Assembly: GCF_037095755.1 (NCBI RefSeq)
Contig: NZ_JBAWKJ010000003.1
Span: 744,001-808,000 of the forward strand
Origin: Sphingopyxis sp. CCNWLW2
Lineage (GTDB): Bacteria > Pseudomonadota > Alphaproteobacteria > Sphingomonadales > Sphingomonadaceae
Direction: 5' to 3'
Length of the DNA stretch: 64,000 nt
Made by a program: the position numbers and the translations under genes. The number at the start of each line of letters is the position of its first letter. Within the stretch, counting starts at the first letter, position 1. This document shows, piece by piece, positions 1-64,000 of this stretch. The notes beneath the pieces are model-generated. The model saw nothing but the letters and a program-made list of their open reading frames with translations. It was not told the DNA's origin and did no database searches.

Positions 1-239
1 TCGACGATTTTGCGCTGGTGGTCGGATAGCGCGCGGGAAAAACCGGCGATCCCGACCACCGTGACGCTCTGACGTTCGCGGACAAACTCCGCTCCGACAA
101 TCCCTCCGTCACGACAGGTCACGACCACGCGGTCGGAGTTGGTCAGCGGGTTTCGCCTGTCCGGGGTTTCATGTGCCGCCGTGGGCGGCGGAGGCACGGG
201 TTCAGCAAGTATCAAGGCGGCAGCCGAAATGAGAAACAC
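1..239 (-). CDS. Small secreted protein of unknown function, 5' part only (runs off the left edge)
   Basis: An open frame starts at a GTG (237-239) with a strong GGAGGT ribosome site six bases upstream, and stays open to the window edge. The first ~20 residues (MFLISAAALILAEPVPP...) are a short hydrophobic signal-like stretch followed by a proline-rich linker. The mature part contains a single visible Cys (VVVTCRDGG) and no family I recognise. It lies downstream of the CobN-like gene on the same strand with a 164-base gap, so co-transcription is possible but not shown. The C-terminal part is outside the window. Confidence 0.6.
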   Translation of the reverse strand, partial: MFLISAAALILAEPVPPPPTAAHETPDRRNPLTNSDRVVVTCRDGGIVGAEFVRERQSVTVVGIAGFSRALSDHQRKIV

Positions 240-403
240 CAAATTACCTCCGGATTATCCAATGCCGGGTCTAAGATGCGAGAATCTTGTCCGCAACCTG
301 TGGCAGGTGCGCAATGTCGGCTATTCCGGACCTCGGCCGAAATGCCGACAGGCGCCTCGCGGCCATGATCGACTGGCAGCCAGTTCAGCGATTCGACGAA
401 AGC

Positions 404-3400
404 CTACCACCTTGGCGTCGACGCCGCGCCGCTGACGACGAGAACCAGAAATAGAGCGATGATGGCCGCGATCGAGAAGGGCGGGGCCTGGCGGGACGAC
501 GTCAATTTGAGGGTGGCGGTGGCAACGAGCTCGTACCCGGATATCGGTGCTTGAGCCGATCGGCGCCCGGCCTTGGCTACGGCTTGCTTTCCCGGACGAC
601 CCGGTGCGGAATTGTGCCCGATTCTTCCTGCCTTACGGGCTGCCCCAAACATCGTTTGCGGGCGGGACAAGGCCCGCGCGCCAACCGCCGCCAGCCGCGC
701 CAACTCGGCGCGAGTTTGGGCATCCGCGTTCCAGTCGCCGCGATCGATGGCGTCGCGCATCGTGGCGATCAACTTGCTGCGCGCGGCGGGATTATGATCG
801 GCGAAAAAGCGGTCCATCCCCAGATCGTAGCGATCGCGCAAATAGACGTCGCGGACCGCTTCCCAATCGCGGTCTGTCACCAGCTCGGGGCGCATCTGCT
901 CCCAGAGCGACAGCGAGTCGGTGAGGTCGGTCATGTAGCGCGCGCCATTATAGCCGCTCGCCTGCATCGCCCTGATCCACGCCGGATTGAGGTAGCGGCT
1001 GTCGCGCTCGCGGCCATAAAAGCGATCGAGCGTTTCGAGCCGGGGCTGGCCTGGCGTCTGTTCGTTGGCGATATAGGCATCGATCGTGCGTCCGCTCGCC
1101 TCGCGCACCGCCATCGACAGACCGCCGAGATAGGCGGCGGGCATCGGCGTATCAAGCAGGCCATAGGCGCTCGAAGTGCGGCTGAAGACCGCGGCATCGA
1201 CACCGCCGAGGTTGGCGTTGAAGGCGGCGCCGTCGGGCTCGCCTTCACCCTCGTCGCCATAAGCATGGCCGATGCGGGCCCGATAAAGCCGGTTCAATTC
1301 CGGCTTGCTCCAACCTTCGCGATTGGCAAATTGCGTCGACGGCGAATAGGCGCCGGGTGCGGTAGAAAAGATGCGGCGTAGCGCGCGCTTTTCGGCCTGC
1401 TGCCGCTCGATGCCCTGCGCTTCGAGCGCGGCGATGCGGGCGCGGGTTTCGGCGCGGACGGGATTGTCGGGCTCGTCGGCGGCAGCGGCCAGTTTGACCG
1501 CCTTCGCGATCAACGAAAGCTTCTCGCCGAAATGATCGCGATAGGTGCCCGACGTCGTCACCAGCACATCGACCCGCGCGCGGCCAAGCGCCGCACGGTC
1601 GGTCAGTGCGACATCGACGACCTTGCCGCGCGCGTCGCGAAGCGGGCGGACGCCGAGCAGATGGAATATCTGCGCTTCGTTCGTCCCGCCATTTTGCGCG
1701 GTTTCATTCGACCACAGCACGAACGCGACCTTGCGTGGTGGTCGGCCGTGCCTGGTGCGATAGTCGGCGAGCAGGTCGTCGGCCAGCTTCACGCCAGTTT
1801 GCCATGCCTCTTCGGTCGGCACCGCGCGAACGTCGAGCGTATAGGGATTGCGCCCGGCGGGCAGCGCGTCCGGGTTGCGGATCGCATCGCGCATTGGTCC
1901 GGGCGGTACATAGGCGCCCGCCAGCGCCGCGATGACCGTATCCATTTCGCGCGGTGCGCTCGCGATCCGCTCGGCATAGTCGCGGGCCTGCGTGGTGGTG
2001 GCCGGATCGAGCGCGCCAGCTTGCCCGGCGATGGCGCGGCGGACATCGTCCAGATCGGGCGGTGTCGCGCCGACCCCCAGCATCGCCTGGACCATCCGCG
2101 CCTGCACATCGGCGGCGGGCGCCTGGCCAAGGATATGGCCGCCGAGCGGAATAGGCACCGCTTCGGCCTCGGCGAGATATCGATCCAGCGCCGGTCGGAG
2201 CCGGTCGATTGGCGCCGTCGCCGGATCGAGGCCCAATGCCCCGTCGAGGCCAGCCTCGATCGCGGCGGCGCGCAGCGCAGCCGGATCGACCGGCTCCGCC
2301 TCCAGCAAAGAGCGGATGGCCCCGAGATGCGGAGGAAGGCCAGCGCGCGCGAACTGTGGCATGAAGCCGATCGTCACCGCCTGCGTCCGCCGCTTGTTGC
2401 CGACGCCGCCATTGGCTTGCAGCGGGAGCGGCTGGATGTGCGGCAGCGCGCCGATCAACAGCCCGACCGCATCGGCGGCCGCGGGGCCTTCCTGCTTTCC
2501 TGGCATGAGCGACAATTGGGTGAAGAGCGGTACGTAAGCGTCGGTTCGCCCCTGATGCTGCATCCAGAGGTAGAAGGCGAGATATTGATGATGCGGAGGC
2601 AGCGCGCCAATTTCCGCTAGCGCCTTGCCGCCCGTTTGCGGGCCCCAGAGCGGATGGGCGGCAAGCGTGATCTTGCCGAAATGAAGGGCGGGAATGACCA
2701 ATTGCCCGTCGATGGCCATGATATCGCCCGGTGGTGGGCCCCATATCCGTTCGACATCCTGCCGCAGCGCTTCGGGCAGGGCCGCATACCAGCTGCGATA
2801 GCGCGCGAGCGGGATGGTGATCGCGCCCTGCGCGATGCGTTCGCGCAGCCCCGCGGCGTCGGTTGCCGCGACATTGGTCGCTTCGTCGGCCAGTCGCTGC
2901 GCGAGTTCGGCGGGATCGGGGATTGGCCCTGTTCCGGTATCATATCCCTCCGCCTTCAGGCGGTGGAGCAATGCGACCATGCTGCCTTGCGCATCCATAT
3001 AGGAATCGGGGTCGCTGCCGACGTCGGCCTTGCCCGGTTCTTCATTATGATAGCTGATGACGATGTGCTTCGTCGCGTTGGGCAGCCGGCGGAGCCGGGT
3101 CCATGCCATCGCGCGGGCGACGCGCCAGCTGATTTGCTGCACGATGGGCTCGTAGCGGGCCGTGCCGTCAGGCGCGCGCTCGCGCGCCGCGACGACCATC
3201 GGTTCGACGATGCCGTCGAGTTCGCTCATCGCGAGCTCACCAGTCGAGGCTGGAGCGAACCCGCCGAGGCTTTTCGCCCAGGCTTCGGCATCGCGGCGAT
3301 AGTCGGTCGCGCACATGAGCGGCGCCACGCCGAGCCGCTCGGCTTCGGCGACACCGGCGTCGGCCGAGGCATAGTCGATCCGGTTCGCGCAGAGGATCAG

Positions 3401-4153
3401 CGCGTCGAGCCGGGTATCGCCAAGGAGCGACGATGCGAGATCGCGGCCACCCTCGCGCCAGACGGGCACCGGCAGTCCGCCCTGCCGCTCGATTTCACGA
3501 ATCAGCGCGGTGATCATCTGCGCATTGTCGGCGAGCACAAGGCTGCGATAGAAGAGCAGCCCGATCCTGGGGCGGTTCGCACCGTTCGGAAGTCGTGCAG
3601 TTTCCCAGTCTAGATAGGTTTGCGGCGAGGCGAAGGGCGCGGGTGCCTCGGGGTGCCAGAGCGCCAGCGGCGGATATTCGACCGGCGGGGGAATAGCGAT
3701 ACGGCGCCCGAGCAGCCGCGCGGCGGCATAAGCGAACAGCCCCGCATAATTTTCCTCGGTCGCGTTGGTCCAGTAGCGCGCGATATCGGGATGAAGAGCC
3801 GGGTCGATATTGCCCGCGATCGGCGTGCCGGGTCCGACGGCGAGCATTTTTGTGCGGCGCTTGGTGGCCTCGATCTGCGCAGTGAAATTGAGCAGCCGCG
3901 GCCCGGCCGCATCAAGCAGCACAAGGTCGTAGCGCCCGAGATCGACGCCCTCGATGCTGGGCAGCAGCCCGCCGCCGAGCCCGAAGAAATCGACCGACAC
4001 CTGGTCTTCGGTACGCTTCGCGCCGGCCTTGGCGATCGTCGGCATTTCGGCGATGTGGATCGAGACAAAGGCGATGCGCGGCTTCGCCTCTTCGGCCCGT
4101 GCCGGCAGGATCGTCGCAAGAACGAGTAGAAGCAGGGCGATGGCGCGCAGCAT
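404..4153 (-). CDS. CobN-like cobaltochelatase subunit homologue, periplasmic, membrane-anchored
   Basis: This 1249-residue protein has the length and layout of the CobN/ChlH large chelatase family: an N-terminal region with repeated Rossmann-like blocks and a conserved middle region containing VVISYHNEEPGKADVGSDPD. Unlike biosynthetic CobN it starts with a signal peptide (MLRAIALLLLVLATILPARA) and ends with a hydrophobic segment near residues 1224-1242, so I infer a periplasmic protein anchored at its C-terminus. No cobalamin genes and no CobS/CobT are nearby. Its start ATG shares one base with the stop of the DUF2149 gene (TAATG), so the operon TonB receptor-MotA-DUF2149-CobN is translationally coupled. 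From memory, Pseudomonas aeruginosa PA1922-PA1925 has a similar gene set that responds to zinc limitation. A metal-uptake role, probably for zinc, is therefore more likely than B12 synthesis, but the substrate is not shown here. Confidence 0.85.
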   Translation of the reverse strand: MLRAIALLLLVLATILPARAEEAKPRIAFVSIHIAEMPTIAKAGAKRTEDQVSVDFFGLGGGLLPSIEGVDLGRYDLVLLDAAGPRLLNFTAQIEATKRRTKMLAVGPGTPIAGNIDPALHPDIARYWTNATEENYAGLFAYAAARLLGRRIAIPPPVEYPPLALWHPEAPAPFASPQTYLDWETARLPNGANRPRIGLLFYRSLVLADNAQMITALIREIERQGGLPVPVWREGGRDLASSLLGDTRLDALILCANRIDYASADAGVAEAERLGVAPLMCATDYRRDAEAWAKSLGGFAPASTGELAMSELDGIVEPMVVAARERAPDGTARYEPIVQQISWRVARAMAWTRLRRLPNATKHIVISYHNEEPGKADVGSDPDSYMDAQGSMVALLHRLKAEGYDTGTGPIPDPAELAQRLADEATNVAATDAAGLRERIAQGAITIPLARYRSWYAALPEALRQDVERIWGPPPGDIMAIDGQLVIPALHFGKITLAAHPLWGPQTGGKALAEIGALPPHHQYLAFYLWMQHQGRTDAYVPLFTQLSLMPGKQEGPAAADAVGLLIGALPHIQPLPLQANGGVGNKRRTQAVTIGFMPQFARAGLPPHLGAIRSLLEAEPVDPAALRAAAIEAGLDGALGLDPATAPIDRLRPALDRYLAEAEAVPIPLGGHILGQAPAADVQARMVQAMLGVGATPPDLDDVRRAIAGQAGALDPATTTQARDYAERIASAPREMDTVIAALAGAYVPPGPMRDAIRNPDALPAGRNPYTLDVRAVPTEEAWQTGVKLADDLLADYRTRHGRPPRKVAFVLWSNETAQNGGTNEAQIFHLLGVRPLRDARGKVVDVALTDRAALGRARVDVLVTTSGTYRDHFGEKLSLIAKAVKLAAAADEPDNPVRAETRARIAALEAQGIERQQAEKRALRRIFSTAPGAYSPSTQFANREGWSKPELNRLYRARIGHAYGDEGEGEPDGAAFNANLGGVDAAVFSRTSSAYGLLDTPMPAAYLGGLSMAVREASGRTIDAYIANEQTPGQPRLETLDRFYGRERDSRYLNPAWIRAMQASGYNGARYMTDLTDSLSLWEQMRPELVTDRDWEAVRDVYLRDRYDLGMDRFFADHNPAARSKLIATMRDAIDRGDWNADAQTRAELARLAAVGARALSRPQTMFGAARKAGRIGHNSAPGRPGKQAVAKAGRRSAQAPISGYELVATATLKLTSSRQAPPFSIAAIIALFLVLVVSGAASTPRW

Positions 4154-4524
4154 TATCGCGTCTTCCCGGCTGCCGCTTCCGCTTCGGGAACATAGACAAC
4201 CTTGCCGCCGGGCAGGCGATAGGCGACGCCGAGCCGGTCGCCATTGCCGCTGAGCTTGCGATCGCTCACCTTCTCGACGCGGATTTGCTTGCCGTCCTTG
4301 CGCACGATCTCCATCCGCCCCTGTGCGTCGGTGCGCGTCATCGTCCAGCTACTGTCGGGATCGAGCAGCGACGGGGCGCCCATCATCGAATAGAGCGCGA
4401 CGACCATCGCGACGATGAAGGCGAGGCTGATGTCGAACAGGTTGGCGACGCCCGACAGCGGGTCTTCCTGCCAGCCTTCGTCGTCGCGGCGCCGCGCGAA
4501 CCGGACGGGGCGGCGGCGGCTCAT
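4153..4524 (-). CDS. DUF2149-family membrane protein (ExbD-like partner)
   Basis: This 123-residue protein has a basic N-terminus (SRRRPVRFARRR), one transmembrane helix around residues 30-50 (FDISLAFIVAMVVALYS) and a periplasmic tail rich in charged strands (DAQGRMEIVRKDGKQIRVEKV). That is the topology of ExbD/TolR, and DUF2149 proteins commonly sit beside CobN-like and MotA/ExbB-like genes. Its ATG overlaps the end of the upstream channel gene by four bases (ATGA). It ends PGGKVVYVPEAEAAAGKTR. I infer that it forms a proton-driven energiser with the neighbouring MotA/TolQ/ExbB protein for the dedicated TonB receptor. Confidence 0.8.
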   Translation of the reverse strand: MSRRRPVRFARRRDDEGWQEDPLSGVANLFDISLAFIVAMVVALYSMMGAPSLLDPDSSWTMTRTDAQGRMEIVRKDGKQIRVEKVSDRKLSGNGDRLGVAYRLPGGKVVYVPEAEAAAGKTR

Positions 4525-5054
4525 GCTTCCTCGCGCCGCAGCGCCCGCTCGGCATGGAAGCGCACGGCGTCGAGATCGGCACGCGTCCAGCCTTCGCGGA
4601 CCATCGCGACCAGATAGGCGACGACGCCGACCGCAAGCCCGACCACGGTGCTCGAAAAGGCGATGACCATGTTCGATGCGAGGACCTGGAGGTCGCCGCG
4701 CGCCAGCCCCGATAGCGCCGTTGCCATCGGGATCAATGTGCCCATCAGCCCCAGCGACGGCCCGACGCGGATCGCGAAGCGCACCGAATTGAGCGAGCGC
4801 GCCGCGTCGCTTTCGGCGCGTGCGACGATTTCTTCCGCGGCGAGTTCGTCGTCATGGGAGTTGCCGGTCAAAGCCGCGTCGATCGCCGCGCGGTAGCGAT
4901 CGCGCGCGGGACGTCGGCCGCGTGCGCGTCCGATGAAGCTGCGCAGGAAAAGCCCCACGGCGATCATCGTCCAGATGACGACCCCGATCAGGCCGATGAC
5001 AACCGGCATGAACAACAGGTCAGCGATCGCGCCGAGCGCGTCCTTTGCCCACAT
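4521..5054 (-). CDS. MotA/TolQ/ExbB proton channel family protein
   Basis: This 177-residue inner-membrane protein has three predicted helices: about residues 12-36 (LLFMPVVIGLIGVVIWTMIAVGLFL), and a pair around 97-120 and 130-155. The second helix contains VGPSLGLMGTLIPMATALSGLARGD, which matches the conserved GLLGTVxGM-type segment of the ExbB/TolQ/MotA family. It starts only three bases after the TonB receptor stop codon and overlaps DUF2149 at its end. Its likely job is to supply proton-motive-force energy to the adjacent receptor together with the DUF2149 protein. No separate tonB gene is visible in the window. Confidence 0.85.
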   Translation of the reverse strand: MWAKDALGAIADLLFMPVVIGLIGVVIWTMIAVGLFLRSFIGRARGRRPARDRYRAAIDAALTGNSHDDELAAEEIVARAESDAARSLNSVRFAIRVGPSLGLMGTLIPMATALSGLARGDLQVLASNMVIAFSSTVVGLAVGVVAYLVAMVREGWTRADLDAVRFHAERALRREEA

Positions 5055-5057
5055 GGC

Positions 5058-7112
5058 TCAAAGGCTCCTGACATAGCGGAGATAGGCAGTGCGTCCGGGC
5101 ATCCAGTAATCGGCCTTTTCATAATAGGTAATGTCGAAGGCGTTGGCGATTTCGAGGCGGAAGCCGTCTTTCGTCGTGGGTTGCCAGCGCAGGCTGAGAT
5201 CGACGGTGGTGAAGCGGTCAAGCGTGAAAACGCCGCCCGTGCCGCCAGTGAAAATCCGCCCCTGACTGTTGTCGGTGTCGACCCGGTTGCCGTTGAAGCG
5301 CATCGTGACGGTGCCGAACAACGTTCGCCCGTTGGACAGGGTCAGCGATCCGGTGGCTTTCCAGTCGGCGACGTTGCGGATCGGGCTGATCGTGCCGCCG
5401 GTGACGTCCTCGGCCTTGAGGATGTGCGTAACGCTGCCGTTCAGCGTGATCCGGTCCGCGGTCCAGCCGAGCATTTCGCCGGCGTCGAGTGTGAATTGCC
5501 CCTCGACACCCTCGATGCGCGACCGGTTGGCATTGATGTAGCTCGTTTCGCGCAGCCTCGGCGTGTCGGAGAGGATTTGGGTCGTGATCCGGTTCCGGGT
5601 GCGCGACCGGAAATAGGTGACATCGGCGCTCAGCGCGCCGCGTCCGAAGCCGAGCCCTGCGTCCCAGCTGGTGTTGCGCTCGGGCTGGAGGTCCGGGTTG
5701 CCGTAGGTGACGCGGCGCTGGATGCCGGCGAACTCCTCATTTTCCCCGGCCAGTTCGCTGCCCTGCGGCGGCACGAATGCCCGCCCGATCGTGCCGTGCA
5801 GGCGAAACCCGCCGCCCAGCTTCAGCACCGCGCCGCCGCGCGGGTTGAACACGCCGAAATTGGCTGCGCCCGGGGTGAAATTGCTCTTGTAGGGCGTCGC
5901 ATGGGTCTGGACCTTGATCCAGTCATAGCGCCCGCCCGCCGTCAGGATCAGCCGCTGATCCCAAAGCCCGAGTCCCGCCTCCGCGAACAGCGCGCGCGTC
6001 TCGCGGCTTTCGTTGGGCGAAAAGGGGGCCTTGCGCGTCCTGTCGGCGAGGAAGGATCGGCGCACCGCCTCGACGCGCTGCCAGTCGGCGCCATAGGTGA
6101 GGCGCAGCGCCGGGCGGATTTGCCAGCTGTCCTGGAGCTGGGCACCGCGATATTCGGTGCGCGTGTTGCTCGACACAAAGCGCGCGGCAGAGAGGGGTGC
6201 GGTATAATAGTCGTAATTCTCGCGCGAGGCATATCCGACGATCCGGATTGCGTGGTCGGGGGGGGTCAGCTCCAGCCGGATGTCGCCGCTGACACGGTCG
6301 GTCTGGTTACCCGACGGGGTCTTTGGGTTATAGGATTGCGGGCCGGGGGCGTCATTGTCGAGGCTTGCGAAATCCACGCTCGCGTCCAGGCGTGCGGTCG
6401 GGGACAGGCTGCTGCCGATCCGGAAACGTCCCGATCCACGCCGCGAGACGCTGTTGATCTGCGTCTGGCCGTTGCCGATGCGGAAGTCGCCCTCCTGATT
6501 GACATATCCGAGGTCGAGATCGAAATCGACGCCCCCGACGAGATCGCCGCCCAATGTCGCGCCCGCCCGCACCGTCGAGAAGGATCCGCCGCCGAGGGTG
6601 AACCGGCCGCCGAGCGGACCCGACGATCGCCTGGTTATGATGTTCACCACGCCCCCGACCGCCGAAGCGCCGTAGAGCGCGGAGGCGGGGCCTTTGAGAA
6701 TTTCGACGCGCGCAATGCTCTCGGGCGCGATCGTCGTGAAGCTGGTCGAACCCGACGGGCGGCCGTCGACGAGCACCAGCACCTGCGGGTTGATCGTGAA
6801 CTCGAAACTGGGGCGCAGACCGCGCAAGCCGATCCCGCCGAGCCCGTTCGGATATTGAATGACGTCGATGCTCGCCGTCTTCTTGAGCTGGTCGAGGAAG
6901 GTCGTGCCGACGGTGTTGGCGAGCTGTGCGTCGTTCACCACTTCGATCGAAGATGCGACGTCGTCGCGCCGCTCTGCCGTCCGGCTCGCGGTGACGACGA
7001 TATCTAAGGCCTGAGAGGCGTTGCCGACGATCGGTGTCTGGGCATAAGCGGCGGAGGGGAAAACCATTGCGGCCGCAGCGCAAAGGCGCGCGGCATCGAA
7101 AGCTGAACTCAA
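5058..7112 (-). CDS. TonB-dependent outer-membrane receptor of the CobN-like locus
   Basis: A TonB box (DIVVTASRTAERRDD) is followed by a plug domain (VLVLVDGRPSGSTSF, VEILKGPASALYGASAVGGVVNIITRR) and a 22-strand-type barrel, total about 684 residues. I place the start at a TTG (7110-7112) preceded by GGGGGT. This gives a classic signal peptide (AARLCAAAAMVFPSAAYA, cut before Q), whereas an in-frame ATG at 7184 would add about 24 residues and place the palindrome at 7138-7155 inside the gene. The protein ends in leucine (YLRYVRSL) rather than the usual aromatic residue. It is the first gene of the four-gene operon and probably recognises the metal or metallophore handled by the system. Confidence 0.85.
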   Translation of the reverse strand: MSSAFDAARLCAAAAMVFPSAAYAQTPIVGNASQALDIVVTASRTAERRDDVASSIEVVNDAQLANTVGTTFLDQLKKTASIDVIQYPNGLGGIGLRGLRPSFEFTINPQVLVLVDGRPSGSTSFTTIAPESIARVEILKGPASALYGASAVGGVVNIITRRSSGPLGGRFTLGGGSFSTVRAGATLGGDLVGGVDFDLDLGYVNQEGDFRIGNGQTQINSVSRRGSGRFRIGSSLSPTARLDASVDFASLDNDAPGPQSYNPKTPSGNQTDRVSGDIRLELTPPDHAIRIVGYASRENYDYYTAPLSAARFVSSNTRTEYRGAQLQDSWQIRPALRLTYGADWQRVEAVRRSFLADRTRKAPFSPNESRETRALFAEAGLGLWDQRLILTAGGRYDWIKVQTHATPYKSNFTPGAANFGVFNPRGGAVLKLGGGFRLHGTIGRAFVPPQGSELAGENEEFAGIQRRVTYGNPDLQPERNTSWDAGLGFGRGALSADVTYFRSRTRNRITTQILSDTPRLRETSYINANRSRIEGVEGQFTLDAGEMLGWTADRITLNGSVTHILKAEDVTGGTISPIRNVADWKATGSLTLSNGRTLFGTVTMRFNGNRVDTDNSQGRIFTGGTGGVFTLDRFTTVDLSLRWQPTTKDGFRLEIANAFDITYYEKADYWMPGRTAYLRYVRSL

Positions 7113-7137
7113 AACGACCCCCAATTTGCTGATTCGC

Positions 7138-7155
7138 GATATGAGATAACATATC
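7138..7155 (-). promoter_or_regulatory. Zur-like palindrome upstream of the CobN-locus operon
   Basis: Read on the minus strand the site is GATATG-TTATCT-CATATC, a perfect 6-bp inverted repeat with a 6-base centre, 26 bases before the proposed TTG start. Its ATGTTAT-rich half resembles Zur boxes of proteobacteria, which are AT-rich palindromes around ATGTTATANNATAACAT. The link between CobN-like/ExbB-like/TonB sets and zinc starvation supports the reading. The assignment to Zur is inference and Fur or another palindrome binder is possible. Confidence 0.5.
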
Positions 7156-7201
7156 TCTATGATTTGGCAAATCGCTATTGCCATATGGAAGAATGAAGCC
7201 T

Positions 7202-7219
7202 CCCCGGCTCTTGCCGGGG
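7202..7219. other. Short GC-rich hairpin in the divergent intergenic region
   Basis: CCCCGGC-TCTT-GCCGGGG is a perfect 7-bp stem with a 4-base loop. It lies between the two divergently transcribed TonB receptor genes and has no T-run on either side, so it is not a convincing terminator. It could lie in the 5' leader of the minus-strand operon. Confidence 0.35.
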
Positions 7220-7376
7220 GCCATCGCCATCTGATCGTCCGCCCCCAAGCGACGGCGCTTGTCGCGAAACGGTCTTGCCATGGCCGCCCTTCAGGACGGC
7301 GTTGACGGCCCGCGGAGCGATCTAGCCAGTCAGCATGCTGGGCGACGAAGCTGCCGCTTCCATGACATCCTCGGAG

Positions 7377-7399
7377 AATGATGCTCCATCTGCATCATT
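7377..7399 (+). promoter_or_regulatory. Perfect inverted repeat, candidate operator of the glucarate-ester operon
   Basis: Arms AATGATGC and GCATCATT are perfect complements around the 7-base spacer TCCATCT. The site is about 147 bases upstream of the first gene of the plus-strand catabolic operon. Its size (23 bp) and position suit a regulator binding site. A second hairpin, CCCGCA-TCAGACC-TGCGGG, lies at 7479-7497 close to the start codon. Which regulator binds is unknown. Confidence 0.4.
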
Positions 7400-7545
7400 G
7401 AATGCCTCATTAAGATTGGCGCGAAGATGTCGCTCGGTGACACCTTGGGGGAACGAAACAAACGACGGCCGAACGATGCCCGCATCAGACCTGCGGGATA
7501 ACGATCAGATGGCACGATCGAGAGATTGGGTGAGGGAGACTTGAG

Positions 7546-10500
7546 ATGAAATCAGTGCGTTTCAGACGGCAACGCGCCGTGATCTTCAGCGCGGTCAGCG
7601 TCGCGGCCTTGATCAGCGGTCACGGCGCTGCTCATGCGCAAACCGAGGCTCCGGCCGAAGTCGTTGAAACGGTCGACGTGGAAACCGCGCCGCCCGCCGA
7701 AGCCGCGATCATCGTCACCGGCTCGCGCATTGCCCGTTCCTCCGACACCACCTCTCCTGCGCCGGTCGCCGTAATCGGTGGAGACGCTCTCGACGAAAAG
7801 GGGTTCACGCAAGTTGGGCAGGCGCTCAACGAAATCACGTCGCTTGCTCCCTCGCGCACCTTCAATCGGGCGCCGTTGGCGAATGGCCAGGCGGTGGCGG
7901 GTCAGCAATTCCCGAACATCTTCAACCTTGGCCCCGCGCGGACGCTGACCCTCTTCAATGGCCGCCGCATGGTATCGAGCACTTCGGGGCTGGGCGACGA
8001 GGCCGTCGATACGAACATCATTCCGACCGGGCTTCTGCAGCGCGTAGACGTCGTTCAAGGTGGCGGCGCTGCCGTCTATGGCTCGGGCGCGATCGCGGGC
8101 GTCGTGAACTATATTACGAAGAAGGATTTCGAGGGGGTCGAGCTACAGGCTCAATATGGGTTCACCGGCCGCGGCGATTATCGGACACCTTCGATCCGCG
8201 GAACATTTGGCCACAACTTCCTCGACGGGCGTGCCAATATCGCGGCCGAGTTCAGCTACTCGGATTCATCGCCTCTCCAGATTTATCAGCGCCCCGACAG
8301 CACATCGTCCTTCGGCGTCGCTCCCAATCCGGCACCGGGGGCCGGTTCGAACGGCATTCCGGGTTCGGTTTACATTCCCGGCATCCCGCAGCCTGGCGGT
8401 CGCAGCCCGTTCATCGATCCGAGCGGCCTTGTTGTCACCAGCACGACGGTGTCGAACATCAACGGCGTCCTCCGCTCGAACGGTCTGGGCTTCACCTTCG
8501 ACAACAATGGCAATGTCATTCCGACCGATCTCGGGACACCGGTACCCGGTTTGCCGGTCTTCACCGTGGGCAGCGATCTCGACAATGCCGCGCTTCGCCT
8601 GGGAACCCTCGTTTCGGGCGTGCGCCGCGAAATCGGGACCCTCATCGGCCGCTTCGATGTGACCGACCATATCAAGATCTCCGGCGAGCTGCTCTTCGCG
8701 CGGACGAGCTCGATCAATCCGCAGGCCAATTCCTCCTTTGGGCAGTACACCGCGTCACTGACCGGGAGCTATCCCGCGCTGCGTCCAATCGCGTTCACCA
8801 ATGCCAATCCCTATCTGTCGACGAGCGCCGTTGCGCAGCTCAGCGCTGCCAGCCCGGCTTTTGCCTCGGGGCAGCCGCTATACCTGTCGAAGGTGCTCAA
8901 CGTCGGATCCGATTATCTTGACCAGCGCTTCACGACCGAAACGTTAAACGGCGTCGTGGCAGTCGATGGCGACTTTGAAGCGCTAAACCGGAAATTCTTC
9001 TGGGGCGTGTCCTTCTCGCACGGCGAGGTGACGTCGAAAGTCAAAGGCTATAACATTGTCGCGGCGAATCTGCGCAATGCGGCCGATGCCGTGCGCAATA
9101 GCGCCGGCCAGATCGTCTGCCGGATCAACGCGACGACGACTGTCGATCCGGCTTGCGTTCCGATCAACATCTTCGGGGACGCGGAGATCACCGATCCAGC
9201 GGCCTTGAGCTATATCTATGCACGAAGTGGCGCCTCGACTGCCGCGTCGATCGGGAATGTGAAAAACACGCAGGATGACCTGCTTGCGACGTTGAGCGGC
9301 GATCTCTTCCAGCTTCCGGGCGGCCAGTCGCGGTTCAGCCTGAGCTACGAGCATCGCAGCCAGAAGGCGGTCTTCACGCCAACAGCAGGCGATCTGGCCG
9401 GCATCTTCTTCACCCCCGCGCAGGTGGCGGGGAGCGGGAAGCTTCACACCAACGAGTTTGCCGGCGAGCTCGAAATTCCCCTGTTCGGGGGCGACTTCTC
9501 GCTGCCTCTCGTAGAAGCCATCGACCTCAACGCGTCCTTCCGTTTCGTCGACAATTCGCTCGCCGGAAAGGACTCGGTCTGGAGTGTGGGCGGGCGCTGG
9601 ACGGTTGGCGAGGGCCTGACGCTTCGCGGCACGATCAGCCGCAACTTCCGGGCACCGTCCATCGGCCAGGTGTCGGCGCCGCCCTCCATCTCGCTCGGCG
9701 CGGCACGCAATCCGTGCAGTCGCACCACCATCGGCCAGGGGCCGGATCCGGCAACCCGCGCCGCCAACTGCCTCGCGCTCTTTGCGGCCAATCCCGATTT
9801 CGGACTTGCCACGCTCCCCGCGGGAACTGCCAATACGCCGGCGAACCGCTTGGCCGCATTCACTGCGACGACCATCTCGGCCGTTCAGATAACAACGCAG
9901 GGCAATCCCGCGCTCGAGAATGAGCATGCGGACACGATGACGGCAGGTTTTGTCTTCCAGCCTCGCTTCATTCCGGGTCTGTCGATCTCGGCCGATATCA
10001 TCCGGGTCAAGCTCGACAATGCATTGACGCTCTTCACTGCGCAGAATTATGCGAACAGTTGCTTTGACGCCGCGCCGCAGCCGACGGAATTTTGCAGCAC
10101 CTTCACCTATAATGGGGTCGGCGACATTGTGACCGGCATTTCGTCGACCGTGAACGCGGGCAAGTCGGTGTTTCACGCCGAGACGTACAATATCGACTAT
10201 CGCTTCGGCCTGGACTCGATCTGGGACAAGCTTCCCGGTTCGCTCAACCTGATCGTGCAGGCGACGCACAATACGCTCCAGACCGTCACGTTCGCGGGCA
10301 CGACGACGCGGACCGACGACACGATCCAATTGCCGGACTGGGTGGCACGCTTTGCCGCCCACTATCGCAACGGGCCATTCCGGCTGAACTACAGCCTGAA
10401 CTATCTGCCCTCGGCGCTGCTCACCTCCACTTCGACGGTGACCAACTCCCCCGATGGTGTCTTCAAGGTAAAGTCGAATGCACGCCACGACATCTCGATG

Positions 10501-10638
10501 GAATATCAGGTCAACGACAATTACACCCTGCGCGCGGGCGTGAACAATTTCACCGATGAGCTGCCCTCCTATCCCACATCGACCTATGGCGACATTGTCG
10601 GCCGCAACTATTTCGTGTCGGCAAATTTGAAGTTCTGA
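7546..10638 (+). CDS. TonB-dependent receptor heading the glucarate-ester operon
   Basis: This 1030-residue receptor has a signal peptide ending in AAHA before QTEAPAE, an acidic low-complexity linker, a TonB box-like AAIIVTGSRIARSS, a plug (TLTLFNGRRMV, VDVVQGGGAAVYGSGAIAGVVNYITKKD) and a long barrel ending SANLKF with the expected terminal Phe. The ATG follows GAGGGAGACTTGAG. The lengthy loops and pairs of Cys in the extracellular region (VCRINATTTVDPACVP) are typical of large sphingomonad receptors for plant-derived carbohydrates and aromatics. It is the first gene of the operon that includes an esterase, an importer and the complete glucarate route, so it probably imports the ester substrate. 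Confidence 0.9.
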   Translation: MKSVRFRRQRAVIFSAVSVAALISGHGAAHAQTEAPAEVVETVDVETAPPAEAAIIVTGSRIARSSDTTSPAPVAVIGGDALDEKGFTQVGQALNEITSLAPSRTFNRAPLANGQAVAGQQFPNIFNLGPARTLTLFNGRRMVSSTSGLGDEAVDTNIIPTGLLQRVDVVQGGGAAVYGSGAIAGVVNYITKKDFEGVELQAQYGFTGRGDYRTPSIRGTFGHNFLDGRANIAAEFSYSDSSPLQIYQRPDSTSSFGVAPNPAPGAGSNGIPGSVYIPGIPQPGGRSPFIDPSGLVVTSTTVSNINGVLRSNGLGFTFDNNGNVIPTDLGTPVPGLPVFTVGSDLDNAALRLGTLVSGVRREIGTLIGRFDVTDHIKISGELLFARTSSINPQANSSFGQYTASLTGSYPALRPIAFTNANPYLSTSAVAQLSAASPAFASGQPLYLSKVLNVGSDYLDQRFTTETLNGVVAVDGDFEALNRKFFWGVSFSHGEVTSKVKGYNIVAANLRNAADAVRNSAGQIVCRINATTTVDPACVPINIFGDAEITDPAALSYIYARSGASTAASIGNVKNTQDDLLATLSGDLFQLPGGQSRFSLSYEHRSQKAVFTPTAGDLAGIFFTPAQVAGSGKLHTNEFAGELEIPLFGGDFSLPLVEAIDLNASFRFVDNSLAGKDSVWSVGGRWTVGEGLTLRGTISRNFRAPSIGQVSAPPSISLGAARNPCSRTTIGQGPDPATRAANCLALFAANPDFGLATLPAGTANTPANRLAAFTATTISAVQITTQGNPALENEHADTMTAGFVFQPRFIPGLSISADIIRVKLDNALTLFTAQNYANSCFDAAPQPTEFCSTFTYNGVGDIVTGISSTVNAGKSVFHAETYNIDYRFGLDSIWDKLPGSLNLIVQATHNTLQTVTFAGTTTRTDDTIQLPDWVARFAAHYRNGPFRLNYSLNYLPSALLTSTSTVTNSPDGVFKVKSNARHDISMEYQVNDNYTLRAGVNNFTDELPSYPTSTYGDIVGRNYFVSANLKF

Positions 10639-10676
10639 AGGGATATCGGGACCGGATTGTTCGATCGGAGATACAT

Positions 10677-12314
10677 ATGCACAGCTCGTTCCTTTCCACA
10701 CCCGACAAGCGGGTCCATGATCTCAAAAAGCTCTTCGGGGCCTCCTCCGCCAGCGCTGCGCACCTTCTTTGCGACCGGTATGACGCCGATCGTGCGGCCT
10801 ACCATATTCTGGACGCAGACCTGGACGACAGGGTCCTGAGCTACGGCGACCTGCAGAGGGAGTCGCGGCGCGTCGCGGCCGGGCTGGCAGCGATGGGGAT
10901 CGGGCAGGGCGATTGCGTTGCTACCCTCATGGGCAAAAGCCGAAACTATCTGATAGCGCTCGTGGCGATCTGGCGCTTGGGCGCGGTGCATGTCCCGCTG
11001 TTCACGGCCTTCGCGCCCCCTGAAATCGCGCTTCGTCTCGAGGCCAGCGGGGCCAAACTCATTGTCTGCGACGCGGCCCAGCGCGCAAAACTCGATACGT
11101 CGAGGGCGGCCGGCTGGAAGATCGTTACCACCGGCGCCCCGCTCGACGGCGATACCGACTTTCAAACGCTGTTGGCATCGACCGATCCTGTCCCACCGCC
11201 GGCGGCTGTCGGCGGGGACGGAGCGCTGATCCAGATATTCACCTCGGGTACCACCGGCCGACCCAAGGGAGTCGCCGTTCCGCTCCGCGCGCTGGCAAGC
11301 TTCCAGATTTATGCAGAATATGGCCTGGGGCTGTGCCCGGACGACCGTTTCTGGAATGCGGCCGATCCTGGATGGGCCTATGGGCTCTATTTCGGCATAC
11401 TGGCTTCGCTGATCACCGGGGTGGAGAGTTTCCTCTATACGGGCGGCTTCTCGCCCGAGGCCACGGCGAGGATTCTCGAAGATTATCGGATCACCAATTT
11501 GGCCGCTGCGCCCACGGTGTATCGATCGCTCGAACATGCCGGCGTCGATTTCGGCAAACTGGCTTTGCGCTGCGCATCGAGCGCCGGTGAACCGCTCACG
11601 CCTGAGGTAAACGAATGGGCTGCCCGGGCACTGGGGGTCGAAGTGCGCGATCATTATGGCCAGACCGAAGCGGGGATGATGATCAACAATCACCATCATC
11701 CGGAACTGAAAGCGCAGTTGCGCGCGGGCTCCATGGGCGTTGCGATGCCCGGATGGACCGCAGAAATCCTGCAGGAGTCCGCCGATGCGCCGGCAGCGCC
11801 GGGTCAGCTGGGCCGCGTTGCGATCGACATCGGCGCTAGCCCGTTATTCTGGTTCGATGGCTATATCGGCGAACCCGACAAGAGCGCACAGAAATTTAGC
11901 CCCGACGGGCGATGGTATCTCACCGGTGACATTGGTCGGCGGGACGAAGATGGTTTCTTCTATTTCGCCTCGCGCGACGATGATGTGATCATCATGGCCG
12001 GCTACCGGATCGGACCCGTCGAAATCGAGGCGGTGCTCACGAGGCACCCGGCGGTTCTCGAATGCGCCGCTGTTGCGGTCGAAGATGCCGTGCGAGGCGA
12101 GGTTCTGGAAGCAGCGGTCGTCCTCGCGGCAGGATTTGAGCCGTCCGAAGAGCTTTCGGCGGAGTTGCAGACGAAGGTCAAACGCGAGTTTGCCGCGCAT
12201 GCCTATCCGCGGCAGATTCACTATGTCGCGTCGATCCCCAAGACGGCGTCGGGCAAGCTCCAGCGCTTCCTGGTCCGCAAGACGCTTGCCGAGCGCGCGA
12301 AATTGCCGGTCTGA
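10677..12314 (+). CDS. AMP-forming acyl-CoA synthetase (short/medium-chain or aromatic acid type)
   Basis: This 545-residue ANL-family enzyme has the P-loop FTSGTTGRPKG at about residues 188-198, the acyl-site region DPGWAYGLYFG, the A5 motif DHYGQTE, the A7 region YLTGDIGRRDEDGF, the hinge GYRIGPVEIE and the catalytic lysine in PKTASGKLQRF near the C-terminus. The DPGWAYG and DHYGQTE versions resemble the acetyl/medium-chain ligase branch more than classical feruloyl-CoA synthetase. In this operon it probably activates the acid released by the neighbouring esterase. The acid itself cannot be read from sequence. The gene starts 38 bases after the receptor. Confidence 0.85.
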   Translation: MHSSFLSTPDKRVHDLKKLFGASSASAAHLLCDRYDADRAAYHILDADLDDRVLSYGDLQRESRRVAAGLAAMGIGQGDCVATLMGKSRNYLIALVAIWRLGAVHVPLFTAFAPPEIALRLEASGAKLIVCDAAQRAKLDTSRAAGWKIVTTGAPLDGDTDFQTLLASTDPVPPPAAVGGDGALIQIFTSGTTGRPKGVAVPLRALASFQIYAEYGLGLCPDDRFWNAADPGWAYGLYFGILASLITGVESFLYTGGFSPEATARILEDYRITNLAAAPTVYRSLEHAGVDFGKLALRCASSAGEPLTPEVNEWAARALGVEVRDHYGQTEAGMMINNHHHPELKAQLRAGSMGVAMPGWTAEILQESADAPAAPGQLGRVAIDIGASPLFWFDGYIGEPDKSAQKFSPDGRWYLTGDIGRRDEDGFFYFASRDDDVIIMAGYRIGPVEIEAVLTRHPAVLECAAVAVEDAVRGEVLEAAVVLAAGFEPSEELSAELQTKVKREFAAHAYPRQIHYVASIPKTASGKLQRFLVRKTLAERAKLPV

Positions 12315-12383
12315 ACATTCGATCGGAGGGGCGGGCTGGTCCGACTGGTGTTTTTCCGAAATCAGCGTTGAAATGGATATGAG

Positions 12384-14069
12384 ATGAGCCGTTCGAAGTG
12401 CATAATCTGGCCCGCCCTTATGGCGGTCGCGGCGGTTGCCACCCCCGCCGAAGTTGCGGCGAGCGAAGCGCCGGTTCCTCCCGTCGTCCCGGGTTGCGCG
12501 CAATTGTCCGGTCTCCAGATCGCGGCCTCGCAGATTGGCATTTCAAGCGGTTCGGCGATTGTCACCTCGGCGACGTCCGGGACGGTCATGACGCCGCAGG
12601 GCGAGAAACGCCATTATTGCCTCGTTCTGGGCGAGATCGCTGCTCGGACCAGTGGCGCATCGCCCATCCGCTTTCGCGTCAACCTCCCCGCCGCGTGGAA
12701 CAGCCGGTCGCTGCAGATGGGGGGCGGCGGCTTCAACGGGCTGTTGACCGACGGCCTGGGGCCCGCCCGTGACCAGCCTGCAAGCATAGCGACGCCGCTC
12801 GCACGGGGATATGTCACGATCGGCACCGACTCCGGGCATCAATTGAAAAGTGCCGACGACCCCGAGGTCGCCCGGTTCGCGCTCAACGACGAGATGTTCC
12901 GTAATTTCGCATTCGAGGCCTACAAGAAGGTCGCCGATGTGGCGGCCGTTCTCATCGAGACCCATTACGGTCGGGCAGCGAAATATCGGTTCTTCCTGGG
13001 CGGTTCCGAGGGAGGGCGCGAGGCGCTCACGATGGCGCAGCGATATCCCGGCAATTTTGAAGGCATTGTCTCGGTCGTGCCGGTCATCAACTGGACGGGT
13101 CTGTTTACCACTTTCTACAATTTCGGGGCCGTCCAGCGGAACGGCCTTGGGTCGATCAATGCAGCAAAGGTGCGCCTGATAGCCGATCATGTGAACGCGA
13201 CATGTGATGCCCTCGATGGCATCGCGGACGGGGTGGTCACCAACTATCTTGCCTGTCCGGCCAAGATGGAGCTGCGAAAGTTGCGCTGCCCCGATGGAAA
13301 GGATCTGGGCGACACCTGCCTGTCCGACGGCCAGCTCGCCACGCTGCGAACCGTCTACGAACCGACTCCGATTCCGGTCGAAACGCCGAATGGCATCACC
13401 AGCTATCCGCCGCGGCTCTTCGGCAGCGAGATCGCCCCTGGTCCGGACGGCCTCGCTCGCTGGGTCAGTACCGGTACGCCCCCGACCGAAACCGGCTCTG
13501 ACGCGCGGGGTGTCGTGTACGGATGGAATTATGCCCGCTTTGTAATCGCCCGCGACCCGTCCTTCGACGTCAGGACATATGATCCAAAGAATTTCGAGAC
13601 ACGCATCAAGGCCGTGGCGGACCTGATGGATTCGACAAACCCCGATCTCTCGGGCTTCTACAAGCGCGGTGGAAAGCTGATCCTGCGCGAGAATGCAGGC
13701 GATTTCGCACAGAGCCCGATCGTCGGCATGCACTATTTCGAGAGCGTCGTTGCCAAAATGGGCAAATCGACCGTGAACAGGTTCATGCGCTTCTATGTGT
13801 CGCCGGCGTCCGCTCACAGCGGCCGTGCGTCGAGCCTCACGACAGGTGTTGCCGTGCCGACCTCGCATGACCTCCTCGAGGACATCGACAAGTGGGTCAG
13901 CGAAGGAACCCCGCCGAAGGATATGCTCATTCAGGTGCGCGAGAGCGAAGGACCGGCGTTCAAGGTCGAAGCGTCACGCCCGATGTGCCGTTATCCCCTC
14001 TATCCCCACTATGTCGGCGGAGACGCGACGGCCGCGACAAGCTACCGCTGTCGCAAGTCGGGCAACTAA
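12384..14069 (+). CDS. Tannase/feruloyl esterase family hydrolase, exported
   Basis: The protein (561 residues) starts with a signal peptide (ALMAVAAVATPAEVAA). It carries the family nucleophile motif GGSEGGREALTMAQRYP with the active Ser near residue 207, followed by the typical FEGIVSVVPV stretch. The family calcium/lid segment CDALDGIADGVV is present. The late His of the triad is plausibly in the region SAHSGRASS-SHDLLEDIDKWV. Enzymes of this family cleave esters of phenolic acids with sugars or sugar acids. Its place among glucarate genes suggests that it splits an aroyl or hydroxycinnamoyl glucarate in the periplasm. The exact ester is inference. Confidence 0.85.
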   Translation: MSRSKCIIWPALMAVAAVATPAEVAASEAPVPPVVPGCAQLSGLQIAASQIGISSGSAIVTSATSGTVMTPQGEKRHYCLVLGEIAARTSGASPIRFRVNLPAAWNSRSLQMGGGGFNGLLTDGLGPARDQPASIATPLARGYVTIGTDSGHQLKSADDPEVARFALNDEMFRNFAFEAYKKVADVAAVLIETHYGRAAKYRFFLGGSEGGREALTMAQRYPGNFEGIVSVVPVINWTGLFTTFYNFGAVQRNGLGSINAAKVRLIADHVNATCDALDGIADGVVTNYLACPAKMELRKLRCPDGKDLGDTCLSDGQLATLRTVYEPTPIPVETPNGITSYPPRLFGSEIAPGPDGLARWVSTGTPPTETGSDARGVVYGWNYARFVIARDPSFDVRTYDPKNFETRIKAVADLMDSTNPDLSGFYKRGGKLILRENAGDFAQSPIVGMHYFESVVAKMGKSTVNRFMRFYVSPASAHSGRASSLTTGVAVPTSHDLLEDIDKWVSEGTPPKDMLIQVRESEGPAFKVEASRPMCRYPLYPHYVGGDATAATSYRCRKSGN

Positions 14070-14109
14070 GACGAAGACGATGACAGCGGCCGCCGATCGG
14101 GGGAATGTT

Positions 14110-15441
14110 ATGAGGCAGGCAAGCGAGCGTATCGGGCGGGTCCGTTATACGATTGTGGCGATATTGTTCGCAGTGACGATCGTGAACTATGCCGATCGGG
14201 CCATTCTCGCGATCACCGCCCCGGTCCTGTCCAAAGATATCGGGATCAATCCGCTCGAGCTGGGAATCGTTTTCTCGGCATTCGGATGGGCCTATTGCGC
14301 CGCCCAGGTGCCTGGTGGATGGCTCCTGGACCGGTTCGGGACGAAGCGTGTCTATCTTGCGGGAATATTGCTTTGGTCGATCTTCACCGCCGCGCAGGGT
14401 GCGGTAGCGGGGCTGGCAGGCGCCGCGGCGATCGCGACCTTGTTCGCACTTCGTTTCCTTGTCGGGCTAGCCGAAGCGCCATCCTTTCCCGGTAACGCCC
14501 GCATGGTAGCGGCCTGGTTTCCCGCATCCGAGCGCGGCACCGCGTCGGCGATCTTCAACTCGGCCCAATATTTCGCGACGGTCCTGTTCGCGCCGATCAT
14601 GGCCTGGATCACCTATGCGTTCGGCTGGCCCTCCACCTTCATTTTCATGGGCGGCATCGGCCTCCTGGTCGCAGCTGGCTGGTGGGGCTTTGCCCATGAG
14701 CCGCGCCACCATCCGCGTATCGGTAACGCCGAACTGACCTTCATCGTCGAAGGCGGCGGCCTCGTGGATATGGATAGCGCCGCGAGGCCGGCACGCGCGA
14801 AGGGCGATACGCTTCGCGCCCTCAGAGTCTTGCTTGGCCATCGGTCGCTATGGGGTCTTTACCTCGGGCAATTCGCCATCAACACGCTAACCTACTTCTT
14901 CATCACCTGGTTCCCGGTCTATCTCGTCGAAGAGCGCGGCCTGTCGCTCATCAGCGCCGGCCTCTTCGCCTCAGCACCTGCGATCTGCGGTTTTCTTGGC
15001 GGTCTGGCGGGAGGGTTGTGGTCCGACTGGCTGCTTCGGCGCGGTTTCTCGCTGACGGCTGCACGCAAAATCCCGATCGTCACCGGGATGCTCATCTCGA
15101 TCAGCATCATTTTTTGCAATTACACGGACTCGCTGACGCTCGTGCTCGTCTTCATGAGCCTTGCGTTTTTCGGCAAGGGCGTTGGCGCGCTGGGCTGGGC
15201 CGTTGTTGCAGACATGGCGCCACGTGAGTTTGCAGGCTTGAGTGGCGGCCTGTTCAACATGTTCGGCAATCTGTCGTCGATCCTCACACCGATCGTGATC
15301 GGGGCCATTTTGCACACGACCGGCTCGTTCAAGCTTGCCCTCGTATTCGTTGCGGCCAACGCTCTGCTCGCTGCCGTCAGCTTCGTTGTCGTGGTCGGCC
15401 CGATCCACAGGCTTGGGGCCGGCGAAGAGACGCAAGCATGA
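14110..15441 (+). CDS. MFS transporter, anion:cation symporter (ACS) type, likely glucarate importer
   Basis: About 443 residues with 12 hydrophobic segments. It has the ACS-family signature at the start (TIVNYADRAILAITAPVLSKDIGINPLELGIVFSAF split over helix 1-2) and the loop 2-3 motif GGWLLDRFGTKRVY. I place the start at ATG 14110, preceded by GGGGGAATGTT. An alternative ATG at 14080 would add ten polar residues. ACS members move sugar acids such as galactonate, glucarate and hexuronates. With KdgD and GudD next door, glucarate or a close aldarate is the probable substrate. Confidence 0.85.
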   Translation: MRQASERIGRVRYTIVAILFAVTIVNYADRAILAITAPVLSKDIGINPLELGIVFSAFGWAYCAAQVPGGWLLDRFGTKRVYLAGILLWSIFTAAQGAVAGLAGAAAIATLFALRFLVGLAEAPSFPGNARMVAAWFPASERGTASAIFNSAQYFATVLFAPIMAWITYAFGWPSTFIFMGGIGLLVAAGWWGFAHEPRHHPRIGNAELTFIVEGGGLVDMDSAARPARAKGDTLRALRVLLGHRSLWGLYLGQFAINTLTYFFITWFPVYLVEERGLSLISAGLFASAPAICGFLGGLAGGLWSDWLLRRGFSLTAARKIPIVTGMLISISIIFCNYTDSLTLVLVFMSLAFFGKGVGALGWAVVADMAPREFAGLSGGLFNMFGNLSSILTPIVIGAILHTTGSFKLALVFVAANALLAAVSFVVVVGPIHRLGAGEETQA

Positions 15442-15508
15442 GTGCCCGTCGATGCTCGTTTTGCATCGCGCCATTCCGGCATTGGCTTGGCCATGCACCG
15501 GTCGATGA

Positions 15509-16518
<1,010 letters not shown>

Positions 16519-16519
<1 letters not shown>

Positions 16520-17880
16520 TGGACGTTTTGGAGTCTATATCGCAATCGGCCACGCACGGCTTGCCGCGCATAACGGAGATGCGTGTCGTTCCTGTTGCGG
16601 GCGAAGACAGCATGTTGCTCAACCTGAGCGGTGCGCACGCGCCCTATTTTACGCGGAATATCCTTGTCCTGACCGACGGCGAAGGCCGCATCGGGGTCGG
16701 TGAAGTGCCTGGCGGGGAGGCGATCCGCACGACCCTCGAGGATGCGCGCGACCTCGTCCTCCAGGCACGGATTGGCGACTATAATCGCGTGCTGAACAAT
16801 GTGCGATGCGCTTTCGCGAACCGCGATTCCGGTGGGCGGGGGCTGCAAACCTTCGACCTTCGAACGACGATCCATGTCGTCACCGCGATCGAAGCCGCCT
16901 TCTTCGATCTGCTCGGGCAACATCTCGGTGTGCCGGTGGCCGCACTGCTCGGCGATGGGCAGCAGCGCGATCGGGTCGAGATGCTCGGTTATCTTTTCTA
17001 TATTGGCGACCGGAAGCTGACGGGCCTTCCGTATCGGAGCGGCTCGGGAGCGCGTGACGACTGGGATCGCCTTCGCGATGAAGAAGCGCTCACAACCGAC
17101 GCGGTCGTTGCATTGGCCGAAGCCGCGCAGCAGCGATATGGCTTCAGGGACTTTAAACTCAAGGGCGGCGTTTTCGAAGGCGCTCAGGAGATGGAGGCTG
17201 CAACGGCGCTGGCGCGACGCTTCCCCGAAGCGCGTATCACGCTCGATCCGAACGGCGCATGGTCGCTCGCCGAGGCGATACGGCTGTGCCGCGACAAGCA
17301 GGATATCCTTGCCTATGCCGAGGATCCCTGCGGCGCCGAGGGCGGATTCTCCGGCCGCGAGATTCTGTCGGAGTTCCGCCGCGCGACGGGGCTTCGAACC
17401 GCGACCAACATGATCGCGACCGACTGGCGTCAGCTCGGCGCGGCAATCAAGCTCGATGCGATCGACATTCCCCTGGCGGATCCGCACTTCTGGACGATGC
17501 AGGGATCGGTGCGCGTTGCGCAGATTTGCGACGCATGGGGCCTCACCTGGGGTTCGCATTCCAACAATCATTTCGACATTTCGCTCGCGATGTTCACCCA
17601 TGTTGCCGCGGCCGCGCCCGGGACGATTACCGCAATCGATACCCACTGGATATGGCAGGACGGCCAGCGCCTGACGCGTGAGCCCTTGCAGATTGAGGAT
17701 GGCCACATCGCGGTGCCGACCGCACCTGGCCTGGGCATCGAGCTCGATTTTGACGCGCTTGAGCGAGCCCATGAGGTCTATCTCGCGCATGGGCTTGGGG
17801 CACGCGACGACGCCGGGGCAATGCAGTTTCTTGTGCCGGACTGGCGGTTCGATCCCAAGCGGCCGTGCCTCGTACGCTGA
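16519..17880 (+). CDS. gudD: Glucarate dehydratase
   Basis: GudD dehydrates D-glucarate (and often L-idarate) to 5-keto-4-deoxyglucarate. The 453-residue enolase-superfamily protein has the family N-terminus ([21 protein letters not shown]... VGEVPGGE), the catalytic KLK motif at about 213-215, metal ligands in DPNGAWS (about 243) and EDPCGAEGG (about 272), and the general base His in [11 protein letters not shown] (about 347). The ATG at 16519 overlaps the kdgD stop (TGATG). A GTG three bases earlier is also in frame. It is directly followed by a dehydrogenase gene one base away. Confidence 0.95.
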
Positions 17881-17881
17881 G

Positions 17882-18814
17882 ATGACGCACGGCGCGATCG
17901 TTGCGGTCGGCGTTCTGCCGGACCCGTTGGCCGCGGAGCTGGATGCTCGGGGCGGGTGTCGCGTGCCCGTGTCGCTGGACGTGCCAGAAAATCTGGATCG
18001 CGCTGCAGTTCGCGTCATTGTAGCGAGCGGCTCGCAAATTCTTCCGACGTCCTGGCTCGACCGGTTCCCGAACCTTGCAGCAATTGCCGTGCATGGAGTT
18101 GGAACTGACGGGATCGACCGGGCGGCAATGGACCGGCGCCGGGTCGTGGTTCACACGACGCCCGAAGCGCTCATCGGCGATGTCGCCGAGCATGCGATCG
18201 GTCTCCTGCTTGCACTCCTCCGCCATATTCCCGCCAATGATCGGTTTGTCCGCTCGGGCGCGTGGCGAAAGGAAACGCCGCCGGCTCTCGGGACCAGACT
18301 GGCGGGGCGCGCGATCGGTTTCCTTGGGCTTGGCCGGATCGGGCAGGCTATAGCCGGACGCCTCCAGTCCTGGGACGCCGAAATTCATTATTCGGCGCGC
18401 AATCGCCGCACAGACGTGCCCTTTCGCTATCATGAAACAGCCATGGAGCTGCTCGCGGCCGTCGATACCGCGTTTATCACCGTTCCCGGCGGCATAGAGA
18501 CGACGGCGTTGGTCGGTGCGCGCGAACTCGCGGCGCTTGGCAGAAATGGTGTGCTGATCAACGTGGCACGCGGATCCGTCGTCGATCCGGATGCCCTGTT
18601 CCAAGCCCTGAATAGCGGCTCGATCCTGGGAGCGGGCCTCGATGTTTTCGACGAAGAGCCTGCGGGTGCGCTGCGTTTCGCGCCCCTGGCGAATGTCATC
18701 TTGCAGCCGCATCAGGGCAGCGCAACGATCGAGGCCCGCGAAGCGATGAAACGGTCCGTGCTTGCCGCCGTGAGGGCCCATCTTGTGACGGCCGATGGCG
18801 GCCAGGCGCATTGA
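17882..18814 (+). CDS. D-isomer-specific 2-hydroxyacid dehydrogenase
   Basis: This 310-residue NAD(P)-dependent enzyme has the Rossmann motif GFLGLGRIGQAIAGRL at about residues 143-158, the catalytic Arg in NVARGSVVD, the Glu in DVFDEEP and the His in LQPHQGS. The ATG at 17882 is one base past the gudD stop, and the open frame before it belongs to a shadow of gudD. It is closest in feel to hydroxypyruvate/glyoxylate reductases. In a glucarate operon it could reduce or oxidise a side product. It is not a needed step of the KdgD route, so its substrate is open. Confidence 0.8.
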   Translation: MTHGAIVAVGVLPDPLAAELDARGGCRVPVSLDVPENLDRAAVRVIVASGSQILPTSWLDRFPNLAAIAVHGVGTDGIDRAAMDRRRVVVHTTPEALIGDVAEHAIGLLLALLRHIPANDRFVRSGAWRKETPPALGTRLAGRAIGFLGLGRIGQAIAGRLQSWDAEIHYSARNRRTDVPFRYHETAMELLAAVDTAFITVPGGIETTALVGARELAALGRNGVLINVARGSVVDPDALFQALNSGSILGAGLDVFDEEPAGALRFAPLANVILQPHQGSATIEAREAMKRSVLAAVRAHLVTADGGQAH

Positions 18815-18845
18815 GCAGGCAGCAATCTGCAACGGAGGAATTTGA

Positions 18846-20417
18846 GTGGCACTTACCGGCAGCCTGCTGATTGGCGGAACCGACCGCGATGGAACCCACG
18901 GCACAGTTCATGGTCTGGATGCCGCCACGGGCGCGGTGCTCGAACCTCGTTTCGGCGGTGCGTCGCTCGCCGATCTGGACGATGCCTGCGCCTTTGCCGC
19001 GGAGGCGTTTCCCGCATTCTCTTCGATGGCGCCTTCCGGGCGGGCGAAGCTGCTGGAGGCGATCGCGCAGGGGATCGTCGACCTTGGCGATATCTTGATC
19101 GAGCGGGCCATGCAGGAGACGGGGCTCCCGCGCCCGCGTCTTGAGGGCGAACGGGGGCGGACCTGCGGCCAATTGCACATGTTCGCCGACGTCCTGCGCA
19201 CTGGCTCCTACCTCGAAGCCAGAATCGACACCGCCCGGCCGGATGCGCAGCCGCCGCGGCCCGATCTGCGTCTGATGAAGGTTGCGACCGGACCGGTCGC
19301 GGTCTTCGGCGCGTCGAATTTTCCGCTCGCTTTCTCGGTCGCCGGGGGAGACACCGCGTCGGCGCTTGCCGCAGGCTGCCCGGTCGTCGTCAAGGCGCAT
19401 CCGGCACACCCGGGGACATCGGAGCTCGTTGGAAGGGCCATTCAGTCTGCCATCACCGACCTTGGCCTGCCGGCAGGAATATTCTCGCTGATCGTGGATA
19501 GTGGTCACGAGATCGGAGCCGCTCTCGTCGCCGATCCCCGTATTAGCGCCGCAGCGTTTACGGGCTCCCGAAGGGGCGGGCTGGCTCTTGTCGAGATCGC
19601 TCGGCAGCGGAATGTCCCGATCCCGGTCTATGCCGAAATGAGCTCCATCAACCCTGTGATCTTGTTGCCGGCGGCTCTGAGAAATAGTGCAGCCGATATT
19701 GCGCGGCGCTTCGTAACCTCGCTGACTTTGGGGGCAGGCCAATTTTGCACCAATCCAGGCCTCTTGCTCGCGATTTCGGGCGAAGGTCTCGAAGATTTTC
19801 TTGCGGAGGCCGAGGTCGCGCTGCGGGATTCGCCTGCGCAGACGATGCTTTCGCCTGCCATCGCAATGGCCTTCGAACAGGGCATCGGCAAGCTTGCAGG
19901 TCATGCCGGGGTTACAACCCGGGCGCGCGGTCTGAGCGGGCATGAGCGCACGTGCCGCGCGGGCCTCTTCATGACAGAAGCCGACGCCTTTCTTCGCTAT
20001 CCGGAGCTTCAGGAAGAAATATTCGGGGCTGCCTCGCTCGTCGTAATCTGCCGGGACATGGATGAACTGCTCGTTGTTGTGGATGCGCTGGAAGGCCAGC
20101 TGACCGCTGCGATCCACATGGCCGAAGAGGATATCGGTTCCGCGCGGCACGTCCTTCCGGCGCTGCAGGCAAAAGCGGGGCGTCTGCTCGTAAATGATTT
20201 TGGCACCGGCGTCGCCGTGTCGCACGCCATGGTCCATGGAGGCCCATATCCGGCGACCTCCGACGTTCGTTCGACGTCGGTTGGCAGCTTGGCTATCGAC
20301 CGATTTCTCCGGCCGATCTGCTATCAGGACATGCCGGACGAGCTGTTGCCGGCACCCTTGCAGCGTGCCAACCCGCTCGCAATTCCGAGGCTGGTGGACG
20401 GCTCCAGGGAGAGGTGA
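18846..20417 (+). CDS. 2-oxoglutarate semialdehyde dehydrogenase (NADP-dependent ALDH)
   Basis: This 523-residue aldehyde dehydrogenase matches the bacterial 2-oxoglutarate (2,5-dioxovalerate) semialdehyde dehydrogenase subgroup. It has the N-terminal stretch [19 protein letters not shown], the substrate segment [33 protein letters not shown], the catalytic Glu in [12 protein letters not shown] and the nucleophile Cys in [10 protein letters not shown] near residue 301. The start is GTG with GGAGGAATTTGA upstream. It completes glucarate to 2-oxoglutarate after GudD and KdgD. It is the last gene of the operon and converges on the LysR gene 30 bases away. Confidence 0.92.
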
Positions 20418-20447
20418 ACGGACGATGTTCGCCGGCCGACACGGTGA

Positions 20448-21371
20448 TCAGCTGGCCGGCAGCATCGAGAGGATGCGATCGAGTGCGGGATTGTCGCTGT
20501 CGGCGCGCCACACCAGATAGAGTTCGACGGGATCGGCCACACCATCGATCTCGCGGAATATCACATTGTCGAAGTGGAGCGCGCGCGCTGCGGCGGGAAC
20601 GATAGCGTGTCCGAGGCCGGCTCCAACGAGAGCCAGAATCGAGTGGATCTGGCTGAGAAAATGAACATATCGCGGCGTCGCGCCGGCATTGAGAAACAGG
20701 CTCGCCAGCAGGTCGTGAAAATAGCGCGCGCCGTCGGGCGAGTACATGATGATCGAGGCTCCGTCGAAGTCTTCGATAGCAGCGGTTTCTCTGGCGCCGA
20801 CCAGGTCACGGACGCAAGACGCCGCGAGCAATCGTTCGCGCATCACCAGTTGTGAACGGAACTCCGGCCGGCGAATGGGCGGACGCATGAGGCCAAGGTC
20901 GATCTGGCCGGTCAGAAGCGCGTCCGTCTGTTCGACGCTGACCATCTCCTTCAGGTTGATATCGACGTTGGGCAGATTTTCGCGGGTCGATGCGAGAAAC
21001 TTCGGAACGAAACTATACCCTGAGGCGGCGGTGAACCCGAGCGTGATCGACCCGACTTCGCCGCTCGTGGCACGCTTTACGGTCAAGGATGCTGCTTCGC
21101 TCAATCGCACGATCCGGCGCGCGTCTGCGAGAAAGGCCTTTCCCGCGGATGTCAGCTCGACCGAACGATTGTTTCTTTTGAAAACTTCAACGCCGAGCAA
21201 TCTCTCAAGCACCTGTATCTGTCGGCTGAGGGGAGGTTGCGTCATATTGAGCCGCGTGGCGGCGCGGCCGAAATGGAGCTCTTCGGCAACCGCAACGAAG
21301 CAGCGTAGATGCGACAGTTCGAACACGGCCTTGCTTGGCACATGCCCGGCGGGCAGGCAAGAAACCTCCAT
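20448..21371 (-). CDS. LysR-family regulator, probable regulator of the glucarate-ester operon
   Basis: The N-terminal winged helix reads LSHLRCFVAVAEELHFGRAATRLNMTQPPLSRQIQVLE, with the usual C-terminal effector-binding domain (about 220 residues). The ATG at 21371 gives about 307 residues. A GTG at 21326 would start right before the conserved helix (MFELSHLRCF) and is the more typical LysR start. It converges on the catabolic operon with a 30-base gap. The effector is not predictable, though an aldarate or the freed acid is plausible. Confidence 0.85.
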   Translation of the reverse strand: MEVSCLPAGHVPSKAVFELSHLRCFVAVAEELHFGRAATRLNMTQPPLSRQIQVLERLLGVEVFKRNNRSVELTSAGKAFLADARRIVRLSEAASLTVKRATSGEVGSITLGFTAASGYSFVPKFLASTRENLPNVDINLKEMVSVEQTDALLTGQIDLGLMRPPIRRPEFRSQLVMRERLLAASCVRDLVGARETAAIEDFDGASIIMYSPDGARYFHDLLASLFLNAGATPRYVHFLSQIHSILALVGAGLGHAIVPAAARALHFDNVIFREIDGVADPVELYLVWRADSDNPALDRILSMLPAS

Positions 21372-21560
21372 CAAAGCCGTAAAGTATTTATACTGGCGAG
21401 AACCTCCGGATCCCGCGTTCTGCTAGCTGAAATCCAGACGGCAAAGCCGGGGACCCCTGAGCGGGCGCTACAGAGTCTGAGCAAGCTGGCAACCCCTGGC
21501 GCACTGTCGGAAAACGGCCCGATGTCGCCAGCCGCGACCGTCGTGCGTCATCCCGCGGGC

Positions 21561-22319
21561 TTAGTCGAACCAGGGCCCTGCGAGCGGTTCCGCCAGATAT
21601 CGCCGCGCGGTCTTGACGAGCCGCTGCACCCGCAGCCGGTAGGACGCGCTTTCCACGCGCCAGCGCGATGCAGCGATCGCGTCTCCCCAGAGTTCGCGCG
21701 CGATGGCCTGCTGGTTTGCGCCCGCCAGCAAGGCGTCGCCAACGCGTAGCTCCGTGATCCAGTGCGCCGCCTTGCGTTCCTTCGGCACCATCGATCCGGG
21801 AAGATGGCCTTTCTCGGCAAGAACGACGAACTGTCTCAGGGATTCGAGTTTCGGCCTGGCCGACTGCAAACCCGTTATGCGGTGCTCGACAAGAACCGGG
21901 CCGCCCAGGAGCGTGCCGTCGTGCAAGTCGAGACGGACGGCCCAATGGCCGTCGCTGAGGAGCCAGTGCTCATTGCCGGACGCGTCTATTTCGACCGACA
22001 CGAGCGCAGCGACGTCGCGCACATCGAAAAGATCATCGGCCGGGCTGTCATTTGCGGCGGGCCTCCCGTGCAGCACCCGCGGGTCCCGGTCGATGCTCCA
22101 GATCGGCCGCGCGGCGGGCGTCGCAAGGGCAGGATCGATCCAGCCTAACAGCCCGATATCGGCGAGGATGCGGGCCGGAGCGAAGGCTCGCGCCGCCCAT
22201 TGGCGCCGATAGCGACTGTTACGGCGCAGCCATTCCCACGCAAAGGCCCGGCGATCCGAAATCAGCAGCTCGGCATAGGCCTGGGGCGAGCGCCAGTCGG
22301 CAGCTGGCCCGCCTATCAT
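21561..22319 (-). CDS. DUF2285-domain protein (accessory-element regulator-like)
   Basis: The conserved region begins GGPAADWRSPQAYAELLISDRRAFAWEWLRRNSRYRR, which is the short N-terminal domain that precedes DUF2285, and ends with a helix-rich DUF2285 segment (GDALLAGANQQAIARELWGDAIAASRWRVESASYRLRVQRLV). I place the start at ATG 22319. The frame is open further upstream to a TTG at 22364. Such proteins are widespread on integrative elements of sphingomonads and rhizobia and have an HTH-like fold, with no known specific function. Its neighbours (RadC-like, membrane, LuxR-HTH) fit an accessory region. Confidence 0.75.
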   Translation of the reverse strand: MIGGPAADWRSPQAYAELLISDRRAFAWEWLRRNSRYRRQWAARAFAPARILADIGLLGWIDPALATPAARPIWSIDRDPRVLHGRPAANDSPADDLFDVRDVAALVSVEIDASGNEHWLLSDGHWAVRLDLHDGTLLGGPVLVEHRITGLQSARPKLESLRQFVVLAEKGHLPGSMVPKERKAAHWITELRVGDALLAGANQQAIARELWGDAIAASRWRVESASYRLRVQRLVKTARRYLAEPLAGPWFD

Positions 22320-22330
22320 TTCATATACCC

Positions 22331-22351
22331 GGAATATTTTCGGAATATTTT
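22331..22351. repeat. AT-rich tandem direct repeat GGAATATTTTC upstream of the DUF2285 gene
   Basis: The unit GGAATATTTTC occurs twice in direct succession (CGGAATATTTTCGGAATATTTTC pattern, starting near 22330). It is markedly AT-rich for this genome and lies 12-32 bases before the proposed ATG of the DUF2285 gene. It could be a repeated regulator site or part of the promoter. Confidence 0.45.
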
Positions 22352-22506
22352 CATGCGGCGGCAATGCGACGACAATGAGCCGACGTCAGCGGCTGCCGGG
22401 CAGCGGTGTTGATCGGGGCGTCAGCAGGGCCGGTACCGGCACAAAGCCGGACAGATATCCACGGCTGCGGATGCCCGTATCGGGCAGCGACCGCGCGATG
22501 CGCTGG

Positions 22507-23514
22507 CTATTCGGTTCCTTCGGCAAAATAGGCGCGCAGCCGGTGCGTGACGCCGGGCGTGAGGCTCACGAGGCTGCGCCGGCCGTCATGAGCGTCCGGC
22601 GATCGCTCGAGGATGCCGGCGTCGCAGAGGCGCTGGATGAGCTTCATCGCGCTGCTCGTCGGGATCGCCGCAGTGATACAGAGCGAGGACATGGAGAGCG
22701 TCTGTCCTCGCGACTGATGGATGAACAGGTCGACGAGCATGTCCCAGGCCGGTTCGCCAAAAAGCTCAGGACATCCAAGGAGCTGCCTGCGCAATATTCT
22801 GCGCCGCATCGTAGTTTCGGCGTTTCGCCGTGCGAGCGCATCCATCTCGTCGGCGGGATCCGAATGGCTCCGCAGGAAGAAGGGCAGGAACTTTCCGCGC
22901 CCTCGCGCCTTGGCCGACCCCTCGATCAGATTATTGGTTCGCGTTCCCGTCACGATGATGTGCTCGAGAATTTCGACGTCGAGCGCGCGTCCGACCTCTT
23001 CCAGACGCCGTGTCGCGCTCAGATCTTCCTCGCTCGGGGCGGGATCGCCGCTCGGATGGTTGTGGACGAGAATGATCGAGGCGGCGTTATGTTCGAGCGC
23101 GCGCCGGAAAATGGTCCGCGGATAGATCGCCAGTTGCGCGAGCGAACCCCGCTGGAACTCCTCGTCGGCGATCAGGCCGCGCGCCGGATCGAGAAACAGG
23201 ATGCGCAGCCGTTCCTCGGGCAGGCTACCCATCGACGCGATGAGATATCGGCTGAAGCGAGGATTGCCCGGATCGATCCGGACCGTCCGGAGCTCGGAGC
23301 GCATTCCTTCCAGCATCGCGTCGCGAACATCGCCAAGAAATGAGGCCATGCCTGGATAGCCATCGAGAAATCGGGTCAGGCGTTCGGGAGATTGCGACCA
23401 GAGCCGGCCAAGGCTTGTGAACTCGTCGAGAAGTTTCTGCGCTATGGAATCGCAATGGTCGGGCGCGACCGCCGCGACCAGCCTAGCCAGGACCGATCGT
23501 TCCCGTTCGCGCGC
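22507..23514 (-). CDS. RadC-type JAB/MPN domain protein fused to a MarR-like winged helix; start codon unclear
   Basis: Coding signal begins around 23514 with a RadC-like N-terminal helical domain (SVLARLVAAVAPDHCDSIAQ). The JAB metalloprotease-like motif follows (ILVHNHPSGDPAPSEEDLSATRRLEEVG: HxH...S...D), and the protein ends with a MarR-like winged helix (SMSSLCITAAIPTSSAMKLIQRL - LERSPDAHDGRRSLVSLTPG). The domain start overlaps the 3' end of the membrane-protein gene at 23442. In this frame I see no ATG, GTG or TTG between about 23350 and 23600. The nearest internal ATG is at 23349 and the frame is open upstream to 23934. Translation may start at a CTG (23490), be coupled, or the gene may have lost its start. 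JAB-wHTH fusions are common on sphingomonad mobile elements. Confidence 0.7.
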   Translation of the reverse strand, partial: ARERERSVLARLVAAVAPDHCDSIAQKLLDEFTSLGRLWSQSPERLTRFLDGYPGMASFLGDVRDAMLEGMRSELRTVRIDPGNPRFSRYLIASMGSLPEERLRILFLDPARGLIADEEFQRGSLAQLAIYPRTIFRRALEHNAASIILVHNHPSGDPAPSEEDLSATRRLEEVGRALDVEILEHIIVTGTRTNNLIEGSAKARGRGKFLPFFLRSHSDPADEMDALARRNAETTMRRRILRRQLLGCPELFGEPAWDMLVDLFIHQSRGQTLSMSSLCITAAIPTSSAMKLIQRLCDAGILERSPDAHDGRRSLVSLTPGVTHRLRAYFAEGTE

Positions 23515-23918
23515 AGACGCCTCTGGTGCCGCCAGGTTGCAAGGGCGAGAAGCGGAGGCAGAAGCCAGGATGCAGCGACCTGCATCGTCTGGTACGCCGC
23601 TGGATGAACCGAAATCTCCATCGCCTTGCCGACATGGGCCATCAGCGGAAAGATCTGGAGAACGGCGGCGGGTATCGGCCAGAAGCGATGGGCCGTCAGT
23701 GCCAGCAGCAGTGTCGCGCCAGCCGCAATGAGATCGATGGCCAGATGCCCGGTATCGATCGAGCTGAAGCGCGGCGGGACAAACAGATGCAGGATCTGGT
23801 CCGCGAGCGCCATTGCGATCAAGATCAGCGCCATCGCCCGCTCGGGTCCGCCGCCCTTCCTCAGGGCATAGACGAGGACCGTCAGCAAGATCGTCACGAA
23901 GATTGCGATCCGAACCAT
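23442..23918 (-). CDS. Small polytopic membrane protein of unknown function
   Basis: The 158-residue product starts at ATG 23918 and has about five hydrophobic stretches: VRIAIFVTILLTVLVYAL, AMALILIAMALADQILHLF, LAIDLIAAGATLLLALTA, WPIPAAVLQIFPLM and VAASWLLPPLLALATW. A basic tail follows (RHQRRLRANGNDRSWLGWSRRSR). I do not recognise a family. The tail overlaps the first codons of the RadC-like gene, suggesting translational coupling. Confidence 0.6.
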   Translation of the reverse strand: MVRIAIFVTILLTVLVYALRKGGGPERAMALILIAMALADQILHLFVPPRFSSIDTGHLAIDLIAAGATLLLALTAHRFWPIPAAVLQIFPLMAHVGKAMEISVHPAAYQTMQVAASWLLPPLLALATWRHQRRLRANGNDRSWLGWSRRSRPTIAIP

Positions 23919-23956
23919 CGCGATCAAAAATCATGCAGGCGGTCCCCGGTCAATGT

Positions 23957-24289
23957 TCAGGATGCGATTGTGACGCCATGCTCTCCGGCGGCGGCAAGCG
24001 CGGGACATTCATGAAGGTCGAGGCCGGCGCTCTCGCGTGCGATGCCGACGAGGTCCCCGTGAACGCGCAGGACGTCCCCGCTTGCGCCGACAAGCGCGGT
24101 CTGGACCTTTGCCAGGCGCCGGATTGTCGCATGGCCCTGGACGGCGTCGACCCCCGGCGTGTCCCGGCGCGCGGCGACGACGCTGGTCATCAGCGACGCG
24201 ACCGCAATCAGCGCATCGTCGATACGCGTTTCCGCGGCGGGAACCTGTTGCTGAAGCCGCGCAACGGCGAAATTGATACTCTCGGACAT
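23957..24289 (-). CDS. Small soluble helical protein, unknown function
   Basis: A good ribosome site (GGAGACGTC) precedes ATG 24289, giving 110 residues (MSESINFAVARLQQQVP...). The protein is alanine-rich and mostly helical with no Trp and one Cys. It lies between a membrane protein gene and a LuxR-HTH membrane protein gene on the same strand, so the four genes 22507-24866 may be one unit. No family recognised. Confidence 0.5.
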   Translation of the reverse strand: MSESINFAVARLQQQVPAAETRIDDALIAVASLMTSVVAARRDTPGVDAVQGHATIRRLAKVQTALVGASGDVLRVHGDLVGIARESAGLDLHECPALAAAGEHGVTIAS

Positions 24290-24347
24290 GACGTCTCCTC
24301 TGCCGGAAGCATATGCTCCGGCGGTTACTCTGCAGGTTTGAGAAGGC

Positions 24348-24866
24348 TCAGCCGGAGATGAGGCGCGACAGCGACTCCGCAAGGCCCAGGCTGCCGAGGA
24401 GGAAGACGATCAGAGCGACGAGCAATGTCGCGATGATCGTCAGCCTTGTGCCCGGCAGGTGGTCATGCCTCCAGATCTTCCCGGACGGCGGGTGCGATCC
24501 CGAAAGGCGATCCCGGAGCGAGCTGTTGTCATCGAGCCCCTCGAAGCCGGAAACGCCACCGTCTGGAAAGTCGGATGCAACGAGGGTGGGGAGATCGGCA
24601 ACCTCCACCGGGTCGTATGCGATCCGATGGTATATGCTTCGCAACCGCGCGTAGCGCAGCGCCACCTCGTCCCGGTCGGCCGCACCGAGCGCGGTCCTGG
24701 CATTTGTGATGCGCTGATCGACCGTATATTTCGATATGCCGAGCTCGCGCGCAATCTGCTTCGACGTCTTGCGTTCCAGCACCAGGTCGAGACAAGCCCG
24801 CTGCTTGTCGGTCAATCGGTTCCAACGCAGTCGATCGTCATTTGGGGAAGGTTGCGACCCGTCCAT
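24348..24866 (-). CDS. LuxR-type HTH protein with C-terminal membrane helix
   Basis: Residues about 15-75 form a GerE/LuxR helix-turn-helix (LTDKQRACLDLVLERKTSKQIARELGISKYTVDQRITNARTALG in two parts), and residues about 140-165 form one transmembrane helix (LTIIATLLVALIVFLLGSLG). No receiver or sensor domain is present, so the HTH is N-terminal and tethered to the membrane. Similar short HTH-TM proteins occur widely in sphingomonads near mobile-element genes. It is divergent from the luxR gene at 25309. Regulatory target unknown. Confidence 0.75.
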   Translation of the reverse strand: MDGSQPSPNDDRLRWNRLTDKQRACLDLVLERKTSKQIARELGISKYTVDQRITNARTALGAADRDEVALRYARLRSIYHRIAYDPVEVADLPTLVASDFPDGGVSGFEGLDDNSSLRDRLSGSHPPSGKIWRHDHLPGTRLTIIATLLVALIVFLLGSLGLAESLSRLISG

Positions 24867-25308
24867 CGTCGAAGTTTCGTCACGTCCCTTTCAGCCAGGC
24901 TGCTTCCTGTTCCAGATGAGTTTGACATTGAAGTCCTTGTTAAATCAACTTTCCTTCGGTCCAGCCGGCGAAGACCTCCCGCAATCCCATCGTGCAGGCA
25001 ACGGGTTGCGCATCTCGCGCCCGGTCATTTCCGCCCTCGCCCGACAATTGAAGTCTTGTCGGGCAGGGGACTGTTTCAGATGATCGCCGGCCCGCAACAA
25101 CAATTCTCAAATTGAGACTAACTACCGAATAAGTTTGAAATATTTATGTCATATTGTAGCTTGGCCGCGCTCCGCATCGCTTTCGGCCAGCATCGATGCG
25201 CCACCGCGGTGACCCCGCCATTTGAGAAGGCGAGGGGATCGGCACCGGACAGGGAGCAATGCCGGAGAGGATGGTTCGAGAACGCCGCCGGCATTGCCAA
25301 GGGTCGCA
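24867..25308. other. Divergent intergenic region between the HTH-membrane gene and luxR, with two palindromes
   Basis: No gene seen in these 442 bases. A hairpin GCCCGACA-ATTGAAGTCT-TGTCGGGC spans 25039-25064. A 13-base palindrome TCTCAA-A-TTGAGA lies at 25105-25117, followed by an AT-rich stretch to about 25160. Either could be a regulator site for the quorum-sensing genes. Neither matches the classic lux-box ACCTGNNNNNNNNNNCAGGT pattern. Confidence 0.4.
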
Positions 25309-26052
25309 ATGCCAACGCTCGATGCCGCACAGCGACTCGCGGCCGAAGTCTTGAAGGTCGCGAGCGAAGACGCGTTGATCGATATTCTCGACGAGGCCTG
25401 CTCGAGGCTGGGATGTTCGTGGTACGCGCTGAGCCACCACATCGACTTCCTGGCTGCGCCCGAGAAGGGGCTGCGCATCCACAATTATCCCGAAGACTGG
25501 GCGCGATGGTTCGACGAACAACGGCTTGGCATCTGCGATCCCGTCCATCGCGCAAGCCGCCGCCGCGCCGCGGGCTTCCTCTGGCACGACATGCAGACCT
25601 TCTCGCGGCCCCGGCGCGGCGACGAAGCGATATTGTCGCGCGCGCGCCGGCACGACATTCATGACGGGCTCACGATCCCCACGCACGTCCCTGGGGACGC
25701 GCACGGATCGGTATCCTTCGCCTGGCAGAAAGGGACATATGCGACGCCCGAGGCCCTGATGTTCGCCCAGACGATCGGCGCTTTCATATTCGAGGCGGCG
25801 CGCCAGCTCTCGGGCCTCGTCCCTGCCAATGATCAGCCGCGCCTCACGGACCGGCAGATCGAATGCCTTCTCTGGGCCGCGCGCGGCAAGTCGGATTCGG
25901 TGATCGCGCAGATCATGGATCTGCAGACCGATACGGTCAGCGAACATCTGCGTAACGCCCGCGCGAAATACTCCGCGCGAAGCCGTGTCAGCCTTGCGAT
26001 CCGCGCCCTGTTCGACGGGACGATCTGCTTCGGCGACGTCGCCGGCGGTTAA
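25309..26052 (+). CDS. LuxR-family quorum-sensing regulator
   Basis: The 247-residue protein has an N-terminal autoinducer-binding domain with the conserved aromatic/acidic pocket pattern (YALSHHIDF... YPEDWARWFDEQRLGICDPVHRASRRRAAGFLWHD) and a C-terminal GerE HTH (LTDRQIECLLWAARGKSDSV-IAQIMDLQTDTVSEHLRNA). The start ATG follows AAGGGTCGCA. It is 80 bases upstream of the luxI homologue on the same strand, the standard luxR-luxI order. Confidence 0.9.
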   Translation: MPTLDAAQRLAAEVLKVASEDALIDILDEACSRLGCSWYALSHHIDFLAAPEKGLRIHNYPEDWARWFDEQRLGICDPVHRASRRRAAGFLWHDMQTFSRPRRGDEAILSRARRHDIHDGLTIPTHVPGDAHGSVSFAWQKGTYATPEALMFAQTIGAFIFEAARQLSGLVPANDQPRLTDRQIECLLWAARGKSDSVIAQIMDLQTDTVSEHLRNARAKYSARSRVSLAIRALFDGTICFGDVAGG

Positions 26053-26132
26053 AACACCCCCCTTTCTTGGTATGGCGAAAACGATTTTTCCGGTTCAATT
26101 GGTCTGTCTCTTTCAACCAAGGAGACAAGTTG

Positions 26133-26744
26133 ATGTTCCTCACGGTCAACCAGGACAACCGGGCGCGCGAACATGCCGCGCTCCGCTCGATGTTCGAAGC
26201 GCGCAAGCGCGTCTTTGTCGATCTGCTCAAATGGGACCTGCCGGTGCTGGCGGGCCGGTTCGAAGTCGATCATTTCGACGATCCTTTTGCCACTTATCTG
26301 ATCGTCACCGACGGCGGGCGAGAGCATCTCGCCTCGGCGCGACTTCTGCCGACGACGCGACCGGCGCTTCTCGACGGACTCTTCCCGCACCTCGTCTCCG
26401 GCCCGGTCCCGAACGGCGCGGCGATATGCGAGATCACCCGCTTTTGCCTTTCGCCGGGCGTGGGGGCGCGGCAGCGCCGCGCTGCGCGCGACACGCTGCT
26501 CGTCGGGCTCGTCGACCATGCACGGGCGAATGGCATCAGCACCTACACCGGCGTCGCCGAACTGTCCTGGTTCCGGCAGGTCGCGCAGTTCGGCTGGGAT
26601 TGCCGCTTGCTCGGCGAGACAGCGATCCATGATGGCCGCGCGCTGGTCGCGCTCGCGATCTCGATCGACGCGGACACGCACGCGAAGCTGGCCGGGACCG
26701 GCATCGTCGCGACCGGCACTTCCGTGCCAGCCCAGGCCGCATGA
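26133..26744 (+). CDS. Acyl-homoserine-lactone synthase, LuxI family
   Basis: The product (203 residues) has the conserved LuxI residues: the basic-aromatic start (FEARKRVFVDLLKWDLP), the acidic pair in FEVDHFDDPFATYLI, SARLLPTTRP, and EITRFCLSPG with the catalytic Glu and Arg. The ATG at 26133 is preceded by AAGGAGA. The frame is open upstream to 26067 but without a better start. It makes the AHL signal sensed by the adjacent LuxR. Acyl chain length is not readable. The phyH gene starts ten bases after its stop. Confidence 0.92.
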   Translation: MFLTVNQDNRAREHAALRSMFEARKRVFVDLLKWDLPVLAGRFEVDHFDDPFATYLIVTDGGREHLASARLLPTTRPALLDGLFPHLVSGPVPNGAAICEITRFCLSPGVGARQRRAARDTLLVGLVDHARANGISTYTGVAELSWFRQVAQFGWDCRLLGETAIHDGRALVALAISIDADTHAKLAGTGIVATGTSVPAQAA

Positions 26745-26754
26745 GGAGGGTGCG

Positions 26755-27657
26755 ATGTCGGTTCATCCTCTCCCGCGGAGCGGCGGGCGCTGTGCCGCCG
26801 CTGCGCAGCGCCTGGCCGCCGAGGGCTATGTCCGGCTTCGCGGTGCCGCCCCGGCTTCGCGGATCGCGGCGATCGCGGCGGATCTCGCACCACGTTTCGA
26901 GACGACGCCCTTTTGCTCGGGCGGCTTCTACGGAGAACGGACCAAGCGGTTCGGGCGCCTCCTGATCCGTTCGCCGCATGTCGCGGAGCTGGTGCTGCAC
27001 TCCGGAATATTGGCGCTCGCCGAAGCCGCGCTCGGTCCTTGGTGCGAGCGCATCCAGCTCAACCTCACCCAGGCCATCGAGCTCCATCCCCGCGCGCTCG
27101 CGCAATTCCCGCACCGCGATCAGAATATGTGGCAGGGGGCGCTCGGCGAGGTCGAATATCTGCTCAACGTGCTGTGGCCGCTCAGCCCCTTCACCGCGGA
27201 AAATGGCGCGACGGTCGTCTGGCCGCGAAGCCATGGCGCCGCGGCGTTGGTCGAGGAGCCGAGGGCGGCACCGGTCGTCGCCGCGGCCGACCCGGGCGAC
27301 GCGATCGTCTTTCTCGGTTCGACGCTCCACGGCGCGGGCGCCAACCGCAGTGACGGCGTCCGGCAGGGGATCATCATCAGCTACTGCCTCGGATGGCTCA
27401 AGCCCTACGAGAATCCGTGGCTGGCCTATCCGCCCGAGATTGCGCGCGACTTCCCGCCCGAGCTCGCGGCGCTAGCCGGCTATGCGCAGCACCGGCCCAA
27501 TCTCGGCAATTTCGAGGGGCAATGCCCGTCGGTGCTGTTCGCCGGCTATCCCGATGAGCCGCTCGCCGCGACCGATGCGCTGCGCCCCGATCAGGAAGCG
27601 CGGCTTGCCCGGTATATCGCGACGCAGCGGCAGAGTGGCGGGAGGTTTGCGGAATGA
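26755..27657 (+). CDS. Phytanoyl-CoA dioxygenase (PhyH) family Fe(II)/2-oxoglutarate oxygenase
   Basis: This 300-residue oxygenase has the iron ligands HxD in FPHRDQNMW (about residues 121-123) and the distal His in STLHGAGANRSDG (about 192), with an Arg soon after that would bind 2-oxoglutarate. The start follows GAGGAGGGTGCG. As I recall, a phyH gene directly after luxI is a recurrent arrangement in Sphingomonadaceae genomes, so it may act with the signal system. Acting on the lasso peptide is a competing idea because of the downstream genes. The GntR gene overlaps its stop by four bases. Confidence 0.85.
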   Translation: MSVHPLPRSGGRCAAAAQRLAAEGYVRLRGAAPASRIAAIAADLAPRFETTPFCSGGFYGERTKRFGRLLIRSPHVAELVLHSGILALAEAALGPWCERIQLNLTQAIELHPRALAQFPHRDQNMWQGALGEVEYLLNVLWPLSPFTAENGATVVWPRSHGAAALVEEPRAAPVVAAADPGDAIVFLGSTLHGAGANRSDGVRQGIIISYCLGWLKPYENPWLAYPPEIARDFPPELAALAGYAQHRPNLGNFEGQCPSVLFAGYPDEPLAATDALRPDQEARLARYIATQRQSGGRFAE

Positions 27658-28274
27658 ACGCGGGATCGACAATGGAGCGGGTCTATCTCGACCTGAAGGC
27701 GAGGATCGTCGGCGGCGCCTATCCGCCCGGCACGCGTCTCGATCCCTTCCACCTCGCAAAGCGGCTGGCGGCAAGTCCGACACCCGTCCGCGAGGCACTC
27801 CATCGGCTGTCGGGCGAGCGCATCGTCGATAGCTGGCATCAGGAAGGCTTCCGTCAGCCGATCTTCGCCGAGGCCGATCTTTGCGATCTCTACCATTGGG
27901 CCGGCGCGCTCGTCCGGTTCGCGCTGAGCGATCCGCCGCGTCCTCCCGGACCGGGCACCCTGCTCCCGATGATGGAGGTTGAAGATTATCAGGCGCGAGT
28001 CGCGCGGTTGTTTCGGGCAATCGCGCTGCTCAACGGCAATCGCGAACTTCGCTTCGCCATCGCCAACATGATCGAACGCAGCGAGTTTTTCCGCGCAGCC
28101 GAGGCGCGCACCGACCCGAGCGCCGAGCATGTCCTCGCGTCGATGGAGGCGGCCTTCCTGAAGGCCCATTGGGCTGAACTTCGCAGCAAAAGCGCGCTTT
28201 TCCACCGGCGCAGGGTCGCGCGCGCGGGGCGGGTCGTCGCCGAAATCCGACCGCGGTCGCAAACAATCGAATGA
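27654..28274 (+). CDS. GntR-family transcriptional regulator
   Basis: The 206-residue product has an N-terminal winged helix of GntR type (ERVYLDLKARIVGGAYPPGTRLD then LAKRLAASPTPVREALHRLSGERIV) and a helical C-terminal domain of the FCD/VanR kind (about residues 80-190). The start ATG overlaps the phyH stop (ATGA), so luxI-phyH-gntR are probably one transcript. It ends 96 bases before the lasso precursor gene and is the best-placed candidate regulator of that promoter. Effector unknown. Confidence 0.85.
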   Translation: MNAGSTMERVYLDLKARIVGGAYPPGTRLDPFHLAKRLAASPTPVREALHRLSGERIVDSWHQEGFRQPIFAEADLCDLYHWAGALVRFALSDPPRPPGPGTLLPMMEVEDYQARVARLFRAIALLNGNRELRFAIANMIERSEFFRAAEARTDPSAEHVLASMEAAFLKAHWAELRSKSALFHRRRVARAGRVVAEIRPRSQTIE

Positions 28275-28276
28275 TA

Positions 28277-28293
28277 TTTTCCAGACAGGAAAA
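28277..28293. promoter_or_regulatory. Inverted repeat TTTTCC-N5-GGAAAA before the lasso precursor gene
   Basis: Perfect 6-bp arms around AGACA, directly after the gntR stop and 78 bases before the precursor ATG. It is AT-rich relative to its surroundings and has no T-run that would make it a terminator. Position suits an operator for the precursor promoter, perhaps bound by the GntR or LuxR protein. Confidence 0.4.
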
Positions 28294-28370
28294 GCACATA
28301 AACTCTATTTTTCCCAACGGCGTAGCTTCGACGGCGCCGCAATCCCGCGGTATCAGCAAAGGAGGGTCCC

Positions 28371-28508
28371 ATGGACCGTCACACCATCGCCGAAGACGGC
28401 ATCGAAGAACTGGGCGTCGCCAGCGTCGAGACGCGCGGCACCGAATTCCCGGTTCCGGAATCGATCGGGCGCAAGCTCGAACCCGACGCCGGCATTTCGG
28501 TCGACTGA
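28371..28508 (+). CDS. Lasso peptide precursor (45 residues, predicted 22-residue leader and 23-residue core)
   Basis: ATG 28371 follows a strong AAGGAGGG site. The leader ends ELGVASVETR, with Thr at the penultimate position as required by lasso leader peptidases. The predicted core starts with Gly, GTEFPVPE being an 8-residue macrolactam ring closed between Gly1 and Glu8, and the tail is SIGRKLEPDAGISVD. An acidic C-terminal residue and a 15-residue tail resemble astexins and sphingopyxins, which mostly have 8- or 9-membered rings. The calculated mass of the cyclised core is about 2394.2 Da (my hand calculation). The gene is directly followed by the maturation genes. Confidence 0.88.
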   Translation: MDRHTIAEDGIEELGVASVETRGTEFPVPESIGRKLEPDAGISVD

Positions 28509-28515
28509 CAGCCGG

Positions 28516-28545
28516 AGGGCGCGGTGCGATCGCGTGCCGCGCCCT
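28516..28545 (+). promoter_or_regulatory. Stem-loop between lasso precursor and maturation genes
   Basis: AGGGCGCGG (28516-28524) pairs perfectly with CCGCGCCCT (28537-28545) around a 12-base loop. It lies eight bases after the precursor stop and covers the ribosome site GGAGGG and a GTG at 28524 that could start the B gene. Such a structure can protect the precursor message or reduce read-through, giving more precursor than enzyme. Confidence 0.55.
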
Positions 28546-28556
28546 TACGCCCCGAT

Positions 28557-29198
28557 ATGCGCTATCATCTTCCCGACCATATCAGCTTCGGCCTGTTCGG
28601 CGAGCGCGCGGTCCTTCTGGATGCCGTCGCCGATCGCTATTATCTGCTTGCCGGACCTGACGCCGATTTTCTCGCGGGTGTCGCGAACCCGGTGCCTGCG
28701 GACCGTCTTGCGGCGCGCGGATTGCTCGCGCGCGGCGCAGGGCAGGCGATTGTCCCCGTCGAAGCACGCGAACGAACGGCAAGCGCTCTCGAGGCTCGGG
28801 GGCGTGTGGCGCGGATGAGCGCTTGCGAGGTTGGAGGCCATCGGCTGGAGGCATCGCTCTCGCTTCGCTTTCGCGGTCTTTCTCCGACCATCGAGCGGTG
28901 GCGCCGGCTGCGCGCCCGACGAAGCGATCCCGCCGGGCGTAGCAGCCAGGCCGGCGGCGTCGGCGATCTCGCGCGCGGCTATGCGAAGGCCCGGCTCTAT
29001 GTTCCCGCGCGGCGGCGCTGCGTTCCCGACAGCCTTGCATTGATGCGTTGCCTCTGGCGGCGCGGGCATGATGCCGAGCTCTATTTCGGGGTCAGGCTCG
29101 CGCCCTTTGCCGCGCATTGCTGGGTGCAAAAGGGCGATCTGCTCCTGTCCGACCCGCTCGATATCGTCCGCGAATTTACGCCGGTGTTTCGCCTGTGA
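28557..29198 (+). CDS. Lasso peptide maturation protein B (fused B1 recognition domain and B2 leader peptidase)
   Basis: Residues about 1-75 form a PqqD-like leader-recognition domain (MRYHLPDHISFGLFGERAVLLDAVADRYYLLAG in two blocks). The C-terminal part is the transglutaminase-like B2 protease with Cys in RRRCVPDSLALMRCLW (about 155), His in FAAHCWVQKGD (about 187) and Asp in LLLSDPLDIV (about 198). It removes the leader after the Thr-Arg pair. I use ATG 28557 because B proteins normally begin with MRY-type sequence. GTG 28524, which has the better ribosome site, would add 11 residues. The stop overlaps the next gene (GTGA). Confidence 0.88.
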   Translation: MRYHLPDHISFGLFGERAVLLDAVADRYYLLAGPDADFLAGVANPVPADRLAARGLLARGAGQAIVPVEARERTASALEARGRVARMSACEVGGHRLEASLSLRFRGLSPTIERWRRLRARRSDPAGRSSQAGGVGDLARGYAKARLYVPARRRCVPDSLALMRCLWRRGHDAELYFGVRLAPFAAHCWVQKGDLLLSDPLDIVREFTPVFRL

Positions 29199-30910
29199 GC
29201 CTGCGGCTTGCCCTTCTCGGCGGGGACAGCCGCGAGCGCGAGCTGCCGCGCGGCGTGGCGCATCTCGCCGCCGTCGGCTCGGCTGCGCTGCTCGGCGACG
29301 CGGCGACGCCGATCGGCGTTGCCGGGAGCGTCGTGCTTGCCGGCTGGGCCTTTCGCAGCGCGGGGTTCGGGACATGCACGGAGCTTGATGGAGGGGAGGC
29401 GGACCGGATCGTTGCCACCGGCGGGCGCTGGGCGCTCGAAAATCTCTGGGGCAATTATATCCTCTTCTGGGCCGACCGGGAGGGGCGCGCCCATATCCTG
29501 CGCGCGCCGGTCACCGGCCCGGCGATCTATCATATTGCCGCGGGGGAGGCGGGTTCGGGCGCGGCTCTTGCTTTCACCGACCTCGCGCTGGCGCGCGCGC
29601 TCGGTTTCGCGCTCGACCGGCCCGATGCGGCCGCGATCGATGCCGAGATGCGGATCCCGCTGCTGCGCGGCCATGCGACCGGCCTTCTCGGCGTCCGCGA
29701 AATCCTGCCCGGCGAGATCGTCCGGCTCGGCCGTGCGGCGGCGCTTCCGCAGAGCTGGTCGCCGTGGGACCATATGAAGGACGCGCCGCGCCGCGTCGAA
29801 CCCGACGCGCTGCGCAGCAAGGTGATGCGTGTCGTGTCGGCGTGGAGCATGCGCTTCGGGCGGATCCAGCTCGAGCTTTCGGGCGGGCTCGACAGTTCGA
29901 TCGTCGCGGCCTGCCTCGCGGGGCGGCACGGCGACTGGCGCGCGATCACCATGGCGACCTCCGATCCCGATGGCGACGAGCGTGTCTATGCGCGTGCCGC
30001 CGCCGAACGGGCCGGAGCGCCGCTCTTCGAGCTCCTGCTATCGGGGGATCCGGTCGATCCGACCGCGCCGATCGCCCGTCTGCGTGCGCGTCCGGGCGGG
30101 TTCGGTCTGCTCGCGCCCGTCGACGCGCGTCTCGGCGCCGCGGCGGCGGACTATGGTGCCGAGGCCATATTCACCGGGGCGGGGGGCGACAATATCTTCG
30201 GCTATCTGACCTCGGCGGCGCCGATCGTCGACGCCCTTCGCTTCGCAGGGCCGCGCGCCGCCTGGAATGCCGCGGGCGATCTCGCGCGCGTGATGAACGA
30301 CAATGTCTGGAAGGCGCTGCGGCTCGCGGCGCGCAAGACCGTGGTGCGGGGGCGTTTCTGGCCCTCCGACAACAGCCTGTTGTCGCAGCGCTTCGCGGGT
30401 CGCGTACCCGAGCATCCCTGGCTCGTTCGCGCGCGTGCGGCATGGCCGGGGCAGCGCACCTATGCGCTCAAACTGCTGCCGATCCAGCCGTTTCTCGATG
30501 GATATGACCGGGCGCTCGCGCTGCCGATGATAGCGCCCTTGCTCGCGCAGCCGCTCGTCGAATACGGGCTCGGGGTGCCGAGCTGGCAATGGGGCGAAGG
30601 CGGCCAGGACCGGGCGCTTGCGCGCCGTGCCTTCGCGAGCAATGTGCCCGAGGCGGTGCTCGCGCGGCGGATCAAGGGACGGATTGAATCGCTCTTCTAC
30701 CCAAGCTTCGACCGGCACCGCAGCAATCTGCGCTCTTTTCTTCTCGATGGCTGGCTTGCGGGGGAGCGGCTGATCGATTGCGATGCGGTGCGCGCGCTCG
30801 TCGATGGCGAACGGCGTGCCGATGGCGTCGCCGCCATCCGTCTCCTGCACCTCGCCGACATGGAGCGCTGGGTCCGATCGCTGGCGTCACCGCCGCCCTC
30901 GGCGAGCTGA
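29195..30910 (+). CDS. Lasso peptide macrolactam synthetase C (asparagine-synthase-like)
   Basis: The enzyme (571 residues) starts at GTG 29195, overlapping the B gene stop by four bases. It has a degenerate N-terminal glutaminase-like domain without the N-terminal Cys and a synthetase domain with the pyrophosphate loop LELSGGLDSSIVAACLAG at about residues 226-243 and a second ATP site (TGAGGDNIFGYLTS). It adenylates the Glu8 side chain and closes the bond to the Gly1 amine. The whole ABC set is compact and typical of proteobacterial lasso loci. There is no ABC exporter gene. Confidence 0.88.
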   Translation: MSLRLALLGGDSRERELPRGVAHLAAVGSAALLGDAATPIGVAGSVVLAGWAFRSAGFGTCTELDGGEADRIVATGGRWALENLWGNYILFWADREGRAHILRAPVTGPAIYHIAAGEAGSGAALAFTDLALARALGFALDRPDAAAIDAEMRIPLLRGHATGLLGVREILPGEIVRLGRAAALPQSWSPWDHMKDAPRRVEPDALRSKVMRVVSAWSMRFGRIQLELSGGLDSSIVAACLAGRHGDWRAITMATSDPDGDERVYARAAAERAGAPLFELLLSGDPVDPTAPIARLRARPGGFGLLAPVDARLGAAAADYGAEAIFTGAGGDNIFGYLTSAAPIVDALRFAGPRAAWNAAGDLARVMNDNVWKALRLAARKTVVRGRFWPSDNSLLSQRFAGRVPEHPWLVRARAAWPGQRTYALKLLPIQPFLDGYDRALALPMIAPLLAQPLVEYGLGVPSWQWGEGGQDRALARRAFASNVPEAVLARRIKGRIESLFYPSFDRHRSNLRSFLLDGWLAGERLIDCDAVRALVDGERRADGVAAIRLLHLADMERWVRSLASPPPSAS

Positions 30911-30967
30911 CTGGTCGCGCAAACTCGTGCCGGACGCGCACCGGGGAGGCTGCGTCCGGCACGAGCG

Positions 30968-32956
30968 CTACGGCGCGGGAACGGGCAAGGACTCTCCCGC
31001 GCCGAGCTGGCGCCAGCGCAGATATTGTTCGCGCTTGGCGGGGTCCGGGTCTTCCTCGTCCTTGAGCCAGAAACGATACCAGTCGAGATTGCGCTCATAG
31101 ACCGCGCGCTTGTGGACGGGCTGTGTCTTGATGTGCGGCTCGTCGGCGAAGAGGATCATCTCGGCGGGCTTGCCCGCGCGCTTGAGCCGCGTGTGAAACT
31201 CGATGACATAGCGCGCTTCGGACTCGGGTAGCTGCATGAGGAGCGGCGTGTCGATGCTTTCGGCGTCGGCGGCGGGCGCGAGCATTGTCCATCGCGCGCG
31301 GTCGGTGTCGGGATCGCCGAGCTGCCAATAGCGCGCGAACATCTCGGAGAAACCGCGACCGGGGAGGGCGTTTGCCCAATAATAGATGTCGCTGATCTGC
31401 CCCGAGGAGCTGGTCGCGGCGGCGAAGCGCGGCGATTTGCGGATCGCCCAGAGCGCGACCTCGGATCCGAAGCTGAGGCCGCCGATGCCGACGCGCGCGC
31501 GATCGACGATCCCCTTCGCGGCGAGATCGTCGATCGCCCTTTCGATATCGGCGAGCGCCAGCGCATAGCCCGCCTCGATCCTGCCGCTCTTCGGCGTGCG
31601 CGTGCGATCCATGCAGAGGACCGCGATGCCCTGTTCGACGAGCGGCAGCATCGGAATCTCGTCGCCGACGCCGCCTTTCAGAAAGCCCGCGCAGTGATAA
31701 TATTGGATGACGAGCGGCAAGGGGCCTTTGGTTCCGGCGGGACGAAGCAAGATGCCGGTCACATCGCCATCCCATTGCATCTCTTCGGCCGAAGCCGCGA
31801 TGCGCCGCCGGAAACCGGCATTGGGGTCGGCGAGCAGGTGCGCCTTGCCGTCGGCATAATCGATCCGGACGAGGCGCGGCGGACGCAGCGGACCGCTCTC
31901 GGCGCAGACGAGCGCCTGGCCTCCCACCGCGCAGCGGGGTGCCCGGTAGGCGGCGCGCTGCGCGCCATCGGTGGTCGCGATGCGGCGGGCTTGCCGCGCG
32001 CCGACACGCCAGGACCAGAGGATCTCGCGCGCGCTGCCTTCGCGCTCGAAGAGCAGGATCGTGTCGGCGCCGGGCAGCCAGGCGAGCGCCGCGAGGCGCG
32101 AAGACCGGCAGACACGCGCTTCGCAGGCAAGCACGCGTCCGTCGGGGCGCATGACGGTGACGCCTGTCATATCGCCGTCGGCGCGGATCTCGGCGAGGCT
32201 TCCATCGCGCGTGGCGACGCGCTTTCCCTGTTCGGCGCGGGGGGCCGGAAAACCGGAATCGGGATGGGCATCGGGTGCGATTTTGCCGTCGATGCCGATG
32301 GTTCGCTGTTGACGCGGCGCGTCCCACAAGAGCCGCTCGCGTTCGAACCATTCGGTCGGGAGCTGCTGCATCACGCGCCGGCCATCCGCGATCGCGCCGC
32401 CCGCGACGGGCTGCATGATGTCGAGATGCCGGTCGGCGACGACGCCCTCGGCATAGGCGCGCCGCTCGGCCCCGGCGATCGCGGCGCGTGTCGCCCCGAC
32501 CGTAAATCGCAGTGCCTTGCCGTCGGCGGACAGCGTGAAGTCGAGGATGTCGGCGTCATCGACCACTTCGCGGAGCGCCACGCCGCCCTCGCGCCAGTGC
32601 CAGATGCCGACCGCGCCATCGACGAGCGCGCGGAAGCGCAGCCCGCGTGAGTCCATATCCCATATCGGCACCTGCTCGGCGAGCCCGCCCGAACCCTCAT
32701 ATTGGGCCGCGCCGCCGCTGCCGGCGTGGACAGGGGCATTGCCCTTCAGGTCAGCGATATACCAGTCGAGCATGGTGCGATTGCCGGCCACCGACGCGCG
32801 CGCGACCCGGTAGGCGACGCGTTTTCCGTCGGGCGAGAGGGTGGGCGCACCGATCTCGGCGACCTCGACGAGATCGTGTGCCGCGATCGGCACACGCGCC
32901 CGGTCGGCGGGGGAGGCGGGCGCGGTGGCGGCGAGCAGGGTCGCCAGCATCACCAT
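30968..32956 (-). CDS. Lasso peptide isopeptidase (AtxE-like, S9 prolyl-oligopeptidase fold)
   Basis: This 662-residue protein has an N-terminal signal-like stretch (MLATLLAATAPASPA), a beta-propeller (about residues 40-390) and a C-terminal alpha/beta-hydrolase domain with the nucleophile in GIGGLSFGSEVALWA (Ser about 495) and the His in DEPHIKTQP (about 608). In known isopeptidase-type lasso clusters this enzyme opens the macrolactam bond and linearises the peptide. It is convergent with the ABC genes, as in astexin loci, and its ATG (32956) overlaps the receptor stop. An ATG at 32950 is a valid alternative start. Confidence 0.85.
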   Translation of the reverse strand: MVMLATLLAATAPASPADRARVPIAAHDLVEVAEIGAPTLSPDGKRVAYRVARASVAGNRTMLDWYIADLKGNAPVHAGSGGAAQYEGSGGLAEQVPIWDMDSRGLRFRALVDGAVGIWHWREGGVALREVVDDADILDFTLSADGKALRFTVGATRAAIAGAERRAYAEGVVADRHLDIMQPVAGGAIADGRRVMQQLPTEWFERERLLWDAPRQQRTIGIDGKIAPDAHPDSGFPAPRAEQGKRVATRDGSLAEIRADGDMTGVTVMRPDGRVLACEARVCRSSRLAALAWLPGADTILLFEREGSAREILWSWRVGARQARRIATTDGAQRAAYRAPRCAVGGQALVCAESGPLRPPRLVRIDYADGKAHLLADPNAGFRRRIAASAEEMQWDGDVTGILLRPAGTKGPLPLVIQYYHCAGFLKGGVGDEIPMLPLVEQGIAVLCMDRTRTPKSGRIEAGYALALADIERAIDDLAAKGIVDRARVGIGGLSFGSEVALWAIRKSPRFAAATSSSGQISDIYYWANALPGRGFSEMFARYWQLGDPDTDRARWTMLAPAADAESIDTPLLMQLPESEARYVIEFHTRLKRAGKPAEMILFADEPHIKTQPVHKRAVYERNLDWYRFWLKDEEDPDPAKREQYLRWRQLGAGESLPVPAP

Positions 32957-35877
32957 GCGATCACCGCCTGCAGCGCGATCATGCGCCCGATCGCGCTCGC
33001 CTGTTCGGGGTCGTAGCCGAACGCCGAATTGCTCGTGCGGAACTGCGCGTAGGGCGGCGCCGTGTCGAACAGATTGTTGACGCTGAGCGCGAGGCGGAAC
33101 GAACGATCGGCGGGATCGCCGATGCGCGCGCCGAGCTGGAGATCGAAGGTCGTCCAGCTCTTGACCCGCTCGGCGGGGGTGATGGTGAGATTGCGATAGG
33201 CGGCGACATGATGGACGCCGATGCCGCCATCAAATTGTCCGAGGGTGAAGCCCGCACGGCCGCGGAGGCGCAGCTTGACCGGATTGCCGAGCGTTCCGAG
33301 GACATCGACCGCGGGCGCCGCCGCAGTGATCCGGTTGTCGATCGTGAACAGCCGGGTGCCGCCGAGCGACAGCGCGACGCTGCCTGCGCCGACGGGGCGC
33401 GTATAGCCGATGTCGAAATCGAGCCCCTGCACCTTGGCTTTCGAAAGGTTGAAGGTGCGCCCGTCGACGATCGCCCCGACCTCGCCGGGCGTCACGCCGA
33501 GCGTGTTCGCGAAGCTCGGATCGGCGAAATAGGCGGCGACGGTCGCGGGGTCGGGATTGTCGTCGACGATCGAGGCATAAATGTCGCGGCGCGCGAGGAA
33601 GTTGAAAAGGTCGAACGAAGCGGTGGCGATGCGGTCGCGGTAGCCAATGTCGAACCAGGTCAGGCCGAGCCTCGCGCCGGGGATCGCGGCCGGTTCGAGA
33701 TCGAGGCCCGCCGTCCAGGTCGTCGCCTTTTCGGGCCCGAGGTCCGGGCGGAAACCGAACAGCCCGAGCACCACCGTCCGCCCGGACGGCGCCTCGGGAT
33801 CGGGGAGGACGATCGTCTCGTAAAAGGCATTGGCGGTGCCGACGAGCTCGTCGAAGAAGGGGGCGCGGAACGAGCGCCCGTAGGAGGCGCGCAAGGTCAG
33901 GCCTTTGACCGGAACCCATTGCACCCCGAATTTGGGATTGGCGGTGTCGCCGACGTCCGAATAATGTTCATAGCGTCCCGCCGCCGAGAGGGTGAGCACA
34001 CCGGGGAAGACGGCGCCCGCGTCGAAGACCGGCACGACGAGTTCGCCGTAAAGCGCACGCACGGTGCGATGGTCGGGTAGTCCCGCTATGCCCGAGGTCG
34101 TTGGCGTGTCGGCGCTGCGGTCGATCGTCTGGGTGTAACGGAGCTGGTCGCGGCGATATTCGGCGCCGATCGCCATTTTCGCGTCGCCCGCCGGGAGCGC
34201 GAACAGGGGGCCGTCGGCACGGAAGGCCGCGGTCCGGTTCTGATAGCGCACGCGGCGCGTCAGGCTGCCCCGCAAAGAGTCGATGAGCGCGGGGTCGTTG
34301 ACCGCGCCGTCGCCGAACAGCTTGATCGCCGCCGCGGGCGTGGTTGCCGCGGCGGCGCGGGTGAGCTTGAGGCGGTGGACGATATTGACCCCGTCATTGC
34401 GCTCGCGCTGGAGGCCATAGCCGCCCGACAGCTCGAGCGACCAGGCGCCGAGGCTCGCGCGGGCGCCGAACATGGTGTTGATCGCGCGCGACGAACCGCG
34501 CACCCCCTCAGGGCCGAAATCGGCGGTCGGGTCGTAAGCGACGCTGATATTCTGGCCGGTCCCGATCGGGTCGACATACCAGGGATTGGTCGGACGCACC
34601 GTGAGCTGGGTGATGCCGAAAACCCGCTGCCGCGCTTCGAAATGCCGCTCGGCATAAAGCGCGCGGGCGAAGAGCGTGACATGATCGCCGATGTCCTGTT
34701 CGGCGGCGGCGTAGAGGCTCGTGCTCCGCTGACGCGGCAGGATGTCGATATGGCGCCGCGTGTCGCCGCGGTTGAAGTCGCTGCTCGGAACGAGATCGGC
34801 AGCCGTGAGCGCGGTGCCGTCCTGGCCGCGCGGGATCAGGAAGCGCTGGCCGTTCGCCGCGACGATCGTCCCCGGATTGGCGAAGTTCGAGCGGAGGTCG
34901 GGGCCACCGAAAGGCCGGAGATCCTCGGTCGCGAAGCGCCGTTCGGTCGACGGCAGATTGTCGCGGCGATAATATTCGCCCGCGACGACGAGATGGCCGC
35001 TCGACCACCGCGTGCCGAATATCTGGCTGACCTGATATTCGCCGAAGTCGCCATCGGCGGTGCCGGCGCGCAGCCGCGTCTCGGCGCCCTCGAAGCGATT
35101 GCGGAAGCGGATGTTGACGACCCCGGCAATCGCGTCGGAGCCATAGATGGCCGATGCGCCGTCGGTGAGGATCTCGATACGGTCGATCGCTGCCGACGGC
35201 ACGAGCGAGAGATCGGTGAAGGCGCCCGAGCCGCCGCCGAGAGCGGGGCGGGCACCGTCGAACAGCGTCAGCGTCGAACCGCTGCCGAGCCCGCGGAGGT
35301 TGATGCCTGTCCCATAGGTGAGATTGGTGTTCGCATAGCCGCGCGCGCTTGTCCCGACATTCGCTTCGGCGGGGCCACCCGAGAAATTCTGCGGGATCGT
35401 CTGGAGAAACTCGGCGATCGTCGCGCGGCCGCTGCGGTCGAGCGCGTCGCGGTCGATGTGCTGGACCGGCGAACCCACCGGACCGGCGCCGCGGATGCGC
35501 GTGCCGGTCACCACAATGGCTTCATCCGCTGTCCCGGTTGCGCCGGATGCGGCTTCTCCGGTTTCCGGCCGGATGATCAGCGCGCCATCGACGGTCTCGG
35601 TCTTGAGCCCGGTGCCCGCGAGCAGCCGCGCGAGCGCCGCGTCGGCCGACAGGCGGCCGCGGACCGCACGGCTTCTTTTGCCGGCGACGAGACGCGACGC
35701 CGCGACGACTTCGCGCCCTGAAACTTCAGAATAGCGCCGCAACGCGTCGCCGAGCGGCTGCGCTGCGATGTCATAGTCTCGTTGGTCGGCTTGTGCTTGC
35801 GCCTCTGCCGCGGGCGCATGAAGCACGGTTGCCGCCGTACCCGCAAGCAAGGCCGCGATGATCATATTCTTTGTCAT
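32950..35877 (-). CDS. FecA-type TonB-dependent receptor/transducer for the lasso peptide
   Basis: The receptor (975 residues) starts at ATG 35877 after GGGAGGGTAG, with a signal peptide ending AAEAQA. It then carries an STN signalling domain (YDIAAQPLGDALRRYSEVSG... LSADAALARLLAGTGL), a linker (AIVVTGTRIRGAGPVGSPVQ), a plug (ILTDGASAIYGSDAIAGVVNIRFR) and the barrel. The STN domain means that ligand binding can signal through FecR to FecI. Next to the isopeptidase the obvious ligand is the lasso peptide itself, and re-import for opening is the model proposed for astexin-type loci. Confidence 0.9.
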   Translation of the reverse strand: MTKNMIIAALLAGTAATVLHAPAAEAQAQADQRDYDIAAQPLGDALRRYSEVSGREVVAASRLVAGKRSRAVRGRLSADAALARLLAGTGLKTETVDGALIIRPETGEAASGATGTADEAIVVTGTRIRGAGPVGSPVQHIDRDALDRSGRATIAEFLQTIPQNFSGGPAEANVGTSARGYANTNLTYGTGINLRGLGSGSTLTLFDGARPALGGGSGAFTDLSLVPSAAIDRIEILTDGASAIYGSDAIAGVVNIRFRNRFEGAETRLRAGTADGDFGEYQVSQIFGTRWSSGHLVVAGEYYRRDNLPSTERRFATEDLRPFGGPDLRSNFANPGTIVAANGQRFLIPRGQDGTALTAADLVPSSDFNRGDTRRHIDILPRQRSTSLYAAAEQDIGDHVTLFARALYAERHFEARQRVFGITQLTVRPTNPWYVDPIGTGQNISVAYDPTADFGPEGVRGSSRAINTMFGARASLGAWSLELSGGYGLQRERNDGVNIVHRLKLTRAAAATTPAAAIKLFGDGAVNDPALIDSLRGSLTRRVRYQNRTAAFRADGPLFALPAGDAKMAIGAEYRRDQLRYTQTIDRSADTPTTSGIAGLPDHRTVRALYGELVVPVFDAGAVFPGVLTLSAAGRYEHYSDVGDTANPKFGVQWVPVKGLTLRASYGRSFRAPFFDELVGTANAFYETIVLPDPEAPSGRTVVLGLFGFRPDLGPEKATTWTAGLDLEPAAIPGARLGLTWFDIGYRDRIATASFDLFNFLARRDIYASIVDDNPDPATVAAYFADPSFANTLGVTPGEVGAIVDGRTFNLSKAKVQGLDFDIGYTRPVGAGSVALSLGGTRLFTIDNRITAAAPAVDVLGTLGNPVKLRLRGRAGFTLGQFDGGIGVHHVAAYRNLTITPAERVKSWTTFDLQLGARIGDPADRSFRLALSVNNLFDTAPPYAQFRTSNSAFGYDPEQASAIGRMIALQAVIAW

Positions 35878-35958
35878 TCTACCCTCCCGAGCGGCCTCTG
35901 GTGGCCGTCTGGGAGCGCAAAACACCGGCGTGGCAGACCCCACCCCCCGGGGGCCGGG

Positions 35959-36867
35959 CTATTTTTTACTCAGGACGATGTCCCCGGCTTGGTTCTCGGC
36001 CTCGAGATCGAGCGCCGCTGCAAGCGTTCGCGCGAGCCGCCGCCTGTCCGACACGTCGAACCGTCCCGTGACCGGAAGCGCCGCGAGCGCGGGGTCGGCG
36101 AGGGCGATACGCTGGCCGCTCGCCGCGTTGGCGCGGTCGAGCACGGCACCGAGCGGCAGCTTGTCCACGGCGATCGTGGCCGTCGGCACCGGGTTCGCCA
36201 TCGCGGGGGTGCGGCGCGGACCCGACGCCGGGACTTCGGCAACCTCGCCCGGGGCCAGCCGGAGCGCCTCGCCCGCAGGGCCGGCGCGGACCTCGACCGC
36301 TCCCTTGATGAGCTTGATGCGCGGGACGGCGTCGCGGGCGTCGACCTCGAAGACCGTGCCGATCGCGCGCGTTTCCGAGCGTCCTGCGACGACGATGAAG
36401 GGCCGCGCCGCGTCGTGCGCGACGTCGAAGCGCGCCCGCCCGCCGTGGAGGATGACACGGCGTTCGCTATCCGACAGCTGCGGGTTGACCCAGGCGCCGT
36501 CCATCAGCGTGACGGTCGTCCCGTCGGCGAGCCGGAGCTGGCCGGGGAGCATCGGGCCTGCGGCGATCTGCGGCTGGTCGCCCCGGCCCTGGAGATACCA
36601 GGCGAAGCCGAGTGCAAGTGCGATCGCGGCAACCGTCGCCACGGCCCAGCGCAGGCTGCCGGGCGCACGGGCGTCGCTGCGTGCCTTCGCCTCGATGCGC
36701 TGGCGCGACGTGGTGCCGGAATAATCCCAGTCGTCGACGGCGCGGGCATAGGCGTCGGCGTTGCCGGGCTGTGCGCGCCAGCTTTCGAACCGGCCTCTTT
36801 CGGCGTCGCTTGGCGTTCCGCGCATCAGGGCGGCCCAGTCGGCCGCCTCGCGCTGCTGCCGCGTCAC
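35959..36867 (-). CDS. FecR-family anti-sigma factor
   Basis: The 302-residue protein has the cytoplasmic FecR N-terminal domain (AADWAALMRGTPSDAERGRFESWRAQPGNADAYARA), one membrane helix (about residues 74-92, AVATVAAIALALGFAWYL) and the periplasmic FecR domain (LADGTTVTLMDGAWVNPQLS... LHGGRARFDVAHDAARPFIV) ending in an STN-like segment (VDKLPLGAVLDRANAASGQRI). It should hold the sigma factor inactive and receive the signal from the receptor. Its ATG overlaps the sigma stop by four bases. Confidence 0.9.
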   Translation of the reverse strand: MTRQQREAADWAALMRGTPSDAERGRFESWRAQPGNADAYARAVDDWDYSGTTSRQRIEAKARSDARAPGSLRWAVATVAAIALALGFAWYLQGRGDQPQIAAGPMLPGQLRLADGTTVTLMDGAWVNPQLSDSERRVILHGGRARFDVAHDAARPFIVVAGRSETRAIGTVFEVDARDAVPRIKLIKGAVEVRAGPAGEALRLAPGEVAEVPASGPRRTPAMANPVPTATIAVDKLPLGAVLDRANAASGQRIALADPALAALPVTGRFDVSDRRRLARTLAAALDLEAENQAGDIVLSKK

Positions 36868-37448
36868 GGCTGCGTGTCTCGCGCCTTGCGGATCGCGACG
36901 AGGGCTTTGGCGATATGCTTTTCCACGCGCTTGGGACTCATCTGTTTGATCTTCGCAATCTCGGCATAGCTCAGATCGTCGAACCTGTGCATCAGGAATA
37001 CATCCCTTGTGGCGGGGCTGAGCCGCGCGATCGCGTCCTCGACGCGGCGGATCATGTCGCGCGCCTCGAGCGCGGCGTGCGGGTCGGGGCCGGCGATATC
37101 CTGCTCCTCATAGCTGTGATGCGCTGTGTGGAGGCGGCGGACGCCGGACCGCGCGCGGTTCTTGAGAATGCTCCGCGCCGCCGCGGCGACATAGGCGGCG
37201 GGAGCATCGAGCAGGCCGACGCGGTTGCCGGTCGCCGAAAAGACGCGGCGGAAGGTTTCCTGGACGAGATCGGCGACCTCCTGCGGCGGCACGCTGCGCC
37301 GGAAGATGCCCGCGACCTGGTGATGCTGCGCCGCATACAGCGCCTCGGCGCGCGCGGTGGCGCCGAAGCCCGCCCAGTCGTCGGGCGGCAGCGGATCGGC
37401 GGCATCGAGGCCGCGCCGTCCGTCCTTCTCGCTGTCGTCATAGTCCAT
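36864..37448 (-). CDS. ECF sigma factor, FecI family
   Basis: The sigma-2 region reads ALYAAQHHQVAGIFRRSVPPQEVADLVQETFRRVFSA, and sigma-4 reads LSPATRDVFLMHRFDDLSYAEIAKIKQMSPKRVEKHIAKAL. I take ATG 37448 (MDYDDSEKDGRR, 194 residues). In-frame ATGs at about 37551 and 37590 would add an arginine-rich tail. With FecR and the STN receptor it forms a cell-surface signalling system likely to drive receptor and isopeptidase expression when lasso peptide is sensed. Confidence 0.88.
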   Translation of the reverse strand: MDYDDSEKDGRRGLDAADPLPPDDWAGFGATARAEALYAAQHHQVAGIFRRSVPPQEVADLVQETFRRVFSATGNRVGLLDAPAAYVAAAARSILKNRARSGVRRLHTAHHSYEEQDIAGPDPHAALEARDMIRRVEDAIARLSPATRDVFLMHRFDDLSYAEIAKIKQMSPKRVEKHIAKALVAIRKARDTQP

Positions 37449-38379
37449 CGCGTCCGCCTTCGAGTAGGCAGCGACGGCGCCGAAAAGCCGGGCGTTGAGA
37501 ACAGGTACGAGAAACCCGCGCCGCCGCCTTTGGCCCGAGGGCTTGGACATGCGCAGACGGCCACCCGGCGGGATGGCATTCAGGGACATTGACTCTCGAA
37601 CGGAGTTCTCACGCTCCGGCATCCGGCGCTTCGCTGCCCGATGCCGGACCAGCATAACCGGCTGTGCCGTAAGGGCAAGAGTCTCCCAGGAGACCTGTCC
37701 CAATTGGACAGGATTCGGGGGTGGCCGCGGCGCGGAGGGGCGGAGGGATGGCGGAGGATGGGGGGAAGGGAGACGGAGGGGCGGCTCTTGGTTTCGACCG
37801 GGTTCGACTGCGGCGAGCAGGGGATTGGATTTACAAAGTAGCTGCTGATGTGCGCGGCCCGAATGGAGCGCGCACTGGCGGCGGCAGGCGCCGCCAGAGG
37901 TCGCGCGCCTGCACGGTTGGCCGCGCTGCGCTCTTGGGCTCGCTGATCTTGGCGCGGCGGCGGCTAAGCACAGCTGCGCGCGCACGCCGCCGCGCCTGCG
38001 GCTCGCCAAGGGCGCGAGTTGGTTGGCCCTTCGGGCCGGGATCGAGGTCGATTGCATCGAAACGTCGGACCGGGGCCGTTCGGGGCGGTCTGGCGACCGG
38101 GCGGATGCGCGGGCGCGTCGTCTGAGTTCCAGCTGAGGACGCCGCGCGGGGCGCGGCGGCGCTTTGGTGAGCCGGCACCTCGGACAGCGGCGCGGGCGGC
38201 GCACGGCCTGTGGGACCGCCCGGCGCCCGCGCAAGCCCTTCTTCGTCGAGCTCCTCCGCTTCGCTGCGGCCCTTCGGGTGCGCGCCCGCCTTGCTGGGCG
38301 GTCCCGTGACCGTGGATTCGCCGCCCGCCCCGCTGTCCGGGGCCGGCCGCGGCGGATTTTGGTCTGGAGGAGACGCCCC
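37449..38379. other. 931-base GC-rich intergenic region before ardC
   Basis: Open frames here on both strands are compositional shadows (Arg/Ala/Pro-rich). From about 37850 the DNA is extremely GC-rich. The 17-base string CGGCCCTTCGGGTGCGC at 38267-38283 recurs at 42745-42761 before the DUF736 gene, about 80-115 bases from the start codon in both cases. The left part (37449-37850) holds the presumed fecI promoter and is purine-rich around 37720-37790. No gene seen. Confidence 0.45.
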
Positions 38380-39555
38380 GTGAGTGCATTCCCGCAAGCC
38401 TTGGCCCCGGCCGCACCGTCCGAAAACCGCGCGCCCGCACCCGCACCCGCACCCGCGCGCGGCGCGCGGAAGCGGCGCGGTGAGGCTGTATCGCGCAAAG
38501 ACGACCATGGCGCGGCGCCGCGTGTGTCGCTCTATGACGAAGTCACCACGCAGATCATCGCCGAACTCGAAGAGGGGCGCTTTCCTTGGACGCGCCCTTG
38601 GGACGCCGCTGCCTTTGCGCCCGGCCTTCCGCGCAACGCCGTAACGCGCCGCAGCTATTCGGGCATCAATATCCTGATACTCTGGTCCGAGGCGGTGCGG
38701 CGCGGGTTCGGCGCCCAAGGCTGGCTCACCTTCCGTCAGGCTAGGCAAGCGGGCGGACAGGTCCGCAAGGGCGAGAAGGGCACGACGATCTTCTACGCCG
38801 CGCGCTTCACCCCGAAGGGCGGCGAAGGCGGCGCCGAGGTTGCCAGCGCCCCAGCACCCGAAGGGCTCGGCGGCGCGGGGGAGGGCGATCGCTCGATTCC
38901 GTTCCTCAAACGCTTCACCGTGTTCAACGTCGCGCAGGTCGATGGTTTGCCCGAACGCTGCACTGCGCCCGACCCCATTCTCTTGCCCCGCGAAACGATC
39001 CCGGTCGCCGAGGCGCTGCTTGCGGCGAGCGGCGCCGATATCCGTATCGGCGGCAATGAGGCTTATTATTCGCCATCGGGCGATTTCGTCGCACTGCCGC
39101 CGCAACAGGCGTTCTTTGAGCAGATCGACTATTGTCGCTCCGCGCTCCACGAACTCGGCCACTGGACCGGTCATGGCTCGCGGCTGGACCGCGACCAGAC
39201 GGGCGGTTTCGGTAGCGCCGCCTATGGCCGCGAGGAACTTTGCGCCGAACTCGCGAGCGCCTTCCTGTGCGCCGCGCTCGGTATCAAGCCGACCGTGCGC
39301 CATGCCGACTATCTCGGCGCATGGCTCGCGATCATGCGCGCCGATACGCGCGCGATCTTCAAGGCGGCGAGCCTTGCAAGCAAGGCCGCCGACTATCTGC
39401 TCGCCTTTGCGCCCGCATCTGCGGAGCACGGCACGGGAGGCACGCCCGGGTCGGCGGAACGCGATACGGGAGGCGCGCCCGCGTCAGCGGGGGGCGACAT
39501 GGAGAGAGCGCCCGAAAGCGCGCGCGGCGAGGATGCGGCGGGAGCGGGCCAATGA
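38380..39555 (+). CDS. ArdC-like antirestriction protein (ssDNA-binding N-terminal domain plus zincin)
   Basis: From GTG 38380 (ribosome site GGAGGAG) the 391-residue product has a Pro/Ala-rich tail, an ArdC N-terminal domain (LYDEVTTQIIAELEEGRFPWTRPWD... RRSYSGINILILWSEAVRRG, FRQARQAGGQVRKGEKGTTI) and a zincin-like domain with HELGH (ALHELGHWTGHGSRLDRD) near residue 258. The C-terminus holds short SAE/SAG-type low-complexity repeats. ArdC proteins protect incoming conjugative DNA. The stop overlaps the DUF2958 gene start (ATGA). Confidence 0.88.
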   Translation: MSAFPQALAPAAPSENRAPAPAPAPARGARKRRGEAVSRKDDHGAAPRVSLYDEVTTQIIAELEEGRFPWTRPWDAAAFAPGLPRNAVTRRSYSGINILILWSEAVRRGFGAQGWLTFRQARQAGGQVRKGEKGTTIFYAARFTPKGGEGGAEVASAPAPEGLGGAGEGDRSIPFLKRFTVFNVAQVDGLPERCTAPDPILLPRETIPVAEALLAASGADIRIGGNEAYYSPSGDFVALPPQQAFFEQIDYCRSALHELGHWTGHGSRLDRDQTGGFGSAAYGREELCAELASAFLCAALGIKPTVRHADYLGAWLAIMRADTRAIFKAASLASKAADYLLAFAPASAEHGTGGTPGSAERDTGGAPASAGGDMERAPESARGEDAAGAGQ

Positions 39556-39971
39556 CCCTCATCCCGTCGAGCCTCGTCTTCGCGCTCAACGCCAACGGGA
39601 TGACGAGCCGCATCCGCGCCGCGCGCGAGGAGCATTTCGACCCATGGCCGGTCGTCAAACTCTATAATCCGCTCGGACCCGCGACATGGCTCGCGACCGA
39701 ACTCTGCGACGATGGCGACACATTGTTCGGTCTTGCCGACCTCGGTTTCGGCTGCCCCGAACTCGGCGCTTTCTCGCTCGCCGAAATCCGGGCGGTTCGG
39801 CTGCCGTTCGGGATGGTTATCGAGCGGGACCTTCATTTCGACCCGATGGGGCCGCTCTCGCTGTGGGCCGACGAGGCGCGGCGGCTCGGCTCGATACCGC
39901 GCGCCGAAGCGGCGATGCGCCGCCGGAAATCCGACCAGCTTCTGCCCGATCCAACCGGGGAAGGCAGCTGA
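39552..39971 (+). CDS. DUF2958 protein
   Basis: This 139-residue protein matches DUF2958 in the segments DPWPVVKLYNPLGPATWLATEL, DGDTLFGLADLGFGCPELG and RLPFGMVIERDLHFDP. Such proteins follow antirestriction genes on plasmids and integrative elements; their function is not known. It overlaps ardC by four bases and is clearly co-expressed. Confidence 0.8.
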   Translation: MTLIPSSLVFALNANGMTSRIRAAREEHFDPWPVVKLYNPLGPATWLATELCDDGDTLFGLADLGFGCPELGAFSLAEIRAVRLPFGMVIERDLHFDPMGPLSLWADEARRLGSIPRAEAAMRRRKSDQLLPDPTGEGS

Positions 39972-40056
39972 CGCGGCGGCGCGTTTTCGCCGTCATCGAA
40001 GCCGGTCCGCCCAATCGCAAAACCCGACGGACCGGCGCTCACTAGGAGCGAATGCC

Positions 40057-41928
40057 ATGAAACTCGATTTTATCCCGCTCGACAAGCTGTCGATTGATCC
40101 CGCGAATATGCGCGCCAAGGGGCGCGACCCCGACGTCGGCGACATATTGCCCAGCATCCGCGAGCGCGGCGTGCTGGTTTCGTTGCTGGTCCGGCCCGGC
40201 GCCGAGGACGGCCATTTCAGGATTTCGGCGGGCCGCCGCCGCTTTACCGCCGCGAATATCGTCGTGCGCGAGGGCGGACCAGCGCGCCCCCTGCCGTGCG
40301 GCATTCTCGAAGAGGGCGACGACGCCGACGCCATCGAAGTCTCGATGCTCGAAAATCTCGCGCGGGTCGCGCCCGACGAGGTCAGCCAGTGGGAGGCGTT
40401 CGTCAAGCTCGCCAAGGCGGGGCGGAGCGAAGCCGAAATCGCGGCGACCTTCGCCTTCGAGCCGCAGGCGGTGAAGCGCATCCTCGCGCTCGGCAATCTC
40501 TTGCCGCGCGTCCGCACCCTCTACCGCGCGGGCGATATCGACCAGACGACGGTCAAACAGCTGACCCTCGCCTCGAAGAGCCAGCAGACGGCATGGCTGG
40601 CGTTGTGGGACGACGAGGGCGCCTATTGCCCGACGGGCTTCCGCCTGAAAGGCTGGCTGTTCGGCGGCGAGGCGATCAAGGCCGAGCACGCGCTGTTCGA
40701 CGTCGAGGCGGCGGGGGTCACGGTGATCGCCGACCTGTTCGGCGACGCGGCGCTGTTCGCCGACGTCGATGCCTTCTGGACGCTCCAGATGGCCGAGGTC
40801 GAAGCGCGCAAGACCGCCTATCTGGATGAAGGCTGGAGCGATGTCGTCATTCTCGAACGCGGCCAGCATTTCAATCGCTGGCAGCATAGCCACGCGCCCA
40901 AGCGCAAGGGCGGGCGCGTCTATGTCGAGGTGCGCGACAGCGGCGAGGTGATCTTCCACGAAGCATGGCTGACCGAGAAGGAAGCGGCGGCGCGCGCGCG
41001 CGGCGAGAAGGGCGCGACGCCGGCTCGGGTGGCGCGGCCCGAGGTGACGAGCGCGATGAACAGCTATATCGACCACCACCGCCACGCGGCGGTGCGCGCC
41101 GAACTCGCCAAACATGGCGGGGTCGCGCTCCGCGTGCTCGCGGCGCATGTCATCGCGAGCAGCGACCATTATCGCGTCGCTGTCCAATCCTATGTCTGTG
41201 CGAAAGACGAGGTGCAGGAGAGCGTCGAGACGTGCGGCGCCGAGGTCCTGTTCGACGAGCGCCGCCGTGCTGTGCTTGCAGTGCTCGGCTTCGATGGCGA
41301 GGATTTGACGGTGACCGCGCGCCGCGCCGGTCAGCGCCAGTTCGCGCCGATTTTCGCGCGGTTGCTCGAATTACCCGATCCGGTCGTGCTCGAAATCGTC
41401 GCGATCGTCATGGGCGAGACGCTCGCGGCGGGGAGCGAGGCGATCGAGATGATCGGCCAGTATCTTGGCGTCGACATGGCCAAGGTCTGGACCCCCGACG
41501 CGGCCTTCTGGGGCCTCATCCGCGACAAGGAAGTGCTCGGCAAGATCGTCGCCGAGGTGGCGGGCGACGACGTCGCCGCCGCCAACGCAGGGCAGCAAGC
41601 CAAGGTGTTGAAGACGATTGTCGTCGATCATCTGGACGGCGCTAATGGTCGTTCGAAGGTCGAGGGATGGGTGCCGCGCTGGATGCGCTTCGCGCCGACG
41701 CCCTACACCGCGCGCGGCGGAGTGGGGAGCGTCGCGGCGCACGACCGCTTGCTCCATATCATCGCGCGCGCCGCCGAAGCCGAGGCGGCGCGCGACACGG
41801 AAGCCGAAGCCGAAGCCGAAGCGGAAGCCAGCGCGGCAGCGGAAGAAGCCGGGGCCGATACCGCGACCGATAGCAGCGAAGCCGGTGACGGCGCGGCAGT
41901 GGACGAGGATAGGGCGCTCGCGGCCTGA
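40057..41928 (+). CDS. Large ParB/RepB-type nuclease-domain protein
   Basis: This product (623 residues) starts with a ParB N-terminal domain (IPLDKLSIDPANMRAKGRDP... GVLVSLLVRPG, FRISAGRRRFTAANIV, VSMLENLARVAPDEVSQWEAF) and an HTH (RSEAEIAATFAFEPQAVKRILALGN). A long C-terminal half of unknown fold and an Ala/Glu-rich acidic tail follow (residues about 570-623). Chromosomal ParB is about half this length. This extended form is typical of sphingomonad mobile elements, usually without ParA, as here. A role in plasmid-like maintenance or in transfer control is inferred. Confidence 0.82.
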   Translation: MKLDFIPLDKLSIDPANMRAKGRDPDVGDILPSIRERGVLVSLLVRPGAEDGHFRISAGRRRFTAANIVVREGGPARPLPCGILEEGDDADAIEVSMLENLARVAPDEVSQWEAFVKLAKAGRSEAEIAATFAFEPQAVKRILALGNLLPRVRTLYRAGDIDQTTVKQLTLASKSQQTAWLALWDDEGAYCPTGFRLKGWLFGGEAIKAEHALFDVEAAGVTVIADLFGDAALFADVDAFWTLQMAEVEARKTAYLDEGWSDVVILERGQHFNRWQHSHAPKRKGGRVYVEVRDSGEVIFHEAWLTEKEAAARARGEKGATPARVARPEVTSAMNSYIDHHRHAAVRAELAKHGGVALRVLAAHVIASSDHYRVAVQSYVCAKDEVQESVETCGAEVLFDERRRAVLAVLGFDGEDLTVTARRAGQRQFAPIFARLLELPDPVVLEIVAIVMGETLAAGSEAIEMIGQYLGVDMAKVWTPDAAFWGLIRDKEVLGKIVAEVAGDDVAAANAGQQAKVLKTIVVDHLDGANGRSKVEGWVPRWMRFAPTPYTARGGVGSVAAHDRLLHIIARAAEAEAARDTEAEAEAEAEASAAAEEAGADTATDSSEAGDGAAVDEDRALAA

Positions 41929-41935
41929 CCAAGAG

Positions 41936-41966
41936 GGAAGGGCGGCGGCGCACCGCCCTTCCTTTT
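41936..41966 (+). terminator. Rho-independent terminator after the ParB-type gene
   Basis: GGAAGGGCGG and CCGCCCTTCC form a perfect 10-bp stem around CGGCGCA, followed by TTTT. It starts seven bases after the stop codon. Confidence 0.8.
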
Positions 41967-42111
41967 GCCAGAGCTTTTTGCAGCCCCGAGGCCCGGCGCG
42001 CCGCCCCTGGCGGGGCGGCGCGTGTCTTTGCGTTGGTTGTGGTGATGCCGCGCGGCAGGCCTTCGGCGCCGCGCGATGTTTCTTCTACCGGCCGCCAGCG
42101 TTGCGGCGCGA

Positions 42112-42405
42112 TCAGGCGAGCAGGCGGCGGAGGAAATAGACGCGGAAAAGGTCGAGCAGCGCCTCGGCCGCCTCATTGTCGTTCGCGTGCGCGGTCACTT
42201 CCAACCCGCCGTCGGGAGCTGGCTCATATTCGAACGGATGGAGCCCCGTCAGGCGGAGCGCGGCGGGGTCGAGCCCGTCACGGCGGAGGCTCGCGAGGGC
42301 GTCGTCGTCGAGCGACAACCCGATCCAGATCCCCGCGCTGCGCGCCGCGATCATGCCGGGATCGCGGCCCTCTACCGCGATACTGAGCTTCGCCTGTCCG
42401 TCCAT
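42112..42405 (-). CDS. Conserved-looking small protein of unknown function, opposite to the transfer genes
   Basis: The 97-residue frame (MDGQAKLSIAVEGRDPGMI... RLTGLHPFEYEPAPDGGLEV... AEALLDLFRVYFLRRLLA) has a varied, protein-like composition and a GGGGATCGAA ribosome site before ATG. It is the only gene of the module on the minus strand, and it lies between the parB terminator and the DUF736 gene. No family recognised. Moderate doubt remains because of the GC bias. Confidence 0.5.
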   Translation of the reverse strand: MDGQAKLSIAVEGRDPGMIAARSAGIWIGLSLDDDALASLRRDGLDPAALRLTGLHPFEYEPAPDGGLEVTAHANDNEAAEALLDLFRVYFLRRLLA

Positions 42406-42838
42406 TTCGATCCCCTGTGCCGCCCGTCATCGGGTCCGGGCGATTGTCCGCAAATCGCGTCGCCGTCCCCCCACGAATCCGGCGCCGCAAGCTCGTTGCC
42501 TTGCCTCGAAATCGCGCGGTTGGCCATCCGGTTTCCGGCCTTGCCGTCACGGTTCGCCGCATCGCCGTTCGATCTCCTGTCGCTCCGGCGGGCGCCATTC
42601 GGGGCTGGTGGAGGCGGCCTGAAACGGCGCGGCGGCGGCGCAACCGGCGCGCCCGGCTTTTTTCCCCGGCGGCTTCGCCGCCTCCTCGCGACCCGCTTGC
42701 AGCGTCCAAAAAAGACCGGGCGCGCCGGTCCTCCGCTCGCGCTTCGGCCCTTCGGGTGCGCCGCCGCCTGATGCCCCGTTCTTCGTGTCCGCCACGCCCC
42801 GGGAATGGTCCCGGCGGTGCATTTCAAGGAGACGAACC

Positions 42839-43162
42839 ATGGCAGCAATTGGCTTTGTGAACGGCAACATGTCCGACGGATATCGCGGCCAGCTCAAGAC
42901 GCTTTCGATCCGCGCCGAGATCGAAATCCGGGCCAACAGGTCCAAGAATGGCGACACTCAGCCCGACTTCCGGGTCTTCTCGGACAATGTCGAAATCGGC
43001 GCCGGGTGGGTGCGCGTGGGCGAAGTTTCAGGCAAGGAATATGTCGGCCTCGCGCTCGCCGCACCCGAATTCGGGCCGCGCCGGATCTACGCGAACCTCG
43101 GTCGCGCCGCCGGCCAGGACGACGACGATACCTACGCGTTGATCTGGAATCCCGACAACTGA
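42839..43162 (+). CDS. DUF736 protein
   Basis: The 107-residue product is a textbook DUF736 member: IGFVNGNMSDGYRGQLKTLSI, NGDTQPDFRVFSDNVEIGAGW, EYVGLALAAPEFGPRRIYANL, TYALIWNPDN. It starts after AAGGAG. A CCGGGA-ATGG-TCCCGG hairpin (42799-42814) lies 25 bases upstream. DUF736 genes mark transfer regions of sphingomonad and rhizobial elements; the biochemical role is unknown. Confidence 0.88.
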   Translation: MAAIGFVNGNMSDGYRGQLKTLSIRAEIEIRANRSKNGDTQPDFRVFSDNVEIGAGWVRVGEVSGKEYVGLALAAPEFGPRRIYANLGRAAGQDDDDTYALIWNPDN

Positions 43163-43178
43163 CGCTCCCCCACCTCGC

Positions 43179-43213
43179 CCCCCGCGCCGCTTCCGGCGCG
43201 GGGGCTCGTTTTT
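43179..43213 (+). terminator. Rho-independent terminator after the DUF736 gene
   Basis: CCCCCGCGCC pairs with GGCGCGGGGG around the loop GCTTCC, followed by CTCGTTTTT. It starts 17 bases after the stop codon. Confidence 0.85.
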
Positions 43214-43320
43214 CGGTGGGTCATTCTTCGAGCCTCTCCGCCCGGCGCACCGAAGAGCATCTCTGGCGCACCAGGCGGCACCGAACGGCACCGCGCACCA
43301 CCGAGCCGGAGACACGAAGG

Positions 43321-43590
43321 ATGAACGAACAGGATGACGAGATCATAAGGGCGCGGGTGGCCAAACATGGCAGCCCGTTCCTCAACACCGAGCAGGCGGC
43401 CGCCTATCTCGGCCTTTGTCCGCGCAAACTCCAATATATGCGCAGCCGCTGCACCGGACCCCGATACCGGCTCCACAGCCGCTTCATTCGCTATCATATC
43501 GACGACCTCGTCATCTGGTCGCGCTCGACAGCGCCCGCCGACGAAGCTCCCAAGAGGCGCCCGAACCGGAAGGGGAAGGGCGATGCGTGA
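43321..43590 (+). CDS. AlpA/excisionase-like winged-helix DNA-binding protein
   Basis: The 89-residue product contains an MerR/AlpA-type helix pair (FLNTEQAAAYLGLCPRKLQYMRS) and the wing (GPRYRLHSRFIRYHIDDLVIWS), with a basic tail. The upstream open frame is a shadow. I take ATG 43321. Such small proteins act as recombination directionality factors or as regulators of transfer operons. It overlaps the traF start by eight bases. Confidence 0.82.
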   Translation: MNEQDDEIIRARVAKHGSPFLNTEQAAAYLGLCPRKLQYMRSRCTGPRYRLHSRFIRYHIDDLVIWSRSTAPADEAPKRRPNRKGKGDA

Positions 43591-44155
43591 GCGTCCCGAC
43601 CTCCCGCTGATCGCATGGGGCGAAGCCCTTCGTTCCGCGCGTCTCGCGCGCCAGCGCCGCCAGCTTCGCCTCGCTTTCGCGGCGTTCGGCATTGGCGCGC
43701 TTGGTCTCACTATCGCCGTGCCGCCGACCCCGCGTCTCGTCTGGAACGTGAGCGCCAGCGCGCCGCGCGGTCTCTATGTCGTGAGCCCCGGCGTGCCGGT
43801 CGCGGCGGGCGACATGGTGGTCGCACGCACCCCCGACCCGTGGCGGATGCTCGCTGCAAAGCGCCACTATCTGCCCGCCAATGTGCCGCTGGTGAAGCGC
43901 GTCGTCGCCGCGCGCGGCGATGTCGTGTGTGCGCGCGGCCCCGACATTTCGATCAATGATATTCCTGCTGTGACGCGCCGCGCGCGCGACGCCAAGCGGC
44001 GCATCCTGCCATGGTGGGAGGGCTGCGCCCGGCTCGGCGGCGGCGATGCCTTCCTGCTCATGGCGAGCGAGGATGCGTCGTTCGACGGGCGCTATTTCGG
44101 GGTCACGCGGGGGCGCGATATCCTCGGCAGGGCGCATCTCTTGTGGGCGCGCTGA
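43583..44155 (+). CDS. traF: S26 signal peptidase family protein, TraF-type
   Basis: The 190-residue product has an N-terminal membrane helix (LAFAAFGIGALGLTIAV), the catalytic Ser region in SASAPRGLYVVSPG and the catalytic Lys in VPLVKRVVAARGDVVCA, then the box with GDAFLLMASEDASFDGRYFGV. TraF-type peptidases process the conjugative pilin. The pilin and mating-pair genes are absent from this window, so the gene may be orphaned. Confidence 0.85.
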   Translation: MRERPDLPLIAWGEALRSARLARQRRQLRLAFAAFGIGALGLTIAVPPTPRLVWNVSASAPRGLYVVSPGVPVAAGDMVVARTPDPWRMLAAKRHYLPANVPLVKRVVAARGDVVCARGPDISINDIPAVTRRARDAKRRILPWWEGCARLGGGDAFLLMASEDASFDGRYFGVTRGRDILGRAHLLWAR

Positions 44156-44850
44156 CACGCCGCGCGGCGTTGTTCGCCGTCCTCCTGTCGTTTGCCGCCG
44201 GACCCTGTTTTGCGCGCGAAGGGGCGGCTTGGCGTGCCCATGTCACCGACGCCGCCGCGCGCTTCGGACTTCCCGAAGAGTGGGTGCTCCGCGTCATCGC
44301 CGCCGAGAGCGGCGGGCGAACCGAGCTCGGGGGCAGGCCGATCACCAGCCATGCGGGCGCGATGGGCCTGATGCAGGTGATGCCCGCGACCTGGGCGAGC
44401 CTGCGCGCGCGCTACCGTCTCGGACCCGATCCGCACGACCCGCGCGACAATATCGTCGCGGGCACTGCCTATCTCCGCGATATGTACGACCGATTCGGTT
44501 ATCCGGGGCTGTTCGCGGCCTATAATGCGGGGCCCGGACGCTATGGCGAGCATCTCGCGCGCGGCCGTCCGCTGCCGCGCGAGACCCGTGACTATGTTGC
44601 GAAAATCACCGGGCAGGCGGCATTGCCGCGCGCGACGGCATTGCCTTCGCGCGGCGGTGAAGCGGAGGTGTCGCAGGCCGAAGTCGACCCGATTTTCTTC
44701 GCGCGAAGCGTGCGTGAAGGCCCTGCATCGCGCGAGACAACGCCGCAGGCGGGGGCACCGGAAGCCATCAATCATGGGGCGCCCGAACCTGGCGCGGGTC
44801 GTACGGACCCGCTCTTCCTGCTGCGCAGCGGCGGCGATGATAAGCGCTAG
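44143..44850 (+). CDS. Lytic transglycosylase (SLT family), conjugation-associated
   Basis: Starting at GTG 44143 inside the traF end, the 235-residue protein has a signal peptide (LFAVLLSFAAGPCFA) and an SLT domain with the catalytic Glu in VIAAESGGRTELGG, the GLMQVMPATW motif and AAYNAGPGRYG. It opens the peptidoglycan for the transfer apparatus. The C-terminal 80 residues are low-complexity and end in FLLRSGGDDKR. Confidence 0.88.
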   Translation: MGALTRRAALFAVLLSFAAGPCFAREGAAWRAHVTDAAARFGLPEEWVLRVIAAESGGRTELGGRPITSHAGAMGLMQVMPATWASLRARYRLGPDPHDPRDNIVAGTAYLRDMYDRFGYPGLFAAYNAGPGRYGEHLARGRPLPRETRDYVAKITGQAALPRATALPSRGGEAEVSQAEVDPIFFARSVREGPASRETTPQAGAPEAINHGAPEPGAGRTDPLFLLRSGGDDKR

Positions 44851-45090
44851 AACATTGGCCGAGCGCCGGGACGAGAGGGTGGGGCTCGTCTCGGCAAGGC
44901 CGAGTATGACGGGCGGCGGCGCGGCTGTGCAAGGCCGGCGGGTGCCCCCCAATTTGCTGCGCAAATCGGTTCCCCCCACCGCCGCTTCGCGGCGCCTGCG
45001 CTGCGCTCCGGCGGCCCTGACAGCCGCGCCGCCGCCCGTCCCTGAAACATCGTTCCCGACTTGGGGAACGGTCGATTTCAGGAGGATATC

Positions 45091-45450
45091 ATGGTCGGAG
45101 CTGCAATTTCTGGCGCTGCGGATCGCGTGTTCGAACGACTGGTTTCGGGGCTCGAAGCCGAGTTCGGAAGCGCGGCGGCGGAGGGGCTGGCGCGGGTCTT
45201 TGTCGAAGCCGAAGGCGGCGATTTCTACTGGGAAGCGCGTGAGAAAATGCGCTGGCTCGGGCTCTGGGAAGGGCTCGACGAGGAGCAGGCGGATGCCCTC
45301 GACCGGGTGGCGGTCGCTGGCGTCTTCGACGGGCGCTGCTATGTCGCGGTGTTGCTCGTGGATAGCTGTGACGCGGTGCAGGGCTTGCTCGGGGTGCGGC
45401 ATTTCGAGAAACGGGCGGCGGCCGACGACGCCTTTGCCAAAGCGCATTGA
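45091..45450 (+). CDS. Hypothetical acidic protein of the transfer module
   Basis: The ATG at 45091 follows AGGAGGATATC, a strong ribosome site. The 119-residue product is acidic and alpha-helical (VFERLVSGLEAEFGSAAAEGLARVFVEAEGGDFYW). A CGTTCCC-GACTTG-GGGAACG inverted repeat lies just upstream (45051-45070) and a strong terminator just downstream, so this is a self-contained unit. No family recognised. Confidence 0.65.
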   Translation: MVGAAISGAADRVFERLVSGLEAEFGSAAAEGLARVFVEAEGGDFYWEAREKMRWLGLWEGLDEEQADALDRVAVAGVFDGRCYVAVLLVDSCDAVQGLLGVRHFEKRAAADDAFAKAH

Positions 45451-45469
45451 TCGTCATCGGTGGTCGAAC

Positions 45470-45508
45470 GGGAGCGGCGCCTGTGCGGCGCTGCTCCCTT
45501 GTTTTTTA
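45470..45508 (+). terminator. Strong Rho-independent terminator
   Basis: GGGAGCGGCGCC pairs with GGCGCTGCTCCC (12 bp with one G-T pair) around TGTGC, followed by TTGTTTTTT. It starts 20 bases after the preceding stop codon. Confidence 0.9.
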
Positions 45509-45717
45509 CTCGTCGCGGGGTGGGGCGGCGGATGGAGGGAAGACGCGGTTTCGGGCAGGAAGCGGGGAAGGCAAGATAAAAGCAGAGTCTCGCAAGGCGA
45601 GCCATCTTCTTGTCTGCACATCCTTTTTTACGAGACGCGGCATGCTGCCGCGAGACTCTTGCGCCGAAATCTGCGTGTTTCAGCCGCCTGGCGCGAGATT
45701 CAGGCGTGCGCGGCGCG

Positions 45718-47694
45718 ATGAGCGGCGACGAGGAGGATTTCGAGCCGAAGCTCGGAAAGATGCGCGGCGTGCGCGGCAAGAAGGCGCGCAAATATCTCGG
45801 CCGTCTGCTCGCTGCGGGCATTGCCGCCGCGGGTGGTGCGCGGGCGGGACGCGGGACCTTCGACGGCAGCCGGATCGGGCGTGGCAGCGCGGCGGGCCGT
45901 CTTCTCGCATCGCGCGGATCGTCCGACCGATTTGCGGCGCGGCGCGTGATCGTGAAGACGCGGCTGGTGCGGCTCGGCGGCAAAGGGCTGGAGGCGGCGC
46001 GTGCGCATCTCAAATATATCCAGCGCGACGGCGTTACCCGCGAGGGCGATCCCGGTGAATTATACGGGCCCGAAGCGGATGTCGCCGACGGCAAGGCCTT
46101 CCTCGCGTCCGCCGCCGGCGATCGGCACCAATTCAGGCTCATCGTGTCGGCCGAAGAGGGCGATCTTTATGCCGACCTGAAACCCTTCGTGCGGCGGTTG
46201 ATGGCGCAGATGGAGGAGGACCTCGGAACAAGCCTCGACTGGGTCGCGGTCGACCATTTCAACACCGGGCACCCGCACAGCCATATCATGCTGCGCGGCC
46301 GCGACGATCGCGGCAAGGATCTGATCATCGCCCGCGACTATATCGCGCATGGCCTCCGCACGCGCGCGAGCGAGATCGCCACGCTCGATCTCGGGCCGAG
46401 GACGCAGCTTGAGGTCGAGATACGGATGCGGCGCGATATTGATGCCGAGCGGCTCACCACTGTCGATCGGCAGCTGCTGCGCGACGCCGAGCGCCATCCG
46501 CTGGTTACAGCGAAAGACGTCGATCCGGTCATCCAGTCGCTCCGTGCCGGGCGGCTGCAGAAGCTCGGCGCGATGGGGCTCGCCGACGAGCTCGCGCCGG
46601 GGCAGTGGCGGCTCGCGGAAGATCTGCGCAAGACGCTGACCGGGCTTGGCGAACGCGGCGATATCATCCGCACGATGCAGCGTGAGCTGACCGCGCGGTC
46701 GCGCGCGCCGGCGCCGGGGGATCGTGTCATCCACGATAGCGTTGCGCCGCTCACCGAGCCGCTCGTCGGGCGCCTCGTCGCGCGCGGCCTCGACGACGAA
46801 CTCGCCGACCGCCATTTCCTCATCGTCGACGGCATCGACGGGCGCAGCCATTATGTGGCGATCGGCAAGGGCGACCGCGCCGGGAGCATGGCCGAAGGGG
46901 CGATCATACGGATCGTGCCGGCAGCGGGGGCGATCCGCGAGGTCGACCGCACGGTCGCCGAGGTCGCCGCGGCGAACGACGGGCGCTACGATGCCGCCGC
47001 GCACCGGCGGTTCGACGGCCGCGCGAGCCCGGCGTTCGTCGAGACGCATATCCGGCGGCTCGAGGCGATGCGTCGCCTGGGCCTGGTCGAGCGGGCCGCC
47101 GACGGCAGCTGGCCGATCGCACCCGATCATGCCGACCGGGCCCGGGCCTATGCCGCGATGCTGGCGCGCGAGCGCCCGGTTACGGTCGAGCTTTTGTCGC
47201 CCGTCCCGATCGAGCGGCTCGCGCGCGCCGAAGCGCTGACCTGGCTCGACCGCGAGGCATCGCGCAATGAGGCCCTGCCGATGCGCGACAAGGGATTCGG
47301 GCGCGAGGTTCGGACCGCGATGACGACTCGCCAGCAATGGTTGATCGACGAGGAGCTCGCCGACGCGGCGGGCGAGGGGATCGCCTATCGCCGCGGCTCC
47401 CTGGCGGCGCTGCAGCGCCGGGAGCTTCTGCGCCTCGCGCGAGGCCTCTCGGCCGAGCTCGGCAAGGCATTCGTCGAGGCCCGCGAAGGCGAGCGGGTCG
47501 AGGGCCGGCTTGCGCGGCGGATCGAGGCCGCCGGCGGGCGCTATGCGCTCGTCGAAAAAGCGAAGCAATTTTCGCTGGTTCCGTGGAAGCCGGTGCTCGA
47601 CCGCCATGTCGGCAAGGAGGTCGGCGGCGTGGTCCGCGAGAGCGGAATCAGCTGGACGATCGGGCGGGGCCGTGGCGGGCCGACGATCAGCTGA
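45718..47694 (+). CDS. Conjugative relaxase/mobilisation nuclease (VirD2-like with DUF3363)
   Basis: The 658-residue product has a basic start and a relaxase domain with the metal-binding His cluster in VDHFNTGHPHSHIMLRGRDD (about residues 176-195). A long C-terminal DUF3363 region follows with segments such as SHYVAIGKGDRAGSMAEGAIIRIV and DRHVGKEVGGVVRESGISW. I take ATG 45718, although the ribosome site is weak and the frame is open further upstream. It nicks oriT in its family. Usually traG and trb genes follow; here the next gene is a convergent chromosomal-type nuclease gene. Confidence 0.85.
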   Translation: MSGDEEDFEPKLGKMRGVRGKKARKYLGRLLAAGIAAAGGARAGRGTFDGSRIGRGSAAGRLLASRGSSDRFAARRVIVKTRLVRLGGKGLEAARAHLKYIQRDGVTREGDPGELYGPEADVADGKAFLASAAGDRHQFRLIVSAEEGDLYADLKPFVRRLMAQMEEDLGTSLDWVAVDHFNTGHPHSHIMLRGRDDRGKDLIIARDYIAHGLRTRASEIATLDLGPRTQLEVEIRMRRDIDAERLTTVDRQLLRDAERHPLVTAKDVDPVIQSLRAGRLQKLGAMGLADELAPGQWRLAEDLRKTLTGLGERGDIIRTMQRELTARSRAPAPGDRVIHDSVAPLTEPLVGRLVARGLDDELADRHFLIVDGIDGRSHYVAIGKGDRAGSMAEGAIIRIVPAAGAIREVDRTVAEVAAANDGRYDAAAHRRFDGRASPAFVETHIRRLEAMRRLGLVERAADGSWPIAPDHADRARAYAAMLARERPVTVELLSPVPIERLARAEALTWLDREASRNEALPMRDKGFGREVRTAMTTRQQWLIDEELADAAGEGIAYRRGSLAALQRRELLRLARGLSAELGKAFVEAREGERVEGRLARRIEAAGGRYALVEKAKQFSLVPWKPVLDRHVGKEVGGVVRESGISWTIGRGRGGPTIS

Positions 47695-47797
47695 TCGCGA
47701 GCGCCCGTGACCGGTTGCGGAACGCCACGAAAGTTCAGCTTGGCGGCCGCGTCAAATCTCTTGTTTCCGTAACGTCATAGGCTCGCTTATCGGAAGG

Positions 47798-47821
47798 CAT
47801 CGGCGCCGTATCGCGCCGATG
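47798..47821 (+). terminator. Hairpin downstream of the relaxase gene, possible terminator
   Basis: CATCGGCGC and GCGCCGATG form a perfect 9-bp stem around CGTATC, 103 bases after the relaxase stop. No T-run follows (GGGAGGGGG), so termination is uncertain. Confidence 0.4.
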
Positions 47822-47884
47822 GGGAGGGGGCTCTCAAAAATAATGTTGCCGGCTGAACAAGCGACCCGTTCGGCCGTACCTTGG

Positions 47885-47928
47885 CGGCATTGCGTGTGCG
47901 AGAGTCCCGGCTCGCAGCCGCAATGCCG
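47885..47928. repeat. Long imperfect inverted repeat between convergent relaxase and nuclease genes
   Basis: CGGCATTGCG pairs with CGCAATGCCG (10 bp), then a 2-by-2 internal loop, then TGCGAG pairs with CTCGCA around AGTCCCGG. The 44-base structure sits between two convergent genes, one a relaxase. It could be a bidirectional terminator or an oriT/attachment structure. Nothing else is seen in 47695-47996. Confidence 0.5.
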
Positions 47929-47996
47929 TCATTTATCTCGCGCCTTTGCGGGCCGGTCGCCTGGCATCTCGATCTTGCTGCCCCGGCAACGCTGGA

Positions 47997-48905
47997 TCAG
48001 TCGGCCAGCGTCACCGAAACCGGGCAATGGTCCGAATGATGTTTTGCGCCTGGCGCATAGGTCGTTTCTTCGAATCCACGCATCGCGGCGGCGGCACGGC
48101 GGTCGAGGACGATATGGTCGATGAAACTGTCGTAGCGCGGATCGCAGCGCGGCCGTGTTCCTTCGTCGGCGAGGCGGAGATCGGCGTTGGCCGGCTCGCT
48201 GTCGTCGATCTCGCGCCAGACGCCATCGCCGGGCAGCGCGAGGCGCCGGTTCCAGTCGCCCAATATCGCGAAACGGTCGGGGCCATTCGCCGCCGCGTCG
48301 ATCCAGCTTTCGAGCGCCGGGATCTGCTGCCGCAAGACCGGGCACGCCTTCGCTTCGGCGCCCGAAAAGCATCCCGATTTCAGGTGGACCGAGAGGAGTC
48401 TGGTGGGTGCTTGCCCGCGCGGTCGCAGCGTGATGTCGACGCCCGAACGAAGTTGCGGATTGCCGAGCATCAGCGAAGTCAGGTCGGCATGGCGGTCGAA
48501 GGCAATGCCCTTGCGGATCGCGAAGCCGACGGCTTGGCGGATGACTTGCTGTTCGGGATGCTTTCCGCCGCAGGTTCCGCTCGGGTTCCCGGGCCGCGTT
48601 TCCATCACGATCGTGAAGCGCGCCGGATCGAAAATCCGCGCTGCGGCCTTGGGGTTCTCGGCTTCCTGGAACGCGATGACGTCGGCGTCGAGCGCGTCGA
48701 CGATCCGGCGCATCGCGGCATAATCTTCGGGCACTCGCGGGGCGCAGCCGACGCCGTCCTTCTCGGCCAGAAATTCTAGGTTCCAGCTCGCGAGCTTGAG
48801 CGGCGCGGCGTGCGTCGTGCCGACCGCGGCGGGCCGACCCGGTTGCGGCGCGCAGGCGGCAAGCGAGAGGAGAAGGGTGAGCGGAGCGGCGAGGTGGTGC
48901 GACAT
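47997..48905 (-). CDS. Endonuclease/exonuclease/phosphatase family lipoprotein
   Basis: The start at ATG 48905 gives a lipoprotein signal (PLTLLLSLAACAPQ with lipobox LAAC). The EEP-fold motifs are LASWNLEFLAE, DVIAFQEAENP, LLSVHLKSGCF, ILGDWNR and HHSDHCPVSVTL with the terminal SDH catalytic triad. About 302 residues. It probably hydrolyses phosphodiesters on the cell surface or in the periplasm. The same-strand aroQ-alkB fusion ends 59 bases upstream. Confidence 0.85.
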   Translation of the reverse strand: MSHHLAAPLTLLLSLAACAPQPGRPAAVGTTHAAPLKLASWNLEFLAEKDGVGCAPRVPEDYAAMRRIVDALDADVIAFQEAENPKAAARIFDPARFTIVMETRPGNPSGTCGGKHPEQQVIRQAVGFAIRKGIAFDRHADLTSLMLGNPQLRSGVDITLRPRGQAPTRLLSVHLKSGCFSGAEAKACPVLRQQIPALESWIDAAANGPDRFAILGDWNRRLALPGDGVWREIDDSEPANADLRLADEGTRPRCDPRYDSFIDHIVLDRRAAAAMRGFEETTYAPGAKHHSDHCPVSVTLAD

Positions 48906-48964
48906 GCGCGGCTTGTGCCGTCGTTGCGCGTCGACATCAATCGCGGCGCGCACGGCTTGTCGCA

Positions 48965-49675
48965 TTATCGGAGGCTGCGGAAAGTGACCGACCAGCGCGG
49001 CGCGTTCATCGCGGCGATACTATGCTCCCAATCGTCGCGAACCTCGCCTTGCATATGGTAGATCGACCGCGGCGCGAGATCCGCGGTCGCACGGTCGAAG
49101 CCGCCGCGGCGCCGCCGCCGGAAACGCATCGTCGCGGGCGCCCCCAGCGAGACGCCGATGACATGCTCGAAGACCGGGCGGTCCTTGTGCCAGCCGATAC
49201 CGGCGCCGGCCCCATATTCGATGACGAGCGCCTGCTCGAGGCTCGCGGCGTCGATGCCGGCGAAAGCAGCAGCACGGGACCGAAGCGGCGCGAGCCAGCC
49301 GGGTATCGGCTCGCCCGGCGCGAAGCGGCCGGTCTGGAAATCATAGGTCCAGCCGTAGGAGCGCGTCAGCCTTTTTCCTTCCCACTGCTGGAACTGGAAC
49401 GGCGTGAGACCGGCGGCTTCGATATGCGCAATCAGTGCTTGCTCTGCGCCGGCATCTATCAGCGTGTCGCGATAGGCGAGGCCGGGGAGGAGCGGCGCGC
49501 CGAACAGATCGGCCTGCGCACGCGCGCCGCCCCGTGACGGGTCACAGCGGCAGCGCGCTTCCGCCTGGGCCGGGACAATGTTCAGCATGTCGTGACCGTA
49601 AATCTCGGGCTCGCATGTGCCGAGCAGGTTGAGGTTCGGGCCCGAGAGGAGGGAGACGATGGGCTTGGCTGTCAC
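48965..49675 (-). CDS. In-frame chimera: aroQ 5' fragment fused to an AlkB-like dioxygenase
   Basis: The first ~40 residues are unmistakably AroQ, the type II 3-dehydroquinate dehydratase: [29 protein letters not shown], with the catalytic Tyr but none of the later residues. The frame then passes through [10 protein letters not shown] into an AlkB-like protein beginning [20 protein letters not shown] and containing HKD ([16 protein letters not shown]), the distal His in WEHSIAAM and the Arg in [10 protein letters not shown]. The start is GTG 49675. The alkB part has no own ATG/GTG/TTG near its expected start, so expression would depend on the aroQ start. Oxidative DNA/RNA demethylation is the family role. 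Confidence 0.8.
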
Positions 49676-49754
49676 TGCGCGGTCTTCCGATTGCTACGCG
49701 ATGCACTCTCCTATACGGGCTGCTCGGCAAAGGTACAGCGAGGCAGATTCCGGC

Positions 49755-49955
49755 GTGATCTCAGTCATTCTCAACGGCGAACCCCGGCAGGTGCGTGAAG
49801 GCAGCATCGCCGACCTGGTCGCCTCGCTGGGGCTCGATGCGAAAAAGGTCGCGGTCGAGCGCAACCGCGAGATCGTGCCACGCTCCACGCTTGGCGATGT
49901 CGCGCTCGCCGAGGGAGATGCGCTGGAAATAGTCCATTTTGTGGGGGGCGGTTGA
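49755..49955 (+). CDS. thiS: Sulfur carrier protein ThiS, without neighbouring thiG
   Basis: From GTG 49755 the 66-residue product reads [36 protein letters not shown], and ends [10 protein letters not shown] with the C-terminal Gly-Gly needed for thiocarboxylate formation. thiS is normally followed at once by thiG. Here the downstream sequence shows no thiG. It is divergent from the aroQ fragment with a 79-base gap. Confidence 0.85.
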
Positions 49956-50090
49956 GTCGTCGGCGGACCAATGGAACGTTGCCGGACCGAGATTCCCCTC
50001 ACGCCAATGTAAGGATTTCGAACAGAATGCCGCGACGGTCGCGACGTCGGCGAGCGTGGCACGATCGCGCGGTTGCGGTGCGCGGCGTCC

Positions 50091-50492
50091 ATGTCCGATC
50101 CGGGCGCGCCGCTATTGAGCGATTTCATCGACCCGGAGAAGATCACCTATCGCCTGAACACGGCGGGTTGCTTCAACACCGACGATGCGATCCGCGCGCT
50201 GCGGCGCGCGCACGAGGCGGGGAGCTTGGACATCGTCAAGCTCGGCGACGCCCTGGACTTGTTCGTCTCTCGCTTACGGGCGCTTTGCGAATATGGCATC
50301 TCTGATCCCGCCAAAGCGGTTTCGTCAGATATTCACAAATGCGCCGAGCTCGCGGTCCTTTCGCACGTGATTTGCACGAAAAACTGTTCCGTTCATGGTA
50401 ATATAGACGCCGCACGGAGCGATCTGGGCTGTTGCGAAGGCCATGCCGAGATTGAACACGGCATCGCTTTCCGCGAAGCGCGCGGGAGTTAG
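50091..50492 (+). pseudogene. Unrecognised ORF, probably a truncated gene joined to antisense DNA
   Basis: The N-terminal part (MSDPGAPLLSDFIDPEKITY... AIRALRRAHEAGSLDIVKLGDALDLFVSRLRALCEYGI) looks like a real protein, but from about 50325 the frame runs antisense through the asparaginase gene. I infer a rearrangement junction near 50320 that cut off the original 3' part. No family recognised. Confidence 0.4.
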
Positions 50493-50816
50493 TGCACCGA
50501 CCAGCACGATTGTTTTTCCCGGGACGTCGGCCAGCGCGTTCGCCGTTTCTGTCATGGTATCAGTCCCATGAGTGATAATCAGGCGGTCGACCTCCGAATT
50601 TGCGATCCTGTGTCGAATAAGCTCGCGATCCTGATCACACAGGTCGAGGCTGTCTTTCCGGAAGATCTCGGAAACCTCGAATGGGAGAGATACCTTGGCC
50701 GACCTCAGAAAATCGGCAACCTTGCTCTCGCCAACCTGATATTTGCTGAGCTCGTCGAAATAGCTTTTGTCTATCGTTCCGCCGGTTGTGAAAATCTGTA
50801 TCCGGGTGTCGTTCAT
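50325..50816 (-). CDS. Short single-domain asparaginase-like protein
   Basis: The 163-residue protein carries the N-terminal asparaginase motifs IFTTGGTIDKSYFD (first nucleophile Thr) and IITHGTDTMTETANAL (HGTDT), and ends about where the first domain of classical enzymes ends (GVYITMNGTVFRANHVRKDRELGAFVNI). Free-standing short forms of this kind exist, so it need not be a truncation. ATG 50816 follows GGGAGAG; upstream ATGs at 50822 and 50834 are possible. Amide hydrolysis in the neighbouring amine-oxidation pathway is a possible role. Confidence 0.75.
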   Translation of the reverse strand: MNDTRIQIFTTGGTIDKSYFDELSKYQVGESKVADFLRSAKVSLPFEVSEIFRKDSLDLCDQDRELIRHRIANSEVDRLIITHGTDTMTETANALADVPGKTIVLVGALTPARFAESDAVFNLGMAFATAQIAPCGVYITMNGTVFRANHVRKDRELGAFVNI

Positions 50817-50905
50817 CAACATCTCTCCCGACAATGGTGCGGTATCGCTCTTCTTTGTTAAATGACGGGCGTCGGTCAGCCGCTGTGCTCGGGCGACAAG
50901 GCGAA

Positions 50906-51274
50906 CTATCGGTCAGATGCCGTCGCGGCCGAGACTATGATTTCCACGAGCACGTCGGGCGCGCCCATCTCGCATTGCGCGGTCGCGCGTGTGGGACTGG
51001 CATTTGGTGCAACCCACGCGTCCCAGACCTCGTTCATCGCGGCGAAATCACGTTCGATATTCTTGAGCCAGATTTGCGCGGTGAGTAGCCGACTGCGGTC
51101 GGTTCCCGCCTCGGCCAGCAGCGCATCGATGCGCTCCAGCGCCTGGACAGTCTGTCCACGTACATCCTGACTACGGTCGTCTTTGGCGGTCATGCCCGCC
51201 AGATAGACAACGCCATTATGGATCACGGCCAGGCTTGCGCGTTGCGCACTCCTCAAGCGGGCAATTTCGTTCAT
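50906..51274 (-). CDS. RidA-family enamine/imine deaminase
   Basis: This 122-residue protein shows the RidA pattern (VIHNGVVYLAGMTAKD, QTVQALERIDALLAEAG, LLTAQIWLKNIERDFAAMNEVWDAWV) and the catalytic Arg region PTRATAQCEMGAPDVLVEIIVSA. RidA proteins hydrolyse reactive imines, which fits the amine oxidase encoded next door. It is 89 bases upstream of the asparaginase gene on the same strand. Confidence 0.85.
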   Translation of the reverse strand: MNEIARLRSAQRASLAVIHNGVVYLAGMTAKDDRSQDVRGQTVQALERIDALLAEAGTDRSRLLTAQIWLKNIERDFAAMNEVWDAWVAPNASPTRATAQCEMGAPDVLVEIIVSAATASDR

Positions 51275-51637
51275 GTCCGGCTCCCTTCGGATGGTCAGAA
51301 TGTGCGTCTCGTTGACACGCTATGGCGGGATGCGTGTCCCCACCATCAACTCCGCCGAGCCGCTACCGCTCATCGGGGCCGACGATCAACATACGATCTG
51401 GGATCGACATATTCTCAACAGTTATACGCGAGCGGGGAGCCCGGAGGCTCTGAACGGACATCGAATTTGTTCCATAACCTTTTAGAATAGAGTCCTCTAT
51501 AATGCCCAATGGACGACTATCCGGTGCGTTGATACCTTTGCCAGGCCGACCAAGACCTGATCGCGCGGGGCGAATGCAAATGCGTGAAGGAGGTTCAGGC
51601 GGCAGCCCTGCCTGCGCAGTCTTGAGGAACCAGAACA
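51275..51637 (+). promoter_or_regulatory. Divergent promoter region between ridA and the MFS gene
   Basis: No gene seen in these 363 bases. A TATAAT hexamer at 51498-51503 lies about 135 bases before the MFS start and follows an AT-rich stretch (CATAACCTTTTAGAATAGAG). No good -35 box is visible at 17 bases. Confidence 0.35.
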
Positions 51638-52900
51638 ATGAACGGACCAAGTCGATGGAAGGCACGGTACAGCGTCATGCTCGTATTGATTGTCTCGTTC
51701 CTGGTATCCTCCATAGACAAGGTGGCCATAGCGGTCGCGCTCCCCTACATCGCGCATGACATGGGCTTCAGCTCGATGGCGATGGGGTCGGTCCTGAGCG
51801 CTTTCTTCCTGAGCTATTCGCTTTCGCAGATTCCGGGCGGGTTGCTCGCCGATCGATTTGGCGCGCGCAAGGTCGCGACGATCGGCATGGTCTGGTGGTC
51901 GGCCTTTACGGGACTGTCAGGCGCCGTGACGAACCTCGCTCAACTGGTGAGCGCCAGATTCGTCTTTGGTCTGGGCGAGGGCGTGTTTCCCGCCTGTGCA
52001 TTTAAAACGATCGCGAACTGGTTTCCCCGGCGCGAGCGGGCAACGGCCAACTCGATCATGTTCGCTGCCAATTTTTTAGGCATGGCATTGGCGCCGCTCC
52101 TGGTGGTTGCGATCATTTCCCTGTCGAGCTGGCGCCACGTCTTCTTCGCACTGCTGATCCCGGGCTTGGTGGCTGCAGTCCTGTTCTGGCGTTTCATTCC
52201 GAACCACCCAAGGGAAAAGCGGGGGATCGCCGAGACTGAAATCCGCGAGATCGCGGGAGAAGATGCGGACAAGCCCGAACAGAAGGCAGACCCCCTCAGG
52301 AAGGTCCTGCTCGATCCGTTGGTGATCAAATATTTTCTGATCATCTTCACCTTCGACCTGACCTATTGGGGGTTCACTTCGTGGCTGCCGACATATCTCG
52401 TCAAGGCGAGGGGGCTTTCGATGATGGAAATGGGAATCTACGCCTCGCTTCCGGCTTTTGCGGGTACATTCGGATGCGTCATCGCCGGCTGGATGTCGGA
52501 TCGCTTCTTCAGCCGCATGCGCCGCACACCGATCATTCTCGCCGAACTCCTCGCCGCGGTCTTTCTCTATCTGACCTTTACGGTCACCTCGACGGGGGCG
52601 CTTATGCTCTTTCAAACGCTCGCCGGCTTTTTCATGATGTCCTTCTTCGGGGTGTTCTGGGCGCTGCCAATGCATACCGTCTTGCCGCGCAACATGGGCG
52701 TGACCGGCAGTTTCATCAACATGGCCGGGCAATTCGCTGCTGTTATCGCTCCTTTGATCATCGGCGTCCTCGTGACCGTCTCAAATGGAGGTTTCGGGAC
52801 GACCTTTGCCTTCCTTATCGGGGCACTGCTTGTCTCATGCGGACTGGTGCTCACACTTCCAGGTAAATGGGAAAAGCCGGAGCAGCCGGCGCTAGCCTGA
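51638..52900 (+). CDS. MFS transporter, ACS-like
   Basis: The 420-residue, 12-helix transporter has the helix 1 pattern SFLVSSIDKVAIAVALPYIA, the loop motif GGLLADRFGARKVATIG and the second-half repeat GWMSDRFFSRMRRTP. The start follows GAGGAACC. Its partners are the amine-oxidase and RidA genes, so the substrate may be a small organic acid or an N-modified amino acid rather than a sugar acid. Confidence 0.85.
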   Translation: MNGPSRWKARYSVMLVLIVSFLVSSIDKVAIAVALPYIAHDMGFSSMAMGSVLSAFFLSYSLSQIPGGLLADRFGARKVATIGMVWWSAFTGLSGAVTNLAQLVSARFVFGLGEGVFPACAFKTIANWFPRRERATANSIMFAANFLGMALAPLLVVAIISLSSWRHVFFALLIPGLVAAVLFWRFIPNHPREKRGIAETEIREIAGEDADKPEQKADPLRKVLLDPLVIKYFLIIFTFDLTYWGFTSWLPTYLVKARGLSMMEMGIYASLPAFAGTFGCVIAGWMSDRFFSRMRRTPIILAELLAAVFLYLTFTVTSTGALMLFQTLAGFFMMSFFGVFWALPMHTVLPRNMGVTGSFINMAGQFAAVIAPLIIGVLVTVSNGGFGTTFAFLIGALLVSCGLVLTLPGKWEKPEQPALA

Positions 52901-52981
52901 CCCGCTTCTCGCTCGTCCGATTGGCAAGGCACGGCAGCCAGGCCCCACCTGCGCGTGGTAGCGGCGGCTCGAGGCTGCGGC

Positions 52982-54097
52982 TCAGTTGAAGCGCTTTATG
53001 CTCATTTTTTCGATGGGGGTGGACGTCGAACCGGTCGCTATCAATTCAGCCATCACTTCGCCGACGCCAGGCCCCAGTTGAAACCCGTGTCCCGAGAAGC
53101 CGCAGGCATAGAATGCGTTTTCGGCCGTGGAAGAACGCCCGAGGATCGGAAGATCGTCGGGCGTGAACCCTTCGAGTCCGGACCAGGATCGAACGATCGT
53201 GGCTTGCGCCATGATCGGAAAAATCGCCAGCGCGGCGGCGGCGGAAAGCCGGAGATGCTCGAAGCGGATCTCGGAGACATTGGTATCCGGATCGGGCGTT
53301 CCACGACGCCCGCCACCGATAACGACGGTCCCATTCGCCATCTGCTTGAACGACAAGGGGCGGCCGACAGGGCCGCCGACCACGGCATTGCAAAAGTGCG
53401 GGAGGCGGGCGGTGACGAGCATCATGGGAGCAACCGCCTCGATAGGCGCATTCTCACCCAATTGACGCGCCAGCTTTCCTGCCCAGGCGCCTGTACAGTT
53501 CAGCAGGTAGCGCCCGGTGAAGGTTTCGCCGCCGCGACAGCTTATCTGCCAGTCCGCGCCTTGCCGCCGCACAGCCTCGACTGCAAGCCCCTCATGAAAG
53601 CACGCACCCAGCGCACGGGCCTTGCGCTGAAACGCGAAGGTCGTCTGGTAGGGCAGGGCGAAGCCATCGTCCAGGCTTGCCAAAGCGCCGATCAGATGCG
53701 GTGAGACCGCCGGGACGAGGGCGCGCAGCTGGGTCTGATCCAGAACTACCTCATGATCATAGCCCATGGAATTGAGGTCAGCGACGCGCGCGCGCATCTC
53801 ATCGAGTTGCGCTTCGGTTTCGGCTACCTTGATCTGTGGTGCGCGCTGGAAGCCGCAGTCGTCGTCGAGGAGAGTCTCTATCCTGTTCCAGATCTCCATC
53901 GAGCGCTGCGAGAGCGCGAGCTCCGCATAGTCCCTGTTCATTCGCCGGACGCCGCCGGCATTCACTCCGGAGGCATGTCGCGCGACCGTGTCTTTCTCGA
54001 TGACAATGACCGAAAGGCCACGCATTCGTGCGTGAAGGGCCGTGGAGCAAGCCTGAATGCCTCCGCCGACGATAACCAGATCTGCAGTACGGCTCAT
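52982..54097 (-). CDS. FAD-dependent amine oxidase subunit (DAO fold; OoxB/HcnC/LhpB-like)
   Basis: The product (371 residues) has the N-terminal FAD motif DLVIVGGGIQACSTALHARMRG, the segment NAGGVRR and the C-terminal GHGFQLGPGVGEVMAELI typical of glycine/D-amino-acid oxidase-fold subunits. The ATG at 54097 overlaps the stop of the next subunit gene (four bases). It is the catalytic subunit of a three-gene oxidase (52982-55790). Length and gene order fit opine or hydroxyproline oxidases better than hydrogen cyanide synthase. Confidence 0.82.
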   Translation of the reverse strand: MSRTADLVIVGGGIQACSTALHARMRGLSVIVIEKDTVARHASGVNAGGVRRMNRDYAELALSQRSMEIWNRIETLLDDDCGFQRAPQIKVAETEAQLDEMRARVADLNSMGYDHEVVLDQTQLRALVPAVSPHLIGALASLDDGFALPYQTTFAFQRKARALGACFHEGLAVEAVRRQGADWQISCRGGETFTGRYLLNCTGAWAGKLARQLGENAPIEAVAPMMLVTARLPHFCNAVVGGPVGRPLSFKQMANGTVVIGGGRRGTPDPDTNVSEIRFEHLRLSAAAALAIFPIMAQATIVRSWSGLEGFTPDDLPILGRSSTAENAFYACGFSGHGFQLGPGVGEVMAELIATGSTSTPIEKMSIKRFN

Positions 54098-55497
54098 CCT
54101 CTCGCCCCGCCTTCTATGGTGTCGCGATCGCTTTTCTCGCCGCTGAAAGCTGCCAGCTGTCCGAGCTGTAGAGGCTTCAGGGGTGGACGGATGCGATAAT
54201 AATCGACCAGCGATGGCGTTTCGCCCTTGCTGGCGGCAATAATCTCGGTTGTCGTCAGTCCGCACATGCGCCCTTGGCACGGTCCCATGCCCGGCCGGAT
54301 GAACGATTTTACCTGATTGGGCCCCGGTGCGCCGAGATCGATCGCCGCGCGGATTTGGCCAGCCGTCAGCTCCTCGCAGCGGCAAACCACCGTGTCGTCC
54401 GCGGGAGCCAGAATCTGGGACGACGGCGCGTACAGCGTTTCGAGAAAGGGTCTGATCGTCGCCTCGCGCCGTAGCTCCCCCCGGATCGCGGCCGGATCCG
54501 AGGCGATGGACTTTCCGGCCTTTTCGGCAATCCGCAGACCGGCTAACCGCCCCTGGAGTTCCGCAGCCAACGCGCCGCCGATGCCGCCGCCGTCCCCGGC
54601 AACATAGATTCCGGGAACGCTCGTTTCACCATAGCTATCGAGAACCGGTGCAAAGCAGCGCTGGCGTTCGTTCCATATATGCTGGCAACGCAATAACCGG
54701 GTTATTTGCTGGTTAGGCACCACACCCTGATGGAGGGCAACCAACTCAACCGGCAGTTCGTGATGACCGCCGCCGGACTCAAAACATAGTGTTTCGGCGC
54801 GCTCATTGCCGCGGATCGAAATCGATGTCGCATCCCGATAGACTGGCAGCCCCGCCCGCCGGACCGTCCGCATCATCTGGAGCCCCTTGCGCAGATACCC
54901 GATTGCGGCGCCGTTGAGCGCCAATTTCGCGAGAGCCGCGATGTAGCGTGAACGCGGTACCGTCTCGACAATGGCCCGCGGTTGCATATCGGCGGCGATC
55001 ATCTGGGCAGCGAACAACCAGAGCAGCGGCCCCGAGCCGACCAGAACGGCATTATCGGGCACCCGCCCGTTCGCTTTGAGCATGATCTGGCATGCACCGA
55101 CGGTGACAACGCCGGGCAGCGTCCAGCCCGGCAGCGGCGTCGATCGTTCTATGGCGCCGGTGGCGACGATCAGCGCACCCGCCGAGAAGCTCGTAAGAAT
55201 ACCGGCCTTCGAATAGAATATCTCCAGGTCGGGATTTACATTCACGACCGTCGCGCCGGAAAGATACACCGCGCCGCTGGATCGGAATTCCGCTGCGAGG
55301 TCGCGGCCGCGGGCGTAATCCTTGCCAAGGATTTCGAGGCGCAACGCATCCGCCGCCTCGACTGCGCGATATATCTGGCCGCCCGGCTCGGGCTGCTCGT
55401 CAAGAACGATGGTCGAAAGCCCCGCGCGGGCGCTTTCAATCGCGGCAGCCATGCCGGCGGGCCCCGCGCCGACGATCGCAACGTCATACTGGTTCAT
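54094..55497 (-). CDS. NAD(P)/FAD oxidoreductase subunit with BFD-like [2Fe-2S] domain (OoxA/HcnB-like)
   Basis: This 467-residue protein has an N-terminal FAD site (DVAIVGAGPAGMAAAIESARAG), a second dinucleotide site (AVLVGSGPLLWLFAAQMIA) and the GIYVAGDGGGIGGALAAELQG segment. The C-terminal BFD-type cysteine cluster reads TVVCRCEELTAGQIRAAI and GMGPCQGRMCGLT (CxC...C...C). It overlaps both flanking subunit genes by four bases. It is thought to shuttle electrons from the catalytic subunit. Confidence 0.85.
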   Translation of the reverse strand: MNQYDVAIVGAGPAGMAAAIESARAGLSTIVLDEQPEPGGQIYRAVEAADALRLEILGKDYARGRDLAAEFRSSGAVYLSGATVVNVNPDLEIFYSKAGILTSFSAGALIVATGAIERSTPLPGWTLPGVVTVGACQIMLKANGRVPDNAVLVGSGPLLWLFAAQMIAADMQPRAIVETVPRSRYIAALAKLALNGAAIGYLRKGLQMMRTVRRAGLPVYRDATSISIRGNERAETLCFESGGGHHELPVELVALHQGVVPNQQITRLLRCQHIWNERQRCFAPVLDSYGETSVPGIYVAGDGGGIGGALAAELQGRLAGLRIAEKAGKSIASDPAAIRGELRREATIRPFLETLYAPSSQILAPADDTVVCRCEELTAGQIRAAIDLGAPGPNQVKSFIRPGMGPCQGRMCGLTTTEIIAASKGETPSLVDYYRIRPPLKPLQLGQLAAFSGEKSDRDTIEGGARG

Positions 55498-55790
55498 GCC
55501 GGCGCATCCGGTCCGGCCGGCTGACTGCGGACGACCATGCCCTGCCTGACTTGCAGCATGCACGCCTGGGAGTTGAAAGCGCCGTCCACCTCGACCAGAC
55601 ACTCGAAACACGCCCCCATCATGCAGAAGGGCCCGCGCGCGACGCCGGAGATCGGCGATTTGCGGACGGAAATTTCCCCTGCTGCGAGGAGAGCGGACGC
55701 GACGCTGTCGGTCGCCGTCGCGCGGACTGGCTTGCCGTTGAAAGTGAAGGTAATATTCTCTCCGGACGAACCTTGTATTTGTTTTAACAT
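55494..55790 (-). CDS. Small [2Fe-2S] ferredoxin-like oxidase subunit (OoxC/HcnA-like)
   Basis: The 98-residue product has the plant-ferredoxin-type cysteine pattern in GPFCMMGACFECLVEVDG and a fourth Cys in FNSQACMLQV. ATG 55790 follows CAGGGGAAACG. It is the first gene of the oxidase operon and divergent from the LysR gene 206 bases away. Confidence 0.82.
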   Translation of the reverse strand: MLKQIQGSSGENITFTFNGKPVRATATDSVASALLAAGEISVRKSPISGVARGPFCMMGACFECLVEVDGAFNSQACMLQVRQGMVVRSQPAGPDAPA

Positions 55791-55996
55791 CGCGTTTCCC
55801 TGGGGCCTGGACTCGAATTTTCGGCAGTGTTTGCTCCGCCTGGCTTGACGGATCGGGAGCGCCACGCCGTCATTCGCGACCCGACGTGCCGATCATGGAA
55901 GGGGAGGGCTATGGGCTTGCAAGCGGCAGCAGTATTCGCCCATATCATATTCGTCCAAGTCGAAATTTTGCGTCGAACATTCTGTCAGGATATACT

Positions 55997-56926
55997 ATGC
56001 CGCGGCACATCAACCTTCGTCAGATCGAGGCCTTCAAGGCACTTATCGAAAGTGGCACCGTCAGCCGCGGTGCATTGCTGTTGAACATCTCACAGCCGGC
56101 CATGAGCAAGCTGATCGCCCATCTGGAGTTCGATACCCAGCTGAAGTTGTTTGATCGCGTGAAGGGACGGCTCGCCCCGACCGAGCATGCAATGCGCCTC
56201 TATGACGAGATCGGGCGCGTTTTTGCCGGTGTTCGGCAGGTGGAAAGCGCCGTCGAGGCCATACGCCGGGAAGAGCAGGGGCGCATTGCGATCGGCGTTC
56301 TCCCCGCGCTGGCAGGCTCCTTCGTTCAGCGCGTCACCACGGCGCTCCTGCAGGAACACGGCAATATATTCTGCTCTATCGAGTCGCTGGGATCGCCCTG
56401 GATCGTCGAGCGGCTCATATCGCGAAAACTCGATATCGGCTTGGTGAGCAACGCGATCGACAACCCCTATGTCGCCCGCGAGCCGCTGATGGAGCATGCG
56501 CTGGTCTGCATCATGACCCCGGACCACCCCCTCGCTGCGAAAGCGGTGATCCGGCCGGGAGACCTTCACGGCGAGCCTTTTATCTCGTTCCATCCGGAGA
56601 CCGACATCGCAGCCCTTGTCGATACTATGTTCGATGAGCACGAAGTGCGTCCGAATTCACACGTGGTGGCCAACGTGACACCGACAGTATGTGAGCTCGT
56701 GGCAGCCGGGCTCGGCGTATCGATCGTTCATCCGCTGTCGTTGAGTGGTTTCGAACATCGCCTCGTGGCGAGGCGTTTCGCGCCGACGATACCGTATCAC
56801 TTTCAACTTTGCCGCAGCACGGACAGCCGGAATGCGCGCCTCGTCGAAGCCTTCGTCCAGCAGGCGCGGGCAATAGCTCTTCAGATTTCGAACACGATGC
56901 TGGGAGGCCCGCTTCCCGATCCATGA
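55997..56926 (+). CDS. LysR-family regulator of the amine-oxidase operon
   Basis: Start ATG 55997 after AGGATATACT gives 309 residues with the HTH INLRQIEAFKALIESGTVSRGALLLNISQPAMSKLIAHLE and a normal effector domain. Divergent orientation from the three-subunit oxidase operon is the classic LysR arrangement, so it probably controls that operon. Confidence 0.88.
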   Translation: MPRHINLRQIEAFKALIESGTVSRGALLLNISQPAMSKLIAHLEFDTQLKLFDRVKGRLAPTEHAMRLYDEIGRVFAGVRQVESAVEAIRREEQGRIAIGVLPALAGSFVQRVTTALLQEHGNIFCSIESLGSPWIVERLISRKLDIGLVSNAIDNPYVAREPLMEHALVCIMTPDHPLAAKAVIRPGDLHGEPFISFHPETDIAALVDTMFDEHEVRPNSHVVANVTPTVCELVAAGLGVSIVHPLSLSGFEHRLVARRFAPTIPYHFQLCRSTDSRNARLVEAFVQQARAIALQISNTMLGGPLPDP

Positions 56927-57312
56927 CCGGTCCGGGCCCGGTCTCCTCGCGTAGCTTTCAATAGCGTCCACGCTCGATCAATCGAGAGCGCCGGCCCACG
57001 CCACTCCAAAATGACCGGCCGCGATCTCTCCGAACCGACTCCGAAGTTCCTCCGTCCCTCATCGCCGGGACGTGCGTCGACGGCTTCGCAATCGACGCCT
57101 GTGGTGAAACGCGGGAATCGAATGGCGTCGCATGTGGAATTTTACGGCCGGCCTTGGCTTGGCCCGGCGCTGCAACCTCCGCGCATTCTGCACCCTGCTC
57201 AAATAGTATAACTCTGAAGAATAGACAGGCCGATTTTCCGACTTTGACAGAATTAGGTCATCGCTCTCATTCTGGGCCCCTCAAGGCAGAAAACGTCAGA
57301 GGAGGGGTTAAG
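56927..57312 (+). promoter_or_regulatory. Leader/promoter region of the third large TonB receptor gene
   Basis: No gene seen in 386 bases. CTCGAT-CA-ATCGAG at 56973-56986 may end the lysR transcript. TTGACA at 57244-57249 is a good -35 box, but the matching -10 (TCATTC) is poor. A ribosome site GAGGGGTTAAG precedes the receptor ATG. Confidence 0.35.
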
Positions 57313-60222
57313 ATGGCCAAGACCAGCATTCGCGCGATCCGTTTGGGCAGGACGCGTTTCTTCAGCCTGAGCGTAAGCGCATTCGCTCTTCTTGCTATTC
57401 CGGCCGCAGCCTTCGCTCAGGAGGCCGACGCTTCGGACGCCCCGGCCCCGGTAGCGGCGCAGGATGACAGTCCGGTATCCCAGGAGCCGCCCGCCGCGAG
57501 CACGTCCGATGTCTCGGAAATTACCGTTACCGGCACGCGCGTGATACGCGACGGATATGAAGCGCCGACGCCGACGACGGTTCTTGGCGCCGAGGAGATC
57601 AACAAGAAGGCACCTGCCAACCTTGCTGATTTCGTCAACCAGCTTCCGTCACTCTCCGGCAGTGTGAACCCGCGGTCTTACTCGGCGGCGATCAGCCTTG
57701 GATCGGCTGGTATCAACGCCCTCAATCTTCGGGCGCTTGGTTCCAATCGTACGCTCGTCCTTCTCGACGGTCGCCGCGTCGCCGCGTCGACCGCGAGCGG
57801 GCTGGTCGACATCAACACCATTCCGCAGGCGCTGGTAAAGCGGGTCGATGTCGTCACCGGCGGCGCGTCGGCGGACTGGGGTTCGGATGCCGTCGCCGGC
57901 GTTGTGAACTTCGTGCTCGACAAGGATTTTACGGGCATCAAGGGAACGATCCAGGGAGGCGTCACCACTTATGGCGACGACCGCAACTACAATGTCTCGC
58001 TTGCCGCCGGCACCCGATTTGCGGACGGCCGGGGCCACATCATGGTGAGCGCGGAAATCGCGCATAACGAAGGTATCGCGGGCAATGGCGAGCGCGACTG
58101 GTACAATGGCGCAAAAATCTTTGCCAATCCGAACTACACGGCGACCAACGGCCAACCGCAGTTACTGGCGCTGCCGAACGTCGGCTTCACGACGGCGACG
58201 CCCGGCGGCATTATTACGAGCGGACTGCTCGCAGGAACCTACTTCGGACCGGGTGGCACGCCAACGCGGCTGAACTATGGTTCGATCGTTAGCGGCAACT
58301 TCATGGCGGGCGGCGACTGGCGCTATGCCGATTTCGGCGAGTCCGGTGATCTCGACCCGCGGCTCAGCCGGCAAAGCATATTTGGCGCGGCAAGTTTCCA
58401 GGCAACCGACCATCTCGAAGTGTATCTTGAAGGTTCGTACAGCCGCGCCACGTCGCGCGCGGCATCGACCGATCAATTCAATTTCGGCAGCTACACGATC
58501 CAGCCGGACAATGCCTTCATCCCGGCAAGTATCGCCTCCCAGAATGCGTCGTCGTTCAGACTCGGCACGTTGCACTCGGATCTCGGTCCAATCATTGCGA
58601 GGACCAAAAGATCGTCGCTTCGCCTCGTTGCAGGCGCAAAGGGCGATTTCGAGGCGTTGGGCACCGATTGGAAATGGGATGTCTCGGGCCAGAAGTCGGT
58701 CACTCACGCCGATGCCAGCACCCGGATCACCGTCACGGCGAACCTCCTCAACGCGATCGATTCGGTCCGTTCGCCGACGGGGGCGATCGTCTGCCGGTCG
58801 GCGCTGACGAACCCGAGCAACGGATGCGTGCCCTACAATGTGTTCGGAACCGGCGTGAACAGCCAGGCCGCTGTCGACTATGTTCTCGGCAATGCATTTC
58901 TCAACAGCAAGCTGACCCAGGATGTGTACGCCGCGACCTTGCATGGCGATCCGTTCTCGACCTGGGCGGGCCCGGTATCCTTGGCGTTGGGCGTCGAGCA
59001 TCGCCGCGAAGCGATCTCTGGACGCGTCGATGCGCTGGATGCCGCTTCGCTCGCGACCTCCGTGGCGAACAATGCAGCGCGGATTCCACCATATTTCGCC
59101 GGAAACTATCTGCCTACATTCGGTTCATATCATGTGACCGAAGGCTTTGTTGAAGTGGTCGTGCCGCTTGCAAAAGCGCTCGATTTCAACGGTGCCGTCC
59201 GTGCAACGGACTACAGCACGTCGGGCTATGTGACGACCTGGAAAGCTGGTCTGACCTACAAGCCCGTGGACGATGTCACGTTTCGTATCACTCGTTCGCG
59301 GGATATTCGCGCGCCAAATCTTTCGGAACTTTATCAGGCGGCGGGCGCCGCCGCCGCCGCGGTCAATGATCCGTTTCGCGGCAACGCGCTTGTGCAAACC
59401 TTCCAGGTGACTTCGGGCAATCCCAATCTGAAACCCGAGCGGGCGGACACGCTCGGCCTGGGGGTCGTTGTCGAACCGAGGTTCATTCCGGGCTTTGCCT
59501 TGTCAGTAGATTATTACAACATCGATATCAAAGACGCGATCTCGACGGTTAATGCGGCCGCAGTCGTGGACCAGTGCTTCGAAGGGAACACCGCGTTTTG
59601 TTCCCAGATCACCCGCAATGATGCAGGCGTTATCGCTTCGATCGGCGTGGTGCCGGTCAATGTCGCCAAGCAGATTTCCCGTGGCATCGACTTTGAAGCC
59701 AGCTACCGCCGCCCGCTTTTCGACGGTTCCTTGACCCTGCGTTTCCTCGGCACGCGTTTCCTCAAGAGCTATTCGAACGACGGCATTACCGCTGCAACCG
59801 ATCTCGTGGGCACGAATGGCACCAGCGGAAGCCTTCGAACGTCACTTCCGAAGTTTCGCTACACGGCAACCATCGGTTACGATCGTGATCCCTTCTCGGT
59901 CTTGCTGACCGCACGCGGGTTCAGTGCGGGCAAGATCAATACATCCTATATCGAGTGCACGTCGAGCTGTCCGGCTTCGACAGTCGCTCACCCGACGATC
60001 AACGACAATCATATGCCCGGCGCGATCTATTTCGATGCCAGTATGTCGGTCGATATCTCCAACCAGCTCGAAGCCTTTCTTGCGGTCGATAACATCGCGA
60101 ACAAGGATCCCTATCAAATGCCATACGGCCCCACGATCGGGGCGAACCCCATCAGCGTCAATCCCGTCCTGTATGATGTATTGGGGCGTACCTTTCGAAT
60201 GGGCGTCCGATTCAAATTATGA
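57313..60222 (+). CDS. TonB-dependent receptor (amine-oxidase island)
   Basis: The receptor (969 residues) has a signal peptide ending AAAFAQ, an Ala/Asp/Pro-rich linker, TonB box-like EITVTGTRVIRDGYEAPTPT, plug motifs (TLVLLDGRRVAASTASG, VDVVTGGASADWGSDAVAGVVNFVLDKD) and a barrel ending RTFRMGVRFKL. The layout matches the receptor at 7546 and differs from the STN-type lasso receptor. The paired Cys in external loops (VCRSALTNPSNGCVP, YIECTSSCP) are notable. It probably imports the substrate of the neighbouring oxidase. Confidence 0.88.
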   Translation: MAKTSIRAIRLGRTRFFSLSVSAFALLAIPAAAFAQEADASDAPAPVAAQDDSPVSQEPPAASTSDVSEITVTGTRVIRDGYEAPTPTTVLGAEEINKKAPANLADFVNQLPSLSGSVNPRSYSAAISLGSAGINALNLRALGSNRTLVLLDGRRVAASTASGLVDINTIPQALVKRVDVVTGGASADWGSDAVAGVVNFVLDKDFTGIKGTIQGGVTTYGDDRNYNVSLAAGTRFADGRGHIMVSAEIAHNEGIAGNGERDWYNGAKIFANPNYTATNGQPQLLALPNVGFTTATPGGIITSGLLAGTYFGPGGTPTRLNYGSIVSGNFMAGGDWRYADFGESGDLDPRLSRQSIFGAASFQATDHLEVYLEGSYSRATSRAASTDQFNFGSYTIQPDNAFIPASIASQNASSFRLGTLHSDLGPIIARTKRSSLRLVAGAKGDFEALGTDWKWDVSGQKSVTHADASTRITVTANLLNAIDSVRSPTGAIVCRSALTNPSNGCVPYNVFGTGVNSQAAVDYVLGNAFLNSKLTQDVYAATLHGDPFSTWAGPVSLALGVEHRREAISGRVDALDAASLATSVANNAARIPPYFAGNYLPTFGSYHVTEGFVEVVVPLAKALDFNGAVRATDYSTSGYVTTWKAGLTYKPVDDVTFRITRSRDIRAPNLSELYQAAGAAAAAVNDPFRGNALVQTFQVTSGNPNLKPERADTLGLGVVVEPRFIPGFALSVDYYNIDIKDAISTVNAAAVVDQCFEGNTAFCSQITRNDAGVIASIGVVPVNVAKQISRGIDFEASYRRPLFDGSLTLRFLGTRFLKSYSNDGITAATDLVGTNGTSGSLRTSLPKFRYTATIGYDRDPFSVLLTARGFSAGKINTSYIECTSSCPASTVAHPTINDNHMPGAIYFDASMSVDISNQLEAFLAVDNIANKDPYQMPYGPTIGANPISVNPVLYDVLGRTFRMGVRFKL

Positions 60223-60274
60223 TCTTCGTTCGTTGGCGCGGTCCGGGTTGTTTCCAGCCGGAACGAAACGTCCG

Positions 60275-60313
60275 GTGCTTTATCGGCAGGGCCAGTCCCG
60301 GCCGATAAAGCAC
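60275..60313 (+). terminator. Perfect 13-bp inverted repeat after the receptor gene
   Basis: GTGCTTTATCGGC (60275-60287) pairs exactly with GCCGATAAAGCAC (60301-60313) around a 13-base loop that can itself form GGG/CCC pairs. It lies 53 bases past the stop codon. No T-run follows, so it may be a Rho-assisted terminator or an mRNA 3' end. Confidence 0.6.
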
Positions 60314-60440
60314 ATTGGCCTGGCGATTTCGGCCGGCGGTTTCATTAATCCGGGAGCTCCCCGGATTCTACCGGATGCGCGCAGATATCGATCCTATGCT
60401 CAAAATCGCCTGTCGGCACATCGCCGGTTGGACTGGATAC

Positions 60441-60659
60441 CTATAAGTCTCTGACTAGCCGGGGGTCGACCCACGACGTCGGCGCCTTTCGCATCCGTCC
60501 CCGACGCCGGGATTTTGTCGTTGAAGATGTCTGCGACTGTCCGGCGAGCGGCGCATCGACCGCCTCGGCGCCGAACGGAAGCACGTGGTGCCGCGCGCAC
60601 GCGCCATCGATCCGCGCAATTTTGGCGCGAAGATCGGCGAGGACGGCAGGGTGGCGCAT
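60441..60659 (-). pseudogene. imuA: imuA 5' remnant
   Basis: The first ~40 residues (MRHPAVLADLRAKIARIDGA, then HHVLPFGAEAVDAPLAG) match the start of ImuA, the partner of the ImuB/DnaE2 mutasome. After PLAG the sequence turns into unrelated QSQTSSTTKSRRR. The rest of imuA, and imuB and dnaE2, are missing. The fragment keeps its upstream LexA-like site. I infer a break near 60545. Confidence 0.6.
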
Positions 60660-60690
60660 GATGTCGTAGGACTCGGCACATCGTTTGCTT

Positions 60691-60705
60691 GTTCTCTCTT
60701 TGTTT
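60691..60705. promoter_or_regulatory. Degenerate LexA (SOS) box upstream of the imuA remnant
   Basis: GTTC-TCTCTTT-GTTT matches seven of eight positions of the alphaproteobacterial LexA site GTTC-N7-GTTC, 32 bases upstream of the remnant start codon, where SOS control of imuA is expected. Confidence 0.5.
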
Positions 60706-60829
60706 CTTGTCAGCCAGCCAAGTCAGGCGCGACGCCGCAACTTGCGCCCAACATAAGCGCGATCCTGTCCGGAATGAATCGAGTTTGGCTTGCCAGAGTC
60801 TTGATTGTCGGCCAGATTCAGGGGCTGAC

Positions 60830-61735
60830 ATGAAAATGGATATCGATCATCTTCCGGGGCGGCAGCAGGGCGAACTCCAGCGCATCAAGGATGTGCTGAT
60901 GGAGGAATTCGCGCGGTCTATCGAGCGCGCGACCAAGGCTGAAAAGCGCAACGGCAAGATTCTGAAGATCATCCTGTTCGGCAGTTATGCCCGGGAAGAT
61001 TGGGTTGACGAGCCTGAGAATGGCTATCAGTCGGACTTCGATCTGCTCGTCATCGTCAGCCACGAAGACCTGACCGATATCTCCGATCATTGGTATATCG
61101 CCGAGGATAAGATCCTTCGCGATCCTGAGGTCGGCCGGACGCTCAACATCATCGTTCACACGCTCGCGGACGTGAACCGGGCGCTGACGCGCGGCGAATA
61201 TTTCTGGGTCGACATCCTGCGCGACGGCATATTGCTGTACGAACTGCCGAACCACGCTCTTGCCCAGCCGAAACCAATGACTCCAACCGACGCGTACGAG
61301 ATGGCGGTGGAATATCACTCGGTCCAAATACCGAAGATCGACAGCGCCCTCAAAATTGCGCGTTTCGCGATCGACGAAGGCGAACGAAACGATGCGGCAT
61401 TTATGCTTCATCAGGCGGTAGAGCGGGCTTACGCGGGCTACCTATTGACGCATACGTTCTATTTCCCGCGCTCACATAATATCAAATTCCTACGCTCGCT
61501 GGCGGAAGACCGCGAACCGCGGCTGATTGAGGCCTGGCCCCGTGACAGCAAATTGGACCGACGCCGCTTCGAGCTGTTGAAGCGCGCCTATGTCGAGGCG
61601 CGATATTCGCCGAACTATGAAATCACCGTCGAGGACCTCGAAGCGCTTGCGGCGGCCGCCCGCAACCTGCGCGAGCTCGTCGAGCGACTTTGCCGGGAAC
61701 AACTGGACCGGCTGCGTTCGGCCGCCGGACGGTAG
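60830..61735 (+). CDS. Nucleotidyltransferase-HEPN fusion protein (MNT-HEPN)
   Basis: Residues about 15-140 carry an MNT-type nucleotidyltransferase with LFGSYARED and the metal site SDFDLLVIV (GSx...DxD). Residues about 160-290 carry a HEPN domain (AYEMAVEYHSVQIPKIDSAL... AAFMLHQAVERAYAGYLLTHTF... HNIKFLRSL). MNT and HEPN proteins usually form toxin-antitoxin pairs; here both are in one chain. ATG 60830 and ATG 60836 are both possible. It stands alone between an imuA remnant and an element-type lipoprotein gene. Confidence 0.8.
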   Translation: MKMDIDHLPGRQQGELQRIKDVLMEEFARSIERATKAEKRNGKILKIILFGSYAREDWVDEPENGYQSDFDLLVIVSHEDLTDISDHWYIAEDKILRDPEVGRTLNIIVHTLADVNRALTRGEYFWVDILRDGILLYELPNHALAQPKPMTPTDAYEMAVEYHSVQIPKIDSALKIARFAIDEGERNDAAFMLHQAVERAYAGYLLTHTFYFPRSHNIKFLRSLAEDREPRLIEAWPRDSKLDRRRFELLKRAYVEARYSPNYEITVEDLEALAAAARNLRELVERLCREQLDRLRSAAGR

Positions 61736-61750
61736 CGCTCCGCCCTGCGG

Positions 61751-61999
61751 TCAACCGGGCGTATATGCCTTCCCGTCACCGATAAACCGCTTGCTCCGGG
61801 CTTTCGCGTCGGCCCGGAGAACGGCCATCTCGGCATTGTTACATTCGTCGCCGCGAACCGAGCCATCCTGACACCCGGCGAACACCTCTCGCGCCTCGTC
61901 GACATGCGCGTCGAAATACTGCTTGCTACGTGGCTCTTCCTTCCCTCAGCTCGCCAGCGCGGTTCCGATAAGCATGAATCCAATAACTTGCGTCTTCAT
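61751..61999 (-). pseudogene. EexN/TrbK-like entry-exclusion lipoprotein gene with a stop codon in the lipobox
   Basis: ATG 61999 follows a perfect AAGGAGGGCCTG site and encodes MKTQVIGFMLIGTALAS, then TGA at 61946-61948 exactly where the lipobox Cys should be. The frame continues with GKEEPRSKQYFDAHVDEAR, AGCQDGSVRGDECNNAEMAV and ends DGKAYTPG. The pattern of short N-terminal tail, two Cys and a NNAEMA motif resembles EexN-family lipoproteins of conjugative elements. One base change (TGC to TGA) would explain the loss. Confidence 0.6.
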
Positions 62000-62407
62000 C
62001 AGGCCCTCCTTTGCGAGCCGACAAATTATCGCGGGGCACCACAACGGAGCAACAAAAGACCGCAGAAACTCTCAAATCGAGAGCGATTGTTTGCGCGCAC
62101 GGTCGTCAGGCGGTCGGACATTTGATAAAGGCATCACCGGCCGGGCGGCCGTCGCATATGTGCAAGCCTCGGCTAAAAGCGACGGCGCAAGTTCTCGAAC
62201 TTGTTCTCAACGCCCGGCCTCATTCCACTGAAAATGACGGCTTTGCGCCCGATGTCGGCCGTTCCGGCCTTGATTGGCGTCTTCCGAAAAGATGGTGTAT
62301 CGCGGCGGCTGCATTTCAGGACCGGCATCTGAGTTTGCAGCCCCTTCATCTATGATGGTTTGATCGGGGTCATCCTGGCCTTGAGCATCAAGGAGGGAGT
62401 GACGGCG
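62000..62407 (+). other. Non-coding DNA before the IS110-family transposase, possible bridge-RNA region
   Basis: 408 bases without a convincing gene. IS110-group elements encode a bridge RNA in the non-coding DNA next to the transposase gene, so this stretch may hold the left end and that RNA. I could not define the element ends or an RNA fold by eye. Confidence 0.35.
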
Positions 62408-63448
62408 ATGACGCATTTCGTAGGTCTGGATGTATCGGTAGAAGAGACGGCGGTTTGCGTCGTCGATGAAGTGGGCGAGGTCGTATGCGAGCGCAAGGTC
62501 CCCACAGAGCCTGATGACATTGCGGTTTTGCTGACGTCGATCGGCGGTGATTATGTCCGGGTTGGGATTGAGGCGGGCCCATTGTCACAATGGCTGGTCA
62601 ATGAGCTGAGCGCGGCGGATATTCCTATGATCTGTGTCGAGACCCGCCATATGAAAGCGCTTTTGATCGCCCAGCAGATCAACAAGAGCGATCGTAACGA
62701 CGCACGCGGGATTGCACAGATGATGCGTGTCGGCTTGTTCAAGCCGGTCCATGTGAAGACGCTGGCAGCCCAGGAGCAACGGATGCTGCTCACCAGTCGT
62801 AAGCTGATCCAGCGCAAGCTGCTGGATATCGAGTGCGACATGCGGGGAACGCTGCGCAACTTCGGACTCAAGGTCGGGGTGGTAGGCGCTACCGGCTACG
62901 AAGGACGTGTCCGCGAACTGGTGGAACGCCTGCCCAGGTTGGCTGCGATCGTGGAGCCGCTACTGACGGTCCGACGCGTCATGCGACAGGAACTCGCGGT
63001 TTTGCACAAGATGCTGATCGATATCGTGCGCGATGACCCGGTATGCCGCCGCTTCATGACCGTGCCTGGCGTCGGACCCGTTGTCGCTCTGACCTATCGG
63101 GCGTCGGTCGATCAACCGCACCGCTTTTTACATAGCCGAGCCGTTGGCGCTCATGCCGGCCTAACGCCTAAACGACATCAATCGGGTGAGGTCGACTATG
63201 ATGGGGGCGTGTCCAAATGCGGGGACGCCATGCTGCGTTCCATGTTGTACGAGGCCGCTCAGTCAATGCTGACCCACAGCAAGAAATGGTCATGGCTCAA
63301 GGCCTGGGCCGTACGGGTCGCTCAACGCCGTGGCATGCGCCGCGCGCGGGTTGCCCTCGCTCGACGGCTTGCCGTCATCCTTCATCGCATGTGGATCGAT
63401 GGCACCGACTTCCGTTGGAGCAACGGCGCTACCGCACCGGCGGCGTAA
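62408..63448 (+). CDS. IS110-family transposase (DEDD/Tnp_20)
   Basis: From ATG 62408 the 346-residue product has the RuvC-like DEDD domain (FVGLDVSVEETAV with Asp at about 8, YVRVGIEAGPLSQWL, INKSDRNDARGIAQMM) and the C-terminal Tnp_20 domain with FMTVPGVGPVVALTY, HAGLTPKRHQSGEV and the catalytic Ser region GGVSKCGDAMLRSMLYEAA. The frame is open upstream to 62360, but ATG 62408 is the natural start. It looks intact. The family makes no terminal inverted repeats in most members. Confidence 0.9.
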   Translation: MTHFVGLDVSVEETAVCVVDEVGEVVCERKVPTEPDDIAVLLTSIGGDYVRVGIEAGPLSQWLVNELSAADIPMICVETRHMKALLIAQQINKSDRNDARGIAQMMRVGLFKPVHVKTLAAQEQRMLLTSRKLIQRKLLDIECDMRGTLRNFGLKVGVVGATGYEGRVRELVERLPRLAAIVEPLLTVRRVMRQELAVLHKMLIDIVRDDPVCRRFMTVPGVGPVVALTYRASVDQPHRFLHSRAVGAHAGLTPKRHQSGEVDYDGGVSKCGDAMLRSMLYEAAQSMLTHSKKWSWLKAWAVRVAQRRGMRRARVALARRLAVILHRMWIDGTDFRWSNGATAPAA

Positions 63449-64000
63449 CGAAAGACCCTCTAGACTTTCCACCAGATCTGCCCCGGCAGAAAGATGTCCT
63501 CACGGGGACGACGGGTGAAGCGAGTTCGGAATGACTGCAGATTCTGGCACCTCACAGTGCCAAGGGCGCTCGAAAGATTGAACCGCTCCATCCTTCTTAC
63601 CCCATCATGAGGCGGCAATACACCGACCTCGAAGAGAAGCACGAGCTCCGTAAGGGACATCAGCTGCGCAGATCATGAATGAAAGGATTTGTTATGACCC
63701 AATGAATCTCGCTTGACCTCCGCCGCGATAGAGAAGCAGTCATTCGATCGAAGCACCTAACCACCGCTTCGCGCGATGTCGGCCATTCGGAATGTCTTTC
63801 TACAGTCCAGAAAGCGGCTATTCGAGACCCTCTTTAAGAGCGCGTGCTATCATCGTCACGCACAGGAGTAATTGTCGGTAGGACGGATGGGATCGCAATC
63901 GGCAACTCGAGCGCGGGAACCCGATCAGGACCTACATGGGTTCAGACTTCAGGCTCAAACGTTCGAAATGACATCAACGAGCCGAAGCTCATCGTCCCGA
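63449..64000. other. Right-end region after the transposase gene; no confident gene
   Basis: A minus-strand frame at 63460-63660 (MSLTELVLLFEVGVLPPHDG... PREDIFLPGQIWWKV, 66 residues) has protein-like composition but no recognisable family, and may be part of the IS right end or a small unknown gene. From 63661 to 64000 I see nothing definable. Confidence 0.3.

Follow-up and report, generated by a model that had tools for sequence, protein, structure and literature searches.

Lasso peptide loci of Sphingopyxis join a quorum-sensing head to an exchangeable peptide-enzyme-receptor cassette

Introduction

Isopeptidase-type lasso peptide clusters have a near-constant architecture, in which a GntR gene precedes the precursor gene A and a TonB receptor and a sigma/anti-sigma pair follow the isopeptidase; the accessible part of a review of these systems calls the role of their peptides enigmatic (PMC9266682). 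A cluster of this kind lies at 28371-37448 of a 64,000-nucleotide stretch of Sphingopyxis sp. CCNWLW2 (the window, whose numbering is used throughout). The locus raises the question of whether it is one more lasso cluster or part of a larger arrangement that could say what the peptide is for. Taken alone, the cluster is an ordinary further member of the isopeptidase-type lasso systems. It shares with the AtxE2/astexin, sphingopyxin I and benenodin clusters, as far as the accessible text of the review describes them, the GntR-A order, the receptor and the sigma/anti-sigma pair (PMC9266682), as well as an isopeptidase scoring over the NF033523 cut-off. However, the four genes directly upstream of A on the same strand, which encode LuxR, LuxI, PhyH and GntR and were absent from an earlier reading made from the sequence alone, include three that the architecture given in the accessible part of the review does not name: LuxR/LuxI and PhyH are missing from it, and the word 'quorum' has no occurrence in that text (PMC9266682).

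Results

The lasso cluster and its predicted peptide

All of the parts that the sequence-only reading had listed as a complete lasso locus (A, B, C, isopeptidase, FecA-type receptor, FecR and FecI) matched Pfam or NCBIfam models (Table 1). The reading had the gene positions right and placed the left edge too far in, as the array conserved in relatives starts at LuxR, about position 25309.

Table 1. Features of the locus, in window coordinates.
Feature	Position	Strand	Evidence
LuxR-type AHL receptor	25309..26052	+	PF03472 90.5 bits, PF00196 42.3 bits (25222-26049)
Candidate lux box, C-run ... TATGG	26056..26075	+	between luxR and luxI, conserved
LuxI-type acyl-homoserine-lactone synthase	26133..26744	+	PF00765 75.4 bits; RBS AGGAG 26120-26124
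PhyH-family Fe(II)/2-oxoglutarate oxygenase	26755..27657	+	PF05721 72.7 bits
GntR-family regulator	27654..28274	+	PF00392 49.9 bits; in 58/59 fetched Sphingopyxis stretches
Presumed A promoter region	28275..28350	+	ends in conserved GCCGCAATNCCGCGG element (28336-28350)
Lasso precursor A	28371..28508	+	45 aa; PF24178 37.6 bits vs cut-off 27; homologues
Lasso B protein	28557..29198	+	C-terminal cysteine-protease domain PF13471 69.7 bits; NF033537 71.9 bits
Lasso cyclase C, asparagine-synthetase homologue	29195..30910	+	PF00733 97.7 bits (ORF from 29117)
Lasso isopeptidase, AtxE2 family	30968..32956	-	NF033523 544.1 bits vs cut-off 400
TonB-dependent transducer	32950..35877	-	STN PF07660, plug PF07715, barrel PF00593; 997-aa ORF, start 35877
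FecR anti-sigma factor	35959..36867	-	PF04773 55.4 bits
FecI-type ECF sigma factor	36864..37448	-	PF08281 56.4 bits; TIGR02937 69.8 bits

Precursor A, the ATG of which closely follows AAAGGAGGG, consists of the leader MDRHTIAEDGIEELGVASVETR and the core GTEFPVPESIGRKLEPDAGISVD. The penultimate leader Thr (position -2), Gly1 and Glu8 noticed earlier are all present, and the acidic residue lies within the range of positions (7-9) expected of a lasso precursor, giving a predicted Gly1-Glu8 ring. Recomputation of the core mass with loss of one water gave 2394.207 Da, in agreement with the earlier figure of about 2394.2 Da. The precursor resembles the subterisin family in that it scores above the Pfam Subterisin cut-off (PF24178), and it falls outside the NCBIfam lasso_benenodin family (NF033522; 27.9 bits, cut-off 33). 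The core itself presumably differs from that of subterisin.

Sixteen proteins were matched in a large protein collection, these being the window's own precursor (P0001) and 15 homologues. Among P0001-P0012 the exact core occurred in six and a core with one change in three, and the leaders varied; a core that stays near-constant in close homologues while the leader varies excludes a chance reading frame. A six-frame search found relatives of A in 15 of 99 genomes, all 15 of them Sphingopyxis, and there was no match in plasmids or among PDB sequences. The notion that A is too short for ordinary gene calling did not survive, given that homologues have been called publicly (P0004 as 'hypothetical protein', P0015 in NCBI and nr) and that a Pfam model exists.

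Precursors of other loci were picked by a pattern that fixed Thr(-2) and Gly1 and left position 8 free. It found precursors in 79 of the 83 loci with B (none in L103, L104, L117 and L126) and yielded 71 distinct core strings, or 70 once an out-of-frame artefact from L045 was left out. Asp or Glu stood at core position 8 in 67 of the 70, with two having the acid at 9 only and one at both 7 and 9, which bears out the predicted eight-residue ring. Two prolines in the ring had been thought uncommon, yet 10 of the 11 distinct cores of the window's own cassette type (type I below, artefact left out) have at least two prolines in residues 1-8; this is less common in type II cores. In a luxI-linked locus outside Sphingopyxis (L127) the first 17 core residues are apparently those of subterisin.

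The cysteine-protease and asparagine-synthetase domains identify B and C (NF033537 and PF13471; PF00733), the genes of which overlap at GTGA. The N-terminal part of B had no Pfam or NCBIfam match, and its putative role in leader recognition is suggested by length and position. The isopeptidase matched the solved AtxE2 structure 5txc (182.9 bits). With GntR upstream of A and a TonB receptor and a sigma/anti-sigma pair downstream, the cluster is of the isopeptidase type, and the STN-bearing receptor adjoins FecR and an ECF sigma factor, as in FecA/FecR/FecI cell-surface signalling. Between A and B lies a hairpin (28515..28546, plus strand) with a 14-bp stem and a predicted -29 kcal/mol (z -2.62; 4 of 200 shuffles were equally good).

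A quorum-sensing head precedes A

LuxI has an AHL synthase domain and LuxR has AHL-binding and GerE DNA-binding domains. The LuxR reading frame is open from 25222, with a likely ATG start at 25309. The phyH and gntR genes overlap by 4 bases, and 96 bases separate gntR from A. The first three genes of this head are those of novR-novI-phyH of Sphingomonadaceae (PMC3704786, PMC5012321), part of a luxR-luxI-phyH synteny described by Gan and co-workers in the accessible parts of three papers (PMC3704786, PMC4288048, PMC5012321). In Novosphingobium subterraneum a GntR gene directly follows phyH in one copy (PMC5012321, accessible part). The word lasso is absent from the texts of all three.

The candidate lux box occurs in 37 of 40 distinct Sphingopyxis luxR-luxI intergenic sequences (L031-L033 lack it), and the element of the locus is the only perfect match within the window, where 0.13 matches are expected at up to 3 mismatches. 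The GCCGCAATNCCGCGG element before A is found in 45 of 46 distinct Sphingopyxis sequences. The pattern by itself is no rarity (with up to 2 mismatches allowed, one match in the window vs an expectation of 4.16), and only its conservation makes it notable; it may be a specific operator, an RNA element or a recombination site.

The genes of the array recur at a second locus of this genome (L003, also L049), which has the predicted core GEEFPVPEIGGHDLKLGGGISAD and, between luxR and luxI, a gene on the opposite strand without Pfam match. Genes for RadC (22507-23931) and ArdC (38164-39552) flank the window locus, as in mobile regions.

Isopeptidase genes are linked to luxI in Sphingopyxis and beyond

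Among the matches listed for 80 Sphingopyxis genomes there were 88 isopeptidase genes over the NF033523 cut-off and 126 luxI genes. A luxI gene lay within 15 kb of 59 of the 88, where random placement would give 1.53 (using rounded genome sizes). Linkage varied with isopeptidase score: among the matches listed, luxI was near 56 of the 60 isopeptidases scoring 612 bits or less (at 4.2-4.5 kb in 53 cases) and near 3 of the 28 scoring more. S9 matches below the cut-off (148-172 bits) were linked in 32 of 43 cases, and 89 of the 126 luxI genes were near either an over-cut-off isopeptidase or such a match, again among the matches listed. Below its cut-off NF033523 is unspecific, with matches in 11 of 14 control genomes (among those listed), and hence these S9 matches are not proof of a lasso isopeptidase.

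Outside Sphingopyxis, luxI lay no more than 15 kb from at least 42 of 72 isopeptidase genes, a linkage spread over several gene orders and genera (all 72 over-cut-off rows were counted, with LuxI rows mostly only from genomes having an isopeptidase). Across 396 genomes of the order, including twelve Sphingopyxis genomes with an isopeptidase, luxI was present in 64 of 70 genomes with an isopeptidase vs 75 of 326 without (p 1.4e-27, by hand count among the matches listed). Twenty of the 42 linked loci were fetched, and all had LuxR, LuxI, GntR, B, C, isopeptidase, receptor and FecI, with PhyH in 17 and FecR in 16. No LuxI was present in the stretches examined around nine isopeptidase relatives of other lineages (L005-L013, from Luteimonas, Marinicaulis, Acidobacteria and others), of which only L007 and L009 had B and C. 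No luxI lies near 29 of 88 isopeptidase genes in the genus (among the matches listed) or near as many as 30 of 72 elsewhere in the order, so the isopeptidase system does not need luxI.

A plain alternative is that an ordinary isopeptidase-type cluster merely sits beside a luxR-luxI-phyH operon, the two travelling together in mobile regions with no regulatory tie. The ArdC and RadC genes would fit such a history. Twenty stretches were fetched chiefly because they appeared unlinked, and 17 of them would fit too: these contain no LuxR, LuxI or PhyH. Ten of the 17 carry GntR, B, C, isopeptidase, receptor, FecR and FecI, and some of the rest are cut by contig ends. Three of the 20 are luxI-linked in another gene order (L133, L137 and L132, in which luxI falls just beyond the stretch). 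From the luxI side, a first tabulation that left 69 of 126 luxI genes unlinked was overstated, since 13 of the 20 of these that were fetched adjoin lasso or receptor genes; two, L090 and L104, have lasso genes and no GntR match. Five others (L093, L094, L095, L108 and L109) have LuxR-LuxI-PhyH but neither GntR nor any of lasso B, C and isopeptidase within about 6 kb, L093 showing a weak receptor match and L109 a weak FecI match. L098 has LuxR, LuxI and a short PhyH match, and L099 has LuxR and LuxI only. By the contents of these 20 luxI loci and of the 17 LuxI-less stretches, PhyH in most cases accompanies LuxI, as GntR does the lasso genes. Against mere neighbourhood stand the five loci that lack GntR and the lasso genes alike, the recurrence of the linkage across several gene orders and genera, and the tight packing of luxI, phyH and gntR running into A. 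We regard mere companionship without a regulatory tie as unlikely. The comparisons show one conserved array of genes with predicted roles in AHL synthesis and reception, GntR control, lasso production and opening, outer-membrane reception and FecR/FecI signalling.

The peptide, its enzymes and the receptor barrel move as a unit

For the 60 lower-scoring Sphingopyxis isopeptidases 59 stretches were fetched, the second, overlapping stretch of genome G105 being dropped (L054 and L061 also overlap), and some of them end at contig edges. By tblastn the isopeptidase was found in 59, GntR, B and C in 58 each, the receptor in 57, LuxI in 56, PhyH in 55, LuxR and FecR in 54 each and FecI in 52. The loci fall into three cassette types: type I (that of the window), type II (often with two precursors) and type III. 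Gene trees of 50-56 rows were built by a quick method and have some long branches; L053, L061 and L083 were left out, and L038 is absent from some tables, its PhyH and GntR sharing one open frame. On these trees the isopeptidase, B, C and the receptor each required two changes of cassette type, the minimum, vs 11 for GntR, 13 for PhyH and 10 each for LuxI, LuxR, FecR and FecI. Starred branches of the GntR tree force at least four changes. The AU test rejected type I as a single clade for GntR (6.8e-7), FecI (1.4e-35) and the STN segment of the receptor (5.1e-5).

The receptor gene is itself divided. Residues 1-130 (signal peptide and STN domain) required 11 type changes on the tree and every later segment two. 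Pairwise identities in windows along the receptor in 44 non-redundant loci, compared by rank correlation, gave the same picture. Windows over residues 21-160 track FecR and GntR (0.60-0.70) more than the isopeptidase (0.02-0.28); windows over 141-240 track the isopeptidase (0.85-0.89), not FecR (0.04-0.12); and those beyond 240 gave 0.48-0.83 with the isopeptidase and 0.09-0.36 with FecR. The flip lies near residue 140, between the STN (80-126) and plug (158-275) domains defined by Pfam. Between these domains the stretch EAIVVTG, which we take to be the TonB box, is conserved in all cassette types shown, and thus the exchange boundary is placeable only to about residues 125-160. Sixteen loci outside Sphingopyxis showed a weaker trend: STN correlated at 0.41-0.49 with FecI and 0.18-0.24 with the isopeptidase, and later segments at 0.26-0.55 with the isopeptidase and 0.03-0.32 with FecI.

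In the clearest swapped pairs the breakpoints lie just 5' of the ribosome site of A and between the STN and plug domains. Three pairs at orthologous sites (L051/L082, L056/L073 and L072/L088) have DNA identities that mostly exceed 80% to the left and right and mostly fall to 40-70% in the middle. For L051/L082 the left side is 86% identical from the flank through the A promoter, continuing into A at falling identity, and the right side is 90% identical from the N-terminal part of the receptor across FecI and into the flank; between the two sides there is a single 126-base match (73%). The other two pairs are similar, with one and two short matches (67-77%) between. In all three, the drop from high identity falls between the GCCGCAATTCCGCGGCA element and A's ribosome site, and swapped relatives lose similarity near the GCCGCAATNCCGCGG element. 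What remains inside the cassette of swapped pairs is short matches of 66-77% and one 37-base match at 97%. In L042/L076, one of four pairs examined, GntR is replaced too (64% identical), and the left exchange boundary therefore varies.

These results show, by comparison of genes, an exchangeable cassette, composed of A, B, C, the isopeptidase and the plug and barrel of the receptor, that is swapped as one unit among Sphingopyxis loci. The frame around it (LuxR-LuxI-PhyH, with or without GntR, and the receptor STN domain, FecR and FecI) is shown by the same trees to have a separate history.

The window's GntR shares 74-83% identity with those of seven type II loci (L067, L068, L071, L075, L084, L086 and L087) and 46-60% with those of the other tabulated type I loci (63% with that of L038, by tblastn), and the window's LuxR, LuxI and PhyH are closest to those of L046-L048. 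Among 46 distinct sequences, a promoter motif 3' of gntR is shared by the window and these seven type II loci and by no others. The sharing of a motif that adjoins gntR may be simple linkage, and the common history of the GntR gene and the adjacent A promoter may be hitch-hiking.

The trees and the linkage counts also bear on PhyH, which might be a lasso tailoring enzyme that hydroxylates the product (+15.99 Da), much as the 2-oxoglutarate enzyme CanE hydroxylates the canucin precursor according to the accessible part of the review (PMC9266682). However, PhyH follows the frame and not the cassette (13 changes), accompanies LuxR-LuxI in five of the 20 fetched luxI loci where no lasso genes were seen nearby (these five, with a short match in a sixth, L098), occurs in none of the 17 LuxI-less stretches, and is missing from three of the 20 fetched loci elsewhere in the order that keep LuxI. 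The tailoring role is disfavoured and we consider it very improbable.

Discussion

We favour, as the probable reading of these gene arrangements, a density-gated lasso peptide that would be the private ligand of its co-inherited receptor rather than an antibiotic. LuxR with AHL would activate transcription of luxI-phyH-gntR, and GntR would control the A promoter. B would then cut off the leader, C would join Gly1 to Glu8 and the lasso peptide would leave the cell. The cassette's own barrel would recognise the lasso, with the STN domain relaying the signal via FecR to FecI, and the isopeptidase would open the imported lasso, so ending the signal or recycling the residues.

Taking up the lasso and opening it could be useful for scavenging too, not for signalling only. 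A siderophore-like scheme would have the lasso carry metal or other cargo, be re-imported and be opened for release, with AHL only timing a public good. The accessible part of the review likens the regulation of isopeptidase clusters to that of siderophores (PMC9266682), and the joint inheritance of product and receptor would suit a ligand-receptor pair of any kind. The distinct cores, judged by eye, show no obvious metal-binding motif, and we hold this scheme to be somewhat unlikely. Still less probable, in fact quite doubtful, is a narrow-spectrum antibacterial peptide, with receptor exchange selected by peptides or phages that use the barrel. Outer-membrane receptors do often diversify under such pressure; here the barrel is exchanged jointly with B, C and the isopeptidase, not alone, and known isopeptidase lasso peptides other than astexin-1 lack antimicrobial activity, according to the accessible text of the review (PMC9266682).

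The signalling reading can be extended, tentatively and with rather less than even confidence, to the isopeptidase-type lassos of Sphingomonadales at large, seen as 'pherotype cartridges', private signals that can be interchanged within a two-key communication system. AHL would set when the peptide is made, and the co-inherited barrel, naturally spliced between STN and plug to the host STN-FecR-FecI relay, would read which peptide it is; the isopeptidase would be the off-switch.

Parts of this arrangement have precedents. A 'hserlactone/lassopeptide' region, resembling one of Citromicrobium sp. JL477, was predicted by antiSMASH in Qipengyuania pacifica, and according to the accessible part of that paper it has together, like the window, B2, an asparagine synthetase, an AHL synthase, an AtxE2-family isopeptidase and a TonB receptor (PMC9318849). 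Hence co-location of lasso genes with an AHL synthase is known already in single genomes. Unlike the present case, the Q. pacifica region is a single predicted cluster, with neither generality nor module exchange reported in that part of the paper. The accessible text of the review does not mention cassette exchange (PMC9266682), the parts available of PMC13352647, PMC12670498, PMC11024222, PMC6696727 and PMC5067487 have nothing on luxI-lasso linkage, and no account of the generality of that linkage or of cassette exchange was found in the accessible portions of open-licence PMC papers. What appears to be new here is the combination of a quorum-sensing head with an exchangeable peptide-enzyme-receptor cassette, together with the generality of the linkage.

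With the majority of the Sphingomonadales isopeptidase genes detected here linked to a quorum-sensing module, the enigmatic role of these peptides becomes directly testable. The joint swapping of enzymes, peptide and barrel while the signalling domain stays opens the same question to direct tests: there are named regulators and a predicted peptide mass, and the receptor's natural junction suggests a ligand-binding part on one side of it and a signalling part on the other.

Variation among lasso loci with quorum-sensing heads

The window genome carries a second complete lasso locus on stretch L003, with a LuxR, LuxI, PhyH and GntR of its own and the predicted core GEEFPVPEIGGHDLKLGGGISAD. Two near-copies of one lasso/luxI locus (L079 and L080) were also seen in a related genome, G014, in opposite orientation on a single contig (C12), separated by more than 100 kb and having identical GntR. 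A tandem pair of isopeptidase genes, with a start-to-start spacing of about 5.2 kb, lies behind a single luxI head in L054/L061 (genome G035, contig C118) and in L058 (genome G105).

Two loci, L070 (genome G104) and L089 (genome G016), gave no PhyH match. At L070 no LuxR was found and the LuxI-like match was just 42% identical, the LuxI-type synthase model PF00765 having no match in genome G104, and at L089 the LuxR match was only short. Both quorum-sensing heads are possibly decaying.

The order LuxR-LuxI-(PhyH)-GntR-FecI-FecR-receptor was found in L103 and the similar L091, L092, L100-L102, L105 and L107. Where these stretches were sufficiently long, an S9 peptidase scoring well below the NF033523 cut-off of 400 bits comes next; it is perhaps a divergent isopeptidase subfamily. 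In L103 it is followed by C and B on the opposite strand, and C was also seen in L105.

Surroundings of the window locus

As an ArdC-type protein and a DUF2958 protein adjoin the window locus, a mobile region around it is suggested. The conserved inverted element GCCGCAATNCCGCGG, which has equivalents in relatives, is positioned at the very edge of the cassette exchange; possible roles for it are those of operator, RNA element and recombination site.

Features of the two loci of the window genome
Feature	Position	Strand	Placement
Second complete lasso locus	L003:6907-7044		contig C1 near 2338906
Gene without Pfam match	L003:3510-4586	minus	between luxR and luxI of L003
ORF joining RadC JAB domain, then MarR/HTH_27-like winged helix	window 22507-23931	minus	flank of window locus
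ArdC-type zincin/antirestriction protein and DUF2958 protein	window 38164-39968		adjoining lasso locus
Conserved inverted element	window 28336-28350		between A promoter and ribosome site
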